This document shows positions 1 to 48,772 of a DNA stretch of 48,772 nucleotides, in pieces (within the stretch, counting starts at the first letter, position 1; each line of letters begins with the position of its first letter). The DNA comes from a virus, in the IMG/VR virus record IMGVR_UViG_3300043436_000835, positions 1 to 48,772 of that record; one strand, 5' to 3'. Below the pieces are notes generated by a model. It was not told the origin of the DNA. It ran no database searches and worked only from the letters and a program-made list of their open reading frames with translations. A program made the translations under genes and the position numbers.

Positions 1-39
1 GTGGCGCGCACGGAGTTGTTCGTAGGTCTCGTCCACCAC
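1..39 (-). CDS. Start of a leftward gene, cut by the window edge (partial)
   Basis: A GTG codon at 39 opens a frame (VVDETYEQLRARH) that runs off the left edge. An AAGGA sequence lies five bases upstream, and the frame follows the stop of the preceding gene directly. Only 13 codons are visible, so no function can be given. A second in-frame GTG at 36 is also possible. Confidence 0.3.
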   Translation of the reverse strand, partial: MVDETYEQLRARH

Positions 40-40
40 A

Positions 41-202
41 CTAATCCTTCTTCTGCATCAGGATTTCTTTAACCTCGGATCCTGTCATCCCGAGCATACC
101 GGCGAGCGTAAGGATAGTTACGTTCGTCCTGTCGTAGTAATCACGTATCTCGTCGTGGGTCCAGTCTTCACACCCACGTTCGGTCACATGCTGGTCACTC
201 AT
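41..202 (-). CDS. Small hypothetical protein (53 aa)
   Basis: The ATG at 202 overlaps the end of the upstream gene by 8 bases, the tight packing seen across this strand. The frame is open further upstream, but that part is antisense-like sequence inside the next gene. The protein is acidic at its N-terminus, and its second half (ILTLAGMLGMTGSEVKEIL) could form a small helix-turn-helix. I do not recognise a family. It is probably one of a set of small early proteins. Confidence 0.6.
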   Translation of the reverse strand: MSDQHVTERGCEDWTHDEIRDYYDRTNVTILTLAGMLGMTGSEVKEILMQKKD

Positions 203-386
203 CGTCAAACTCCTCTGTTCTGTCAATAAGGTAGGTCGCACGGACCTCCCCGTCTGCTTTGATCTGGAAGAGGTCGTGGCCACCATCGCCGTCACGCAGG
301 TAGCGGTCCAACCAGTCAATAGCCCCGGACCACGAGTCACACTCGTGCAGGACCACGGTCCCACTGGCTACAATCGTGTGCGTCAT
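195..386 (-). CDS. Small hypothetical protein (63 aa)
   Basis: The start at 386 overlaps the stop of the upstream gene in an ATGA junction, which supports translational coupling. The protein is acidic with a single compact fold expected (WSGAIDWLDRYLRDGDGG near the middle). No family is recognised. It lies in a run of small leftward genes before 3738 that look like early, host-directed or accessory functions. Confidence 0.65.
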   Translation of the reverse strand: MTHTIVASGTVVLHECDSWSGAIDWLDRYLRDGDGGHDLFQIKADGEVRATYLIDRTEEFDDE

Positions 387-820
387 ATCAGCACCACCTG
401 CCCCGTGCCCACACTCACGTGGGCACCGTGGGTCATGCCGAGGTCGTCATCGAGCAAGTAAACCTCCAACTCCATGGATGCAGGTTCGTAGATGGCTATC
501 CAGTCGTCGCCTTGGGCGATAGAACAGTCGTCAGAACCAACATCGAACCCACGGTCCCAAAGCTCTTTGGAGGTTTCGGGGGTGAATTTACCTTCTTCAA
601 AGGCATCAAGGGCCTTGGAACACACGCGCAGCATCGCACTCGGCGCAGCACCCACGCTCGGCACAGCACCGCACCACTCAGCAATCCGCTTGGCTGCACT
701 CATCGGTACATCCACAGCATTCACGTTGCCTTCGCGGTCGCTAATGCCAAAGACCAGCCTATCATTCCGCAGACCAATGGTCAGGCGCTTGCCCGTGCCC
801 GAAAGGATAAGATCATTCAT
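383..820 (-). CDS. Hypothetical protein (145 aa)
   Basis: I chose the ATG at 820 because a GGAG lies nine bases upstream; the ATG at 826 would be only three bases from it. The gene overlaps its upstream neighbour by 8 bases. The N-terminal half reads like a beta-rich domain (LTIGLRNDRLVFGISD). The C-terminal half is acidic and holds alternating hydrophobic strands. I know no family for it. Confidence 0.65.
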   Translation of the reverse strand: MNDLILSGTGKRLTIGLRNDRLVFGISDREGNVNAVDVPMSAAKRIAEWCGAVPSVGAAPSAMLRVCSKALDAFEEGKFTPETSKELWDRGFDVGSDDCSIAQGDDWIAIYEPASMELEVYLLDDDLGMTHGAHVSVGTGQVVLI

Positions 821-1031
821 AGCCATAATCTCCATCGTATTCTGCAGAAACGCGGGCATAGATCTCAGCCTCGCGCCGTGCGGTGTCTTCGGAGGACTCG
901 AGCTGCACACACCGCGACTCGGGGTAGTTTTCCTCGAGCATCTCGTATGCCTCTTCGCGGGTGGTGGCGCGCACATCAGCGCCAAACTCGCAACCCGTCT
1001 CATCCACCATGACTGCGTGAAAGTTGATCAT
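813..1031 (-). CDS. Small acidic hypothetical protein (72 aa)
   Basis: The ATG at 1031 has GGAGG seven bases upstream, while the ATG at 1037 would sit one base from it, so 1031 is preferred. The protein has the look of small phage proteins of the form strand, helix (TTREEAYEMLEENYPES), strand, with an acidic tyrosine-rich tail. No enzyme motif is seen. It overlaps both neighbours by a few bases and is probably in the same transcript, from the promoter at 1270-1284. Confidence 0.65.
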   Translation of the reverse strand: MINFHAVMVDETGCEFGADVRATTREEAYEMLEENYPESRCVQLESSEDTARREAEIYARVSAEYDGDYGYE

Positions 1032-1216
1032 TCCCATACCTCCATCACACCGAAGCCGACTTTGTTGCCGTTGCTGTCCATCATGGTAAACGGACCCTCC
1101 ATGTCGGACTCAACAGCCAAGGCCAGTTCGCGGAGCATCCGGGCAACCTCGGCCTTGTGCTTGCCGTCCTGGACGGAGTCATTATCACTCGAGATAGCGA
1201 GATTAAGCTGTATCAT
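1028..1216 (-). CDS. Small hypothetical protein (62 aa)
   Basis: The ATG at 1216 follows a CAGCAACAGGAGA leader that recurs before several genes in this phage, so the start is well supported although the frame is open further. This is the first gene after the promoter-like element at 1270-1284. The product is a short alpha/beta protein with a central helix (HKAEVARMLRELALAVES). No family is recognised. Confidence 0.65.
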   Translation of the reverse strand: MIQLNLAISSDNDSVQDGKHKAEVARMLRELALAVESDMEGPFTMMDSNGNKVGFGVMEVWE

Positions 1217-1269
1217 TTTGGTCTCCTGTTGCTGAGCGCGGCGAGCCAGATTAACCCGCCGCTGCATAA

Positions 1270-1284
1270 TACATAACAGTGGAA
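1270..1284 (-). promoter_or_regulatory. Promoter-like element, site 1 (weak match)
   Basis: On the minus strand this reads TTCCACTGTTATGTA, a weaker member of the repeated element described at 14615 and 19926. It is followed by TTATGCAGCGG, a run also present downstream of the element at 2149, and by a CAGCAACAGGAGA leader. The distance to the ATG at 1216 is 53 bases, the same as at 2149-2163. The assignment is by comparison only. Confidence 0.5.
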
Positions 1285-1302
1285 CACTGCAGATGACAAT
1301 AG

Positions 1303-1536
1303 TCAACCAGCGTTTTTGGCCTCATCTACAACAGCGCAGATGTCAACATAGGCTTCCTCAAAGCCTTTGATTCCGCGTTTGTATTCCTTACCCGTATAAG
1401 TGCTCGCCAGAGTGAGCATCGCTTTGCGGGTCCAGCCACGTCCGGGCTGGATGCCAAGCATACTGAGCTTCATGCCGTTCTTCAGCGCAACGAGTTGGAA
1501 TCGCCTTACGCCTTCTTTGCCTTCAAAAGTTACCAT
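1303..1536 (-). CDS. Hypothetical protein (77 aa)
   Basis: Two adjacent ATGs (1539 and 1536) follow the stop of the upstream gene, and 1536 gives better spacing to a GAGA. The protein starts with a probable beta strand (MVTFEGKEGVRRFQLVALK), then a basic stretch (QPGRGWTRKAMLTLA), then a helix. It could bind nucleic acid, but I recognise no domain. It is the last gene before the promoter gap at 1217-1302. Confidence 0.6.
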   Translation of the reverse strand: MVTFEGKEGVRRFQLVALKNGMKLSMLGIQPGRGWTRKAMLTLASTYTGKEYKRGIKGFEEAYVDICAVVDEAKNAG

Positions 1537-1538
1537 CA

Positions 1539-1739
1539 TTATCTCGTTTTCTGGTTAAGGTGGAGGAGGTCATCGCGCTTGGTCACGCGGGTGTAGTGAC
1601 CTTTGGGCAACCCAACGATAGTCCAGCCACGGCGCTCACGCGCCGCAGCCTGTTCACCGCACTCGCGGCAGATCCTGTAACCCAACTCCCACCGCTTAGA
1701 GTGAACCCACTCACCGCAGTCATCGCAGGAATAGGTCAT
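1539..1739 (-). CDS. Zinc-ribbon protein (66 aa)
   Basis: The protein has two knuckles, CDDCGEW near residues 5-11 and CRECGEQ near residues 24-30. This four-cysteine arrangement is typical of a small zinc ribbon. A basic C-terminal half (TRVTKRDDLLHLNQKTR) follows. Such phage proteins often bind nucleic acid or a host protein, but the target cannot be read from sequence. The start overlaps the stop of the upstream gene (ATGA at 1736-1739). Confidence 0.7.
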   Translation of the reverse strand: MTYSCDDCGEWVHSKRWELGYRICRECGEQAAARERRGWTIVGLPKGHYTRVTKRDDLLHLNQKTR

Positions 1740-2095
1740 CCGTACACCTGCATCACGCGCTCAATGTCCATAATCGTAACCTGTTCGCGCACCCACTCTT
1801 CATTGAGTTCGCAGGCCACGCTCTCACCCCACTTGTCTGTGCCAAGGATCAACCCCCTCCCCGCAATAGGTTGTTCATAGCCATCCCAGACCATGAAGTG
1901 CTGTGGGGCGTAGAGCAACCCTTCGTCATCGACGAACATGGTGTGCGTCTCGTCAATCATGACGCAATCGAACGTAGTGACTTGGCGCTCGCTCCAAGAA
2001 ATAAGGCCGTAGATGCTGCGATAATCGCCGTCGTATTCTACGACTTCAACGTGTTTGTGGCCCTTTGCGTCGGGCTTGATAAGGATGGCTCGCAT
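1736..2095 (-). CDS. DUF3846-like protein (119 aa)
   Basis: The N-terminus (MRAILIKPDAKGHKHVEVVE) followed by YDGDYRSIYGLI matches the pattern of DUF3846 proteins, which begin with a strand, a loop and a short helix and later carry VDDEG followed by N or L residues (here FVDDEGLLYAP). The family has no proven function but is common in early regions of phages and in plasmids. The ATG at 2095 follows a CAGCAACGGAGA leader and the element at 2149-2163, so the longer open frame upstream is not used. Confidence 0.65.
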   Translation of the reverse strand: MRAILIKPDAKGHKHVEVVEYDGDYRSIYGLISWSERQVTTFDCVMIDETHTMFVDDEGLLYAPQHFMVWDGYEQPIAGRGLILGTDKWGESVACELNEEWVREQVTIMDIERVMQVYG

Positions 2096-2148
2096 TGTGT
2101 TCTCCGTTGCTGTGCGAGTCAGGCCGGGATGGCCCGCTGCATAATACA

Positions 2149-2163
2149 ATACTAGCGCCGGAA
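2149..2163 (-). promoter_or_regulatory. Promoter-like element, site 2
   Basis: The minus strand reads TTCCGGCGCTAGTAT, close to the repeated element TTCCNGCGSTATNNT. TGTATTATGCAGCGG follows directly, and TTATGCAGCGG recurs at site 1 (1270-1284). A CAGCAACGGAGA leader then precedes the ATG at 2095, 53 bases downstream. It lies in the non-coding gap 2096-2239. Confidence 0.6.
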
Positions 2164-2239
2164 AACTTATCCTTGCAACGTCATAGTGCGTGTGCTATAT
2201 CAGCCACGACCTCCCTGTTGGACTTACGGCGGCGAACCC

Positions 2240-2458
2240 CTACTCGTCGCCGTTTATTTTTTCATACAGAGTTACTTCGCGGTAGCCCATGTGAGCTAGG
2301 ATCTTGAATCCTGGACCCTTTTCCCCACTGAGGAAATTACCAAGAAATGATGGGTAGATCTCAATGCTTCTGGCAAATTCTGCGTTTGTCTTGAATTTCT
2401 TTGCCTCAGCTCGCACCATCTTACGAAGCTCAGCTCCGTCAATTAGTTCTTTGGTCAT
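2240..2458 (-). CDS. Small HTH (XRE-like) DNA-binding protein (72 aa)
   Basis: The order LRKMVRAEAKKF, NAEFARSIEIYPSFLGNFLSGEKGP, then KILAHMGYREVTLYEKI is that of single-domain Cro/XRE-like regulators, with the recognition helix around SPSF-type residues YPSFLGNFLSG and a C-terminal strand. It may act as an early transcription switch. The ATG at 2458 overlaps the stop of the nuclease gene upstream (ATGA), and a GGAGG lies about ten bases before it. The promoter it may control is unknown; the nearest candidate is the element at 2149-2163. Confidence 0.7.
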   Translation of the reverse strand: MTKELIDGAELRKMVRAEAKKFKTNAEFARSIEIYPSFLGNFLSGEKGPGFKILAHMGYREVTLYEKINGDE

Positions 2459-2907
2459 CGTGTTAATACCTCCGCTATCCTCACCCAATTCCAGTTAGAC
2501 GGACCTCCTTCGCTGCGATACAGAAGACCGTCTTGGACTCTAAGACCCTCTAATTTCAGGCGACGAGCAAGAGCTCCAGGATAAATCCAGACCTCATCAA
2601 CCGGATCACCTCTACGCGGGCCACCCTGATTTTGCCTGCGAATCGCTACGAAGCACCTGCCACCCCGCGCCGAGCGTTCTAGCAACCAGCTAATCTGCTC
2701 TGGCCGTAGGTCCACGGTCCACCCGTCAGTTTTCTTGTATTCGACCCAACCTTCGGTGCCACGCAAAACACCATCGCGCTTTTCAGCGGCGCAGAAGTTA
2801 CTATCGGGCACGCCGCGCCCAGTGCCACCAGTCTCAATGCTCTGCCAGTGCCAACCTACACGCAGATGGTCGCGGAACAAGCTCCGCAGTCCGCCATCAA
2901 CTGCCAT
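2455..2907 (-). CDS. VRR-NUC-like PD-(D/E)XK nuclease (150 aa)
   Basis: GVPDSNFC near residue 34 followed by EGWVEYKKT near residue 54 gives the D...ExK core of the PD-(D/E)XK fold. The later LRPEQISWLLERSARGGRCFVAIRR matches the helix and strand of VRR-NUC-type phage nucleases. Related proteins cut branched or flap DNA during replication or recombination. The start at 2907 overlaps the small gene 2897-3073 by 11 bases and has a GAGG nine bases upstream. The C-terminal part (GLRVQDGLLYRSE, RIAEVL) is an extra piece of unknown role. Confidence 0.75.
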   Translation of the reverse strand: MAVDGGLRSLFRDHLRVGWHWQSIETGGTGRGVPDSNFCAAEKRDGVLRGTEGWVEYKKTDGWTVDLRPEQISWLLERSARGGRCFVAIRRQNQGGPRRGDPVDEVWIYPGALARRLKLEGLRVQDGLLYRSEGGPSNWNWVRIAEVLTR

Positions 2908-3073
2908 GCAGATGTGCCTCGATTGCATCAGCAGCTTTGCGGAGCCGCCGTGCCCACGTTTGCAGAACAACATCTGAGGGCATCCGCCTGCGCACTATGG
3001 CTGAGGCAATGCCACCCGAGATTCCCGATAGTATGTTGTCAAGCTGTGCCAAGAATGTTTCTGACGGACTCAT
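2897..3073 (-). CDS. Short helical protein (58 aa) between exonuclease and nuclease genes
   Basis: An ATG at 3073 overlaps the stop of the exonuclease gene (ATGA), and the frame runs to a TGA at 2897-2899, filling the gap exactly. The product is helical and basic (IVRRRMPSDVVLQTWARRLRKA in the middle, quoted in part). The perfect fit between both neighbours is the main evidence that it is real. No function is recognised. It may be an accessory subunit of one of the two flanking nucleases. Confidence 0.6.
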   Translation of the reverse strand: MSPSETFLAQLDNILSGISGGIASAIVRRRMPSDVVLQTWARRLRKAADAIEAHLHGS

Positions 3074-3738
3074 CTCAGGTGAAACTCCGCTGTGTGCAAA
3101 ACGTCACGGTCAAAGTCTTGACGCAAGACCCACCGCAGATAATCCTTTGGAACTTCGGACCACAGCTGATTTGCGTGCTTACCAAAGCGGACCTTCTTTT
3201 GCAGGACAGGGGCCTTTGTGAGCTCTACCAGCTCCGCTACCGACTTGCCCGAGTCTGCCACAATACGGGCGTAGAGTTTGGCAGTCACCCACGCATCATA
3301 GAGGGCACGGTGCGCCATTCCCCCCGCCTCGGGCGGGAGGTCGGATACGTCGAGGCCTAGTTCGTAGCGGAGTGATTGGTTGGAGTGTGACTCAGCATCT
3401 GGGTAGATGTGTAGGGCACAGCGCCACGTGCAGATCCAGTCTTTAGCGCGCAACCACTCGGGCATGAAGCTCATGTCGAAACCTGCGTTGTGAGCCACAA
3501 GGACCACGTCATCTTCAGGGGAAACAAAATTGCTGATAACATCATCCAAGGGCGGGGCATCTTCCACCATGTCGGGGGTGATGTGGTGGGTGGCCATTGC
3601 TCCAAAGCTGATTGGAGTAGTCGGCTTAACAAGGCTGTGATACCAGTGCTCATCAATAACTGCTGCGAACTCAACAAGGCTGTTCGTGGCTGCTTCAAAT
3701 CCGGTTGTCTCAGTGTCGATAACGATGACTTGTCGCAT
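3070..3738 (-). CDS. DnaQ/ExoI-like 3'-5' exonuclease (222 aa)
   Basis: The DEDD exonuclease motifs are clear: IDTETTGFE near residue 7 (Exo I), VLVAHNAGFDMSF near residue 80 (Exo II) and MAHRALYDAWVTAKL near residue 141 (Exo III, DEDDh type with the histidine). The C-terminus has FGKHANQLWSEVPKDYLRWV, like the small domain of PF12843 (quorum-regulated virulence factor family) that often follows phage exonucleases. It probably trims DNA during replication or repair. The family A polymerase nearby has its own exonuclease, so this one is likely a separate processing nuclease. A GAGGT lies just before the ATG. Confidence 0.88.
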   Translation of the reverse strand: MRQVIVIDTETTGFEAATNSLVEFAAVIDEHWYHSLVKPTTPISFGAMATHHITPDMVEDAPPLDDVISNFVSPEDDVVLVAHNAGFDMSFMPEWLRAKDWICTWRCALHIYPDAESHSNQSLRYELGLDVSDLPPEAGGMAHRALYDAWVTAKLYARIVADSGKSVAELVELTKAPVLQKKVRFGKHANQLWSEVPKDYLRWVLRQDFDRDVLHTAEFHLR

Positions 3739-3770
3739 GGCGACCTCATTTGTTAGTGTGTCGGGTGCGG

Positions 3771-3783
3771 CCAGTATAACCGG
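3771..3783. promoter_or_regulatory. Divergent -10 pair between exonuclease and rightward gene
   Basis: The 57-base gap between the divergent genes starting at 3738 (leftward) and 3796 (rightward) contains CCAGTATAACCGG. It gives TATAAC on the plus strand and TTATACT within CCGGTTATACTGG on the minus strand, so both strands carry a -10-like hexamer at almost the same place. The plus-strand copy is only about 15 bases from the ATG. No clear -35 is seen. The call rests on position and resemblance. Confidence 0.4.
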
Positions 3784-3795
3784 AGAGAATCGCAG

Positions 3796-4332
3796 ATGAA
3801 AGCCCGAGACGTAAATCGTGCAGCCGAAAATGATTTTTCACCGTTTGAGGACTGGCAGATTCTTGAGCTCTACAACAGTATGTCACCACGCAAGCTGACT
3901 GGATTCATGGACCGCCGAGCCATGGAGCGCCGCACCCAAGACTTGCTCGACGTCCGTGGCCTTATGCTTTACCACCAGAACAACGGTGGAGCACAGTATC
4001 AAGTCGCTGGTATTTGGATCTACCGGGCCGAGGCCCACCCGACCAACGTCTACGCTCTGGGCTATGTTCACAGGGACAGCAATCGCATCATCCGCCTGCT
4101 GATTGACCACAACCCGAAGTCTGGTGCCTCTCGTGACAGGTTCGCTTTCTACCGTGATGGTATGACTGTTTACGAATACCGCGTCGCATGTAGAGATCTC
4201 CAAGGCGGTGACGCATGGGGTAAGTCCGAATCAGACATCGACCATGACGTTAAGAAGGGCTTTATCCGCATTGAAATCAATGCTGACCAAGAACTAGCCG
4301 ATCACGCTAGAGAAACTATACTTCAGCGGTGA
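3796..4332 (+). CDS. Protein with an NPK-DRF-DGMT domain, unknown function (178 aa)
   Basis: This is one of only three rightward genes in the window. The C-terminal half holds a motif series also found at the end of the leftward protein at 14652-15347: NPKSGASRDRFAFYRDGMTV followed by DIDHDVKKGFIRIE here, and NPKRAGSASYDRFAMYDDGMT followed by DIAWDIRKGFIEVVE there (each shown in part). Comparable NPKRxGSxSxxRF segments occur in other phage proteins, with no known role. The N-terminal half is helical, then beta. A CGGAGAG lies nine bases before the ATG. The last 17 bases overlap the end of the DNA polymerase gene on the other strand. Confidence 0.75.
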   Translation: MKARDVNRAAENDFSPFEDWQILELYNSMSPRKLTGFMDRRAMERRTQDLLDVRGLMLYHQNNGGAQYQVAGIWIYRAEAHPTNVYALGYVHRDSNRIIRLLIDHNPKSGASRDRFAFYRDGMTVYEYRVACRDLQGGDAWGKSESDIDHDVKKGFIRIEINADQELADHARETILQR

Positions 4333-6313
4333 TCTTAGCCACAGCCTCATTCCAGGTTGCTCCATACTCACCTTTGGCCTTTGCCGAGCCCCAGTTGGGA
4401 CCGAACTCAGCGTCTACGATAACAGGAACTTCCAGCTTCACGGTGTCACGCATAAGCTCCTCGGCGCGCTTGGCATCTTTCTCACTGGAGAAACTAAAGT
4501 CAAGCTCGTCGTGCATCTGCAACAGGGGCAGCAGACCCTCGCGCCAGCAAGCACGCATGGATAGCTTGGTCATACGTGCCGCAGAGCCTTGGATCAACCA
4601 GTTCATAGCTTTGTGGGTGAAAGCCCTACGCAGCGCCCCGGACCAAGGGTGGTCAGGGTCGTGGATGCGAGACATAGCCTCATCCCTAGAACAAGGGGCG
4701 AGGGGCTTGCCACTGGCCTGAGCCAGCTTATAGTCTACCCAGCGCGGCTCCCAGCGCTCAAAACGGGCACGGGCACCGTCGAGCAGACGGATGTATCCGC
4801 GGTTAGATCCAACAGTCTGCACATATTCCGACAAACGCTTGACGAACGGCGCTTCATCGTCATACTGCTTCATTGTGGCAGCAGCTTCCTCTAGGGACAT
4901 ACCTGTCATCAGCGCAAACTTGGGCACCCCAGCCCCGAAAGCCTTAGCGAAGTTGACGTCTTTGGCGCGGCGGCGCGGCAGACCAGTCAGTTCTGCCACC
5001 ATAGAGTGGAAGTCGGTGCGGGCATTCTCGCGGTACATCGCCACAGGTTTTTCAGCACCAGCCACACGGCACAGCGATGCGAAGTGTACGATCAGTCTGT
5101 ACTCTTGCTGCGAATAGTCAAGCGCACCCCACACCTCCCCGCTCTCTGGCTCGAAGCACCCACGGATCTCGTCAGCAATTTCGGGGTCGCGGGAGGGCAT
5201 CTGTTGGAGTGGTGGATCGCTGTAGGCAAAGCGTGACGTTTTGGTGCCGCCACGATCGTTCTTAAACTGGTGGATTTCTGCGTGCAGGCGACCACGGTGC
5301 GCGTAGTCTAACAGATAACCCTGCACAAACTTGTTCCCGGCGTCGTGCATCTTGTGGGCACGGGCCACCAACTGAGGCAACCAATGGTCCATCTTGCTCA
5401 TCCAGTCAGCTTCGAAGGAGTCATTACCCTTCTCTGTGCTGGGGATTTGGATACCTTCACTCCGGAATACGTTGCTGAGGAACTTTTTGGAGTTCACATC
5501 ATCAATGCTTACGTTACGGCCGATACTTAGTTTGCGCCCCAACTCGGCAAGGGCCTCGTCGCGTTTACCAAGGAGGCTGTCGCGCACCTGAGCAGCCTTC
5601 TTTGTGTTGAAGCGCACACCCCTCCGCCGCATAGCGATGACCATTGGAATAAGTTCGCGCTCAAGGTTGTAGGCATCAACCACATCTTGCCCAACGAGTT
5701 GCGGCATGAACTTCTCAAACAGACCCAAGGTGCTGACTGCGTCTTTATCGGCATAGGGGCCGACGTATTTGGCAGGTAGCTTCCAGAGCTCACCTTTGGG
5801 GTCGTAGCCGAAAGCCTTGGCGGCATCGCGCAAGAGTGTTTCGTCCTTGCCGGGGAGACCTTGCCACTTGCACAGACTGTCTAGGTTGTAGGCGAGGCGT
5901 TGCTCGTCGAGCATATAAGCCATTGCCATCGTATCGTGGAAGTCGGGCCGCACCCGCAGGTCAAGGTCAGCGGTAATCCAACCAACGTCATACGATGCGT
6001 TCTGAAAGACTATCTTGTCTTTCTCGCTGTCAAGATGGTCCTGGAGCCAGCGGCGCACGGCCTCACGGTCAAAGTTGCTGGTCTCAGGGTGGCGCAGTGG
6101 AACATAGATGCTCCCTCGCTTAGAAGCCACACTCACCCCAGCCACGTATCCCGCCTTGTAGACCCACCCGGCACCCCGACTGTTCGCAAGACCATCGTCA
6201 CGAGTCTCAGTATCAATTGCAATAACCCCCGCCCCTCGCAGGTCGGGGAGTTCGGTAGGCTCCCGCCACGTGGTAGGCGGGAGCATGAAGTCCATGGGAA
6301 GTTGTCCTGACAT
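4316..6313 (-). CDS. Family A DNA polymerase with 3'-5' exonuclease (665 aa)
   Basis: The N-terminal exonuclease keeps its catalytic set: D34 and E36 in AIDTET, N105 and D109 in QNASYDVGW, and Y187/D191 in YADKD. The polymerase domain shows motif A DYSQQEYR (399-406), motif B RRRAKDVNFAKAFG (447-460) and motif C MHDELDF near residue 600. There is no 5'-3' exonuclease domain, as in T7-like and many phage enzymes. The residue matching E. coli Phe762 is Phe455, and the one matching Tyr766 is Phe459. It is the replicative polymerase, the last gene of the operon that begins at 10454. The start overlaps the upstream stop (TGATG). Confidence 0.96.
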   Translation of the reverse strand: MSGQLPMDFMLPPTTWREPTELPDLRGAGVIAIDTETRDDGLANSRGAGWVYKAGYVAGVSVASKRGSIYVPLRHPETSNFDREAVRRWLQDHLDSEKDKIVFQNASYDVGWITADLDLRVRPDFHDTMAMAYMLDEQRLAYNLDSLCKWQGLPGKDETLLRDAAKAFGYDPKGELWKLPAKYVGPYADKDAVSTLGLFEKFMPQLVGQDVVDAYNLERELIPMVIAMRRRGVRFNTKKAAQVRDSLLGKRDEALAELGRKLSIGRNVSIDDVNSKKFLSNVFRSEGIQIPSTEKGNDSFEADWMSKMDHWLPQLVARAHKMHDAGNKFVQGYLLDYAHRGRLHAEIHQFKNDRGGTKTSRFAYSDPPLQQMPSRDPEIADEIRGCFEPESGEVWGALDYSQQEYRLIVHFASLCRVAGAEKPVAMYRENARTDFHSMVAELTGLPRRRAKDVNFAKAFGAGVPKFALMTGMSLEEAAATMKQYDDEAPFVKRLSEYVQTVGSNRGYIRLLDGARARFERWEPRWVDYKLAQASGKPLAPCSRDEAMSRIHDPDHPWSGALRRAFTHKAMNWLIQGSAARMTKLSMRACWREGLLPLLQMHDELDFSFSSEKDAKRAEELMRDTVKLEVPVIVDAEFGPNWGSAKAKGEYGATWNEAVAKITAEV

Positions 6314-6699
6314 CAGATATCCATCTGCGGGTCGTAGCCGTGGCCCGCTGGATACTCAGCTTTGGCCCGACGTTCACCGCGAACATACTGTTTCATGGCG
6401 CGAGTCTCGGTGTCTTCAATCGAAGGTTCCTTTGCCAGACGCTTGCGCACACGGTCTGCGCTCAGCTTGGAGTATCCAGCCATGTCGTCCCAGTGGTCAG
6501 CCACGTTTGGGTTCCCAGTGACCACGCGCCCCATCTTGTGTGCAATCATGTGCAGTGTTTCCTTCTGGTCAGCAGTCAGGCTGATCCAGTTGCGGTGTGA
6601 CATCAGTATAAACATGATGTCTTGGGTACACAGAGCATGTTCGGTATAGTCTCCGTGGGTCTTAGCACGTTCGGCCAAGATTTTGTCGATGTCACTCAT
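6313..6699 (-). CDS. DUF6378-like protein (128 aa)
   Basis: The N-terminal ILAERAKTHGDYTEHALC and the later LHMIAHKMGRVVTGNP with DHWDDMAGY agree with the DUF6378 family of phage proteins as I recall it (ERxxTHGD at the start, then a helix with HKxxR and DHWxDxxGY). The layout of acidic helices recalls MazG-type nucleotide hydrolases, so a role in nucleotide metabolism is a guess. It sits between the HD nucleotidase and the polymerase, with ATGA-type overlaps on both sides. Confidence 0.7.
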   Translation of the reverse strand: MSDIDKILAERAKTHGDYTEHALCTQDIMFILMSHRNWISLTADQKETLHMIAHKMGRVVTGNPNVADHWDDMAGYSKLSADRVRKRLAKEPSIEDTETRAMKQYVRGERRAKAEYPAGHGYDPQMDI

Positions 6700-7196
6700 C
6701 TGCTGAAGGTCTCCGTAAAGTGGCGGGAAAGGGTCATGTCTTCAAGAGGTGAATCGCACATGGATAGTGCGACCAGCTTTGTTCGGTCGATAATGGGGAT
6801 GGCGAGATTGTTGCCTTTCAGATACTCCTCCATACCGTACTCCCACATTTCAACAAGATCACAAATCTTGATGCAGCGGATCTCATTCTCAGTGAGTTTG
6901 CTCGTTGTATCATACGGAAGCAGAATCTCGCGGTGCGCAGCCTCAACGCGGTCGTAAGCTGCCTTGAGGTCGGGGTTTTCACGCTTGACGGGGAAAGGTG
7001 CATCGCCAGTTTTGATCTCACCAACGTCATGATACATGATTGCGAGTGTGACATCCGTGGACGGCGGACCAAACAGCTTGTGATAGATACGCAGAACGTG
7101 CCACGTATGTTCCGCGTTTGTTTGTTCACGGAGCACGGGCCAAGTATGATACCTCTTGACCAGCCCAGCAAAACGCAAACTCTTTGTAACGTCCAT
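6696..7196 (-). CDS. HD-domain nucleotidase, YfbR-like (166 aa)
   Basis: The metal-binding HD set is visible: AEHTWHVLRIYH near residue 29 and MYHDVGEIKTGDAPFPVKR near residue 55, which closely follows the HDASEVLTGDLPTPVKY-type segment of E. coli YfbR, a dNMP 5'-nucleotidase. A later D within ICDLVEMWEY completes the set. It likely strips phosphate from a deoxynucleotide. In modified-base phages, HD or other nucleotidases remove the normal nucleotide from the pool; here the gene follows the thymidylate-synthase homologue, sharing a TGATG junction. The real substrate cannot be read from sequence. Confidence 0.85.
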   Translation of the reverse strand: MDVTKSLRFAGLVKRYHTWPVLREQTNAEHTWHVLRIYHKLFGPPSTDVTLAIMYHDVGEIKTGDAPFPVKRENPDLKAAYDRVEAAHREILLPYDTTSKLTENEIRCIKICDLVEMWEYGMEEYLKGNNLAIPIIDRTKLVALSMCDSPLEDMTLSRHFTETFSR

Positions 7197-8188
7197 CACT
7201 TTGCCATTCTCCGATTCATCCAGTCAGTTGCAGCCATGCGCCAGTCGTGGGCCTGGACTTCCTGAACAGCACGCAAGGCACCAGTGCGGTCGCCACTCTT
7301 CCACAGAGCATGAGTTTTCCACATCGGCCGCGCAACGTAAAGGAACCAGCCGTTCTCGTAGACAATAGCTTCTGGATTGCCCATGAATTTCTTGAGGTCA
7401 GCATCCCACTTACTCCAGTTCTCACCAATTGCTGTGGTGCGGGGATAAATGGTCAGTGGGTCGCGCTGGAAGCGGTCAGCAACGCTATCGTAAAGGTGCC
7501 AGTTGTTGCTGAGTTGGTAATACTTACCAACCTTGACACCGATCCTGCCAGCTAGATATTCCTGCAAGAAGCTGAAGTGAACAGCGTTGGCACCGTAGGC
7601 TCCCCAGACTACATCGTTTGAGCGGCAGGTGACTGTGATGTCGAGTGCGCCACCAACAATCCGCGGATAAAGGACTGTGTTGCACGGAACATCGCGTGGC
7701 TCTTCAAATGGTATACCTGTTTCGTCGTCAATATCGGTGACGGGATCAACGTAGTCATTCATGGCATCCCACATCTGAATGACCACCCTGCGGTCGTTGG
7801 GATTAGTGACTAGTCGATTGACTGTGACATCGAGTTGGTCAAAGCCGAACCAACGCCGCCAACGATTACCGTAGGCACCCCAGATCATACCCATCTTATC
7901 AGGCTCACCGTAACGTGCTGAGAAATCACTCACGAAGCGGTCTAGCCACACACCCTCGTTACTGCCGGAGAGCATCCACAGGCATTCGAACAGGTGGAAG
8001 AAAGGGTTAGCATCGCGGTGGCGGTTGAACAAGACACGTTCCCACGGACGCTCGTAAACGGTCATTACAGGGTGCGGAGCTACACTCACACCCCCGTTGC
8101 GCGAATTGGATTTGACACCAACACGTTCCATCTGAATGACTGCCTTATCAAAAGCGTCATTGACATTATCTGCGTAGATTGTCAGCAT
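7196..8188 (-). CDS. Thymidylate synthase homologue, possible dUMP hydroxymethylase (330 aa)
   Basis: The ThyA fold is recognisable through FFHLFECLWMLSG (Glu68), GAYGNRWRRW, DRRVVIQMW with the phosphate-binding Arg pair (133-134), the catalytic Cys169 in VPCNT, RSND (189-192), Asn201 in GANAVHF and HLY (231-233). Asn201 matches the residue that selects dUMP; dCMP hydroxymethylase of T4 has Asp there. Differences from ThyA are marked: Cys is followed by Asn and not His, one extra residue precedes Asn201, and the part after HLY is about 97 residues with no APVAV-like closing tail. Loss of that tail fits an enzyme making a hydroxymethyl product. A plain thymidylate synthase remains possible. 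The leader CCAGCAAGAGAGG precedes the ATG. Confidence 0.85.
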   Translation of the reverse strand: MLTIYADNVNDAFDKAVIQMERVGVKSNSRNGGVSVAPHPVMTVYERPWERVLFNRHRDANPFFHLFECLWMLSGSNEGVWLDRFVSDFSARYGEPDKMGMIWGAYGNRWRRWFGFDQLDVTVNRLVTNPNDRRVVIQMWDAMNDYVDPVTDIDDETGIPFEEPRDVPCNTVLYPRIVGGALDITVTCRSNDVVWGAYGANAVHFSFLQEYLAGRIGVKVGKYYQLSNNWHLYDSVADRFQRDPLTIYPRTTAIGENWSKWDADLKKFMGNPEAIVYENGWFLYVARPMWKTHALWKSGDRTGALRAVQEVQAHDWRMAATDWMNRRMAK

Positions 8189-8493
8189 AGCTTGCCTCTC
8201 TTGCTGGAAAGAGTTGTTCTCGCCCCATACGTCGTTTCGACGTGGACCTGAGAAAAGTTGTAGATGTCTTCTGCTTTGCGTGCAGCCTCAGTATTCAGCC
8301 GCACTGCGTCGGGGTCGTCGGAGATTACGTCCCTTAAATATACCACCAGAAGGTGCGCACAGACTAGCGTGTTAAGTGCGCAGAGACCGTTGTCTTTGGA
8401 GATAATAGACAACAGAGCAAGTAAATCATTACCTGATCTGATGACTGCTTGGTCACTGCTACATTCGCAAGATGGGTGTTTCTGGTCATCCAC
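8182..8493 (-). CDS. Helical hypothetical protein in the nucleotide operon (103 aa)
   Basis: No ATG suits this frame; the GTG at 8493 has AAGG nine bases upstream and is preferred over a TTG at 8499. The middle (LLALLSIISKDNGLCALNTLVCAHLLVVYL) is hydrophobic but reads as packed helices with charged breaks and not as clear membrane spans. No family is recognised. It overlaps the glycosyltransferase gene upstream by 8 bases and the thymidylate-synthase homologue downstream by 7, so it is in the same transcript and may act in the same pathway. Confidence 0.65.
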   Translation of the reverse strand: MDDQKHPSCECSSDQAVIRSGNDLLALLSIISKDNGLCALNTLVCAHLLVVYLRDVISDDPDAVRLNTEAARKAEDIYNFSQVHVETTYGARTTLSSKRGKLC

Positions 8494-9295
8494 GCCCAAA
8501 TGCCTTTTTCCAGTAGATAGTTACCTCGGTACGTGTGCCAAACTCACCACCAGTCTTGTTGACTTTCTGGCGGAGTTTGACATAGGGGTCATGTAGCTCG
8601 GCCAGTTTGTGCGCCGCTTGCTCGTGCAATTGGTGTGTGCGATATGTGCTGCACCCACCCGGAGCGTTAGTCATCTTTTGATCCTGGGACCACCAACCAA
8701 GGTTCACGTTCGGTAGCCCCATGCGGAGGAGTTGCAGGTTGACGTCAAAGTCTTCCATGACGGGGACGCGCCCGTGCTGGGCCTTGAGGAAGTCTTTAGT
8801 GCGATAGCACAGCACGCGGAGGGTGCGTGTATTCTCCTCAACAACTGCGTGCCATGCGCCGACACCCATGTTGTTATTCCCCTGACGCGCAGAGATTCCA
8901 ACATGAGCATATCCGTCCAAACTTGATGCCACGTAGTCCCACATATGGTCTGTGTCGCTTGTATTGCACTTCACAAGCCCTGTAGCTGATGCCGAAGCCC
9001 TGCGGACAAATCTTACATCGTCATCAACCATAGCAAACTTACCCTCCCCGCCTTCTGCGCAATGTACGCCGATCCAGTGGCGTGTTGCAGCAATCCCAAG
9101 GGCGGGGGATGGAATTACACTTACCCCTTCGGCAATCAAGCCAGTCTGCTCGAGAGTTTCGTGGTATGCGGAGAGCTGGTCTGGTGGCACAACGTAAACG
9201 GTCCTGGAGCGTATAACGTCTGAAAAGTCAGCCACAGGGCCAATAAGAATGTTCTCAGCTTTGGAGCGGCTGGCACTTGGGATGTAGATTTTCAT
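8486..9295 (-). CDS. Glycosyltransferase of the TET-associated (TAGT) type (269 aa)
   Basis: The start MKIYIPSASR, a strand with VYVVPPDQLSAYHE, then GIAATRHWI and KFAMVDDDVRFVRR (Asp91-93) follow the order of TET-associated glycosyltransferases, a GT-A-like group predicted to put sugars on oxidised or hydroxymethylated DNA bases in phages. A later EDFDVNLQLLRMG (near 183-195) supplies an acidic pair that could be catalytic. In this operon the sugar acceptor would be a base made by the thymidylate-synthase homologue. No TET dioxygenase is visible in the window. The start overlaps the upstream stop (ATGA). Glycosylation of a cell-surface sugar is the alternative. Confidence 0.75.
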   Translation of the reverse strand: MKIYIPSASRSKAENILIGPVADFSDVIRSRTVYVVPPDQLSAYHETLEQTGLIAEGVSVIPSPALGIAATRHWIGVHCAEGGEGKFAMVDDDVRFVRRASASATGLVKCNTSDTDHMWDYVASSLDGYAHVGISARQGNNNMGVGAWHAVVEENTRTLRVLCYRTKDFLKAQHGRVPVMEDFDVNLQLLRMGLPNVNLGWWSQDQKMTNAPGGCSTYRTHQLHEQAAHKLAELHDPYVKLRQKVNKTGGEFGTRTEVTIYWKKAFGRG

Positions 9296-10035
9296 TTGTT
9301 TTTCCTCTCGATGTCATCCTCAGAGCAGAGTTGACCGAACTGCATTTCGCGCACAACAGCATCGGCACCTCTGGCGCGAATCTGGTGCCATACTCCTTTT
9401 GGAACAACACAATACTCACCTTCGAACATGACCATGCGATCTTGGCCAATCTCGGCAACAACCACCCCTTTCTCTACAAACCAGATTTCGTTGCGGTAAA
9501 GGTGGCGTTGATAACTGGTTTCTTCGTCTTGATCGATGTAGAGGGTTTTGAAAACACACTTCTGGTTACGGAAGTGATCTTCGTAGTGCCCCCACAGACG
9601 CTCAACGCGCGCGATGTAGGCTTTCGGTGTGATAACGCTGCTGGAATTAGTCTTGTCAGTTCCACCAACGCCGTAAACCATCTGCACATTGTCTACAGAT
9701 TCTTCTGGAACGTTACCACGACCCCGGTCCCCACCATTGAAAAACAGGACGGTGTCTTCCTCAGCTACATGTTCACGAATATCGATCAAGCTTTGTACGA
9801 CAGTATTGTCTGCGTCTTTTGCAGCTATAACGTCAGAGTCTCGCACAATAGCCGAAACGACCTCGATGCGCTGTTCAAGTGGAACAGACACGTAACCTTT
9901 CTTGCGAATCAACCACTCATCTGTGTTGACTAGAACGATAAGTTCATCACACATAGACTCTGCGGCAATAAGCATTCTCGCGTGCCCTGCGTGCAGTGGA
10001 TCAAAGCCTCCACTGACTACACCAATAGTTTTCAT
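9292..10035 (-). CDS. Nucleotidyltransferase-cupin fusion (247 aa)
   Basis: Residues 1 to about 140 are a cytidylyltransferase-like domain with GGFDPLHAGH (9-18), the HxGH nucleotide-binding motif of the RfaE/TagD/CoaD superfamily, and a later SSSVITPKAY in place of the usual ISSTxIR. Residues about 165 to 240 are a cupin (VEKGVVVAEIG, PKGVWHQIRA) like the C-terminal part of mannose-6-phosphate isomerase/ManC proteins. It probably joins a nucleotide to a phosphorylated sugar or alcohol. Placed directly before the glycosyltransferase, it could make its donor. The missing SSTxIR residues mean the activity is uncertain. ATGA overlaps tie it to both neighbours. Confidence 0.82.
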   Translation of the reverse strand: MKTIGVVSGGFDPLHAGHARMLIAAESMCDELIVLVNTDEWLIRKKGYVSVPLEQRIEVVSAIVRDSDVIAAKDADNTVVQSLIDIREHVAEEDTVLFFNGGDRGRGNVPEESVDNVQMVYGVGGTDKTNSSSVITPKAYIARVERLWGHYEDHFRNQKCVFKTLYIDQDEETSYQRHLYRNEIWFVEKGVVVAEIGQDRMVMFEGEYCVVPKGVWHQIRARGADAVVREMQFGQLCSEDDIERKNK

Positions 10036-10454
10036 GCTGCCTCCTTACTTGGCCAGACGTAATCGTAGACAGGATCTTCGTCCCAACCGAACTGCGAATA
10101 CCACTCAAAGTCTTTGAACAGCAGTGCAGCCCGGTGCGACGCGTGAAACTTATCACAACCTAACCACGGAGGCATGTCGATGTCAAGAAAATAAGGTGTT
10201 TTGGGGTCTAGCATGAGTGGCATATTGTTCTCAAAGCCACGGCGGATCCACTCGCGAATGCAGGCGTCTGTGTAGGCCATGAGGGCAGTTACGTGGCCCT
10301 CCCACATGCGCGTAGCTGGATGGTTAGCCCACCCTCCCCCGCTCTGCAGAGCATTCTGGATTTGCCGACCCTCAACACGCTGTTTACCAAGGCGCTTATT
10401 ATCAAGACACATAGCTGACGCTACGAAGTTGGGATATGGAAGGAATGTCTGCAT
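10032..10454 (-). CDS. Pyrimidine-dimer glycosylase-like protein (DenV/MSMEG_6728 type, 140 aa)
   Basis: The opening MQTFLPYPNFVASAMCLDNKRLGKQRVEG is the signature of the T4 endonuclease V-like family (Pyr_excise and the related MSMEG_6728 group), where the residues after the initial Met form the active site and DxxRLGKQRVE is a strongly kept helix. Later WANHPATRMWEGHVTAL and SHRAALL also fit. Family members remove UV dimers with a DNA glycosylase/lyase action. As first gene of the modification operon it could instead act on an unusual base. The promoter element at 10477-10491 and a CAGCAACAGGAGA leader lie upstream. Confidence 0.8.
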   Translation of the reverse strand: MQTFLPYPNFVASAMCLDNKRLGKQRVEGRQIQNALQSGGGWANHPATRMWEGHVTALMAYTDACIREWIRRGFENNMPLMLDPKTPYFLDIDMPPWLGCDKFHASHRAALLFKDFEWYSQFGWDEDPVYDYVWPSKEAA

Positions 10455-10476
10455 GTTTTCTCCTGTTGCTGGAATA

Positions 10477-10491
10477 AGTATACCGCAGGAA
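10477..10491 (-). promoter_or_regulatory. Promoter-like element, site 3
   Basis: The minus strand reads TTCCTGCGGTATACT, with TATACT as a good -10 hexamer. The ATG of the DenV-like gene is 22 bases downstream, with TTCCAGCAACAGGAGA between. The only other copy with GCGGTATACT is at 20353-20367 on the other strand. It would drive the whole operon 4316-10454. No -35 hexamer is evident at the usual distance. Confidence 0.7.
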
Positions 10492-10522
10492 CGGGGGTGG
10501 GACTATGCTCCCAAGCCTTCGT

Positions 10523-10729
10523 TCATCTTGCTGTTGTGGTTGATGTAGGCTTCGGTTCCATTACACCATAAGCCTCGTCTTTTATTCTGTCTATCTCGGC
10601 CTTGTTTTGTTTGGCCATATACTCGATCAGCTCGAACTGTTCCTGAGTCACCCACCAGCCCGGTAGCTTGCGATAGCCTTTCAGCTTCAAGGCCCTCGCT
10701 CCGGGGCTGTTGCTGGCATCACGGGGCAT
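10523..10729 (-). CDS. Small helical protein (68 aa)
   Basis: The ATG at 10729 has GAGG six bases upstream and overlaps the end of the upstream gene by 11 bases. The core (KGYRKLPGWWVTQEQFELIE) followed by a charged helix (YMAKQNKAEIDRIKDE) looks like a small DNA- or protein-binding fold found in phages; I do not recognise a named family. The tail PKPTSTTTAR is probably disordered. It is the last gene before the promoter at 10477. Confidence 0.6.
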   Translation of the reverse strand: MPRDASNSPGARALKLKGYRKLPGWWVTQEQFELIEYMAKQNKAEIDRIKDEAYGVMEPKPTSTTTAR

Positions 10730-11162
10730 CGCTTCCCTCAATCTCGGCCAGCAGGGCGCGGGCAATGTCGCAAAGGTTCTGCACATCGGGAGGTGCTTCG
10801 CCGCTAGGCGTCACCCATTCTTTCTCCGCAAACCCCGCAATCTCCCGCAGCCCCTCCACCGCCTTCGCCAGTTTGGTTTCGACATCATCATGTATCTTCG
10901 TCACTTTGAGCAATGCTTGGAAAGTTTTTCTGCGTTCCTCTTCCACGAAGGCCACCCGCTTCTCCAACACATCAACGCTGTGCCTTGCGCTGTCCCATTG
11001 GTTTAGGGCTTCGAGTTGCTCGGTCAGGGCTTCGATCTTCTCCCCGTTGATAACGTCGAGATCGTCCATAAGTTTGACCTTGGCGGTCAGGGCTTCGATG
11101 CGGTCGGCGGCTTCGCCCCACTTCTCGTAACGCAGCGCGTTGCACAGTGCTTCGTCAGTCAT
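10719..11162 (-). CDS. Coiled-coil hypothetical protein (147 aa)
   Basis: The second of two adjacent ATGs is chosen because it is six bases from a GGAGG. Residues about 10 to 115 are heptad-like (ADRIEALTAKVKLMDDLD, then KIEALTEQLEALNQWDSA), so a long coiled coil is expected. The C-terminal segment (PPDVQNLCDIARALLAEIEG) is typical of small phage proteins of this kind. No catalytic motif is visible. The gene overlaps the HTH gene upstream by 8 bases. Confidence 0.65.
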   Translation of the reverse strand: MTDEALCNALRYEKWGEAADRIEALTAKVKLMDDLDVINGEKIEALTEQLEALNQWDSARHSVDVLEKRVAFVEEERRKTFQALLKVTKIHDDVETKLAKAVEGLREIAGFAEKEWVTPSGEAPPDVQNLCDIARALLAEIEGSDAP

Positions 11163-11337
11163 CATCCACCTCCATCATCTGCTTCATCAACGCTGGCACC
11201 TTGCGCCACTTGTAGAGGCTGGCTGGCGAAACGTCATAAAGAGCCGCAGCCCTCTTTACTCCGAAGCGCGCGGCAGAGCGCAGGGCCTCAACGCGAAGCT
11301 CGTCCGTCAGGCCGTAGTCTGGGTGGAAGTGGGTCAT
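11155..11337 (-). CDS. Small HTH protein (60 aa)
   Basis: The ATG at 11337 overlaps the stop of the upstream gene (ATGA). ELRVEALRSAARFGVKRAAA followed by LYDVSPASLYKWRKVPALM has the shape of a homeodomain-like helix-turn-helix, as in transposase N-termini and small phage regulators, with the recognition helix at SPASLYKWRK. It may regulate phage or host promoters. The longer reading frame upstream is antisense-like and is not supported. Confidence 0.65.
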   Translation of the reverse strand: MTHFHPDYGLTDELRVEALRSAARFGVKRAAALYDVSPASLYKWRKVPALMKQMMEVDDD

Positions 11338-11696
11338 GTCAACATCTCCTCTAGTCTGAGTCCAATGACCCGTTGTTCCAGTGGTCCGTAAAGCGGGGAG
11401 GGTAGCCAACACCACTCGTACCCTGCGTGTGACTGCCAAAGCGCGCCGCTGGAGGGCCTTGTTTGCCACAGCACCGCCAGCACCGCCAAGCCCACCATGA
11501 CCACTCGACGGCCCGCCCACGCGCTCGCTTGGGCCTCGTAGCTTTGGCGGGCGGCAAGCTGCCCAGTGACCCACAAATCTACATGCTCAAACCTGCGCTC
11601 AAAGTCCTCAAAGGTGACGGCGCAAACCTCGTGCGCCGCCTGCCAGAGAACTTGCATGTCAGCACTTTTCTTACTGACTACAAGATGTTTACGCAT
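11334..11696 (-). CDS. Membrane protein with one central span (120 aa)
   Basis: The ATG at 11696 overlaps the upstream stop and has GGAG nine bases before it. Residues 1 to about 55 are a soluble helical part (DMQVLWQAAHEVCAVTFEDF). A hydrophobic stretch VVMVGLAVLAVLW gives one likely membrane span, followed by about 40 residues rich in Trp, Gly and Pro. Its place between a GHKL-like ATPase and an HTH protein in one operon is unusual. No family is recognised. Confidence 0.6.
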   Translation of the reverse strand: MRKHLVVSKKSADMQVLWQAAHEVCAVTFEDFERRFEHVDLWVTGQLAARQSYEAQASAWAGRRVVMVGLAVLAVLWQTRPSSGALWQSHAGYEWCWLPSPLYGPLEQRVIGLRLEEMLT

Positions 11697-12846
11697 CAGT
11701 GGGTGCTCCGGCAATGGCCGACACCAAACGGTTCAGCAGGAAAGTCTGCATCGCGCGGGTATTGTCCTGCAACTTGTGGCGCTTGTGGAGCCACTCTTCG
11801 TAAAGAACAATCGCAGCATAGCGGTCACCTTGGCGAAGTGCCTCGCGGCACACGAAAATTTGATCACGTTCCTTGTGATACAATCCCATGACGTTTGGCC
11901 CAAGGGTCTCAGTTACCTGCACCTCATACAGGTCGAGGTCGCACTCCATGTACTCCAACAAGGAAAAGGCTTCGCGCAGCGTGTTGGACTCATCGGGTGT
12001 TGGTGTGTGTTCGGGCCAAATACCGTCACGCTGGTCACCCTGTTCCACCATGCGGCGCACATTCTGCGACACATTTGCATCGTTGCGGAAGCGCCGCGCC
12101 ACATCCATGAACACGTCGGACGGTGCAGCACAGTACGTGAAGTTGAGGTTTTGGTCCCAAGTATCGTGACCACTAATCAAAGCGTGTGCGATACGCTCAC
12201 TCTTAGTTGTAGGTAGCTTGGTTTCCAGCAGGTATTCCAGTGACCACATGCTCGCTAGGGTGCGGTCCTCGGTAAGTTCCATAGTCTTGGTGATGTTGTA
12301 AGTGAAGCTGCACTTCTCGGGCAACTGAGCCACACGCACGCCGCGATAGTAGATATAAGAGCTTGGTTGCGGGTGAACCTCGACACCATCGAGAACTTCC
12401 AGTGGCTTGCTGTTAAGGAAAATCTGATGACGTGATTCAAAGGCACGTTGGGCCTCAGGGCCTTGGACCACGAACACAGTGTCGGCGGTGGTAGGCTTGT
12501 CGGTAATTACACCAGACTCATCAAGGGTGTTGGAGTGCAGTTCGCGGTATGCCTGCCAAACCTCCCAGTTCCTGCCAAGGTCGGTGGTGAAAGGTAGAGG
12601 CTCACCATTCATGTAGACTTGGTTGAAGCTGCGCTCACGCACAGTCACTTCGCGTGCGTTGAAGGTATACGTTTCTCCACCAGTGAATAAGGATACGTGG
12701 TGCCCGGTGCGAAGCAGCGTTGCAATGGCGAACTTGAGGCCAGTGCCAAAATAGCCGATAGGTGTGTCAGTGTTCTTGACACTAACCCCCATGACGCGAA
12801 TAACACTAAGGTCAATCTCGCCAGCGTTAGCGAAGTAGATAGGCAT
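11689..12846 (-). CDS. GHKL-like ATPase with a C-terminal EExxH segment (385 aa)
   Basis: The ATG at 12846 follows an AGGAGA leader. Near residues 31-46 the protein has IGYFGTGLKFAIATLL, which looks like the glycine-rich ATP-lid box of the Hsp90/gyrase/histidine-kinase (GHKL) fold. A canonical N-box and DxGxG box are not evident, so nucleotide binding is inferred. The last 45 residues hold LYEEWLHKRHKLQDNTRAMQ, a helix with E-E-x-x-H that recalls a zinc metallopeptidase helix. The middle is beta-rich and cannot be assigned. The pairing could be a conflict-type effector or a chaperone-like protein. Confidence 0.6.
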   Translation of the reverse strand: MPIYFANAGEIDLSVIRVMGVSVKNTDTPIGYFGTGLKFAIATLLRTGHHVSLFTGGETYTFNAREVTVRERSFNQVYMNGEPLPFTTDLGRNWEVWQAYRELHSNTLDESGVITDKPTTADTVFVVQGPEAQRAFESRHQIFLNSKPLEVLDGVEVHPQPSSYIYYRGVRVAQLPEKCSFTYNITKTMELTEDRTLASMWSLEYLLETKLPTTKSERIAHALISGHDTWDQNLNFTYCAAPSDVFMDVARRFRNDANVSQNVRRMVEQGDQRDGIWPEHTPTPDESNTLREAFSLLEYMECDLDLYEVQVTETLGPNVMGLYHKERDQIFVCREALRQGDRYAAIVLYEEWLHKRHKLQDNTRAMQTFLLNRLVSAIAGAPTDA

Positions 12847-12876
12847 GTGGATAGTCTCCTGTGTTGCTGTAAACCT

Positions 12877-12891
12877 ACTATAGCTTACGAA
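12877..12891 (-). promoter_or_regulatory. Promoter-like element, site 4
   Basis: The minus strand reads TTCGTAAGCTATAGT, a looser copy of the repeated element with TATAGT as the -10-like part. ACAGCAACACAGGAGA follows and the ATG of the GHKL-like gene is 30 bases downstream. It lies in the 64-base gap 12847-12910 and would drive the genes down to 10523. Confidence 0.6.
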
Positions 12892-12910
12892 CAACACAGT
12901 GGACTAGCCG

Positions 12911-13360
12911 TCAACGTGCGGATTGGGGTCCACGCTCTTGGTTCTGGTATTTGCCACGATACGGTGAGTCAGTCACTTGGTCCAAACTGTGGAACAAGAT
13001 TTGAGCGACTGGAGTGCCTTCCGGCAAAACCAAGCCACCCCTCGTGTGGTTTGTCAACTCGAGGGTAAGGTATCCGCACCAGCCCGGTTCTATCACAGTG
13101 TTCTGCACTGCCAGACCGCGCCGCGCCCACGTGGACTTATCGTGGACGATACCAACAACATCATCTGGCATCATGAAGTATTCAAAAGTAGACGCCAGCT
13201 TGAAGTCACCCGGCTCCAGAATTACCTCTTGGTCAAGGCGAACGTCATACCCACAGGCACTCAGGCCAAAGGTGGTCCCGGTTTCGGGGTGCAAGGTGCG
13301 CTCCACGAACGGGGAGACTGGCTTGATGTAGCGTAGAGTCTGTGCGCTTAGGACTGTCAC
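12911..13360 (-). CDS. dcd: dCTP deaminase/dUTPase-family protein (149 aa)
   Basis: SACGYDVRLDQEV (near 34), HDKSTWARRGLAVQNTVIEPGW (near 73, quoted in part), CGYLTLEL with the catalytic Glu, and GTPVAQILFHSL are the ordered motifs of dCTP deaminases, and the end YRGKYQNQ is typical of that branch. The protein is shorter than E. coli Dcd (about 193 residues). It would turn dCTP into dUTP, or dUMP if bifunctional, and so feed the thymidylate-synthase homologue. The gene overlaps the next upstream gene by 4 bases. Pure dUTPase activity is the alternative. Confidence 0.88.
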   Translation of the reverse strand: MTVLSAQTLRYIKPVSPFVERTLHPETGTTFGLSACGYDVRLDQEVILEPGDFKLASTFEYFMMPDDVVGIVHDKSTWARRGLAVQNTVIEPGWCGYLTLELTNHTRGGLVLPEGTPVAQILFHSLDQVTDSPYRGKYQNQERGPQSAR

Positions 13361-13647
13361 AGTCGACCCTCCCGCATTGCCAGACGGATCTCGTCACGAC
13401 TACCGTGCTTGACTTTGCCGCCCTTGATTATCTGCCACTTGTTCGCACTCGGCCAGTATTGAGCAACAGCCTTCGTGTTCTTGTAGATGTTCCAGTGGCG
13501 TTCTGACATGACTTGGATAGTGTAGCCTCCGGCCTCTGCGGCCACTACAAATCCCTGCCACTCTTCTTGTGCAGCGACCAGAGCATCAAGGCGTGACTCT
13601 TTCTTATGCTCTTTCATTGCTTTCCAGATGTCGACAATCTCAGACAT
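13357..13647 (-). CDS. Hypothetical protein (96 aa)
   Basis: The ATG at 13647 overlaps the end of the hypermodification-family gene by 8 bases. A charged helix (EIVDIWKAMKEHKKESRLDAL) is followed by a beta-rich half with GGYTIQVMSERHWNIYK and YWPSANKWQIIKGGKVKHG, a pattern I associate with small phage proteins near replication genes but cannot name. The coupling to genes for nucleotide metabolism suggests a linked role; this is inference. Confidence 0.65.
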   Translation of the reverse strand: MSEIVDIWKAMKEHKKESRLDALVAAQEEWQGFVVAAEAGGYTIQVMSERHWNIYKNTKAVAQYWPSANKWQIIKGGKVKHGSRDEIRLAMREGRL

Positions 13648-14518
13648 GTGGGTATACCCCGCGCGGACGACCCTGACCCAAGCGCGCCCTCTCGTATTTG
13701 TCAAACTCACAGAGTGTGTGCTCGACGTCACGCATCTCTAACGGTGCCCAGTAGGTTGGCCAGTTTTCAGGGTCTTTAGAGGCTTCAAGAACCTCACGCA
13801 TCTCACAGACGAAGAGATGCTTGTGCTGCTTCTTCTCAAGCTCGCGCCCGTGCAGGCGGTTCAGGCCGCGCATGGCTCCGGGACCGGGATTGGCCCACGT
13901 CCCGATGTCAGTCGCGTTAACGAGCAAATGAGTCCAGCGGAGATCAGTCACCAACTCATAGCTCGTGAAGTCAGCAATGTGGTTCACTTTGCGGAACTGT
14001 TCCCACGAATGCTCAAGGGTCTGGTGTGTTAGAATCTCGTCGACAAACTCCACGCGGCGCTCCCACACCCACTGGATCATCTGGAGCACGCCGCGCAGCT
14101 TGTCCATACCATTCGGGCTGTTGATGATATACGATCCGGTGCAATACGGACCCTTCCCACAGTATATGCGGATAGGTGCCTCCATAGCAAACGCATCACC
14201 ATCGCGCAAGAATTGCTCAAAGGGCGTAGAGTTGCCGAACGAGCATTGGTTGAAAATAGCCTCCCCCGTGATGTTCCTGTTGAACAAACGGAAGACAACC
14301 GTTGCCATCATCGTTGCGATGTGGTCGTCCTCGTAACGGTGGCGAGCGTTCTTGGCAAACCAGAGGGTCACATTGTCCAGTTCCCGATATACGTTCGTAA
14401 AGCGGAAGTGGTGGAGAATGGGGTCCGTGGTCCAGGGAGCGGGGAGCTTTTGCTCGTGGCGGCGTAGATAGATCTTGTGCCGCTCTTTAGCGAAGTTGAA
14501 GAATGGTGTCGGGTTCAT
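13640..14518 (-). CDS. aGPT-pyrophosphorylase/HMUDK-helical family protein, putative DNA base hypermodification (292 aa)
   Basis: The run PWTTDPILHHFRFTNVYREL (29-47) with D48, and VVFRLFNRNITGEAI (74-88), match the helical, DNA-glycosylase-like domain shared by 5-hydroxymethyl-dU DNA kinases and alpha-glutamyl/putrescinyl-thymine pyrophosphorylases, families proposed by comparative genomics to finish thymine hypermodification in phages. No P-loop kinase part is fused, so the pyrophosphorylase-like branch is more likely. YCTGSYIINSPNGMDKL is another kept segment. It should act on 5-hydroxymethyl-dU in DNA. The start at 14518 has GAGG seven bases upstream, and its roughly 90-base leader carries a strong hairpin. 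Confidence 0.78.
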   Translation of the reverse strand: MNPTPFFNFAKERHKIYLRRHEQKLPAPWTTDPILHHFRFTNVYRELDNVTLWFAKNARHRYEDDHIATMMATVVFRLFNRNITGEAIFNQCSFGNSTPFEQFLRDGDAFAMEAPIRIYCGKGPYCTGSYIINSPNGMDKLRGVLQMIQWVWERRVEFVDEILTHQTLEHSWEQFRKVNHIADFTSYELVTDLRWTHLLVNATDIGTWANPGPGAMRGLNRLHGRELEKKQHKHLFVCEMREVLEASKDPENWPTYWAPLEMRDVEHTLCEFDKYERARLGQGRPRGVYPHV

Positions 14519-14539
14519 GTGATCGCCTCGAATGTTGAT

Positions 14540-14567
14540 GGTCCTCGCGCTGTGACACGCGAGGACC
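14540..14567 (-). promoter_or_regulatory. Strong hairpin in the leader of the hypermodification gene
   Basis: GGTCCTCGCG (14540-14549) pairs perfectly with CGCGAGGACC (14558-14567) around an eight-base loop. It lies between the promoter-like element at 14615-14629 and the start codon at 14518, with no T-run, so it is more likely to shape the leader RNA than to end transcription. Most leaders in this phage are only 20 to 50 bases long and lack such a structure. Confidence 0.7.
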
Positions 14568-14614
14568 CCTCCAGCAACAGAGGTTTTGCGCGGCGACCAA
14601 ACCTGCGCATGTGA

Positions 14615-14629
14615 ATAATAGCGCAGGAA
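14615..14629 (-). promoter_or_regulatory. Promoter-like element, site 5
   Basis: The minus strand reads TTCCTGCGCTATTAT, one of the best copies of the repeated element. TATTAT serves as the -10-like hexamer. The start codon of the hypermodification-family gene is 96 bases downstream, the longest leader of the set. The element lies in the 133-base non-coding gap 14519-14651. Confidence 0.7.
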
Positions 14630-14651
14630 AAGCCGCTCGCGCAAGCCCTCA

Positions 14652-15347
14652 TTATTCCACCACTTCGATGAAGCCTTTGCGGATGTCCCAAGCAATATCG
14701 TCGGTTTTGACACCCTTTTCGATAGCGGAACCGATAGTCATGCCGTCGTCATACATGGCGAAACGGTCATACGACGCCGAGCCAGCACGTTTCGGGTTGT
14801 TCTCGGGACCATACTTGACGCCTTCAGCATTCGAAAGAAGGCGAATCTTGTGCTCGCGATTATAGCGTTCCGCTTTGGGCGCTGCGGCTTCACCTTCAGC
14901 TTTCACCTTCTTAGCCTTGGGGGCTGCGGTGGACTCAGTGGCGGCGGTGGTCGGGGCTTCTGCTTCCATCTTTTTAGACTCCTGAATGGAAAGTTTGCGA
15001 TCACGAATGATCAGTTGAACAAGCTCTGCGGGATCCTTGGGTGCAGGATGGGCTTTCTCCACAAACGCAGTCCAGACAACCTTTGCATACTCATCCACGC
15101 GGCGGAGGCGTTGTGGATGGGTGGGTGCGTCAAGGCACGACTGAAGTGTGTCTGCCAGCTCAGAACGCCCAATTCTACGCAAGATACGTGGAATCTCTGT
15201 GAGCGTAAGTCTGCTGGAGATTTTCTTTGGCCCGTCGATAATGCGGTCACCATATTGGATTAAGGGATGAGTATCGGCCTCAGTAAACGTGCTGAAAGCC
15301 CATAGTTCGCCTTGTCCGTCACGTGTGATGGCTACGCATCCTGTCAC
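14652..15347 (-). CDS. Two-part protein ending in an NPKR-DRF-DGMT domain (231 aa)
   Basis: Residues 1 to about 120 are a folded domain of unknown family (WAFSTFTEADTHPLIQYGD, then TLTEIPRILRRIG). A linker rich in Ala, Glu and Lys follows (about 125-160). The last 70 residues carry KIRLLSNAEG, NPKRAGSASYDRFAMYDDGM and DIAWDIRKGFIEV, the same domain as in the rightward gene 3796-4332. The start is a GTG at 15347 with GGGGA seven bases upstream. The linker suggests a tether between a binding domain and the NPKR domain. No enzyme motif is visible. Confidence 0.72.
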   Translation of the reverse strand: MTGCVAITRDGQGELWAFSTFTEADTHPLIQYGDRIIDGPKKISSRLTLTEIPRILRRIGRSELADTLQSCLDAPTHPQRLRRVDEYAKVVWTAFVEKAHPAPKDPAELVQLIIRDRKLSIQESKKMEAEAPTTAATESTAAPKAKKVKAEGEAAAPKAERYNREHKIRLLSNAEGVKYGPENNPKRAGSASYDRFAMYDDGMTIGSAIEKGVKTDDIAWDIRKGFIEVVE

Positions 15348-15376
15348 TGTTTGGTCCCCGTGTTGCCAGTGTTAGA

Positions 15377-15391
15377 ATAATACTGCTTGAA
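15377..15391 (-). promoter_or_regulatory. Promoter-like element, site 6
   Basis: The minus strand reads TTCAAGCAGTATTAT, a moderately good copy with TATTAT as -10. TGGCAACACGGGGA follows, a variant of the common leader, and the GTG at 15347 is 29 bases downstream. It lies in the 67-base gap 15348-15414. Confidence 0.55.
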
Positions 15392-15414
15392 TTTCGGACG
15401 CGCAAGTGGGAAAG

Positions 15415-16914
15415 CTATAACCGATAGTAGAGCTTCCCATCCGGAGCGACGATACTCAGCTTTTGTTTGGCCCGAGTAGCCGCAACATACCACACGCGAG
15501 CCTCGTCTTCTGGGTTTTGCTCGAACTCGCGGTAGGTGCGAGCAGCCATGTCGGTAATCAGCACAACGTGGGTCGCCTCACCGCCTTTGGAGCCGTGGAT
15601 CGTGCTTAGGCGAACACGAGGCTCGGTGCCAATCTTTTCACCCTTACGGAGTGCTTTGAGCATGTATGCGGTCTCGCGCTGCTCAATTCGGTCAAGGGCC
15701 ACGTGCCAAATATCTTCACGCATGAGGCCACCATTTTCACGGAGCCACTGCATGTTCACCTCAAGGTCTGGCGCATGGCCGGGTAGCTTCTTAAATCCAC
15801 GCTTGACACCTGTGCCTGTACCCATCGCATCGTAGACAGTTATTGCTTCTTGGACGGTGATTGTTTCACCTTTGCGCAGACGCTCCCACAGGCGGATAGC
15901 ATCCAACGTGCCCCGGCGTACGGATGACCGACCCTGTATCTCGTAAAGCACACCCTCCTGCTGGAGCAGTGGTTCTGCGTCGCGCAGACTATAGCCGTTG
16001 CGAGCTAGGATGAGAACATCTTCAGACCAAAGGTCAACCTCTTCCAATTGCATCGGGCGCAAGATTTGCCCTTCGCCCTCGCGTGGCATCCAAGCCTTGG
16101 GGCGTCGGTGTTTGACGCGACCGATAACCTCCTCTGCAATAGACTGAACATCCACAGGCACCCGCCACGATTTCTCCAGCACGCGCACCCGCCCCGGCAT
16201 ATCCACAAAGTGTTCAACAGCGGCCCCGGCCCAGCGGTAGATTGCTTGGTCGTCGTCCCCCGCCACAACCACACGGCGAGCGTTGATCGCCAGCTTCTCC
16301 ACCACCCGCCACTGGAGCATAGACAAATCCTGCGACTCATCCACAAACAGAACCTCCAAAGGAGGTGCCCAAGAGTTGTCGACAAACATCTGGAGCATGT
16401 CGGTATAGTCGACCAAGTGCCTATCGCGCTTAAACTGCGCAAGGCCCCGACTGATTCGCTCCACAAAAGACCAGCTAAGGTCATCACAGTTTTGGTCGTA
16501 AGCCTGCCTGAGCGGGAGGCAACGCACCCGTGCCAAGTTCTCCATAAACAAAGCTCGGTCACCTGCGGTAAAGCCGAATAGTGTTGTGTCATCCATACGG
16601 TGGTTGATGGTGAGTTGTGTGCCTATCCAGTCACCAAACTCGAGCATTTTCTTGCCCTCGAAGACGTCAGCATTACTCAGGCCCAACGCACGGAAGCACA
16701 TCGAGTGCAGCGTGCGGAAGTATGGTAAGTCGCGGGCATCGAGCTTGAACTTCTTGCAGGCACGCTCAACAGCCTCGTGTGCGGCACGCTTGGTAAAGCT
16801 CACGTAGCCGATGCGGTCTGGTGGTACACCGAGCGAAAGCTCCTCGTCTACAAGATTGAGGAGTGTTGTGGTCTTACCTGTTCCCGGTGGACCGAGAATA
16901 ATCTCTGGGGTCAT
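15415..16914 (-). CDS. SF1 (UvrD/PcrA-like) DNA helicase (499 aa)
   Basis: Superfamily 1 motifs appear in order: GPPGTGKTT (8-16, Walker A), YVSFTKRAAHEAVER (Ia), FVDESQDLSM (190-199, Walker B), VAGDDDQAIYRWAGA (III), STIHGSKGGEATHVVL (V) and VAATRAKQKLSI near the C-terminus (VI). At about 500 residues it is shorter than UvrD (about 720), as usual for phage versions. It should unwind DNA 3' to 5' during replication or recombination. The gene overlaps the primase gene upstream by 4 bases, and a CCAGCAAGCAAGAGAG leader variant precedes the ATG. Confidence 0.94.
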   Translation of the reverse strand: MTPEIILGPPGTGKTTTLLNLVDEELSLGVPPDRIGYVSFTKRAAHEAVERACKKFKLDARDLPYFRTLHSMCFRALGLSNADVFEGKKMLEFGDWIGTQLTINHRMDDTTLFGFTAGDRALFMENLARVRCLPLRQAYDQNCDDLSWSFVERISRGLAQFKRDRHLVDYTDMLQMFVDNSWAPPLEVLFVDESQDLSMLQWRVVEKLAINARRVVVAGDDDQAIYRWAGAAVEHFVDMPGRVRVLEKSWRVPVDVQSIAEEVIGRVKHRRPKAWMPREGEGQILRPMQLEEVDLWSEDVLILARNGYSLRDAEPLLQQEGVLYEIQGRSSVRRGTLDAIRLWERLRKGETITVQEAITVYDAMGTGTGVKRGFKKLPGHAPDLEVNMQWLRENGGLMREDIWHVALDRIEQRETAYMLKALRKGEKIGTEPRVRLSTIHGSKGGEATHVVLITDMAARTYREFEQNPEDEARVWYVAATRAKQKLSIVAPDGKLYYRL

Positions 16915-18446
16915 ATAGGGTCTCTCTTGCTTGCTGGAAGTGGAATCTGCGGTGTAGCTGTGAAGTCGTCTGACACCCAGACCACGTTCACACCTTTACC
17001 CTTGATGTTGAAGAAATGACGGCCACCAATCTCCTCAGTAATCACCTTGCCGACGGTGTTACGACCCCACGACTTAAAACCCTCTTTGTCCAAGTGTTGC
17101 ATGAGTGATGTCAACTTAAAGTAATGCCTGCCAGACTCAGGTTCTTGCCAAGGTTTGCCGAGGAATAAGTCTTCCTTGTTTTCGCCACGGTGGCGAGACA
17201 TACAGAAGTCTTCCAAGAGTTCCATAAAGTGCCCACGCACGCTCATCTCTGGCGCAGCCTCCAGCACAATTACGTTCTCCATTGCATCACCAACGATAGT
17301 TGCCCACTCATCGTTTTTCATCGGCATGTAGAACACGGTCAGCTGTTCCATACAGACAAGTTGGAAGTCCCTGTAATTCTGTAGCTGTTTGGTGTCGAGG
17401 CTGATGCGTTGTTCCTCAATGTCAAGGAACCAGAGCGGGGGGTCTGTGTCCAGCTTGGTTAGTCCTGAAAGTTGCGGATACGCACCACTCAACCCAACAC
17501 CGAACTTGCGTGTCCTACACAGGCTCGCGTTGCAGTGCCCACAGAGAGGTTGCTCTTTGCAGGAATATCGGTAATCCTTTTTCTCGATATTCTTTTGTAT
17601 CATGATAACTTCCTCCGACGTAAGTGGAGGATTCATAAACATGTGATTGTATTTCTCAAGCATCTCTTTCCAACGAGAGCCGTATTTCTTTTTGCAAAAG
17701 ATACCAATCGCGAACAGGCCGTTGTTTCTTGTACCCTCTGGAAAGCCCTGTGATGTTAAAATCTCCAAGCACGGCGGACCATCGGCCAAGGTTTCGTCAA
17801 CTGGTTTGGAGTCTTTGCTTTTCTTGCGTTTTGAGAGTGCAGTCAGTGGCACTCTCATACTTTCTGCGCGGTCCAAGAACTCTTCTAAGCTGTATGCAGC
17901 CATAGTCTTTTTGACAGCATAACGCTCAGTTTCGTCGCCACCAAGATACGGCATATTGAGCCAGTTGCCTAAGTCGCCCTGCTCCTCGAGCACCCTGTTC
18001 TGCTTTGGGAATATCTCACAGTCGCCCCACCCAAGCTGGGCTGCGAGTTTGCGAACCTCAGCCCTAACGTCCTCGGCTGGATGTGCTTGGTCCAGGAACA
18101 AATAAACGTGTGCTCCACCGGACTTGGTCCTACAGACTGTAAGCGGAAGCTGTTGGTCTTCCAGCATTTTAGCTACAGCGGCAAGGTCGATATCGTATCG
18201 GTCAACGTCGATGCAAGCCCAGTAGCACGATCCATCACTGGTAACTGGAATGACACCAAGTGGGCGCTCTCCGGTTAGATGCTGGTCCCAAACCTCTTCG
18301 GTTACAGGGGAACGCACAGTGCGAGCGCTCTTTTTAATTTCCAACTTGCCACCTTTGGCCGCGTTGGAGGCTGTTGCTCCGTGTGTCCCGTGAGCATCGG
18401 GATAGCCCTCGAAAAGACGCATCATGCGCCTTGCATTTTCTGTCAT
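16911..18446 (-). CDS. Archaeo-eukaryotic-type (AEP) primase (511 aa)
   Basis: Residues 73-82 read SCYWACIDVD, giving the metal-binding DxD of AEP primases (Asp80, Asp82), and KSGGAHVYLFL (108-118) gives the second kept motif with its His. This resembles the primase domain of TOTE-type conflict proteins and phage primases. A four-cysteine cluster (CKEQPLCGHCNASLC, near 293-307) is probably a zinc site, and the last 150 residues likely form a DNA-binding or helicase-loading part. No helicase domain is fused. The start at 18446 follows a GAGGA. Confidence 0.88.
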   Translation of the reverse strand: MTENARRMMRLFEGYPDAHGTHGATASNAAKGGKLEIKKSARTVRSPVTEEVWDQHLTGERPLGVIPVTSDGSCYWACIDVDRYDIDLAAVAKMLEDQQLPLTVCRTKSGGAHVYLFLDQAHPAEDVRAEVRKLAAQLGWGDCEIFPKQNRVLEEQGDLGNWLNMPYLGGDETERYAVKKTMAAYSLEEFLDRAESMRVPLTALSKRKKSKDSKPVDETLADGPPCLEILTSQGFPEGTRNNGLFAIGIFCKKKYGSRWKEMLEKYNHMFMNPPLTSEEVIMIQKNIEKKDYRYSCKEQPLCGHCNASLCRTRKFGVGLSGAYPQLSGLTKLDTDPPLWFLDIEEQRISLDTKQLQNYRDFQLVCMEQLTVFYMPMKNDEWATIVGDAMENVIVLEAAPEMSVRGHFMELLEDFCMSRHRGENKEDLFLGKPWQEPESGRHYFKLTSLMQHLDKEGFKSWGRNTVGKVITEEIGGRHFFNIKGKGVNVVWVSDDFTATPQIPLPASKRDPI

Positions 18447-18464
18447 GCTGTCCTCTGGAATGGG

Positions 18465-18496
18465 AACACCCCCGCCGTCGGGGTGGCGGGGGTGTT
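18465..18496 (-). promoter_or_regulatory. Perfect 12-bp hairpin between the ssDNA-binding and primase genes
   Basis: AACACCCCCGCC (18465-18476) pairs with GGCGGGGGTGTT (18485-18496) around an eight-base loop. It lies after the stop of the gene at 18507 and before the primase ribosome site. There is no T-run on either side, so it is not a standard intrinsic terminator. It could attenuate transcription or protect the upstream message, which would lower primase against the ssDNA-binding protein. Confidence 0.75.
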
Positions 18497-18506
18497 GTGT
18501 CGGGGA

Positions 18507-19292
18507 TTAGATTGGCAGGTCTTCGCCAGTGTCTGTGTCGGTATTGTCAGTATCGACACCAGCTTTGACTTCATTTTGCGCGATAGCCTTGGCAAAAGCA
18601 AATCCGCTCTGCAAGGTGTTCGCATCGTTAATCCAGCCGTGGTCTTTGACTTTGAACTTATACCACGACTGCGACCCTTTCTGCGTAAACACAGTGGCAA
18701 GATCGTAGCAACGGGTAAATGCCGGAGCTTTGATGTTCTTGCCAGGAATGGTGAATTGCTTCATCAAGGCAGTCCACTGGCGACTAACCGAGTGGTTGGT
18801 GCCCGACATTGCAATTACCACAGGAATCATTTGCTCGCCACGCAAAATATTCCCGAAGTGGTGGCGTGTCTCAACCAAACGGTTGTTAGACTCAGGCATA
18901 CGCCACTCTTTCTTACCCTGTGCGTTGATGATTTCCTCAGCAACCGCAGGGCGAGCCTCGTAGGGGTATTGGGCCACAGGAGCACCACCCTCACCCGGCT
19001 CACCAGTCCACTCGACCCACTCGTGGGTAAAACCACACGGCTGGAACAAGATGGGCTCTTCTGCTGGGAAAACCATCTGAAGCGACCGGATGATGAACAT
19101 ACCAGCCTCAGCGCCATCGATGTAGCGCTCGTGCTTCTTCTTTACCTCCCCGGAGTTGTCCTGCAAGATGGACAATACGGGGATAAGGCTGTCGTCTGAC
19201 TTCTCGGAATAACCAAGAACATCGGAGCCCAGCATGTCATCGCTCAAGCCAGCGAGCGAAAATTCTTCTTTGACAACAACTGCATCAGTCAT
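18507..19292 (-). CDS. Putative ssDNA-binding protein (261 aa)
   Basis: The C-terminus is an acidic, disordered tail ending DTDTGEDLPI, a form seen in ssDNA-binding proteins that recruit replication partners (compare phage gp2.5 and bacterial SSB). The body is mainly beta and aromatic (EPILFQPCGFTHEWVEW, YKFKVKDHGWIND), fitting a nucleic-acid-binding fold. It sits between a coiled-coil protein and the primase in the replication operon. I recognise no exact family, so the role is inferred from the tail and the context. The ATG at 19292 follows the upstream stop by four bases. Confidence 0.55.
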   Translation of the reverse strand: MTDAVVVKEEFSLAGLSDDMLGSDVLGYSEKSDDSLIPVLSILQDNSGEVKKKHERYIDGAEAGMFIIRSLQMVFPAEEPILFQPCGFTHEWVEWTGEPGEGGAPVAQYPYEARPAVAEEIINAQGKKEWRMPESNNRLVETRHHFGNILRGEQMIPVVIAMSGTNHSVSRQWTALMKQFTIPGKNIKAPAFTRCYDLATVFTQKGSQSWYKFKVKDHGWINDANTLQSGFAFAKAIAQNEVKAGVDTDNTDTDTGEDLPI

Positions 19293-19296
19293 AGTG

Positions 19297-19896
19297 TCAG
19301 CGTTCCTTCTTTCTGACGATCTCGGCAACAGTTTCATAGGTCGCGCCGACCACCTCCAGGTCAACAGGTGTTGACCCTTCCTCTAACACCGACCGAACAA
19401 ACGCGGTCAGCGTATTCCACTGGACTGAAGGTTCTAGCTTGATGCCAGCCTCCAACTCTACCTCTGCAAGCATCTGCTTGACACGCTGGGCGATTACCAA
19501 CATTTTCTCATCGGACCCGCGTCCTGCGGTGACCACCAGCGTCTGCTTAATAATGTCTTCGCCACCAATCTCGCGCAGATGTTCAAACGCCCGCTGTTTC
19601 TTGGTGTCCTCCCAAGACGCACTGATGCTAGCGTGGCACTTTTGCTTGAGCTCGACGCGCACGCCACCAACACCAGTGACGTCTACACCTATTTCGTTCA
19701 TGAGGTCGGGCAGTTCTTTAGTCTGCACAATATGGCGGCGGGTTTTCTTTTCCTTGAGTTCTTCCTCGAGGTTTGTCACCTGCGAGTCAAGTTCAACCAA
19801 TTCCTGAGCCAGCTTTGCCATCTCTTGCATTTTGCTGTCTGGGACTGCGGCCAAATCGCCAGCAGCTTTGGCAAACTGCTCCAGTAGGTCGTTCAT
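19297..19896 (-). CDS. Coiled-coil protein of the replication operon (199 aa)
   Basis: The first third is coiled coil (ELVELDSQVTNLEEELKEKK) and the rest mixed alpha/beta with VGGVRVELKQKCHASI and WNTLTAFVRSVLEEG. I associate this form with phage proteins that lie before ssDNA-binding or recombination proteins, but no function is established. It is the first gene of the leftward replication operon, after the element at 19926-19940 and an ACAGCAACACAGGAGA leader. Confidence 0.65.
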   Translation of the reverse strand: MNDLLEQFAKAAGDLAAVPDSKMQEMAKLAQELVELDSQVTNLEEELKEKKTRRHIVQTKELPDLMNEIGVDVTGVGGVRVELKQKCHASISASWEDTKKQRAFEHLREIGGEDIIKQTLVVTAGRGSDEKMLVIAQRVKQMLAEVELEAGIKLEPSVQWNTLTAFVRSVLEEGSTPVDLEVVGATYETVAEIVRKKER

Positions 19897-19925
19897 AACC
19901 TTCTCCTGTGTTGCTGTGTTTTACC

Positions 19926-19940
19926 ACCATAGCGCCGGAA
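19926..19940 (-). promoter_or_regulatory. Promoter-like element, site 7
   Basis: The minus strand reads TTCCGGCGCTATGGT, a close copy of the repeated element, and shares TTCCGGCGCTA with site 2. The ATG at 19896 is 29 bases downstream. It faces away from site 8 at 20353 across the non-coding region and would drive the replication operon. Confidence 0.68.
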
Positions 19941-20352
19941 CACGGGGGAGGACAAGCTGCCAGCTATTAGTTGGCCCTTTACGCGCGCGCGCCCATCACC
20001 GTTTTATTTCGTCAATGCGTGGAGTGTAACCAATAAACCAATAGGATGCAATGCTAAGTGACTATAACGCAAAGCAAACGACCTATTGAAAAGCTATTGC
20101 TTCATGTGAACACACACCCGCAATCTAATAACCTTACGCGCGCGGGGACGCGAGCAGAAAATCATTTCTCTTACTCGAGTGAGCGCATTGTTTGCGCCGC
20201 TTGGCAAGGTAAGCCACCCCCGCCCTTTGGTCAAATGTCGAATGCGTCAGAGTCATTCTCGAGCGACGCAAGGGGGTTGGTCGCACCCACCCTAGCCACC
20301 AACAAAGGTAGTCGTCTGGCGTCCTTCATTTACGGTGTTTGTGCGCTTGCCA
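19941..20352. other. Non-coding divergent region, candidate replication origin
   Basis: About 410 bases lie between the two facing-away promoter elements with no credible gene. The region has two related ACGCGCGCG tracts (CTTTACGCGCGCGCGCC near 19978 and CCTTACGCGCGCGGGG near 20134), two close AATA(A)ACCAATA(G) copies near 20030-20042, and short AT-rich runs between them. A frame at 20058-20384 lacks a ribosome site and has odd composition. It sits between the replication operon and a helicase gene, a usual place for an origin. This is inference from position and repeats. Confidence 0.4.
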
Positions 20353-20367
20353 TTCTTGCGGTATACT
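20353..20367 (+). promoter_or_regulatory. Promoter-like element, site 8 (rightward)
   Basis: The plus strand reads TTCTTGCGGTATACT, followed by GCGGTTTCCAGCAATAGGAGAA and the ATG at 20394, 26 bases downstream. It matches site 3 on the opposite strand both in the element and in the leader, which supports it as a true regulatory signal used in either direction. A weak TTGTGC lies 17 bases upstream of TATACT. Confidence 0.7.
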
Positions 20368-20393
20368 GCGGTTTCCAGCAATAGGAGAACACT

Positions 20394-20585
20394 ATGCGAG
20401 AAGTCATCGACCTAAGCGTCCAGAAGCTGCATGAGACCGAGAAAGCATACCTTGTAACTGACTCAATTCCGGAGAAAGGTGTGTGGATTGCAAAGAGCCA
20501 GTGCGAGCTTGATGAGAGTTCAACAAAAGGAATCTATACACTCACACTTCCGGAGTGGTTGGCCCAAGAAAAAGGGTTGATTTGA
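20394..20585 (+). CDS. Small hypothetical protein before the SNF2-like helicase (63 aa)
   Basis: A clean AGGAGA lies eight bases before the ATG. The protein reads as a small beta-rich domain (KAYLVTDSIPEKGVWIAKSQ, then YTLTLPEWLAQEKG). Its stop overlaps the helicase start (TGATG), so the two are translated together and may work together. Short proteins of this sort with a V-W-I/L-P pattern occur before helicase genes in other phages. No function is known to me. Confidence 0.7.
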   Translation: MREVIDLSVQKLHETEKAYLVTDSIPEKGVWIAKSQCELDESSTKGIYTLTLPEWLAQEKGLI

Positions 20586-22039
20586 TGACCTACGAGTTTA
20601 AGACCAAACCATACACCCACCAGAAGCAAGCTCTCAAGGAAGCCAGAGGGCGGGAGGCTTTCGCTTACCTTATGGAGATGGGTACAGGTAAGACCAAGGT
20701 GGCTGTGGATGAGATCGGTATATCATACCTAGACGGATTGTTGGATGCTGTTCTTGTGGTGGCACCCAAGGGTGTCTATGCAAACTGGACCAACATCGAA
20801 ATACCGACACACATGCCTGATGATTTAGTGCGTTCCGCTGCCATCTACCTGTGGGACGGCATGGGAACAAAGCGCAGCCAGAACCTTGCAGAGCGGTGCA
20901 TGACCCACAAGGGTTTGAGTATCTTGGTTATGAACACCGAGGCATTTAGCTCAAGCAAGAAAGCTATTGACTTTGCCACCAAATATCTCAAGAGTCGGCG
21001 CGCAGCGATATTCATCGACGAAAGCACGCTAATCAAGAACCATTCGTCAGCAAGGACCAAGGCCCTCGTACGTTTGTCACCTCTGGCAAAATTCCGTAGG
21101 ATTATGACTGGCTCACCCGTGACACGCAGCCCGCTGGACTTCTTTGCACAGTTCCAGTTCCTCAAAGCTGGGTTGTTAGGTACGAGTAACTGGTTCGCCT
21201 TCAGGTCACGCTACGCCATCCTTGAACAAAAAGTGTTCGGTGGCAGAAGTGTGCTGACAGTATCTGGCTACCAGAATCTACCAGATTTAACTGAGCGTGT
21301 TCGTAACCACAGCTTCCGTGTTCTCAAAGAGGACTGCTTGGACCTCCCACCGAAAGTGTTTATCCGTAGAGAGGTTGACCTTACCGAAGAACAAGCTAAA
21401 GCCTATGCACAGATGCGCGATGAAGCATTTGCCGAACTAGAGAATGAACAGTTCGCAAGCGCCACAGCAGTCATCACACAAATCATGCGCCTCCACCAGA
21501 TTGTGTGTGGCCATGTGACCAATGCCGATGGTGAGTTAGTCCGCATCCCCAGCAAACGGGTGGACTCTTTGCTTGAGCTAAGTGAGGAACTCACAGGTAA
21601 AACAATCGTCTGGGCACGTTACCGCGAAGATATACGGTCAATTTGCGCCGCACTGCGCGATGTATACGGGGACAGGGCTGTGGTTGAGTATCACGGTGGA
21701 ACAAGAACCGAGGAACGTGCATCTGCCGTGGAAAGGTTCCAGAAAGATCCAACCTGTTTGTTCTTTGTGGCCAACCAGTCTACCGGAGGCTACGGTATCA
21801 CACTCACGGCAGCGTCTAACGTGGTCTACTACTCTAACGATTATGACCTTGAGAAACGCTTGCAGTCCGAGGACCGCGCCCACCGCTCAGGGCAAACCAA
21901 GAGTGTCACCTATGTTGATTTGGTGGCCCCCGGCACCGTTGATGACAAGATTATCGAAGCGCTCATCAATAAGAAGAACATTGCGGATCTTGTCACCGGA
22001 GACGGTGCTCGGGGGTGGTTCGCTAACCGAGAAGTTTAG
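20585..22039 (+). CDS. SNF2-like SF2 helicase/ATPase (484 aa)
   Basis: YTHQKQAL near residue 10 (Q-like motif), MEMGTGKTKVAVDE (about 30-43, Walker A), IFIDESTLIKN (Walker B as DEST), MTGSPVTRSP (III), then C-terminal TIVWARYREDI, TGGYGITLTAASNVVYYS (V) and EDRAHRSGQTKSVTYVDL (VI) form a full SNF2-type motor. Phage relatives remodel or unwind DNA, with roles in replication restart or recombination. The first ATG (20585) follows the upstream stop. The last 17 bases overlap the endolysin gene on the opposite strand. Confidence 0.94.
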   Translation: MTYEFKTKPYTHQKQALKEARGREAFAYLMEMGTGKTKVAVDEIGISYLDGLLDAVLVVAPKGVYANWTNIEIPTHMPDDLVRSAAIYLWDGMGTKRSQNLAERCMTHKGLSILVMNTEAFSSSKKAIDFATKYLKSRRAAIFIDESTLIKNHSSARTKALVRLSPLAKFRRIMTGSPVTRSPLDFFAQFQFLKAGLLGTSNWFAFRSRYAILEQKVFGGRSVLTVSGYQNLPDLTERVRNHSFRVLKEDCLDLPPKVFIRREVDLTEEQAKAYAQMRDEAFAELENEQFASATAVITQIMRLHQIVCGHVTNADGELVRIPSKRVDSLLELSEELTGKTIVWARYREDIRSICAALRDVYGDRAVVEYHGGTRTEERASAVERFQKDPTCLFFVANQSTGGYGITLTAASNVVYYSNDYDLEKRLQSEDRAHRSGQTKSVTYVDLVAPGTVDDKIIEALINKKNIADLVTGDGARGWFANREV

Positions 22040-22041
22040 CG
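22021..22041. terminator. Weak hairpin spanning both convergent stop codons
   Basis: CGCTAA (22021-22026) and TTAGCG (22036-22041) can pair over a nine-base loop. They cover the stop of the rightward helicase gene and the stop of the leftward endolysin gene. The stem is only six base pairs and no T-run follows on either strand, so termination is a guess from the tail-to-tail layout. Confidence 0.3.
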
Positions 22042-22874
22042 AGAGTCTTGGGGCCAGCTACACCATCTGCGGTTAGGCCATTTGCAGCCTGCCACTTCTT
22101 GAGAGCAGCCTCGGTGCCGGGGCCAAAGTCACCATCAGCAGTTAGCTTGAGAGCAGCCTGCATTTTCTTGACTTCTTCGCCTTTGGAGCCACGACGCAAA
22201 GTGCCCCCCGCTGATGCCGGAGCAGTGGCGGGGGAGGCTGTGATTTTCCCACCTAGAGCAGCCATCGCCTTGGCATAGCGTGCCTGACGGTCAGCCAAGC
22301 CAATGTCGCCACCGTTAATCTTCTTGGTGAGTGCGGCCACGTTGCCAGTGTCAGCAACTGGATTCAGCTTGTTGGTGTTCCAGAACCACAGGGCCGATGC
22401 CAAAGCACCTTCTTTAGTTTCTACCCAGACAGCAGCTTCTTCCGCTGTCAGGTCGTAGTCTTTGGCAAATCGGGTGTAATTGTCGCGCCCTGTAAGTTGC
22501 TTGAGTCCCCGTCCACGGAAGCGCCAACCATCCCCCGGTTGAGTATTACCCAGCTTAGAAGTGCGGAACTCATCCATGTAGACGTAGTTCGCAATCTTTT
22601 CAGGGTTACGAGCATACTCTGCGGCATTGCGCTTGCCTGGACCGAAGTAGCGCGGGAACACCTTGTTTAGCGTTTCCTCGCGGTAGTTGAGGTTCTCGCT
22701 CATGGCGTTGAAGTCCATCGACTCGTGAGCGCACTGGCTGATAAAACCTGCAATGCGCTGGTCGGTCGTAATGTCGTACTTCGGCAGTGCTTTGTTCAGT
22801 TCTTCGCACCAAGCCTCAACCTCTTTATTGGTTGGGATCATCGCGCGCAATTGATCTACAGTTAGTAGGGTCAT
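22023..22874 (-). CDS. Endolysin: GH19 chitinase-like domain plus peptidoglycan-binding domain (283 aa)
   Basis: Residues about 1-205 carry QCAHESMDFNAMSENLNY (about 47-64) with the catalytic Glu, and FRGRGLKQLTGRDNYTRF (about 118-135), the main GH19 signatures. A Pro/Ala linker is followed by a repeat-type peptidoglycan-binding domain (RRGSKGEEVKKMQAAL, then WQAANGLTADGVAGPKT). It cuts the glycan strands of the cell wall at lysis. There is no signal peptide, so release would depend on a holin. AGGAGA precedes the ATG. Lysis genes follow in an overlapping chain. Confidence 0.93.
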   Translation of the reverse strand: MTLLTVDQLRAMIPTNKEVEAWCEELNKALPKYDITTDQRIAGFISQCAHESMDFNAMSENLNYREETLNKVFPRYFGPGKRNAAEYARNPEKIANYVYMDEFRTSKLGNTQPGDGWRFRGRGLKQLTGRDNYTRFAKDYDLTAEEAAVWVETKEGALASALWFWNTNKLNPVADTGNVAALTKKINGGDIGLADRQARYAKAMAALGGKITASPATAPASAGGTLRRGSKGEEVKKMQAALKLTADGDFGPGTEAALKKWQAANGLTADGVAGPKTLAKLLG

Positions 22875-22884
22875 TCACGTTCTC

Positions 22885-23292
22885 CTATTCGCACCACGAG
22901 GACTTGGCCTCGCCTTTGTATGGACGGGCAAGGCCCGCAGAGATTAGGCTTTCGGCGAGGCTCTGGTGATCTAGGTAGACCTCGCCCAGCACCCGGCCAC
23001 CGTACTTGTCCCACTTGAGTATTTTGACATCGACCTCTAGGGCATTGGCCACAGCGTTCTTGGTGAAGGCGCTGGCCTTCTTGGCCAAGGCGGCCTCGGC
23101 ATCGCATTGAGCGCGAGGGGCTTTCTCAGGCGTATCGATACCAATCACGCGGATCGACAGCTTGGGCGGGAGGGGCGACGGGAGAAAATCCACCGCAATC
23201 TCCACCGTATCGCCGTCGATGACCCGAGTGATCTCGTAGGGCGTAGAAAGCGCAGGGGTTGCTGACAAGAGCAGGGCAACGAGCCACCTCAT
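22885..23292 (-). CDS. Exported thermonuclease-like (SNase) protein (135 aa)
   Basis: A short signal peptide (MRWLVALLLSATPALS) is followed by the SNase fold: EITRVIDGDTVEI, IRVIGIDTPE, then KWDKYGGRVLGEVYL, with the Asp/Arg/Glu/Arg active-site set broadly kept. Such enzymes cut DNA and RNA with calcium. Export to the periplasm in a lysis gene block is notable: it may break down host DNA released at lysis or exclude other phages. The start overlaps the upstream stop (ATGA). Confidence 0.88.
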   Translation of the reverse strand: MRWLVALLLSATPALSTPYEITRVIDGDTVEIAVDFLPSPLPPKLSIRVIGIDTPEKAPRAQCDAEAALAKKASAFTKNAVANALEVDVKILKWDKYGGRVLGEVYLDHQSLAESLISAGLARPYKGEAKSSWCE

Positions 23293-23516
23293 TTCTTGGG
23301 TCTCTTGATCGGCACCTTCTTGGTGACCTCACCAAGCACAGCCTCTTGCGCCATGTCTTTTCCCATGCCGCCGAGCAGGTCACCGACGTTGCCCGTGGCC
23401 GCAACCTTGATTGCGTTCTCCACCGGGTCAGGTAGGTTCACCTTGTCCAGCACTGCGTCCACGGCCTTCTCTTTGAGCTTGCGGCCAACAAGCATTCCTA
23501 CGATGCGCCCAATCAT
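23289..23516 (-). CDS. Small basic amphipathic protein in the lysis block (75 aa)
   Basis: The protein begins MIGRIVGMLVGRKLKEKAV, a glycine-spaced amphipathic helix, continues with GNVGDLLGGMGKDMAQEAV and ends with a Lys/Pro tail (KKVPIKRPKK). It has no full membrane span, but the first helix could lie on a membrane. It overlaps both neighbours by 4 bases. A role in lysis is suggested only by position. Confidence 0.6.
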   Translation of the reverse strand: MIGRIVGMLVGRKLKEKAVDAVLDKVNLPDPVENAIKVAATGNVGDLLGGMGKDMAQEAVLGEVTKKVPIKRPKK

Positions 23517-23800
23517 TCCACATACTCCTGCGTTGGTGCGGGGGGCTCATCATTGCCACCCTTGTTGCGATTGTTACCTGCTGCCATCACACCGCCCAAG
23601 GCACCAACGATAAAGCTAGCGATGGGTGTCAGCAGCTCAAAGAACTTGCGGTCGTTCTCGCTTGACTCACCAAGGGGCTGAGTTACGAACACAAGGCTGT
23701 AGAGAATTGTAAAGATAGTGCCTGCCAAGATCACCACTAGCGCACAACCGATGAAGTAGCGCAGCTTGGCTTCCATCATTTCTGGATCGTTCTTACTCAT
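23513..23800 (-). CDS. Holin-like membrane protein with two spans (95 aa)
   Basis: Two hydrophobic segments are clear: YFIGCALVVILAGTIFTILYS (about 15-35, quoted short of one end) and LLTPIASFIVGALGGVMAAG (about 56-75), with charged ends (MSKNDPEMMEAK at the start and an acidic tail). This size and layout fits class II holins or the DUF2628-like phage membrane proteins. It is the best holin candidate in the block, though others are possible. Confidence 0.65.
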   Translation of the reverse strand: MSKNDPEMMEAKLRYFIGCALVVILAGTIFTILYSLVFVTQPLGESSENDRKFFELLTPIASFIVGALGGVMAAGNNRNKGGNDEPPAPTQEYVE

Positions 23801-23988
23801 TGCGAGTCTCCTGTCAAGTCAGTGGCGCACATTCCGGTGCGAAGGCAAATAGGTGGTTGACACTCTAAGGCAGACCAGTTAGCTGGATCTTGGCAAGGAT
23901 AACGATAAAATCCGTCACCAGACAAGTAAAAGATCACAGCAATGGCAGCAACAAAAGCCACCCAGATTAAGGCTTCAAGTTTCATCAT
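23797..23988 (-). CDS. Small membrane protein with cysteine-rich tail (63 aa)
   Basis: One N-terminal span (ALIWVAFVAAIAVIFYLSG) is followed by about 38 residues with four cysteines (YPCQDP, LECQPPICLRTGMC), which suggests a disulfide-linked part in the periplasm. The ATG at 23988 overlaps the previous stop. It could be a spanin-like or antiholin-like protein, but there is no lipobox and the outer part is short. No family is recognised. Confidence 0.6.
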   Translation of the reverse strand: MMKLEALIWVAFVAAIAVIFYLSGDGFYRYPCQDPANWSALECQPPICLRTGMCATDLTGDSQ

Positions 23989-24416
23989 CGCATTGGGTTC
24001 CTCACTAAGTCATCCATAGCTTTCCATAAGTCTTCAATTTCAGCATCGTATTTCTCCAACTTACCTTGGAGGTTGGAGGTTATGCTATCTGATTTTTCGA
24101 CTACAGAGCGTAGGTCCATCAGCTCTTTCTGTTGCTCGAGAATTGTTCCCATCTGCGTGCTGATGGCCGACAGCTTCGGTGCAAGGCCCCGGACGTCATT
24201 GTCCTGTATGGCCTGCTCCAGAGTTTGCACCCGGCTCTCAACACCCAAGACGCCATCTACGCTTTCCTCAACGGCCCAGAAGCGGTTGACGGTATCGTAG
24301 CCCACGTAGATCGTTCCGCTCAAGCCTGACAAGACTGGGAGGGCGGCGGCAAGCCACCATCCCTTTACGTCAAAGCCCGCGATCCGCAGGCCGTTGGTTT
24401 CAGCTTCCTCGCTCAC
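23985..24416 (-). CDS. Membrane-anchored coiled-coil protein (143 aa), spanin-like by position
   Basis: One membrane span near residues 20-40 (WWLAAALPVLSGLSGTIYVG) is followed by a long heptad-rich part (VESRVQTLEQAIQDND, ILEQQKELMDLRSVVEKSD, LEKYDAEIEDLWKAMDDL). The layout (one anchor plus periplasmic coiled coil) resembles inner-membrane spanins, though the anchor is not at the very start. The start codon is GTG at 24416, overlapping the upstream stop. The separate small lipoprotein at 25712 could be an outer-membrane partner; this is inference. Confidence 0.6.
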   Translation of the reverse strand: MSEEAETNGLRIAGFDVKGWWLAAALPVLSGLSGTIYVGYDTVNRFWAVEESVDGVLGVESRVQTLEQAIQDNDVRGLAPKLSAISTQMGTILEQQKELMDLRSVVEKSDSITSNLQGKLEKYDAEIEDLWKAMDDLVRNPMR

Positions 24417-25162
24417 GAGCCGTACCCGGCAGCGTACACATCAGCCACCGACACTGCGTCTGCGCCAAGCAGTCCTTGCAGGCCGATGCTGTAAACCTGA
24501 CCCATACTCACGTTGATAATGTCCGCCGTGGCGCTGTAGGCCACCGTAGCGCCGTAGAGGCTAGCCCCGGTGTTGGCCGCATAGTTGTCAACTGAGCTAG
24601 TCATATTCACGTTGCGTGATGCAGCCAAGAAGGCACCCGCATCGCGGGCGTAGGTCTGCACAGCACCAAGAGCGTTGTTGTAGCTGCTAACATCGGCTGC
24701 GCTGATGGTCATGTCGTTATTGCTTAGGATCGTCTGGAAGGCCATCTGCTCTTGCACGGTATCCGCCTGCGCGGCCATGTTGGCCACGGCCTGCACTTCC
24801 ATCAAAACCAAAGTCGCGGCAACGAGCTGATCGACAGCCGTATCGAGATTTGCCATTGCTGCTTCGTGCTGATCTTGAAACAAAATCTCGGCGTTGTAGT
24901 AGGTCGCGTCGATCACCCCCTGAATGTCAGAGTTATAGTCAAGGCGCATTTGCTCAGTAACAGTGGCGTCCTGCATGACGCCGGGGTCAATGATGCTGCC
25001 ATCTGCTGCGTAGTAGGTTGCACCAGCCGTCAGGCTCTGAGCCGCAGAAAGTTGGTCAAGGATTGTCTGTGCCGACCCCTGTAGATTGGTTATCGTTGGA
25101 TCGGCTTGAGCGGCGGAAGCGCTCAGACAGAGTAGGACCACTGTTTTCTTGAGGTAAGACAT
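24413..25162 (-). CDS. Exported alanine-rich protein (249 aa)
   Basis: The ATG at 25162 has GAGGAG upstream. The ATG at 25177 lies inside that ribosome-site region. Residues 1-21 are a signal peptide (KKTVVLLCLSASAAQA, cleavage before DPTITN). The mature part is helical, rich in Ala, Asp, Thr and Tyr (DTAVDQLVAATLVLMEVQ), with few Lys and no enzyme motif. It may be a periplasmic or envelope protein made during infection. The first 107 bases overlap the end of the upstream gene. Confidence 0.65.
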   Translation of the reverse strand: MSYLKKTVVLLCLSASAAQADPTITNLQGSAQTILDQLSAAQSLTAGATYYAADGSIIDPGVMQDATVTEQMRLDYNSDIQGVIDATYYNAEILFQDQHEAAMANLDTAVDQLVAATLVLMEVQAVANMAAQADTVQEQMAFQTILSNNDMTISAADVSSYNNALGAVQTYARDAGAFLAASRNVNMTSSVDNYAANTGASLYGATVAYSATADIINVSMGQVYSIGLQGLLGADAVSVADVYAAGYGS

Positions 25163-25832
25163 CAGGTAACTCCTCATTCATCATTAGGAAGGCGTCCCAG
25201 AACGCCTGATCTTGGGCGTATCCTACCACATAAATATCTGGATTGCTACGCATAGATAGATAAGCGTCGCGCCCGACTAGCAACTTTCCAGTCTCAATCG
25301 AATAGACTGGACAAGGAGTGCTGGCCAGAGCCATTGCCTTGAATATCTCAGGGCTTTCGCACATAACAGAGATGCCACTGACTTGCAGCCCGAGGCCACC
25401 ACTTTCCTGCGGAGTGCCCAGCAGACGGGCGTCTTTGCGGCGGTTACACTCAGGGTCCTGTTCCATTCTGCCTTCTGCGCGACCAAATATGCTAATCTGG
25501 AAAGCGCTCTGCACAGGTATCAAGCAAGAGTCGTTACCTCCCCCGCCCATGACCGTCGGCGCTGCGGCGGTAGGAACGGGGGTGGAGAATGGTGCCGACC
25601 CTGAACCGTTATAGTTGGTGGTGCTGTCGTTGTTGTTGGAGCCGATGGTAGAGTTGGTGTTGCCGCTGTTGGTATTGAGGTCACCAGTCACCTGCGCACT
25701 GGCAGTCGTGGTTAGTACACAGAGCAGAGCGCACCCATAACGTCCCGCGTATCGCCAGAGCAAAGCAGTTCGTTGGCCGCATCGCCGTGCGCCATGTAAT
25801 AGAGCGTTTCTGCGTTCTGACGTATTTCGCAC
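25056..25832 (-). CDS. Exported Asn-rich protein of a marine-phage type (about 258 aa)
   Basis: A Leu-Cys-rich signal core (CALLCVLTTTASA) is followed by an Asn/Thr/Ser-rich stretch (TGDLNTNSGNTNSTIG), a Pro/Ala part (STPVPTAAAP), then a folded domain with CLIPVQ, DPECNRRKDARLL, ISVMCESPEIFKAM and STPCP. I recall similar proteins in marine phages, where function is unknown. The start is ambiguous: GTG at 25832 has a good AGGTGA but a long N-tail, and TTG at 25763 gives a short signal peptide without a ribosome site. It overlaps both neighbours by about 100 bases. Confidence 0.55.
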   Translation of the reverse strand: MRNTSERRNALLHGARRCGQRTALLWRYAGRYGCALLCVLTTTASAQVTGDLNTNSGNTNSTIGSNNNDSTTNYNGSGSAPFSTPVPTAAAPTVMGGGGNDSCLIPVQSAFQISIFGRAEGRMEQDPECNRRKDARLLGTPQESGGLGLQVSGISVMCESPEIFKAMALASTPCPVYSIETGKLLVGRDAYLSMRSNPDIYVVGYAQDQAFWDAFLMMNEELPDVLPQENSGPTLSERFRRSSRSNDNQSTGVGTDNP

Positions 25833-25927
25833 TGTCGGTCACCTTTCGGGCAGGCCGTCGTGTAAGCCACGGACGATACAGTAACAGGGCCGCATCCCGC
25901 GACCAAGAGTAGGATTACAAGTCTCAA
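25712..25927 (-). CDS. Small lipoprotein (71 aa)
   Basis: The start is a TTG at 25927 with GGGAG eight bases upstream. MRLVILLLVAGCGPVT has a textbook lipobox (LVAGC), so a lipid-anchored mature protein of about 60 residues is expected. It holds four more cysteines (TTACPKGDRQC, LLCSGD, ALCSVY). Its place in the lysis block next to a membrane coiled-coil protein would suit an outer-membrane spanin, but the sequence is not Pro-rich as those often are. It overlaps the next gene by about 120 bases. Confidence 0.6.
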   Translation of the reverse strand: MRLVILLLVAGCGPVTVSSVAYTTACPKGDRQCEIRQNAETLYYMAHGDAANELLCSGDTRDVMGALCSVY

Positions 25928-25928
25928 T

Positions 25929-26420
25929 CTACCATCTCCCTAAATAGCGGCCCCAGAAGTACAGACCAAAGCCTGCAATAACGTTTGTCGCCAAGATGAT
26001 GCCTGTCCAAAGCGCAGCTTCCAGAATACCTTCGATCAGTTCTTTGCGACGATAGACCTGTTCGCGCTGTTGCTCTCGCACCCGGCGCTCGATATTTTGA
26101 AACTCCAGCCACGCATCATTCCCGTAGGTGTAGCTGATGAGCTGGCGCAGCTCCTTGCGTTGCTGCTCACACTGCTTCTGGGCAGCGAAAATATCGATGG
26201 CACTTTTTTGATTACCACCACCGAACAGCGTTTGAAAAACACCCGGAGGTTCGTTTGCTTTCTGAGCGGCGTATGCGATATCTGATACAGCCTTACCCCA
26301 CTCCGAAAGCTGGGACGCCATGTCTTGGATTTCGCGACCAGCCGCAATCCCCTGCTTGAGCAGGTTGAAAGCCTTGCTTCCAACACTCAGGGCAACACCT
26401 ATGCTGACTGGATCGAACAT
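25929..26420 (-). CDS. Helical protein with C-terminal membrane span (163 aa)
   Basis: The opening MFDPVSIGVALSVGSKAFNL and AAGREIQDMASQLSEWGKAV follow a type found in several marine and T7-like phages, where its job is unproven. A glutamine- and arginine-rich coiled coil fills the middle (EQQRKELRQLISY, RRVREQQREQVYRRKEL), and IILATNVIAGFGLYFWGRYL near the end is a membrane span. It could be an ejected virion protein or part of lysis control. Confidence 0.65.
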   Translation of the reverse strand: MFDPVSIGVALSVGSKAFNLLKQGIAAGREIQDMASQLSEWGKAVSDIAYAAQKANEPPGVFQTLFGGGNQKSAIDIFAAQKQCEQQRKELRQLISYTYGNDAWLEFQNIERRVREQQREQVYRRKELIEGILEAALWTGIILATNVIAGFGLYFWGRYLGRW

Positions 26421-26435
26421 CTGGCCACCCTGATG

Positions 26436-26678
26436 TTATTTCGGACTGCGTTCGATAAGTCTGTCGATTTTCTTTTCCAGGAGATCAAGGCGGGCGATAA
26501 CTCGATTAATGTCTGCGTGAACCTCAGTTTTGGTCACGTATTCCTTAGCCATCTCTTCACGTGTTTTATTCAGAAGAATCTGCAAACGCTTAACCTCGTC
26601 AATGTGGTTCCGCAAAACCAAGGTAACAAGGCCAAGGATGCCTGACAGAACTGCGCTCCAGATAATTTCAGTCGTCAT
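26436..26678 (-). CDS. Small membrane/coiled-coil protein (80 aa)
   Basis: The ATG at 26678 has GGAG six bases upstream. One N-terminal span (IWSAVLSGILGLVTLVL) is followed by a long charged helix (DEVKRLQILLNKTREEMAKE, then INRVIARLDLLEKKIDRLIE) with coiled-coil pattern. Small phage proteins of this layout are common around tail-fibre and lysis genes and include accessory holin proteins. No specific family can be given. Confidence 0.65.
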   Translation of the reverse strand: MTTEIIWSAVLSGILGLVTLVLRNHIDEVKRLQILLNKTREEMAKEYVTKTEVHADINRVIARLDLLEKKIDRLIERSPK

Positions 26679-26689
26679 GTAGTGCTCCA

Positions 26690-27010
26690 TCAGGCGATTG
26701 CTTCTGTTACTTCTACGGAGATAAAGCCGCTCGACGGAAATTTTTCAACCGTATTGTCGGCATAGGTGACTTCAAACTCAGCTTCATACGAGTCAATGTT
26801 GGCTGTGTTTCCAACAGCCCACCGATACTCAACCACCCCGCCTACCGATACAACGGTCGCAGCGGCGTCGACTACAGTGGCCGTCTGCCCGAATCTACGC
26901 ATGTGGAAGCGCACCGTGGCGTTCGTAAGGTTCACCACCGAGCAGTCGTCGTATTGCAGAGTTGCACGGAGGGCGGGGGAGGTTGAGTCTTTCTTGATGC
27001 TGAATGTCAT
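26690..27010 (-). CDS. Beta-sandwich structural protein, BppU-like (106 aa)
   Basis: The pattern MTFSIKKDSTSPALRATLQYD, LTNATVRFHMRRFG, then VVEYRWAVGNTANIDSYEAEF and EKFPSSGFISVEV is that of the N-terminal domain of BppU-type baseplate upper proteins and similar Ig-like phage structural proteins (input chemistry of polar strands, VRFHM). It follows the long repeat-bearing fibre gene with a 4-base overlap and may connect fibre parts. Family identity is moderately sure. Confidence 0.6.
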   Translation of the reverse strand: MTFSIKKDSTSPALRATLQYDDCSVVNLTNATVRFHMRRFGQTATVVDAAATVVSVGGVVEYRWAVGNTANIDSYEAEFEVTYADNTVEKFPSSGFISVEVTEAIA

Positions 27011-29634
27011 GCTACCTCCGCCAGACCTTTTCTAATAGTGAGCTGTATTGTTCCTGCTCTTTGCTCGACACTGGCACTTCCGTTAAACTGACTGCTTTCT
27101 TCAACAGTTCCGCTACGGATCACCAATTCTGTTCGGCTTGTGAACTCTGCGTTTTCGTCCACGGACCTACGGCCAGAAGGCAAGAACTGATTACCCTGCA
27201 CCACTGCTCCGCCAAGCAGGACCACACCTGATCCTTTTATCTCGCGGATACCGACACCATACACCACAACCTGCTGGAGAGTAAAGCCACCAACACCTGT
27301 AATATCGCGCTCAGCCACACCATCTGTGACTATAGGTCCAAGGTCCACGGAGCCTGAGCCATTCACACCGCGTGAGGCGAGTCCATCAGTAACCACAACG
27401 CGAAGTTGAGCGTTACCACTGGCATCAATCTCGCGCTCAGCTACACCGTCTGCGGAGATTGATGAAAGGGCAGCATCGCCTGATGCTACAATCTCTCGCT
27501 CACCAAGACCGAACACCTGCACACCAAACAGGGTGATGGATCCAGCCCCAGAGATAGTGCGCTCAGCAACACCGCTTGCAACCGCACCGGGCAGCAGTGC
27601 AGAACCAGACGATGTAACATCGCGCTCACCTTCACCAAACACCGTTGGGAAAGCAAGAATCACTGCACCGCTGGCGTCTATCTCACGTTCAGCAACACCA
27701 TCAGCTGTGACCGCACCAAGAGTAATGGCACCTGTTGAGGCAATCTCACGTTCAGCCTCACCAGACCCCGAGACCACTCCAAGTAGAGCGTCGCCTGTGG
27801 CGGTTACCTCACGTTCAGCCGTACCGTCGGTTGCGATTGCGGCAAGTTGAGCAGCGCCACTAGAGACTACGTCACGCTCACCAACACCGTCTGCACTGAC
27901 AACACCTAGCAGCGCATTGCCGGATGATACGACTGTGCGCTCACCTTCACCGGAGGCAGTGATAACACCCAGCGACGGCGAACCACTCGAAGTAATCTCA
28001 CGCCTACCTGTGCCGGATGCGGACACAGTCCCCAAAGTCGCCGCACCCGTAGACGTAATCTCACGTTCAGCAACACCGTCAGTGGTTGGTACGCCGAGTG
28101 TCGCATTGCCGGATGCAGGAACTTCGCGCTCCGCAACACCTTGCGCCTGCGTTGGCCCTAGGACCGCCGCGCCCGCACCCGCAATCTCGCGCTCACCAGT
28201 GCCGTCCGCTGTGACAATACCCAACAGAACAGAACCACTGGAGACCACCTCCCGCTCGCCCAGACCATCAGCTTGAACGGGGGGTAGACTTGGTGTTCCT
28301 GTTGCTGTAATCTCACGCTCACCAGTGCCATCTGCTGTGACTGGCCCAAGGACCACCACTCCAGAAGATGTTACTTCGCGCTCAGCAACACCACTTGCGG
28401 TCAGGGGCGCTAGATTTGCGGCACCAGCACCCGTGACAATACGTTCACCTTCACCGGAGGCTGTGATGGTTCCGAGTGTGACACTACCTGATGATGTAAC
28501 AGTGCGCTCAGCTTCGCCAGTCGTAGCAATCTTTGGTAAATCAGGAGTACCGCTTCCGTTTGCTGTACGAACACCTACACCTGAGGCTGTGGTCGGGCCA
28601 AGTGCAGCGTTACCTGAAGAAGTAATGTCGCGTTCAGCTTCACCTGAAGCTGTAACAGGACCGAGCAGAGCTGTGCCGCTTGACGTAACAACACGCTCAG
28701 CTTCACCAGTCGTAGTAATCTTTGGCAGAGCAGGGGTGCCGCTCCCGTTGGCTGTGCGAACACCAGCACCCGAAGCTGTAACAATACCGAGCGATGGGGT
28801 GCCACTTGATGTAATCTCACGCGCACCAGTGCCGGAACCTGTAGCTGGACCAAGCAAAGCTGTTCCGCTTGACGTGACGACACGTTCAGCTTCACCTGAC
28901 GCCACTATAGTTCCGAGTGTGGCATTGCCTGATGATGTTACAGTACGCTCAGCTTCGCCAGTGGTGACAATCTTCGGTAGAGATGGTGTGCCGCTTCCGT
29001 TTGCCGTACGAACACCAGTGCCCGATGTTGTAGTCGGACCGAGTACAGCATTGCCGGATGATGTGACAACACGTTCAGCTTCACCTGAAGCCGTGACAGC
29101 ACCAAGCGTAGCACTCCCTGACGATACAATGATGCGCTCAGCTTCGCCAGTCGTAGTAATCTTTGGTAGGGATGGAGTACCACTTCCGTTTGCAGTGCGG
29201 ATGCCCGATCCGGAAGATGTAACAGTACCAAGTGCAGCATTGCCGGAGGAAGTAATGTCGCGCTCAGCCTCACCAGAAGCTATAACAGGACCAAGCAGAG
29301 CTGCTCCACTTGATGTTACAGTGCGCTCAGCAACGCCAGTGGTAACAATCTTCGGTAGGGCGGGGGTGCCGCTTCCGTTTGCAGTGCGAATACCTGAGCC
29401 AGAAGATGTGATCTTTGGCAGAGCAGGTGCGCCACTTGATGTAATCTCACGCTCACCAGTGCCGGAAGCTGATACGGCACCAAGTAGAGCCGCACCGCTG
29501 GATGTGACGTCGCGTTCAGCGACTCCAGACGCTGTTACTGCTCCAAGAGTTACGGCCCCGGAGCCAGAGACGATTGTTTTCTCTCCACCGTCATCGGCAA
29601 GTACCGCAGATGCAAGTGGTGTGAATCCGAGCAT
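27007..29634 (-). CDS. Tail fibre-like protein of 38 tandem 21-residue repeats (875 aa)
   Basis: After 17 residues the chain is built of 38 repeats with the pattern ERxxTSSGxAxLGxVxASGxx, keeping Gly8, Leu12 and Gly19, up to residue 816. A distinct 59-residue C-terminal part follows (SGRRSVDENAEFTSRTELVI, in part). Repeats of this length with regular Gly and hydrophobic positions favour a beta-solenoid or a fibrous trimer. It is probably a long tail or side fibre. Surrounding genes are tail fibres and adhesins. The N-terminal attachment part is unusually short. Confidence 0.8.
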   Translation of the reverse strand: MLGFTPLASAVLADDGGEKTIVSGSGAVTLGAVTASGVAERDVTSSGAALLGAVSASGTGEREITSSGAPALPKITSSGSGIRTANGSGTPALPKIVTTGVAERTVTSSGAALLGPVIASGEAERDITSSGNAALGTVTSSGSGIRTANGSGTPSLPKITTTGEAERIIVSSGSATLGAVTASGEAERVVTSSGNAVLGPTTTSGTGVRTANGSGTPSLPKIVTTGEAERTVTSSGNATLGTIVASGEAERVVTSSGTALLGPATGSGTGAREITSSGTPSLGIVTASGAGVRTANGSGTPALPKITTTGEAERVVTSSGTALLGPVTASGEAERDITSSGNAALGPTTASGVGVRTANGSGTPDLPKIATTGEAERTVTSSGSVTLGTITASGEGERIVTGAGAANLAPLTASGVAEREVTSSGVVVLGPVTADGTGEREITATGTPSLPPVQADGLGEREVVSSGSVLLGIVTADGTGEREIAGAGAAVLGPTQAQGVAEREVPASGNATLGVPTTDGVAEREITSTGAATLGTVSASGTGRREITSSGSPSLGVITASGEGERTVVSSGNALLGVVSADGVGERDVVSSGAAQLAAIATDGTAEREVTATGDALLGVVSGSGEAEREIASTGAITLGAVTADGVAEREIDASGAVILAFPTVFGEGERDVTSSGSALLPGAVASGVAERTISGAGSITLFGVQVFGLGEREIVASGDAALSSISADGVAEREIDASGNAQLRVVVTDGLASRGVNGSGSVDLGPIVTDGVAERDITGVGGFTLQQVVVYGVGIREIKGSGVVLLGGAVVQGNQFLPSGRRSVDENAEFTSRTELVIRSGTVEESSQFNGSASVEQRAGTIQLTIRKGLAEVA
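27187..29583 (-). repeat. 38 tandem 63-bp coding repeats with a higher-order period
   Basis: The repeats code for the 21-residue units of the fibre gene (the first unit has 22). Five units share the variant RTANGSGTPxLPKI and fall every three or four units in the first half, so a block of about 189 bp was itself copied. The second half is more diverged. DNA identity between early units is high. Confidence 0.85.
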
Positions 29635-29655
29635 ACCTTACACCTGCGGATTTAA

Positions 29656-31395
29656 TTATGCGATAGCGCCGATGTCGTCAAAATTGATAGGACTCAGATT
29701 GACCCAACCAGTTCCGTTGTAACCTTCGAAGCAGCTTCGTGTTGTGTTGAACCGAATCATACCAACCGATGGAGTGACTGGACGTTGCGCAGTGGTTCCC
29801 ACTGGAACATCCAGAAATCCAGTACCACTCATTATGATGTCACCAGTTACGGTGCCACCAGCTAGAGGCAACTTGGTGCTGTCGGTCGCACTGGTGGCCG
29901 TCGCAGCGTTTCCGGTGATGCTGATACCCCACGTCCCAGAGGCACCCGATCCGGTCAGAGATGGAGCGTAGGAGGTGTAGTTGCTGCTGTCGAGAACAGT
30001 GCGCCACGCTTGAAAAGTGCCGTTGTTCTTTCCTCGAAGCGCGATTTGTCCAGAGCGGTAATCTGCTGCAATCTGATGCTGCCACGAAGAACTGTATGCC
30101 TGAGAGTACAAGGCACCATCGGTGGCGTTACCAGTGAAGTTCGGGACACCCGCCGTGTAGTAGGTGATGCCGTTGCTGTCCAAGGTGTCTGCGTTGACAG
30201 CGGAGTTGGAGCCAGTATTCCTAAAACCAATCCCATCAATCTGGTCAGCCGTCGTCGCCGTAGCAGCATTGCCCGTGATGCTGATGCCCCACGTCCCCGA
30301 AGCGTCACCGCCAGTGCGCGTTGGCACATTGAGGTTGGTCCGAGCCGTGCCAGCGTCAGACGCTCCAGTACCACCGTCAGCGATGGCGAGGTCGGTAATG
30401 CCGGAAATAGACCCACCAGTGATGGAAACAGAGTTTGCGGCCTGCGTAGCTATCGTTCCGAGGCCAAGCGTGGTTCTTTGCGCCGCAGCATCTGCATCAT
30501 CAAGAATCGCGCGTCCAGCGGCAGTGAGGCTGGCTGTAGCATAGGTATCCGAAGCGGTCGTGTAGATCATCTGATCTGCGGAAGTGGTCAGACCCGAAAT
30601 AGATTGTAAACCAGCGTCATACGCTTGCACGTTGGACCCGATGGCGAGGCCGAGGTTTGTGCGCGCTGTACCTGCGTCAGATGCACCCGTACCACCGTTG
30701 GCGACAGATAGATCAGCGCCAGACCAATTATCGTTACTAATTGTGCTTGCCGTGGCAAGGGAGCCAAGGCCGAGGGAAGTTCTTGCCGTCGCCCCGCTTT
30801 CAGCTACCCACGTCGTCCCATTACCGACAATAAAGTTGCTGTCAGTGACCGCAAGACCCGCAATCGCCTGCAAATCAGCATCATAAGCTTGCACGTTTGT
30901 GCCAATCGCGACCCCAAGATTGGTGCGGGCTGTTGCAGTGTTTGCTAGATCAGAAAGATTGTTCGCTTTGAGTGTTGCGTCATTAGCAATCTCAGCGTTC
31001 ACAAACGCAGTCGTAGCGATCTGCGTGGTATTCGTGCCGACGGCAGCGGTCGGAGCGGTGGGCGTTCCCGTAAAAGCGGGGGAGGCTAGTAATGCAAGCT
31101 CGTTAAAATCTTCAGCTGTTGCGGTCACGTAGACCGTGGCGTTGCCGCCCAGTGACAAGAGTGATCCTGTGCTCGACGAGAGCAACGAACGAGCAAGAGT
31201 TGTTCCGGTAGCGGTGTATGTTCCGTTACCGATCTCCCAAGCTGTTCCTTCTTCGATGACGTAACGAACAACATCTGCGTTCACAACCCCTGCTGCTGCG
31301 AACGTCTGGAAGCCAGAGGCCGCAGAACCGAGAGTTATGGTCCCGGTTCCAACAGTTGTGGTCGTCATCTTTGCCCGATTGACGAGCTTTGCCAT
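29656..31395 (-). CDS. Tail fibre protein with LG-repeat and C-terminal head (579 aa)
   Basis: The N-terminus ([20 protein letters not shown], in part) is a common attachment start of phage tail fibres. The shaft holds repeated [20 protein letters not shown] and [15 protein letters not shown]-type units, typical of trimeric collagen-like or beta fibres. The last 60 residues ([29 protein letters not shown]) are a known fibre end module. It is likely a receptor-binding or fibre protein. The ATG at 31395 has GGAG seven bases upstream; the GTG at 31398 is not preferred. Confidence 0.88.
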
Positions 31396-31410
31396 CACTG
31401 CGCTCCTTTA

Positions 31411-31791
31411 TCAGGTAGCGGGCATCGTAACAGTGAACGACGAAATAGAGATGGTGTCACCAGCGCCAATGTTCAAGGACGACAGATTGAGGTCCGAACC
31501 AGAAGTTGCGACGTTGCCACGCAGAACTTCAGTGTTATTCCGGTCCTGGAACTTGAAACGAGCAGCCGTGCCACCCGTAGCCGTGGTGTCAGCAGCGATG
31601 GTGTTCGCAGTTGCAACACCCGTTGCAGCGGCACCGAACGCAGGATTTGCGAAGGCGAGAGTTGCTACCTCAACGTCAGAAGACGTCATGATAACAATGT
31701 CTCCGTTCGCGTCAGTAGTGCCAACGTCAATCAGGTCGACAACCGCATTGCAGGCAGCATTTCTTGCGGCAGTAGTCAGTGTGATAGCCAT
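31411..31791 (-). CDS. Small beta-rich structural protein (126 aa)
   Basis: The pattern TLTTAARNAACNAVVDLIDVG, DVEVATLAFANPAFGAAATG and AARFKFQDRNNTEVLRGNV, ending in a run of short strands, is common next to tail-fibre genes of marine phages. It is probably a small virion or fibre-associated protein. I know no proven function. The 15-base gap to the fibre gene carries its ribosome site. Confidence 0.65.
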   Translation of the reverse strand: MAITLTTAARNAACNAVVDLIDVGTTDANGDIVIMTSSDVEVATLAFANPAFGAAATGVATANTIAADTTATGGTAARFKFQDRNNTEVLRGNVATSGSDLNLSSLNIGAGDTISISSFTVTMPAT

Positions 31792-31793
31792 AA

Positions 31794-32102
31794 TCAGATC
31801 TCCAGCTTGATTTCAGTTCCTGCGGGGACGTCAGAGCGTACAGAGAGTTTGACGTAAAGCTCTCCGTCATAAATCTCAGTAACGGCCACCAGATCGTCAA
31901 CTGCACGATATCCTTCGGCGGTTTTCTCAAGGCGCTTGGTGCCTTGAGCATCGCGAGCGTGTGGTCCGGTCCAAATACCGAGTTCCACTTTTTCTTCGTG
32001 GGTCAGCATTCCGATGACAGCAGGGTGAACGCTGCTTGGATCATCAATCTTGGGCTTGCCATTGCTATCTCTTACGAGACCATACCCGACCTTGGTCGAC
32101 AT
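31794..32102 (-). CDS. Small structural-region protein (102 aa)
   Basis: The ATG at 32102 has a GGAGG five bases upstream. The protein begins with a strand-rich stretch (TKVGYGLVRDSNGKPKIDD), then a helix (VIGMLTHEEKVELGI), and ends with beta strands (ELYVKLSVRSDVPAGTEIKL). It could be a fibre-associated or capsid decoration protein; no family is recognised. Confidence 0.6.
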   Translation of the reverse strand: MSTKVGYGLVRDSNGKPKIDDPSSVHPAVIGMLTHEEKVELGIWTGPHARDAQGTKRLEKTAEGYRAVDDLVAVTEIYDGELYVKLSVRSDVPAGTEIKLEI

Positions 32103-32162
32103 ATTATCCTCCGCTGATTTTGTGTAAGATACCACAGACACCTATTCTTGGCAACGGGTGTA

Positions 32163-32477
32163 TCAATCTGCGGGATACGGATAGCGGGCCTTGATCTCAG
32201 CGACCTTGGCTTCCCATTCGGCTATCGTTGCCTCGCCGCGCTGGGACATAAAGAACAGTGGGTCGGCTTCGGCCTCGTAGGCTGCCTTACGAGCCGCTTC
32301 CTGCTCCTCGCGTGTCGGCATGACGGGCGGTGGGGGCGAGAAAGTAGAGCCGTCGTAAAGCCAGCCGGGACCAGCTTCTTCAGTTTCCGGCCAACTCGCG
32401 CACCAGTCTGGGATGTTCTGCGGGTCAACCAAGATGACGTTGACCACGACCCCGTTGGAGATTTCAGCTTTTCTCAT
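32163..32477 (-). CDS. Tail-fibre assembly-like protein (104 aa)
   Basis: The pattern ISNGVVVNVILVDPQNIPDW, then GPGWLYDGSTFSPPPP and a helical C-terminal part (TREEQEAARKAAYEAEAD) follows the small proteins found directly after phage fibre genes and often called tail-fibre assembly or chaperone-like. Here it follows the glycine-rich adhesin gene. The ATG at 32477 overlaps nothing but sits just after the upstream stop. Confidence 0.65.
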   Translation of the reverse strand: MRKAEISNGVVVNVILVDPQNIPDWCASWPETEEAGPGWLYDGSTFSPPPPVMPTREEQEAARKAAYEAEADPLFFMSQRGEATIAEWEAKVAEIKARYPYPAD

Positions 32478-32482
32478 GTCGA

Positions 32483-33538
32483 TCACCCAATTGTCCAAAC
32501 GCGAACTTCGCCACGCGCACCAGCGCCTCCGTTGTTACCACGGCCACCCCCGCCACCGCCACCCGGCGCGCTTCCAGGAGTTCCGACACCCGTGACGCCA
32601 CCAGCTCCGCCTGCGCCACCATATCTGGAAGTTCCGCCCGGCTGCACCGTAGTCTGGCCCCCGCCGCCGCCGCCGCCGCCAAACCAGCCGTTCCCTCCGT
32701 CATTGCCCCCACTTCCGCCGCCGCCGCCCCAAAAAATGCCAGGCGCGCCAACCGCGCCTGTGCTGCCCCCATTGCCGCCCCAGACGCCGAGGGAAATATA
32801 AGAAACAGCGCTGACTTCGTAGCTGCCGCCATTGCCCCCGTTGGCTGCGATAGGGCTAGCCGTCCTGCCACCACCTCCGGCAAAGGCTGTAAGAACTGTC
32901 CCGAAAGTGGAGCTGCCGCCGTCTCCGGCGGTAGAAGGTGTCGAGTCTGTTGTCGATCCAGCCCCGCCTGCCCCAACGGTTACCGATACAGTAGCCCCCA
33001 GAGAGGATGCTAAAAATTCTCTGCACTGGTAAGCGCCTCCGCCCCCTCCCGCTGAGATACGGTCGGTGCCAATAGGGCAGCGAGAACCACCGCCACCACC
33101 GCCCCACGCTTCAACAATCACAATCGCGTCAGCAGAAAGATTGCTGGGCTTGGTCCATGTGCCTGATGCGGTGAAGACTTGGTAGTTTACATGAGAGCCA
33201 AGCACTGCAATAGCTTGGGACGTGCGAAGCGGTGTCATCAAATTGGTGTTGTTGGTGCCAGCTTCGGCTTCCGCCTGAGACGCAATAGAACCTCCGCCAG
33301 ATGGCGTAAACGTCCCCGCTGCCTCGTCAATCGTGCCGAGGTTAATCCACGCACTGTTTGCCTCGTTCCGCTTCTTGAGAATGTTCGTGGCAGTGTCATA
33401 CCAGAGCATGTTCGCATACGGGGTGGCGGGGGCTGTCGCGTTGGAGTTTGTTGAGACAATGGCTTGCAGCACACTGTTCAGATCAGATCTAAACGCGGTT
33501 GCACTCTGGTTGTCGATTACGTAGTCATGTGTGGCCAT
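32483..33538 (-). CDS. Glycine-rich tail adhesin (351 aa)
   Basis: Residues about 1-115 form an attachment part (THDYVIDNQSATAFRSDLNS, WYDTATNILKKRN). Then TASGTWTKPSNLSADAIVIV with WGGGGGGS begins a long region rich in GG runs (about 140-345), with blocks such as WGGNGGSTGAVGAPG, FGGGGGGGG and PGGGGGGGRG, ending ARGEVRVWTIG. The Gly blocks with aromatic turns recall the polyglycine-II sandwich of phage S16 gp38-type adhesins. It likely binds the host receptor. AGGAGG precedes the ATG. Confidence 0.82.
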   Translation of the reverse strand: MATHDYVIDNQSATAFRSDLNSVLQAIVSTNSNATAPATPYANMLWYDTATNILKKRNEANSAWINLGTIDEAAGTFTPSGGGSIASQAEAEAGTNNTNLMTPLRTSQAIAVLGSHVNYQVFTASGTWTKPSNLSADAIVIVEAWGGGGGGSRCPIGTDRISAGGGGGAYQCREFLASSLGATVSVTVGAGGAGSTTDSTPSTAGDGGSSTFGTVLTAFAGGGGRTASPIAANGGNGGSYEVSAVSYISLGVWGGNGGSTGAVGAPGIFWGGGGGSGGNDGGNGWFGGGGGGGGQTTVQPGGTSRYGGAGGAGGVTGVGTPGSAPGGGGGGGRGNNGGAGARGEVRVWTIG

Positions 33539-33552
33539 TATCCACCTCCTGT

Positions 33553-36081
33553 TTAGTTGTGCCAGACACGTGCTGTAAGCGCCGTGATGCTTGGTGTAGC
33601 TCCCGCAGTTTGCGACACTAGGTCTATCTTAAACTGAAAAGCCCACCCAAAGAAATCACCACCCTTGTAGATGGTCCAAGGCGACCAAGTCGGGGAGAGA
33701 GTAGGGTCTGTGTTCGTGGAACGAATAAACATAACAACGTCTATGTCACTAAGATCAGAGTTACCTGTGAAGTTGTCGAAAAAACCCGGCTGTGAGTCGA
33801 ACAGGCCAACAATCGAGTCAAACAGAGCAAGAGTTGTAGAGTGACGAACCAAAGTCACATCAGTTCTGGCTCTTACGCGCCGCGCCGCACCCGTGTTGAT
33901 GTAGTCCGAAAACTGATATGTGCCACTCAAACCAGACGTGATGCGCAGCGCTCCACTGACTACAGAACAGTTAGTCTTCGAGCCAGCAAATGTCGGACTA
34001 TCTGTAAGTGACAGAGAAGTAGCAAACTGCTCAAAAGCTGAGTCACCTAAAACCACAGAAGCGTAGCTTGGTGACGAGACACCAGTCTTATCAACAGCTC
34101 GAATCATATATGTTCCGGGTCGAGCAGGTATAATCACACTACTTCCAGGACGGGCGACCTTGTCAACCGCCGTGGTGGCGTTAGCGAAAGTGGCCCCAGT
34201 CTCCTCAATTGCGTAACGCACCATATAGTGAGACAAATCTGCGTCTGGAACAGGGGTCCACTCCAACACAATCGTACCGCCCGACACATATCCGTGCGCA
34301 CCTGTTACGTCCTGAGGTGGTGCATTCACACCTGAAACTTGGAACAGGTTGTAATAAACCCAATCACCACGGACACCAATCTGGTTGTATGCACGGGCAC
34401 GAACGTCATAGTCACCGTCGCCAACGTCGATAATCTCATAGCGTCCTGGAGCACCCACACCGACACCCTTCCAGTTGGTGTCAGCTGACGGTTTGAACTG
34501 CACCTCAACACGATCAATAAAGAACGCAGACGCAGTTATGTTCACCACAATCGTGTTGGTCAACTTCTCATAGATGAGTCGTGGAACTTGAGTTAATCCG
34601 ATAGAAATCGCAGGAACAAAGTAGGGGTCCGGCAGGTTCGTGTTGTTGGATATAATTGCTTCTTCTTCGGCAAGCCAATCAAAAGCAGCAGAGCTGGTCT
34701 CACGTAAATTCATACTGATTTTCAACTCATTTGAATCAGTATCCTGATAGAACTTCCACCCGATAACCTCAAACACCTTGGCTGACCACCCGTAACGCAC
34801 CACGGTGAGAGCTACAATATCGCCGACCTGAACATCAAGGGCTGAAAGACCGAAATCAGCCGATATAATCATCTGCTCTCTTCCACGGAACAGAGTCATT
34901 TTTGCAATACGCTGTGCCATTGCTGAGGATGTTGTGAACGGCAACTCGAGGTCTAGTTCTGATTTGACACCACCATCTTCAATCTCAAACGGGGTACTCG
35001 TGATTTTGGGATAGTCCACAGTGACATAGTCTTGGGCAGCATCGTTAAACGTTCCCTGCACCGCGTTAAAGATTTCAGACATACTGACGCGAGTTTGGAG
35101 CGTTACCGGACCACGAAGATCATCCAGTGTGAAGGTCTTCACCGGAGGAGTGTAGTAGCCCACCTTGAGTTTCCACTCACCTTGGCCCCAGAATAGTGTT
35201 CCAGCACAAGCAGTCAGCATAGACTGCAAGTTGTCACCAATGTTAGTCGCAGACGAGATAACACCGTTCACCTCATAACGCTTTTCTGTTCCACCAGCAG
35301 CCAGCGTGACGTTCTCATCACACACGAGCCTTGATGCGATGAGCATGTTGTCATCAATACTTGTATCACCCATACCACGTTCATCGGTCACATAATCACG
35401 AATACAGAGTGCAGCATTCCTAGAGAAAGCAGTTGCACCTGTGCTTGGATTAAAGACGAGTTTGCCATCAACAACCGCAGTGATGTTTGGAATACCGTTC
35501 GTGAATACGTCTTGATCATACTCAAGACGAGCATAGATGTATGCGATCCCTTGGCCACGGAATGAAGTATCTGCAGACGTTTCAGCGGCTAAATCAGGGT
35601 CAACAACCTGCGCATCCGAACCAAGAAGTTTCTTAATTCTTATTTTAGAGTTCCAAGGTGCAGATGTAACGAACCCGGTGGTTGAGTTCACTGTCACAAT
35701 TTCATCGTTGATGTATATATCACCAATTGACTGAACTTGGTGTCCAGCCAAACAGATGACCATATGTAGAAATTCGTTGTTATTCCCAGTAGACTCATAA
35801 AACGTAATTGTTCCACCTTTTCTCACGCGACCATAGACGTACTGCTGTGGAGCAGTGCCATCCAAAGCGTTCGTGAGAAGTCCTCGCGTACCTGAAAAAT
35901 CAGGCTTTGGACCAAGAGCTTTGAGTGCCCAAGACGTTACGAGTGTGGTGCCCACATACCAGAGAACCGCTGGGATTGTGAAAGCATAAGCAGATCCAGC
36001 AAAAAAGAGAGTGAAAGAAACTGGCTCACGGAGAATTACCGGAGCTACAGAACCCGTCAACAATCTTTTCAGTGGTGTCAT
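33553..36081 (-). CDS. Tail tip/host-specificity protein J-like (842 aa)
   Basis: The ATG at 36081 overlaps the stop of the hydrolase gene (ATGA). After an N-terminal hydrophobic stretch (VSFTLFFAGSAYAFTIPAVLW) come features of the J/megatron family: FSGTRGLLTNALDGTAPQQY, VYGRVRKGGTITF, NGIPNITAVVDGKL, then TQTRVSMSEIFNAVQ-type segments and fibronectin-like domains (VTGAHGYVSGGTIVLEW, AVDKTGVSSPSYAS). It forms the tail tip hub and binds or contacts the host. The order after the tape measure is that of gene transfer agent tails. Confidence 0.88.
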   Translation of the reverse strand: MTPLKRLLTGSVAPVILREPVSFTLFFAGSAYAFTIPAVLWYVGTTLVTSWALKALGPKPDFSGTRGLLTNALDGTAPQQYVYGRVRKGGTITFYESTGNNNEFLHMVICLAGHQVQSIGDIYINDEIVTVNSTTGFVTSAPWNSKIRIKKLLGSDAQVVDPDLAAETSADTSFRGQGIAYIYARLEYDQDVFTNGIPNITAVVDGKLVFNPSTGATAFSRNAALCIRDYVTDERGMGDTSIDDNMLIASRLVCDENVTLAAGGTEKRYEVNGVISSATNIGDNLQSMLTACAGTLFWGQGEWKLKVGYYTPPVKTFTLDDLRGPVTLQTRVSMSEIFNAVQGTFNDAAQDYVTVDYPKITSTPFEIEDGGVKSELDLELPFTTSSAMAQRIAKMTLFRGREQMIISADFGLSALDVQVGDIVALTVVRYGWSAKVFEVIGWKFYQDTDSNELKISMNLRETSSAAFDWLAEEEAIISNNTNLPDPYFVPAISIGLTQVPRLIYEKLTNTIVVNITASAFFIDRVEVQFKPSADTNWKGVGVGAPGRYEIIDVGDGDYDVRARAYNQIGVRGDWVYYNLFQVSGVNAPPQDVTGAHGYVSGGTIVLEWTPVPDADLSHYMVRYAIEETGATFANATTAVDKVARPGSSVIIPARPGTYMIRAVDKTGVSSPSYASVVLGDSAFEQFATSLSLTDSPTFAGSKTNCSVVSGALRITSGLSGTYQFSDYINTGAARRVRARTDVTLVRHSTTLALFDSIVGLFDSQPGFFDNFTGNSDLSDIDVVMFIRSTNTDPTLSPTWSPWTIYKGGDFFGWAFQFKIDLVSQTAGATPSITALTARVWHN

Positions 36082-36482
36082 GGTTTTGTCCAGGCCAACT
36101 CTACATCCGCCACAGACAGGTATACCACACCCCCCGCTTGCAGAAAAGCAGCGTTTACTCCAACACAAAGTCCCAGAGCCTTACCTGTGAACCATCCAGT
36201 GTGTCCGAAGGTCATAACAAGTGCGCCGCGCGGGGGGAGCTTGTCTGCACGCTGGAGTCTGCTGTCGATAGCTTCTACAAAAGAATTAAAGCCATACTCT
36301 TGCCGTAAGTCATCTGGTGAGCGCGCTGCAATGTAGCGACCCAACCAGTCATCGGCCCAACCGTAGCCATACATTCTCTTCCATGCCTCATTTGTGAACG
36401 TGAGGCAGTCGTGGCGACCAAGCCTGAATGGCTTGTCTGCAATCTCTTGCAGGTAGTTGTTTAGGATTGTTTCCGGCCCCAT
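36078..36482 (-). CDS. NlpC/P60-like tail peptidase or DUF6950-type protein (134 aa)
   Basis: RLGRHDCLTFTNEAWKRMYG (about 21-40) holds the likely catalytic Cys, and ALVMTFGHTGWFTGKALGLCV (about 93-113) offers a His, in the layout of NlpC/P60-like hydrolases found in the tail tip of siphoviruses and gene transfer agents. The usual D-C start and second His are only partly evident, so an inactive relative is possible. It overlaps the upstream gene by 22 bases and the J-like gene by 4. Confidence 0.78.
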   Translation of the reverse strand: MGPETILNNYLQEIADKPFRLGRHDCLTFTNEAWKRMYGYGWADDWLGRYIAARSPDDLRQEYGFNSFVEAIDSRLQRADKLPPRGALVMTFGHTGWFTGKALGLCVGVNAAFLQAGGVVYLSVADVELAWTKP

Positions 36483-37012
36483 GGAACTTGCTTATCCTGC
36501 AGACTGGCTACGTAAGAGAAGAAATTATCTCCAGGGTAGCGTGAGATATGGCTTTCGTGATTATAGCGGCGGACCTTGGCCCGTCCCAACTCAACAAGTC
36601 GTGATTCGATAGTGAGTGTAATTGCGGAGTTATCTGGTCCGTCATCAATTCGCATCGTGTTCATCTTGCCAGAGAACATCTCAATAACATCAGCCGAGCT
36701 AACTTCCCCAAGCATAATTCTGCACAGACGTCTTTGGTAGGGCTCCTGAAGTGCAGCAGATACGATAGAGTCGTTCAATCCACTGATTGTGATCGTAGCT
36801 GACTTAGCTGAGAGATCAGCAATTTCCTCCATCTCAGATATCTGAATCAGAGACCCACCACCGACATACGTGCTTGTCCCAATAGTTCTCTCACCAATAC
36901 CTGTCCAAAAGCGAACAGGAGCTGTGTCAAACATCATCTCAATAGCGTAGTATGGGCGAGCTACCGTTTGCGTAAGAGCAGCCAAAAGACCAGCAGGAAT
37001 TGATCTAGCCAT
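36461..37012 (-). CDS. DUF2163-like minor tail protein (183 aa)
   Basis: The opening MARSIPAGLLAALTQTVARP and the segment FDTAPVRFWTGIGERTIGTS, followed by GSLIQISEMEEIADLSAKSA and GLNDSIVSAALQEPYQRR, agree with DUF2163-type tail proteins that precede the tail peptidase in gene transfer agents and roseophages. The C-terminus ends in YVASLQDKQVPWG, also typical (a 'dxxf..v....dk.i.WG' form). It joins the tail tube end and the tip. A TGATG junction couples it to the upstream gene. Confidence 0.78.
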   Translation of the reverse strand: MARSIPAGLLAALTQTVARPYYAIEMMFDTAPVRFWTGIGERTIGTSTYVGGGSLIQISEMEEIADLSAKSATITISGLNDSIVSAALQEPYQRRLCRIMLGEVSSADVIEMFSGKMNTMRIDDGPDNSAITLTIESRLVELGRAKVRRYNHESHISRYPGDNFFSYVASLQDKQVPWGRKQS

Positions 37013-37599
37013 CAGACAACCTCCATGCAGTCGAATGTGATACCATAGGAAGAAATCTGATCAATCTGCCACGTGGCGACACTACTCGAAAGCCTCCAGA
37101 GACCAACGGTATTGAGTGTTGTTGCTGCAACCGCTGTTCGATCTTTACGGAGTGCAGGCCAGATTTCTAAAGTTCCCGCGTTTGTCTTATCTACGAGAAC
37201 TTTGTGGAGAGTTGCGTCAGAGGCTGTTCCTATCTGAATATAGTCGCCAGCGAGGAGTGTTCCTGTCATCGCTACAGTTACAGAGCTTTGCCCCGTAGTT
37301 CCAGTTACAGTCAACGACGTTACAGTTCCTCTCGGTGCCGCAGCATTTGGATCACCCATCAAGAACGTTCCAACCCTACCGTGGAGTGACAAGAGAAATG
37401 CAACCCATGCCTCAGCTAGATCACGCTTGACTGGTGGTATACTCACAGACGCAGTCCACATCTCCCCAGCGTACTGGAGAACTTGCCCTTGCGCATACGT
37501 AAAAGGCGACATCGTTAGAACGTCCACATTATTGGCTGAGATCGTAATCTGACTCATGCCAATCGTGGTCGGAAGTGTTAGTGGGTACGAGATAGCCAT
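37012..37599 (-). CDS. Distal tail-like protein (195 aa)
   Basis: The start MAISYPLTLPTTIGMSQITI, followed by TMSPFTYAQGQVLQYAGEMW and VKRDLAEAWVAFLLSLHGRVGTFLMGDPNA (given in pieces), is a pattern that follows the tape measure in many phages of alphaproteobacteria. It takes the place of gp12 in gene transfer agents, and I expect it to form the ring at the tail end. Later parts are beta-rich. The precise family name is not certain. Confidence 0.7.
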   Translation of the reverse strand: MAISYPLTLPTTIGMSQITISANNVDVLTMSPFTYAQGQVLQYAGEMWTASVSIPPVKRDLAEAWVAFLLSLHGRVGTFLMGDPNAAAPRGTVTSLTVTGTTGQSSVTVAMTGTLLAGDYIQIGTASDATLHKVLVDKTNAGTLEIWPALRKDRTAVAATTLNTVGLWRLSSSVATWQIDQISSYGITFDCMEVV

Positions 37600-37609
37600 A
37601 CTATCTTCC

Positions 37610-40600
37610 TTAACCGAATGTTGCCTTCATTGTTCCACCGCGCTTGCGGGCATCCATCACAGCCGCCGTGGTCACCTTAGAGATTTGTGGAATCATCTTG
37701 GTGATTTCACGGCGAACAGCCTCAGAGTCAGATCCAGTTACGCTGATGTTGTTTGTCACGGTGATACCACCAGTGCCGGACGCCGCCACACCGAGCTGAC
37801 CACTTGGTCCGCGCTTGAGCGGGAGGATTGCTTCTGGGCCAGCTTCACCCATGAGACCCGTGCGACCATTGGACATCGGGAACAGCGTCGGCCGCGACAC
37901 CACACCGCCATCAGCGTACGGAACCACGGATCCGTTTGAGAAAGCGTTGCCGTTCGCGCTGCCAAACAAATTGTTGATCCCACCGGACACAGCGTTCACG
38001 ATGCGCTGTACGACGATGACTCGATACAGTTCCGAAATGACCGCACGTGCCATGTCTTTGAAGGCGTCTTTTACAGACTTTGTCCCATCCACAATCGACA
38101 TCAAAGCGTCACCAACTTGGTCCCCGATGAAGTTAGACAGGCGCTCCATCTCTTGGCGTTGCTCGATAATAGCACGCTCATGCTCGAGGATGGCAATAGC
38201 GTTCTGTATCGCACCTTCCGTGTAGTCTTGGTCAGCCTTTGCAACAGCCATACGAACATCACGCTCAGACTCAGACACACCGAGAAGCTCACGCTCAAGC
38301 TCAACGCGCCGGATGAGCTCGATGAGCGGATCATCTTTGCCGCCACCACCCTTCTTATCCTCACGCTCAGCATCCCGGCGCTCTTTTACAATTGCACTGA
38401 TCTCTGTATCGAGACTTAACTCTTTTTGCTTAGAAGCAATAAAGGCATCTAGTTCTGCCTGTGCCCCGGCACGAATAGATGCCTCACCAGCCCCAAGAGC
38501 GGGGGAGAGGCGTGCGCGCTCTGTGGCAATCGTCCCGGCAAGGCCAGCTTCTGCTTCACTCTGACCAGCGCGGAGCGCTGCAAGTCTTGCTTCTTTGCCA
38601 ATATTGCTAAGGCCCAAGCTGGCGATTTGGCCCTGGATTGTGGTGATCAAGCCAACGATACCATCAAACTCAGCCTTGGCTCGAGCAGCTTCATCAGCAA
38701 AGCGAGAAGATTCATCCGTAGCTGCGACCATCTCGTCATAGCTGTCGCGCAAGATCTGTCTAAGACTATCTTCAATATCAAGTGCATTCACGCGTGCGAA
38801 GTATGCCTCACGTGCTTGCTGAGCCTTGACTGTTTCTACACCGATAGAGTCCTCACCGTAGCGGAGGATTGCTTCCTGCAACTCTGTTTGATTATGCAGA
38901 GTCGTGAGCATCTCTAGGCCCTTTGACAAATCTCTGGCACGGGCTTCAGCAATTTTTTCAAGTTCTCTTAGACGTTTTTCTTCTGCTTTAGCTGCATCTT
39001 CCGCAGCTTCCGCAGCATCTTTAGCTGCTTCTGCAGAACCATTCATTTCAGCATTGGCCTGAGCAATCAGCTTATACATGGCATCAAGCTGTAGAAGGAA
39101 AACCGCACCATCACTAATGGTTCCATCCATATCAACAAGCTGACCACTTGGGATCGCTTGTTTGATCATCTCAGACATCGTATTTGCAACAGCTTCGACA
39201 TCTCCCGCATTTGCAGCATTTGCCATACCCGTCATCATACCTTCGAATACGTCATACCCGATGTTCAGCCCTAGCTTCGCAAAGTTTTGCTGACGAGAAC
39301 CTTCAGTCAGGTTGGCGTCGATCAAAGCACCACCGGAGAGAGACGTAACAAAAGCATTTCTAATCTGTTGACCCAGTCCAGGCTCGATAAACTCTTGTTT
39401 GATTGCCTTAATTGACTTCTGAAGGTTGGACAGGAGCATGGCGCGATCAAGTTCGACGGTCGCTTCCGTAACGCCTCTGACTTGCTCAGCAAGATTACCA
39501 AATTCTTCATCAAGATCCAGATTACGGATCAAGCCAATAGAGTCGCCGTATTTCCTAACAGATGTTTCTAACTCATCCACACTGTCTTTCAAAGATGCAG
39601 CTTCACCAGATGTCAATACAAAGTAGCTCGCAACCGCCGCCATGATTGCCACGACCGCACCAGCCGCCGCACCAAAAGCACCAAACATCCCAAGAAATTG
39701 CGGAGCCTGTTGGCCGAATGCAACGATAGCGCTCGTGCCACCTTGTACCTGAACAGCAAAGTCAGCTACCTGATAACCAGCGTTCTGCACACCCCCGCGA
39801 GCCCAGCGTTGCCAGCTCGTCGCATCACGTGATAGAACCTCTCCGTTCTGGTTGACGATGTGACCCATCGCCTCAATACGGGAGTTGGTGGCTGCCATAA
39901 TCTGAGCAGCTCTGTCAGCACTTATAGCTCCTGCCTCAACACCCTGTGTCGTGACGCGAACAGCGCGATCGTAAAGTTGTTGTGCGCGTGCTGCAACCTC
40001 GACTGTAGACGTGAGGCTGTCTATCTCTGCCTTGAGTTTTCTCGTAGCTGCGGCCTGCTTTTCTTCCTCAGCACCACCAGCAGCACCCTGTTTTGCATTC
40101 ACAGCAGCAATATCTTTTGCGAGTTGAGCATCAAGACGCTTCTCAGCAGCGATTCGTTGCTCCAAGGTTAGGATACGTTTAGCTTCAGCTTGATTGAGAA
40201 CATCGATGCCAGCATCATACTTCTGCTGAGCAGCAACTAGAGGATCAAGACTTGCAGCGAGACGATCGTACGCCTCTTGGGCATTTTGGATCTCTCGGGT
40301 ATGTTCAGCTGTTGCTCTGGCAACACGCTCAATCTCAGCCGTGCGTTCAGCCTCAGACGCGGATGCCATCTTCTGTTGGAGCAAATCCATCGCACGAGCA
40401 CGCTGTTGCTCATTGATTACGTTTGCCTCAAGAGCAGAATCAAGCATCTCAATGCTGCGTGCATACTCCAACTGAGCCCTGTTCAGCGGGTTGAATGATG
40501 CGACGAGGTCCTGATACGCCCGCTCTAAGCCAGAAGCTGTGCGAACAAGGTTTTCATACTCACGAATTTCACGTTGGATGGCCCGCTCAATGGCTTCGGC

Positions 40601-40738
40601 TGCGCGAATCTCACGCTGGGCACCTTCTTCCATTGAACGGACTGCGGCATCCCTAGCACGAACAAATCGCTCGACTGCCCCACGTGCTTCGGCCTCACCC
40701 TCGGCTACAAGGATTACACCGATCTCACCCAGATCCAT
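37610..40738 (-). CDS. Tail tape-measure protein (1042 aa)
   Basis: It is the largest protein here, Ala/Glu-rich and helical at its first part (ERFVRARDAAVRSMEEGAQ, ERARAMDLLQQKMASASEAE-like coiled coil), with a hydrophobic span (FGAAAGAVVAIMAAVASYFVL). The end carries YADGGVVSRPTLFPMSNGRT and LMGEAGPEAILPLKRGPSGQ, a motif kept in lambda-like tape measures and gene transfer agent gp11. It sets tail length. The first 14 bases overlap the chaperone frame, as expected for tail chaperones before the tape measure. Confidence 0.93.
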   Translation of the reverse strand: MDLGEIGVILVAEGEAEARGAVERFVRARDAAVRSMEEGAQREIRAAEAIERAIQREIREYENLVRTASGLERAYQDLVASFNPLNRAQLEYARSIEMLDSALEANVINEQQRARAMDLLQQKMASASEAERTAEIERVARATAEHTREIQNAQEAYDRLAASLDPLVAAQQKYDAGIDVLNQAEAKRILTLEQRIAAEKRLDAQLAKDIAAVNAKQGAAGGAEEEKQAAATRKLKAEIDSLTSTVEVAARAQQLYDRAVRVTTQGVEAGAISADRAAQIMAATNSRIEAMGHIVNQNGEVLSRDATSWQRWARGGVQNAGYQVADFAVQVQGGTSAIVAFGQQAPQFLGMFGAFGAAAGAVVAIMAAVASYFVLTSGEAASLKDSVDELETSVRKYGDSIGLIRNLDLDEEFGNLAEQVRGVTEATVELDRAMLLSNLQKSIKAIKQEFIEPGLGQQIRNAFVTSLSGGALIDANLTEGSRQQNFAKLGLNIGYDVFEGMMTGMANAANAGDVEAVANTMSEMIKQAIPSGQLVDMDGTISDGAVFLLQLDAMYKLIAQANAEMNGSAEAAKDAAEAAEDAAKAEEKRLRELEKIAEARARDLSKGLEMLTTLHNQTELQEAILRYGEDSIGVETVKAQQAREAYFARVNALDIEDSLRQILRDSYDEMVAATDESSRFADEAARAKAEFDGIVGLITTIQGQIASLGLSNIGKEARLAALRAGQSEAEAGLAGTIATERARLSPALGAGEASIRAGAQAELDAFIASKQKELSLDTEISAIVKERRDAEREDKKGGGGKDDPLIELIRRVELERELLGVSESERDVRMAVAKADQDYTEGAIQNAIAILEHERAIIEQRQEMERLSNFIGDQVGDALMSIVDGTKSVKDAFKDMARAVISELYRVIVVQRIVNAVSGGINNLFGSANGNAFSNGSVVPYADGGVVSRPTLFPMSNGRTGLMGEAGPEAILPLKRGPSGQLGVAASGTGGITVTNNISVTGSDSEAVRREITKMIPQISKVTTAAVMDARKRGGTMKATFG

Positions 40739-41087
40739 CGTCAGGCTCCTCTTTCTTGCTCAGGAAAACCACGTCGAGCTTCTTTATCGTCGAGACTTCC
40801 CACGGACTAAGAGTCCACCCCGTCAGTTGGCTCCAGAAGTGTATGTCCTGGAAGCTGATGGGGTTTGGACCATTTATACCATACGACCGCCCCTGATGTA
40901 TAGACAGAAAGTGGTCCCAGACGTGTCTGGCTACGTCTGGAAAGTCAGGCAACCTAAGCTCTTCCGGTGCAACACCTGTGACCTTTTCCTCCTGCTCAAG
41001 ATGCAAGCGCAGTGGGACACCCTCAACCAGTTGGTCGAGGGCGAACCTGCGTTCAGCATAGTCTAGGAGGGTTTCGGTCAGACGCTC
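40725..41087 (-). CDS. Tail assembly chaperone T-like part, made by -1 frameshift
   Basis: The frame is open upstream to the slippery site at 41087-41093 and has no convincing own start: the first possible start is a TTG at 41006, without a ribosome site. A -1 slip adds 120 residues to the first 130 of the G-like gene (about 250 in all). The part GRSYGINGPNPISFQDIHFW, QLTGWTLSPWEVSTIKKLD is typical of the second tail chaperone, with which the tape measure is loaded. It is the second part of the G/GT pair of lambda-like phages. Confidence 0.82.
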   Translation of the reverse strand, partial: ERLTETLLDYAERRFALDQLVEGVPLRLHLEQEEKVTGVAPEELRLPDFPDVARHVWDHFLSIHQGRSYGINGPNPISFQDIHFWSQLTGWTLSPWEVSTIKKLDVVFLSKKEEPDDGSG

Positions 41088-41476
41088 AAAAAAGCTTGAG
41101 TGTCCTCCATTTCGATTTCAATATTCTCTCGCATCCACGGAAAACGCTGGAAGATGCTGCGAACATTGGATGGAGTGCATTCTGGAACGCTTCCATCCAA
41201 CTGGATGTTCCAAGAATCAACACACCCAACAGTGAGGTCAAGGCGGTCAGCAAGGATTTCTTCTGCCGTCAACTTCATCTTGCCACCGCGCTCAGCGCGC
41301 TTGAGGCGGGCATTCTGCTGATTCTGCTGAATTTCGCGGTAACGCTTGCTGTACTTCCCGTGAACAGTGATGGTCATATCAGATCCATCATCATTCACCA
41401 TAGCAGTGTTGTGGACGGGATGGTAAAGCTTGACTACAGACGTGTCAGACTTAACCTCAAGCGAATTCAAATCCAT
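41078..41476 (-). CDS. Tail assembly chaperone G-like (132 aa)
   Basis: The ATG at 41476 has an AGGAG about ten bases upstream. It codes for a helical protein (KYSKRYREIQQNQQNARLKR, then FQRFPWMRENIEIEMEDTQA, each a fragment) of the right size and position for the first tail chaperone, between the tail tube gene and the tape measure. Its last codons contain the slippery site T TTT TTG. Some ribosomes shift and make the longer fusion with the frame 40725-41087; the others end at 41078. Confidence 0.82.
   Translation of the reverse strand: MDLNSLEVKSDTSVVKLYHPVHNTAMVNDDGSDMTITVHGKYSKRYREIQQNQQNARLKRAERGGKMKLTAEEILADRLDLTVGCVDSWNIQLDGSVPECTPSNVRSIFQRFPWMRENIEIEMEDTQAFLSV
41087..41093 (-). promoter_or_regulatory. 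Programmed -1 frameshift slippery site T TTT TTG
   Basis: On the minus strand the heptamer T TTT TTG lies in the zero frame as GCT TTT TTG AGC GTC TGA, just before the stop of the chaperone G-like gene. A slip of one base back leads into GAG CGT CTG ACC and an open frame to the T-like part with no stop. This is the classic X XXY YYZ form. The position at the G/T junction is exactly where tail-chaperone frameshifts occur. Confidence 0.85.
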
Positions 41477-41496
41477 ATTTTTTCTCCTGTCGGGCT

Positions 41497-41540
41497 GTCG
41501 GGGGTGGGGCGGGAGGCTCCCCGACAAAACCTCCCACCCC
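41497..41540 (-). promoter_or_regulatory. Overlapping alternative hairpins before the tail chaperones
   Basis: GGGGCGGGAGG (41506-41516) can pair with CCTCCCACCCC (41530-41540), 11 pairs with one G-U on the transcript. The overlapping GTCGGGG (41497-41503) can instead pair with CCCCGAC (41519-41525). The two cannot form together. They lie in the 84-base gap after the tail-tube gene and just before the chaperone ribosome site. No T-run follows the first, so attenuation or message protection fits better than full termination. Confidence 0.6.
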
Positions 41541-41560
41541 TATTATCCACCGGGGGTGGA

Positions 41561-42475
41561 TTACGCTGCGTAGGTGCGAACAATCTTAAGGTTCGTAGCC
41601 TCGGCATCGTTATACTCCGCAATGAACGGAAGCGTGATAACCCGGCCCTGCGGGTTCGCAACGGGAACGGCTGCTCCGTTGTACTTCACGCTCGGGAACA
41701 CAAATTGCAGAGAGTTGGCACCCGTACCATCGTCAACAGTGACTGCGATGGAAGACGTGGTCTCGTTCAGGAACTTGTCGATGAGCGTTTTGTTCTGGTA
41801 ACGCACAGTCATGGTGCCCGTGATCACAGCGTTGCCGAAGTCTACAGCCGCTGAGAGCGGAGTACCAATGACCGGAACGTTGGCGCGGGAGTTGTCGACC
41901 GTGAAATCAAGAGAAGTCACGATACCAAGCGACGAACCACCCTCAAGCATAGCCCCAAAGCTGTCATACGGCTCGTAACCTACATCAGCAGTCGGTGCAG
42001 TGCCCGATGCTGACGTAGTCAGCTGCGTCATGTCACGACCAAGCATATTGAAGGTTGCCTGCACCATCTGATCAGGCACGATGCTGACTGACATCGAGTT
42101 AACAGTCATCCCTTTGAACGCACGGTATTGCACCATGTCAGTCGCTTGATCTTCAATAGTGAAGAACTTGTTCGTGCTGCCAACCTTAAGAACGTTGGAC
42201 GCCCACGTACTCATCAAAGCAGATTCCAAAAAGGTGTCATAGCTTCCACGGCGAAGATCAACCTCAATTGATCCAGAAGCAGTCTTCGGACCGTGGCGAG
42301 AGCTTCGTGGAATACGGTCGCCACGAATATCGTTAGCTTCCATCAGGGTTTTCTGCAGATCAAGACTGTGTGTCCGATACGGCAGCGTAATCAGGGTGGG
42401 GGTGGTTGGGGTCGTTCCGTAAGTGGATTCTACCACATAGGCGAGTCTGGCCTTGGAACCTTGAGCAACAGTCAT
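41561..42475 (-). CDS. Major tail (tube) protein (304 aa)
   Basis: The start MTVAQGSKARLAYVVESTYG and TLITLPYRTHSLDLQKTLME with RSSRHGPKTASGSIEVDLRR are the signature of phage tail tube proteins of the PF18906 type (a first strand with 'Y..E.tyGt.P', a 'G.G.i..el'). The rest is beta-rich, with an Ig-like C-terminal part (VITGTMTVRYQNKTLIDKF). It forms the tail tube. It is likely one of the most abundant proteins, in line with the attenuator-like hairpins after it. Confidence 0.88.
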   Translation of the reverse strand: MTVAQGSKARLAYVVESTYGTTPTTPTLITLPYRTHSLDLQKTLMEANDIRGDRIPRSSRHGPKTASGSIEVDLRRGSYDTFLESALMSTWASNVLKVGSTNKFFTIEDQATDMVQYRAFKGMTVNSMSVSIVPDQMVQATFNMLGRDMTQLTTSASGTAPTADVGYEPYDSFGAMLEGGSSLGIVTSLDFTVDNSRANVPVIGTPLSAAVDFGNAVITGTMTVRYQNKTLIDKFLNETTSSIAVTVDDGTGANSLQFVFPSVKYNGAAVPVANPQGRVITLPFIAEYNDAEATNLKIVRTYAA

Positions 42476-42485
42476 TTGAGTCTCC

Positions 42486-42890
42486 TCAGTTGTATGTGTA
42501 CCAGCTCACGACGACTGGAGTACAGAAGAATGGGGTGTCCAGATAACTTAGACCGACTTCGGCGTAGTCGATACGCACGATGACTCCACCGCGCGAAATA
42601 TCCGTTGTCGCGTCAAACCTTTGAAGGAGTGTGTCTGCCATCGACAAACCAGCACCCTCTCCAGCGTAGGTGGGGGTACAGACTAGAAGATTGTAGAAAC
42701 CCTCATAACGCTGCATCGGTTGAGGTCCACGAACATCGGGTCTACGCGTCCTCGGTACGAACTGAGCGCGAACAAACGTCGTATTCTCGGCCGGATCGTA
42801 TTTCATGTTAGGTGTTGCGATTGGAGGCACTCCAGACATAGTCCGCAAGTGATTCTCCAAAGCAGCCCTGATTTCATTCATCACAGTCAT
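42486..42890 (-). CDS. Tail terminator-like protein (134 aa)
   Basis: The pattern EIRAALENHLRTMSGVPPIA, PAENTTFVRAQFVPR, then YEGFYNLLVCTPTYAGEGAG and ADTLLQRFD follows the DUF4128-type tail terminators, which cap the tail tube. Its place directly before the tail tube gene, after the HK97-gp10-like gene, agrees. The start overlaps the upstream stop (ATGA). Confidence 0.8.
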   Translation of the reverse strand: MTVMNEIRAALENHLRTMSGVPPIATPNMKYDPAENTTFVRAQFVPRTRRPDVRGPQPMQRYEGFYNLLVCTPTYAGEGAGLSMADTLLQRFDATTDISRGGVIVRIDYAEVGLSYLDTPFFCTPVVVSWYTYN

Positions 42891-43336
42891 AGGCGCATCT
42901 CCGCGACCATACTGCGGATGAAGTCCTTGGTGTCTTCTCGTGCGCGCAGGTAAACAAAGCGGCCAAACATCTTGCTGTTTCCGTTTTCCACGTAACGAGC
43001 GTGAACAGCGTTGTTCGCAATGACAGCCTCACGTGCATCACCCAACGCCTCAACCTGCCCCATCATTCTGGTGCGAGCTGCGGATGAGTATTCCCCGTAA
43101 GACTGATTACCCTCTTTCCTAGCGGAAGACTCTGTGGCTTGTGACGCGGTACGACCCTGCCGAACGTTGTGAGACTCCATATACGTCCCTGTATCGACAG
43201 GACTATACTCGATCACTTTTTCGACCATATGCTGAACAGCTCGCTTGTGAAGTGTTCCCAGTGCAGAGTCGATCGCGCTCAGGGCCTTGCTGGCACTGGC
43301 TCGCCTGTCGATAACTCTGAACTGTGTCTTCAGCAT
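42887..43336 (-). CDS. HK97 gp10-like tail-completion protein (149 aa)
   Basis: The ATG at 43336 has GGAG seven bases upstream; a start at 43363 lacks one. VIEYSPVDTGTYMESHNV (a 'sP.dTG.l..s' motif), then AVHARYVENG and MVAEMRL at the end, are kept in HK97 gp10-like proteins that lie between the connector and the tail terminator. It helps complete the tail neck. Confidence 0.8.
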   Translation of the reverse strand: MLKTQFRVIDRRASASKALSAIDSALGTLHKRAVQHMVEKVIEYSPVDTGTYMESHNVRQGRTASQATESSARKEGNQSYGEYSSAARTRMMGQVEALGDAREAVIANNAVHARYVENGNSKMFGRFVYLRAREDTKDFIRSMVAEMRL

Positions 43337-43384
43337 AGCGGCACTCCTTGCGCCATCATACACGGTATCGGTGCAGAGAGCAAG

Positions 43385-43750
43385 TCATCCTTGCAGTGTG
43401 CAAACATAGACAACACCGCCGCCACGACCGATAAGGGCTTCGTGGATGCGACTGACCTTCATGTTACCACCTACCCCCGTGATAACGTCATTCGTCTCGA
43501 TTGTTGAGCAGTCAACTGGAGCAATGTAAGCTCTGCGTGATTCTGAACGAGCCAAGTCAGTAGACTCATCCTTGTCATCACGGACAAAAGCCACGCGAAC
43601 ACAGTACTCTGTTGTTGTGAAGCTACGAACGCCTGTGTCAACGTCATAGTTGCCCACAGACTTACGGACAAGTGTCAATCGTTCGCCAAAGTCGCGAATG
43701 ATTGCTCGTGCTGTATTTGCGAGTTCAGAGCGTACGCTTGAGTTCGTCAT
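43385..43750 (-). CDS. Head-closure/head-tail connector protein (121 aa)
   Basis: ARAIIRDFGERLTLVRKSVG, DVDTGVRSFTTTEYCVRVAF, then STIETNDVITGVGGNMKVSR follow the small beta-barrel head-closure proteins (SPP1 gp16-like), which have the same strand order and a 'G.n.y.v' C-terminal part. It sits between the adaptor and gp10-like genes, as usual. The gene overlaps the adaptor gene by 26 bases. Confidence 0.72.
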   Translation of the reverse strand: MTNSSVRSELANTARAIIRDFGERLTLVRKSVGNYDVDTGVRSFTTTEYCVRVAFVRDDKDESTDLARSESRRAYIAPVDCSTIETNDVITGVGGNMKVSRIHEALIGRGGGVVYVCTLQG

Positions 43751-44186
43751 TGCGGGTCTCCCGAAGCTCGTCTACGATGAACATCGACGGAACCCGATCT
43801 TCGTCGCTCTCAACAGCTCGAACCTCAGAGCGACTTAGGCCCCCGGCCGATGGCATACCGAGGCTTGCGCCACCATACTTCTTGGCCTGTTTTTCTAGAT
43901 CGATAGCTAGATCCAGGTAGTGCTTCTGGCGTTGAGAATAGCTGGCCTGCACACCCGTCTGGTCAACCGCTGTATCAACCAGACGACCATACCGCGCAGC
44001 GATAGCCCGCGATGTCATGGCAGCAGCACCGTAAATCTCATCGGCAGCCTGACTCAGAGCAAAGAGAATCTCTTCGTTCTGAATCTGCTGGTCTTCTTGG
44101 TCCACGTCACCAACGAGGTGCCGCACGGCATCCAGACGGGACGACTGGGTAGACGTTCCAGGTCTTGAGCCGTACGACCAAGCCAT
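43725..44186 (-). CDS. Head-tail adaptor-like protein (153 aa)
   Basis: The helical protein SSRLDAVRHLVGDVDQEDQQ, EEILFALSQAADEIYGAAAM, RAIAARYGRLVD matches the helical connector proteins (gp6/gp15-like) that bind the portal ring. Its tail is charged and probably loose (RVPSMFIVDELRETRNDELK). This order after the capsid genes is standard. Overlaps with the next gene are short. Confidence 0.75.
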   Translation of the reverse strand: MAWSYGSRPGTSTQSSRLDAVRHLVGDVDQEDQQIQNEEILFALSQAADEIYGAAAMTSRAIAARYGRLVDTAVDQTGVQASYSQRQKHYLDLAIDLEKQAKKYGGASLGMPSAGGLSRSEVRAVESDEDRVPSMFIVDELRETRNDELKRTL

Positions 44187-44188
44187 AA

Positions 44189-44551
44189 TCAGGCCTCCCG
44201 ATGAGCAATAATCGCCTCACGTTGTGCGATCTTTGTAGTTTTGATGGGAGCACCTTCTGCGCGAGCAATCTCCTGCAATGCTGCAAGGCTGTCGACGTTC
44301 AGGTCATCATTGGTGGTTGTGATAACCTCCGGCTCCGGAGCAGGGGGAGCGGGGGGAGGTGCTTGCTCTTCATCGGTGTGACCAACGATATTTGCATCAA
44401 ACATCTGGCTGACACGGCGCTGAGCAACCGAGAGGCGAGTCCAATCAAAGGAATCACCAACCTTGAAGTGACGACCCGCCGCGACAAAGTCGCGGCGAGC
44501 CACCAGAGGTTTCTTGGGGTCAAAGGTTCGTTCGACGAGTCGTCGGGCCAT
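44189..44551 (-). CDS. Small head protein with a Pro-rich linker (120 aa)
   Basis: Residues 1-60 read as a small beta/alpha part (RTFDPKKPLVARRDFVAAGR, HFKVGDSFDWTRLSVAQRR). A Pro/Ala linker (QAPPPAPPAPEPE) is followed by a helix pair with LNVDSLAALQEIARAEG, like the SAP/HeH or 'Rho N-terminal' type helix pair found in phage head proteins. It may bind nucleic acid or the capsid wall. It lies between the major capsid and connector genes. Confidence 0.65.
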   Translation of the reverse strand: MARRLVERTFDPKKPLVARRDFVAAGRHFKVGDSFDWTRLSVAQRRVSQMFDANIVGHTDEEQAPPPAPPAPEPEVITTTNDDLNVDSLAALQEIARAEGAPIKTTKIAQREAIIAHREA

Positions 44552-44569
44552 TCGTCAGTCCTCCATCCC

Positions 44570-45571
44570 TTAAACGACAATCGTATCCCAGAAGAAGCCG
44601 AGGTCGGCTGCAACCAGCTTGTGATCGAAAGCCATGCCGCCTTCGATACGATCGGCTTCTTTCAGTTCCATCGGGATACGCTTCATTGCGATACCGAACT
44701 CGTTGCCCTGATTCAGATAGCCCGTCCACGAGAACGTGTATCCAGCCGAAGGAGCCATCAGCGACGGCGAAGGTGCTGCGTAGGTCAGCAGAGCCTTCTT
44801 ACCACCGATGAAAGCATGGGTGTTGGTGAGAGCATCAGCAGCCGTGTTCTGGATGGCGTTCGACACGACCACTTCGTCGACCTCGAACAGCATGGCCAGA
44901 GCTTCACGCGACACACGAGCAGGGTTGCCGTTGCCCACACCGCCCGAGTACTTCACGCGGTCGACGATATCCGGGTGGTCGACAAGAGCGTCGTACACCT
45001 GACGGCCGATGACCAGCTTGTTGGCTTCGAAACCAGTCGACTGCATGATTGCGGTTTTCGCATCACGCACGTCACCGATGGGGTCACCGTTGGTCTGGTC
45101 CGACCACTGGATCACTTGGTTCGACGAAGGCGAAGAAGCAACACCGTCGTAGTCGAAAGTCCAGACACCGCCAGTGAAGTACTTCGCCATGAAGTCTACT
45201 TCCTTACGGATCAGCAGCTTCTGCATCACAAACTCAGACGCAGCTTGCGTCAAGTTCAGAACTGCGTCAGCGTTTGCCATCGTCTGCCACGGAACGTCGT
45301 GGTGGAACGAGGTGACCGGGGCGAAGTAGGTCGGGGTGTTGTCCAGGTTGAAGCCAGTGCCGGACGATTCGGTGCCGGGTGCGCGCACACGAGCTTCATC
45401 ACGGTTGAAGTCACCGCGATCGAAAGTGTAGTAGCGGTCCGACTGCTTCGTGACGGCGACGTTCGGGAAAACCCGGCCAGCGACGAAGTTGTTGCGGTTC
45501 TGCATGAATGCGATGCTGATGTTGGTCAGCACGGCATCGACGTGAACCTGAGCATTGGTAGGTGTCGTCAT
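44570..45571 (-). CDS. Major capsid protein (333 aa)
   Basis: The pattern NFVAGRVFPNVAVTKQSDRY, YTFDRGDFNRDEARVRAPGT, then TYFAPVTSFHHDVPWQTM, and later NKLVIGRQVYDALVDHPDIV and WTGYLNQGNEFGIAMKR is typical of HK97-fold capsid proteins of about 330 residues in phages with an E-loop that starts near the 'P.v.v..qsd.Y' piece. It is the capsid building block. It follows the decoration and scaffold genes, as expected. Confidence 0.9.
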   Translation of the reverse strand: MTTPTNAQVHVDAVLTNISIAFMQNRNNFVAGRVFPNVAVTKQSDRYYTFDRGDFNRDEARVRAPGTESSGTGFNLDNTPTYFAPVTSFHHDVPWQTMANADAVLNLTQAASEFVMQKLLIRKEVDFMAKYFTGGVWTFDYDGVASSPSSNQVIQWSDQTNGDPIGDVRDAKTAIMQSTGFEANKLVIGRQVYDALVDHPDIVDRVKYSGGVGNGNPARVSREALAMLFEVDEVVVSNAIQNTAADALTNTHAFIGGKKALLTYAAPSPSLMAPSAGYTFSWTGYLNQGNEFGIAMKRIPMELKEADRIEGGMAFDHKLVAADLGFFWDTIVV

Positions 45572-45600
45572 CTCTTTTTCTCCAGTTCAGGTTCTTAATA

Positions 45601-45975
45601 TCAGGTTGCCGGAACAGCACCACGGGGGTGGAACAGCATCGCGATGATGGCACCATTGGCACCAGTCTCGAGGGCAGTCCCAAGAATAATGTCGCCAGAG
45701 GCTGCGTTCACGGCTTTACCAGCCGCATCCGAGCCAACGGGGCCACCGCGAGTGACAACGCCACCGCACAGCACCTTGACAACACCACCGATTGCAACCT
45801 CAGCAGCGCGACCAGCAGCAGCGGGATCGTTCTGCAGGATGCCGTCAGCATGTGCGCCGTCACCAGCAACAGCAGCTTGCCCGCTCGAGTTAACCTCGAC
45901 GAAGCAGTACTGCGACGCAGAAAGGTTCCCGCTTGCCGGGAGCGTCACAGAGATTTTGTTTTCCTCGAAAGCCAT
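45601..45975 (-). CDS. Capsid decoration protein, DUF2190-like (124 aa)
   Basis: ISVTLPASGNLSASQYCFVE, DGAHADGILQNDPAAAGRAA, then VVTRGGPVGSDAAGKAVNAA and IAMLFHPRGA match DUF2190 head decoration proteins, with the kept 'pi.aG..v.aG..v.sda' piece. They bind to the outside of the capsid and stabilise it. It lies directly before the major capsid gene in the transcript. Confidence 0.85.
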   Translation of the reverse strand: MAFEENKISVTLPASGNLSASQYCFVEVNSSGQAAVAGDGAHADGILQNDPAAAGRAAEVAIGGVVKVLCGGVVTRGGPVGSDAAGKAVNAASGDIILGTALETGANGAIIAMLFHPRGAVPAT

Positions 45976-45992
45976 CTGTATTCTCCTCAGGC

Positions 45993-46763
45993 TTAGTTGC
46001 GGTTCTGCACTTCAGTCGCCAGCTTGCGACCTTCAGCAGTCTTGATCACTTCGACATATGCCGAGTGATAGGTCATACCCTTCTCAGCGGCATAGTCTTG
46101 CGCCATCTTTTCAAGGCGAGCAGCGGGGGAGGTTTCGTCGACATGGTCGGAACCACGCTCTTCGAACGACTTCTTCACTGCGGCGTCAGCGGCTTTGATC
46201 GACTTAACGATCTCCTCACGGACAGCCTCATCTGCGATAGACTCAACAGCCTTCATCAAGTGGGCTTTGTGGTCTTCGGTGCCAGCCATGTTCGGCATTG
46301 CCTCAACGGCGCGCTTCTTCAGCTCGACGTATTCAGCAGCCTTGCGGAGATCATCTGCTTCTTTAGCACTTTTCTCCAGCTGAGCCAGAACAGGTGCAGG
46401 AATCGACGACTTGGCGATTTTCTCACCAGCAATGTCAAGATATTCCTCAACAGGTTCTGCAGACTTCGAGATCATCATCTCGCCGTCTTTCTCTTCCATT
46501 TTGACGCCAGCTTTTTTCATAGCTTCCATCATCTTGTCGTACTTGGACTTGTAGTCCATGTTCGATTTCTCGAGGTCGGAGACTTGAGTCTCGAGCTCCT
46601 CAAGCTTTTTCGTGAGTTCCTCGGGAGTCATTAGATCCCCTCCTTTCGTTGCATCAGCTCGCTTCCACAGCACGACGGTCGATCCTTTGTTTGCCGGATC
46701 GCTCACGTGACTGATCTCGTTCAAGACCAGATTCTTAATGACGTTGCGCTTATTCTGCCGCAT
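45993..46763 (-). CDS. Scaffold-like prohead protein (256 aa)
   Basis: The ATG at 46763 has GAGGTG upstream; the longer frame lies inside the protease gene. The N-terminus (NLVLNEISHVSDPANKG) resembles the protease-linked start of prohead core proteins ('ei..vs.vd.PA....a'). A coiled-coil part (LTKKLEELETQVSDLEKSNM) and a long charged helical part follow. It lies between protease and capsid genes. It may be cut or ejected at maturation. The charge and size fit a scaffold; this is inference. Confidence 0.75.
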   Translation of the reverse strand: MRQNKRNVIKNLVLNEISHVSDPANKGSTVVLWKRADATKGGDLMTPEELTKKLEELETQVSDLEKSNMDYKSKYDKMMEAMKKAGVKMEEKDGEMMISKSAEPVEEYLDIAGEKIAKSSIPAPVLAQLEKSAKEADDLRKAAEYVELKKRAVEAMPNMAGTEDHKAHLMKAVESIADEAVREEIVKSIKAADAAVKKSFEERGSDHVDETSPAARLEKMAQDYAAEKGMTYHSAYVEVIKTAEGRKLATEVQNRN

Positions 46764-48417
46764 GGAGTTCACCTCTTCCACCGATAGAGAACGCAGGTAG
46801 ATCACCAGATTTGATGCCTTCCCATGTCTTATCGTCATAGACCTTAAATCCGACGATCAGACCTTCGCGATTTGTTTGGATATCTAGCGCCTCAGCCAGA
46901 GACTTTGACAAGGGTAGCATAGCGATAACTTCGCTGGTCTGGTTCCCAAAGTGTTCAGTCTTACCGACACGATAATTCCGCATAAAGTCTACCGAAGCCT
47001 TTGTCAACTCTTCCATCGGAATATGATCACCGTGGATGTCGAAGACAGACTCTCCATTCTCGGTAGCGACGGATGCCCATCCCCACACGATTCTTTGCTC
47101 ATCGTCTGCCTTAATGATGTTGACAGAGGAGCTGATGTCAGAAGACTTTTCCATCACAGCACCGAGGATAGCACGGATTGCAGTATCGAGCAAGTCCCCA
47201 TTTGACTCGTCGTCGTCAGTTTCTTCGTCTTCCTCTGGTCCGTCCCACAGAGCCTCAACGTAGTCTTCCTCGTCCTCACCTGGACGGTAATAGAGTTGAC
47301 CATCCACGACGACCGCATGGACGTCACCCTCGAGACCAATGTCAACAGACCGTGCCATCGCACCAAGTTGATCAGTAAACAGGTCGTCAGTAACTTGGCG
47401 CTTCTGCACTCGCTCAGCAATGCCCTTGGCCCAGTCTACGCCCGTAGTGCCACCCCACAGCAGCCACGCAACATGACCAGCGTCTCTCCATGGCTCGTTC
47501 TTATACTCCGGAGCAACAACCGAGTTCTTGCGGTGACGGTTGAACTGCGCCATGCGCTTCACAGTGCTGAGGCTGAGTCTTTCTCCGCTTGAGAGCTGGT
47601 TGGCACGTGTCCAGCCGACTTGCGTCCCACCCTTGACAGCATCGCCGTGCTCTTTTTTCCATGCAATCGCGCGTTTGGCGTTGTTCCGCGCTGCCTGAGG
47701 CGGGAGGTAGCCTTCTGCTTTGCCGAGTTGTTTGGGCTTGCGCTTCCAGTCTGTGCTGGGAACATGGACTGAGTCGTTGGTGGGCTCAGTTTTCTTAATG
47801 GCCGAGGTATACTCTTCCATATCTGCTCCAGGCATGTAAACCGTGCCGGAGTCAGTTTCGTGCGAGTGAGTTCTGCCTTCCAGGCCCATCTCCATGGATG
47901 CTTCTTCTGCCGACTCTCGACTCATGAAGGCACGCTGCTTCTCCACTTTGTCAGACTTGGAGGGATGTCCAGCAGGCAAAAGGTCTTTGTCGTGATTTGC
48001 GGTTTTGGATCCGCTCACAATCTTGAGGAAGCTGTTGACCCGCGCCATAGCCCACTGCTCCGGTGACTTGACGTTGGGTCGCACGCTCTGCGGATTGGTC
48101 TTGTAGGCACCCACGCCCCGGTCGTAAACCTCGCGGAGCATGTTCATCGTGACCTTGCGACCATCCGCAGCGTTCTCGTTATGCTCTTTCATCTTGTTTT
48201 CAAGGCCAGTATCGCGACTCTTGCGGATCCACTGACCTTCTTCTTTGTTGTAACCAGCGCGCTGAAGCGCGGCCCACGCCGAAGCAAATGCAACAGACTC
48301 CGACTTTCCAGCCTTGAGTTGATTGTTGACCACGTTACGGAACATCTCTTTTCCGTTGGCGCTAGGGATAGCATTCCGCACAGACTGTGGGAGTTCAGAA
48401 GAGGTAGAGTATGGCAT
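46750..48417 (-). CDS. XkdF-like prohead protease with an N-terminal ChaB domain (555 aa)
   Basis: Residues 1 to about 65 are ChaB-like (SSELPQSVRNAIPSANGKEM, ESVAFASAWAALQRAGYNK). Residues about 225-320 form another phage domain (AKRAIAWKKEHGDAVKGGTQVGWTRA, in part, and LLWGGTTGVDWAKG). The C-terminal 120 residues are XkdF-like: IVWGWASVATENGESVFDIHGD, with GKTEHFG (His) and PAFSIGGRG (Ser) as likely catalytic parts. It would mature the prohead. The ATG at 48417 has GGAGG eight bases upstream. The three-part build is unusual for a protease of this type. Confidence 0.82.
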   Translation of the reverse strand: MPYSTSSELPQSVRNAIPSANGKEMFRNVVNNQLKAGKSESVAFASAWAALQRAGYNKEEGQWIRKSRDTGLENKMKEHNENAADGRKVTMNMLREVYDRGVGAYKTNPQSVRPNVKSPEQWAMARVNSFLKIVSGSKTANHDKDLLPAGHPSKSDKVEKQRAFMSRESAEEASMEMGLEGRTHSHETDSGTVYMPGADMEEYTSAIKKTEPTNDSVHVPSTDWKRKPKQLGKAEGYLPPQAARNNAKRAIAWKKEHGDAVKGGTQVGWTRANQLSSGERLSLSTVKRMAQFNRHRKNSVVAPEYKNEPWRDAGHVAWLLWGGTTGVDWAKGIAERVQKRQVTDDLFTDQLGAMARSVDIGLEGDVHAVVVDGQLYYRPGEDEEDYVEALWDGPEEDEETDDDESNGDLLDTAIRAILGAVMEKSSDISSSVNIIKADDEQRIVWGWASVATENGESVFDIHGDHIPMEELTKASVDFMRNYRVGKTEHFGNQTSEVIAMLPLSKSLAEALDIQTNREGLIVGFKVYDDKTWEGIKSGDLPAFSIGGRGELHAAE

Positions 48418-48772
48418 CAGATATCCTCCAGCCAACCAAATAGACCTGCGGAAATGTCAGCACCTTTGTCGCAAGATGCTACAAACCCCACCCACTCGCC
48501 AGCAGGTATAGCGATAGGGCTTGACATACCAAGAGTTACAGTATTGTCTTGCAGAACAACAGCAGCATATGTGAGCAAATACCCAGAATCAGCAAAGCTG
48601 TCGCCATTGAAAAAAGATGCAACGAGTTCGACGTTTGCTTTCGCGGCACTTGTTCCGCTTGTGCTGCCCGCATATACAGAATGAACAATCAGGCGCTTGC
48701 CAGCAGGAACACGGCGCATCGCTGCGTCAAACTTGATGGATCCTGCGGGAATGAGGGCATACGTTGCCCCTC
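48417..48772 (-). CDS. Structural-region protein, cut by the window edge (partial, at least 118 aa)
   Basis: The frame is open through the right edge, and the residues before the first Met (TYALIPAGSIKFDAAM) read like real protein, so the true start is outside. The visible part is beta-rich with AGKRLIVHSVYAGSTSGT, LVASFFNGDSFADSG, AIPAGEWVGFVASC. It looks like a small head or virion protein. It ends in the TGATG junction with the protease gene. Confidence 0.7.
   Translation of the reverse strand, partial: GATYALIPAGSIKFDAAMRRVPAGKRLIVHSVYAGSTSGTSAAKANVELVASFFNGDSFADSGYLLTYAAVVLQDNTVTLGMSSPIAIPAGEWVGFVASCDKGADISAGLFGWLEDI

Follow-up and report, generated by a model that had tools for sequence, protein, structure and literature searches.

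The window analyzed here is the whole of IMG/VR virus record IMGVR_UViG_3300043436_000835 (48,772 nt), which is probably a genome fragment, with neither terminase nor portal found in it. The window has no DNA-level similarity to known phages, and PADLOC matched nothing in it. The six genes that a first-pass annotation had assigned to a pyrimidine-modification pathway all lie where it placed them, on the minus strand, with Pfam matches above the curated cut-offs; they are given here with two neighbors.

4316–6313, minus strand: family A DNA polymerase (PHROG_17, 3e-98)
6313–6699, minus strand: DUF6378-like protein (PF19905, 25.6 bits, slightly below the cut-off of 27.1)
6696–7199, minus strand: YfbR-like HD 5'-deoxynucleotidase (PF12917, 43.2 bits, cut-off 25.9; YfbR, 2.3e-6)
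7196–8188, minus strand: thymidylate-synthase (TS) homologue, 330 aa, predicted dUMP hydroxymethylase (PF00303 Thymidylat_synt, 57.5 bits, cut-off 24.3; PHROG_5131, 3e-89)
8486–9295, minus strand: TAGT family glycosyltransferase, 269 aa, with 5-hmdU in DNA as its predicted acceptor (PF20691, 56.0 bits, cut-off 27.5)
9292–10035, minus strand: nucleotidyltransferase-cupin (NTase-cupin) fusion, 247 aa (PF01467 CTP_transf_like, 43.7, cut-off 21; PF01050 MannoseP_isomer cupin, 49.3, cut-off 23.6)
12911–13360, minus strand: dCTP deaminase-like (DCD) protein, 149 aa (PF22769, 80.1 bits, cut-off 27)
13640–14518, minus strand: HMUDK_hel helical protein, homologue of Pseudomonas phage M6 gp55 (PF18723, 155.9 bits, cut-off 25)

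The ATG of the helical protein is at 14518, within a longer ORF of 13640–14713. The division into two operons proposed earlier is not demonstrated: the genes share a single strand, and many relatives have the helical protein, the TAGT and the TS encoded side by side.

The TS homologue retains equivalents of C146, R126, R127, R166, S167, D169, H207, Y209 and E58 in an alignment using EcTS numbering, and it carries Asp at position 143, three residues before the catalytic Cys (window motif DVPC), and Asn at position 177. An Asp at this distance ahead of the Cys has been proposed to mark hydroxymethylases (PMC6400193), while at position 177 Asn goes with uracil and Asp with cytosine (PMC8670742). 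D143 and N177 occur together in 148/148 TSs checked from related loci, in addition to the window TS. The homologue is therefore a predicted dUMP hydroxymethylase, and these residues, together with relatives of the M6 type, support the route from dUMP to 5-hydroxymethyl-dUMP that the first-pass annotation had drawn. Its closest phage TSs are of the M6 type, from thymine-hypermodifying phages. It also has the RSND..WG..GAN motif of SPO1 gp29, along with that protein's Asn177 and Asp143; the database entry of gp29 names it a dUMP hydroxymethylase, whereas the window TS is a predicted one. ThyA is carried by many phages and GT-A enzymes have many roles, and this general knowledge would allow for an ordinary metabolism in which the TS homologue supplies dTMP and the TAGT modifies virion or host glycans. 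We regard this as very improbable: compared with an ordinary TS, the window protein has D143 in place of Leu, no aligned Trp at position 80, and N147; it is grouped in a family with the SPO1 dUMP hydroxymethylase and the M6 TS; and the cassette is steadily linked to a DNA family named for 5-hmdU.

The TAGT contains an invariant DDD at residues 91–93 and a conserved EDFD motif, and its AlphaFold2 model (pLDDT 94.3) is matched by Foldseek to the GT-A fold (E 2e-6, probability 1.0). The PF20691 score and a GT-A fold with a DxD motif place it in the TAGT family, whose name comes from an association with TET/JBP that membership does not require. A Tet_JBP search of the window gave no match, as it also did in the control genomes, and in nearly all TAGT relatives in IMG/VR a TS stands in place of TET/JBP. 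The earlier suggestion that the TAGT is the likely decorating enzyme is supported. The combination of TS and TAGT had also been put forward as a new route; it is in fact already present in ctUhy936 (MW202897) and Brevibacterium phage LuckyBarnes, and is common in IMG/VR. In those two phages the annotation of the cassette goes no further than glycosyltransferase for the one gene and thymidylate synthase or pyrimidine HMase for the other. In LuckyBarnes HMUDK_hel is gp38, directly after two TAGTs, and the TS is gp41; unlike in the window, an NTase-cupin was not found in either phage, and HMUDK_hel was not found in ctUhy936.

T-even phages, including T6 with its TAGT, share with the window PF20691, the GT-A fold and a hydroxymethyl-pyrimidine starting base, which raises a cytosine route in which the TS homologue makes 5-hydroxymethyl-dCMP and the TAGT glycosylates 5-hmC, as with TAGT as the second-sugar enzyme of T6. 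The T-even TAGT does work on glucosylated 5-hmC (PMC13216743), PHROG_842 bears the name beta-glucosyl-HMC-alpha-glucosyltransferase, and the solved structure closest to the window TS is MilA, a CMP 5-hydroxymethylase. Nevertheless, the acceptor in T-even phages is a 5-hmC derivative, while that in the window is predicted to be 5-hmdU from Asn177, a residue shared by 85/85 TSs of TAGT loci. Additionally, the window encodes HMUDK_hel, which takes its name from 5-hmdU kinases, and the window proteins scanned gave no match to alpha- or beta-glucosyltransferase families. We rejected cytosine modification on residue 177, and consider it scarcely probable.

The helical protein belongs to clade 1 of HMUDK_hel and is 37% identical to M6 gp55 (3e-44). 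In M6, gp55 adjoins gp54, the P-loop 5-hmdU DNA kinase (PF18748). No such kinase accompanies the helical protein here: PF18748 has zero matches in the window, even at E 10, and M6 gp54 used as a query finds no homologue in it. Thus, of the earlier label aGPT-pyrophosphorylase/HMUDK-helical, the HMUDK_hel portion stands, as a gp55-like protein without its P-loop kinase. A tblastn search with M6 gp51–gp53 likewise returned no homologues in the window, which in these searches is without the AADT (aGPT-Pplase2; an amino-acid:DNA transferase, which we take M6 gp51 to be), PLP or radical SAM enzyme of M6-type hypermodification. The kinase and gp51–gp53 homologues were also not found in two close relatives, G001 and G002. 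The kinase gene could sit in a part of the genome outside the record; the records of 21 relatives, most of them longer than 50 kb, are also without it.

M6 and the window otherwise have in common a dUMP-hydroxymethylase-type TS, an HD nucleotidase, HMUDK_hel and a family A polymerase in the same neighborhood, with the TAGT and NTase-cupin present instead of the M6 kinase and gp51–gp53. This homology is what would favor an M6-type pathway here, in which 5-hmdU in DNA is phosphorylated and then displaced by an amino acid, the TAGT and NTase-cupin being unrelated or an extra decoration. With the kinase absent, its helical partner kept, the TAGT next to HMUDK_hel in relatives, and kinase and TAGT nearly exclusive across phages, such amino-acid hypermodification is improbable. 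The absence of the kinase, the retention of its partner and the near-exclusivity had all escaped the first-pass annotation.

Surveys of IMG/VR loci show how closely the three genes are linked. In a scan centered on the TAGT, HMUDK_hel is present at 71/80 loci, mostly directly adjacent and in 65 of them upstream, and the TS lies downstream at 76/76 loci that have one, giving a usual order of helical protein, TAGT, TS. A scan centered on HMUDK_hel found the kinase in 11 loci, the TAGT in 12 and both in 0, and among 55 loci with HMUDK_hel in a kinase-centered scan, 0 have a TAGT. PF18748 is found in none of 21 whole TAGT records, while 2/20 kinase records contain a distant TAGT and one TAGT locus (L142) has a weak kinase match. 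The kinase and the TAGT are thus nearly mutually exclusive partners of HMUDK_hel across phages. For this, the counts from each scan taken separately are what can fairly be weighed; a Fisher test on pooled loci gives a p of about 1e-10 that is inflated because the loci were gathered by TAGT and by kinase. On the HMUDK_hel tree there are at least 10 changes between kinase and TAGT, and an independent-pairs test on the starred branches points in the expected direction, with just 6 pairs and p of 0.03–0.25.

If the two catalysts share a recognition protein, HMUDK_hel is the candidate, and it is predicted to recognize 5-hmdU in DNA. Its AlphaFold2 model (pLDDT 95.7) bears a faint likeness to HhH DNA glycosylases (OGG/AlkA; E 0.37); the HMUDK_hel and TAGT sequences found no useful match among PDB chains. 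That likeness could also fit a TAGT that glycosylates 5-hmdU alone, with HMUDK_hel a linked passenger and a separate enzyme, for example a repair protein or one resembling DNA glycosylases with specificity for 5-hmU. HMUDK_hel was not found in ctUhy936 (complete, 40 kb) or at the TAGT loci L188 and L160/L161/L167, and therefore the TAGT may not need it. We consider the passenger reading unlikely, though the least so of the alternatives weighed here, given the frequency and adjacency of HMUDK_hel at TAGT loci, the repeated swapping of kinase and TAGT beside it, and a palindrome signature that kinase and TAGT phages share.

M6 prefers TG/TC for thymine modification (PMC6449724), and palindromes with TG/TC are spared from avoidance in TAGT phages as they are in kinase phages. 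Using TG/TC versus TA/TT palindromes against a GC-matched background, the median TS/TW ratio is 1.37 in TAGT phages compared with 1.02 in the background (p=6e-4), and 1.34 in kinase phages; at the G+C of the window itself (0.45–0.55) the difference is weak (p=0.065). The values of the window (noT 0.45, TS 0.63, TW 0.49) show no more than the expected direction. The sparing matches the preference reported for M6, and its presence in both groups fits one shared recognition protein. A contrast of GC-only with T-containing palindromes was dropped as evidence of thymine modification because unmodified lambda shows it too.

From the genes, key residues, folds, co-occurrence and swapping, we infer a two-stage thymine modification, which we consider probable: 5-hmdU would be made and incorporated, and the TAGT would then add a sugar under the guidance of HMUDK_hel. 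In the first stage, the TS homologue would hydroxymethylate dUMP to 5-hydroxymethyl-dUMP. Part of the dUMP may come from the DCD-like protein, a candidate supplier of dUTP/dUMP whose KSTxAR and LTLE motifs agree with solved dCTP deaminases; the deaminase step of the first-pass annotation is plausible, for a gene observed just in the window and in a handful of close relatives, G001 (88%) and L055 among them. Competing dTMP could be cleared by the YfbR-like nucleotidase, a candidate remover of the competing dNMP that adjoins the TS at the same place in M6, Pam3 and ctUhy936. Phosphorylation by kinases of the host and incorporation by the phage's own family A polymerase would then bring 5-hmdU into DNA; the TS-HD-PolA neighborhood is common to M6, Ab18 and Pam3.

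In the second stage, HMUDK_hel would recognize, and probably flip, 5-hmdU in TG/TC contexts and present it to a catalytic partner, which here would be the TAGT instead of the kinase. The TAGT, as a metal-dependent GT-A enzyme, would transfer a sugar whose nucleotide donor the NTase-cupin would help to make, and the modified base would shield T-containing sites from host nucleases. The predicted product, 5-(glycosyloxymethyl)-dU, is chemically like base J, the modified base of trypanosomes, in being an O-glycosylated 5-hydroxymethyluracil in DNA. In kinetoplastids JBP1/2 oxidize T in DNA before a glucosyltransferase acts, whereas in the window 5-hmdU is predicted to arise at the nucleotide stage through the TS homologue and then be incorporated, with a transferase of the phage TAGT family.

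A broader proposal, for which we judge the chances to be even, is that HMUDK_hel is a general adaptor that recognizes 5-hmdU, presents the base and prefers TG/TC, and that phages pair it with exchangeable catalysts: the P-loop kinase, the TAGT, a GT-B-like glycosyltransferase or a SAM methyltransferase. One chassis would then serve many chemistries, and glycosylated 5-hmdU, a base J of phages, would be the output of the TAGT branch to which this phage belongs. If the cassette does glycosylate 5-hmdU, its product would be the phage equivalent of base J. A large group of solitary TAGTs is accompanied by a TS of the dUMP-hydroxymethylase type and by the helical half of the 5-hmdU kinase. The cassette offers a concrete product to seek, a phage isolated on a cultured host (LuckyBarnes) and a mechanism for the exchange of base decorations among phages; and, if HMUDK_hel sets the choice of site, it could become a reusable tool for addressing 5-hmdU in DNA.

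The NTase-cupin, which may make the activated sugar or polyol, is similar to glycerol-3-phosphate and ethanolamine-phosphate cytidylyltransferases. It is not conserved across most relatives; a fusion of the same kind occurs at one locus (L101), where its neighbors are one helical and one GT-B-like protein. The DUF6378-like protein occurs occasionally in such cassettes and has relatives in the T37 cluster.

All six genes that the first-pass annotation had assigned to a pyrimidine modification pathway are present, all on the minus strand and with Pfam scores that exceed the curated cut-offs. The helical protein (13640-14518) belongs to PF18723, here HMUDK_hel, and is a homologue (37%) of gp55 of phage M6, which adjoins gp54, the P-loop 5-hydroxymethyl-dU (5-hmdU) DNA kinase (PF18748). 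The window has no match to PF18748, a query with M6 gp54 also matched nothing there, and homologues of M6 gp51-gp53 are likewise absent from it. An AlphaFold2 model of HMUDK_hel is all-helical and confident (pLDDT 95.7). Even its best likenesses in the PDB are all weak (E from about 0.4 upwards). Helix-hairpin-helix DNA glycosylases rank highest by probability, together with DUF2419 (the human queuine salvage enzyme), a result that hints at a base-flipping fold but does not prove one.

We scanned IMG/VR with the helical protein, the TAGT glycosyltransferase and the kinase, and typed the loci with profile HMMs. The PF18748 model scores the Ab18 kinase below its own cut-off, so an HMM that we built on six kinases tests for the gene with greater sensitivity. 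HMUDK_hel was found in 71 of 80 TAGT-centred loci, with a weak kinase match in one of the 80, and the usual gene order is HMUDK_hel-TAGT-TS (thymidylate-synthase homologue), the genes often overlapping or lying a few bases apart. The 80 loci centred on HMUDK_hel held a kinase in 11, a TAGT in 12 and both together in none, and kinase and HMUDK_hel co-occurred in 55 of 80 kinase-centred loci, with a TAGT in 0/55. Across whole records, PF18748 was found in none of 21 TAGT records, and a distant TAGT in 2 of 20 kinase records. A tree built from 116 HMUDK_hel proteins requires at least 10 changes between the kinase and TAGT labels. Fifty-three HMUDK_hel loci have a TS and neither kinase nor TAGT; in 40 of these (e.g., L103 and L068) a SAM methyltransferase (PF13489) lies directly upstream of HMUDK_hel, and these roughly 40 methyltransferase-HMUDK_hel-TS loci possibly encode a methoxymethyl-uracil pathway. 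Five others (L071, L075, L077, L081 and L083) carry an FkbM methyltransferase and a glycosyltransferase-1-like (GT-B-like) protein, and in one (L101) an NTase-cupin, a GT-B-like protein and a radical SAM enzyme sit between HMUDK_hel and TS; in all six, the GT-B-like glycosyltransferase occupies the HMUDK_hel-to-TS slot. Scans, tree and alternative neighbours thus make HMUDK_hel look like the constant part and the catalyst like the swappable part.

Among phage proteins, the window TS is most closely related to the TSs of M6-type phages; the deposited name of several of these is 'thymidylate synthase/deoxyuridylate hydroxymethyltransferase'. Alignment with E. coli ThyA, T4 gp42 and SPO1 gp29 shows that the catalytic residues are retained, that position 177 is Asn, and that position 143, three residues N-terminal of the catalytic Cys, is Asp. 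An Asp at this point is a proposed signature of hydroxymethylation that activates water (PMC6400193), and Asn versus Asp at position 177 marks a uracil versus cytosine substrate (PMC8670742). Both residues occur in all 148 TSs checked from TAGT, kinase and other loci, and we predict that the window TS is a dUMP hydroxymethylase.

The window TAGT is a PF20691 protein with the invariant DDD motif, an EDFD motif and, in its model, a clear GT-A fold. The function of TAGTs without alpha/beta-GT was called an open question in 2026 (PMC13216743). As a query, the window TAGT detected relatives only in LuckyBarnes and ctUhy936 in the GenBank phage set, and in LuckyBarnes TS, two TAGTs and the helical protein are consecutive. 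The pairing of TS and TAGT, first taken as perhaps a new route, is therefore not unique, since deposited phages already carry such cassettes. The window NTase-cupin resembles glycerol-phosphate and ethanolamine-phosphate cytidylyltransferases and a mannose-phosphate isomerase-type cupin. The nearest relative, G001, has a cupin alone in its place; four other loci have an NAD-dependent epimerase instead, and 22 have a separate cytidylyltransferase-like gene. The donor sugar probably differs between relatives.

The analysis shows the genes of the cassette, their residues and folds, their co-occurrence and the swapping of partners. In the pathway that we propose, TS would convert dUMP to 5-hm-dUMP, with the HD nucleotidase and the dCTP deaminase-like protein shaping the nucleotide pool; the product would then be incorporated into DNA, where the TAGT would glycosylate 5-hmdU with HMUDK_hel as its predicted guide. 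As of 2019 there was no report of glycosylated 5-hmdU in phages (PMC6449724), and we found no later one in the openly available literature.

TG/TC is over-represented among the resistant restriction sites of M6 (PMC6449724). Should TAGT phages use the same helical protein to modify T, palindromes with TG or TC would be expected to be less avoided than those whose T lies only in TA/TT. We took loci with a G+C of 0.45-0.75 and thinned them at 75% HMUDK_hel identity; the ratio of the two classes had a median of 1.37 in TAGT phages (p=6e-4 against background) and 1.34 in kinase phages (p=3e-3), versus 1.02 in 52 background virus loci, and the contrast was absent in non-palindromic hexamers. The effect is strong above G+C 0.55 but no more than a trend (p=0.065) in the G+C bin to which the window belongs; the window itself has values of 0.45 (GC-only), 0.63 (TG/TC) and 0.49 (TA/TT-only). 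We regard this test as indirect and exploratory. Six-base palindromes are strongly avoided across the whole window (361 observed, ~640 expected), and GGCGCC, CCCGGG, GCCGGC, GGGCCC, GTGCAC and GCATGC do not occur in it.

The window, a virus record of 48.8 kb from IMG/VR, is probably an incomplete fragment, because its ends carry no direct repeat and no terminase or portal was found among the proteins scanned. It has no close DNA-level relative among named phages; the nearest virus is IMG/VR contig 3300033067_000415 (G001; TS 66%, TAGT 79%, HMUDK_hel 79%), followed by contig 3300010316_000010 (L055; HMUDK_hel 69%). Other genes in and near the cassette and elsewhere in the record are as follows.

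10032-10454, minus strand, pyrimidine dimer DNA glycosylase family protein (PF03013, 80.7 bits), within the cassette
11334-11714, minus strand, small protein, 32% similar to a 151-aa protein of L055
11689-12897, minus strand, 402-aa protein of PHROG_8203, a family without assigned function
20555-22039, plus strand, SNF2-type helicase-like ORF, identified by eye, on the strand opposite to nearly all other genes
46750-48772, end region of the record, which stops just past a ChaB/S78 protease fusion

The 151-aa protein of L055 shows a weak likeness to the uracil-DNA-glycosylase superfamily (PF03167, E 0.096) and has an IPHPSG motif, and relatives adjoin HMUDK_hel in about 10 loci of kinase and TAGT types alike. 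The 11689-12897 protein is conserved syntenically in G001 (85%) and L055. About 30 TAGT loci have a protein like that at 10032-10454 (cluster T12 or T32) adjoining HMUDK_hel.

Follow-up and report, generated by a model that had tools for sequence, protein, structure and literature searches.

A probable -1 frameshift on a U-run links two tail chaperone frames in a virus of bacteria and its relatives

Tail gene order and the two chaperone frames

The analysed window, the whole 48,772-nt stretch, is a virus record and belongs to a virus of bacteria. A nucleotide search against sequenced phages returned no match, no relative was found in the bacterial genome contigs searched, and no phage-encoded tRNAs were found. 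The minus strand carries the late genes: tail terminator, tail tube, G-like, T-like, tape measure and distal tail, in that order. Two overlapping open reading frames lie between the tail tube and tape measure genes, as in lambda-type G/GT pairs; the first-pass annotation had described the arrangement as known from lambda-like phages. The genes of this region are as follows.

41561..42475, minus strand: tail tube protein gene, directly 5' of the G-like gene (Pfam PF18906 Phage_tube_2, E = 2e-49)
41078..41476, minus strand: G-like tail assembly chaperone gene in the 0 frame, 132 codons, ATG at 41476 and TGA at 41078
40725..41086, minus strand: T-like part in the -1 frame, 120 codons plus stop, TGA at 40727-40725
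37610..40738, minus strand: tape measure protein gene (PHROG 1538, E = 9e-19)

The G-like ATG at 41476 is preceded by AGGAG, a good Shine-Dalgarno sequence. At the other end of the pair, the T-like frame overlaps the tape measure ATG at 40738.

The T-like sequence matched Pfam PF23812 (Phage_TAC_18) with an E-value of 4.2e-17, and all 20 of the 20 aligned family members matched this entry as well. For G, the window protein matched PHROG 313 ("Tail assembly chaperone") with an E-value of 5.5e-5, and the same PHROG matched 8 of 21 G family members (best E-value 1.9e-14). Taken from the window protein by itself, the G-like assignment would be a weak one. The HK97 chaperone 2ob9 was the third match to the predicted G fold (TM-score 0.47 by target length), with an insignificant E-value of 1.6. 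Sequence comparison of G with solved structures gave nothing meaningful, and the fold search with T returned no meaningful match. Given the gene order and homology, a lambda-like G/GT chaperone role would be the natural reading; if the two products act as lambda gpG/gpGT do, the tape measure protein would be coated by the short form, and recruitment of tail tube subunits would fall to the long form.

The slip site and the expression of the T-like frame

The two frames meet at the following site.

41087..41093, minus strand: slippery heptamer T_TTT_TTG in the 0 frame of the G-like gene, with the core tetramer U_UUU at 41093-41090

On the minus strand, the 3' end of the G-like gene reads CAA GCT TTT TTG AGC GTC TGA. 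The heptamer begins in the fifth codon before the stop; TTG is followed by two sense codons and then TGA, and the heptamer's G at 41087, common to both frames, is the first base of the T-like part. The first-pass annotation had placed the heptamer in the right frame, five codons before the G stop, with the -1 frame open through to the T-like stop at 40725 and a fusion of about 250 residues. Direct reading agrees with both placements, and the fusion produced by a -1 shift at the heptamer is exactly 250 residues long. The description of the site as a perfect T heptamer is inaccurate, as it consists of six T's and a G. In the selected open reading frames of the window, 25 in-frame XXXYYYN heptamers occur in 14,879 codon positions; of these, T_TTT_TTG alone lies 10 or fewer codons from the end of a gene, and no other comes close to its -1 opening of 122 codons.

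IMG/VR contained two near-identical pieces (L001/L017 and L005/L082) and three distinct close relatives, L018-L020, with protein identity of 73-77%. The junction GCTTTTTTGA is retained in all close relatives and the heptamer is unchanged in L017-L020, so that the comparison among relatives proposed earlier as a check yielded exact conservation. All four clade members have GCT as the Ala codon 5' of the heptamer, although only about 41% of Ala codons in the pool are GCT; the third base of this codon goes unread in the -1 frame after the shift. No synonymous changes were observed in A128-F129-L130, compared with 22 of 74 comparable G codons identical in all four members. This conservation lends modest support, since the overlapping frame accounts in part for F129 and L130.

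An independent T protein would require its own start, and the first possible start codon in the T frame lies well inside it.

41004..41006, minus strand: TTG, first possible T-frame start codon, T residue 29

According to this alternative, the T run is a coincidence and T is translated separately, by ribosomes that start at TTG 41006 or re-initiate once G has ended. A weak GAGGG does occur 13 nt upstream of the TTG, where a predicted hairpin has its 3' arm, and the G stop shares two of its bases with a CTG (cTGA). The first-pass annotation was thus right in naming TTG as the first start, while its statement that no ribosome site is present was nearly but not fully correct. However, the TTG is not conserved, its position being occupied by the Ala codons GCT or GCG in the three close relatives, and many relatives have CTA or some other codon in place of the overlapping CTG. 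In L019 and L020, no ATG, GTG or TTG is found in the T frame across all 121 codons; independent initiation therefore cannot be the conserved route. Among the marine relatives, the first possible T start is at residue 87 (L081) or residue 70 (L054, L064, L070).

Furthermore, codon evolution follows the T frame over the 28 codons that separate the slip site from TTG 41006, with substitutions falling mostly at T-frame third positions. The window differs from L018 in this stretch by 26 substitutions (6/1/19 at T-frame codon positions one, two and three), from L019 by 21 (5/1/15) and from L020 also by 21 (6/5/10). T residues A12, E13, F16 and L18, all 5' of the TTG, are conserved family-wide, and the AlphaFold2 model of T (pLDDT 89) contains a confident helix at residues 2-19, likewise upstream of the TTG. 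Selection on the T frame in these codons and the lack of usual start codons in two close relatives support the earlier claim that the fusion is needed to express T, and leave separate translation of T very improbable.

Frame relationship and site classes in the wider family

A profile search yielded 80 loci, and the 79 examined represent 44 distinct IMG/VR junctions; ten sequenced phages were also read in detail. Each of the 44 distinct junctions, and each of the ten phages, has T in the -1 frame relative to G. Homopolymer runs are error-prone, and a sequencing error or a decayed gene might produce a break of this kind, but the same break recurs in independent contigs and in phage genomes of very different sequence, which makes such an origin a negligible concern.

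Of the 44 distinct IMG/VR junctions, 41 retain the core U_UUU, whereas the codon that follows is variable. The A-site codon is UUG in the window, L018-L020, L026, L078, L088, L093 and Caulobacter phage DMCA, and UUC in Mesyanzhinovviridae and Vibrio phage VhaS-tm. In the marine branch that includes Roseobacter phage CRP-6, U_UUU is followed by ACG, ACC, ACA or AUG. The Pasteurella/Mannheimia types (L083, L085, L096; phages Pm86 and 1152AP2) carry G_GGA_AAC or G_GGA_AAG at a slightly upstream position, and the site of sewage phage 438212 is U_UUC_ACG. Within this family, the earlier suggestion that T-type sites are rarer than G GGA AAG fails: the U-run is the rule, and GGGAAAC/G is confined to the Pasteurella/Mannheimia types. 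On the protein tree, the four site classes need four changes, compared with a shuffled mean of 17. From these sequences no direction can be given for the changes, because support for the deep nodes is poor and DMCA sits on a very long branch.

The variation in the run also bears on whether the frame changes during transcription, by polymerase slippage on the T run, rather than on the ribosome. The window has six T's, and poly-T can cause such slippage. Most relatives, however, have only four (TTTTACG, TTTTATG) and keep the frame transition; as four T's are too short for typical polymerase slippage, this explanation is unlikely for the family, and we regard it as marginally less credible even than a separately translated T.

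The conserved heptamer in close relatives and the invariable -1 position of T across the family, together with two close relatives lacking ATG, GTG and TTG in T and the T-frame codon evolution 5' of the TTG, make it highly probable that a programmed -1 frameshift yields a G-T type chaperone fusion.

In the window and the marine branches, the 0-frame stop is always exactly two sense codons past the A-site codon. The stop overlaps a T codon for Leu, Val or Ile, which may be why the distance does not vary; the pattern was seen in L018-L020 and the marine loci.

Annotation of the fusion was absent from every phage record fetched. In CRP-6 (L007, MK613348.1), the fusion at 3001-3743, with the site GAT TTT ACG, is deposited as two separate hypothetical proteins. 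In Pseudomonas phage Epa5 (L102), Ab18 (L013), phiH1 (L103) and PAKlein3 (L104), T either lacks an annotation or has been assigned an arbitrary start within its frame.

Slippage mechanism, candidate stimulators and known systems

In the proposed mechanism, the majority of ribosomes would finish the G-like chaperone at the 41078 stop. On U_UUU_UUG, where tRNA-Phe reads UUU and tRNA-Leu reads UUG, a smaller fraction would shift back by one base and carry on in the -1 frame to 40725, giving the G-T fusion; the T domain would then be present only as an extension of G. Tandem slippage of both tRNAs appears to be the simplest reading for the window. Alternatively, tRNA-Phe may slip alone on U_UUU in the window, and for the marine branch no option other than this is evident. 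We give roughly even chances to a broader interpretation, in which the real signal of the family is the tetramer U_UUU, read by tRNA-Phe alone, the window heptamer is one variant of it, and the tail frameshift of the marine branch, CRP-6 included, is obligatory and takes place on U_UUU with ACN or AUG as the next codon.

Among bacterial tetramers, U_UUC and U_UUU are the best after A_AAG, require a strong stimulator (Sharma et al. 2014, PMC4066793) and are used by IS elements (PMC4066793). Heterogeneous sites with UUG in the A site are weaker shifters in E. coli than those with UUY (PMC4066793), so the efficiency of the window's UUG site may be low. In the literature searched, no tail chaperone report of the bare U_UUU + ACN/AUG class, which has been described for IS elements, was found, and none that tied TTTTTTG to a tail assembly chaperone.

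Two candidate stimulators flank the heptamer.

41103..41108, minus strand: GGAGGA, a Shine-Dalgarno-like candidate for a dnaX-like stimulator, 9 nt upstream of the heptamer
41019..41042, minus strand: predicted RNA hairpin of 9-10 bp, 44 nt downstream of the heptamer

GGAGGA is present in all four clade members at a spacing inside the published stimulator range of 6-17 nt. GGAGG is expected there with P ~0.64 in each from amino acids and codon usage, so that selection for GGAGGA as a stimulator is not significant given the coding and its role is at most a possible one. The hairpin had z-scores of -4.5, -3.2, -2.5 and -4.4 against codon shuffles in four relatives, for a stretch picked after the folds had been seen. 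Pair changes in these four were one-sided only, with no compensatory pairs, and the Rfam search gave no match. A second T region predicted to be strongly structured, relative to codon shuffles, was observed at window positions 40877-40803 (T codons 72-96) and in several relatives. The hairpin is a doubtful candidate for a classical stimulator on account of its overlong spacing, the lack of two-sided covariation and the equally strong structure of another T region.

Frameshifted tail chaperones are textbook knowledge, and U-run sites have been published for SPP1, 9g and Adele (PMC6316719, PMC4276943, PMC12846349). What is new here is a well-supported further case; less expected is the apparently obligatory use of bare U_UUU by a large related marine branch. 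The fusion gene of this virus was previously unannotated and is now well supported, and chaperones related to Phage_TAC_18 that are deposited as separate "hypothetical proteins" merit annotation as frameshift fusions. The family offers, at one homologous position, a natural A-site series of UUG, UUC, ACG, ACC, ACA and AUG in addition to GGGAAAC/G, a series on which the rules of -1 frameshifting in bacteria can be tested directly.

The lambda slip site is G_GGA_AAG. Here, in contrast, the site is U_UUU_UUG and the T domain is Phage_TAC_18. The present locus resembles lambda gpG/gpGT in the order tube-G-T-tape, in a -1 frameshift near the end of G and in T occurring only as a fusion. The lambda G/GT frameshift is a published precedent (Levin 1993; Xu, Hendrix and Duda 2004; reviewed in PMC5009743).

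Another precedent is the tail chaperone gene of Bacillus phage SPP1 (gp17.5/17.5*), with a predicted -1 shift on the U6 heptamer UUUUUUC (PMC6316719); its Z base is C instead of G, and it infects another host group. A homologous -1 T is located at the same place in Mesyanzhinovviridae (Ab18, Mallos, A1432, Donnerlittchen) and VhaS-tm, on U_UUU_UUC, and in Caulobacter phage DMCA, on U_UUU_UUG as here. Compared with the window, the 0-frame stop in most of these phages is farther downstream, and they are deposited as separate ORFs. CRP-6 and the marine IMG/VR relatives share the homologous G and T, the same junction and the -1 position of T, but have only U_UUU followed by ACG, ACC, ACA or AUG, with no full heptamer. 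U-run slip sites (GTTTTT; CCCUUUUUUU) are also described in the tail chaperone genes of Pseudomonas phage Adele/Andersonviridae (TAC-N/TAC-NC; PMC12846349) and of E. coli phage 9g (PMC4276943). Adele differs from the present case in being a myovirus, and 9g in that it is reported to shift by -2.
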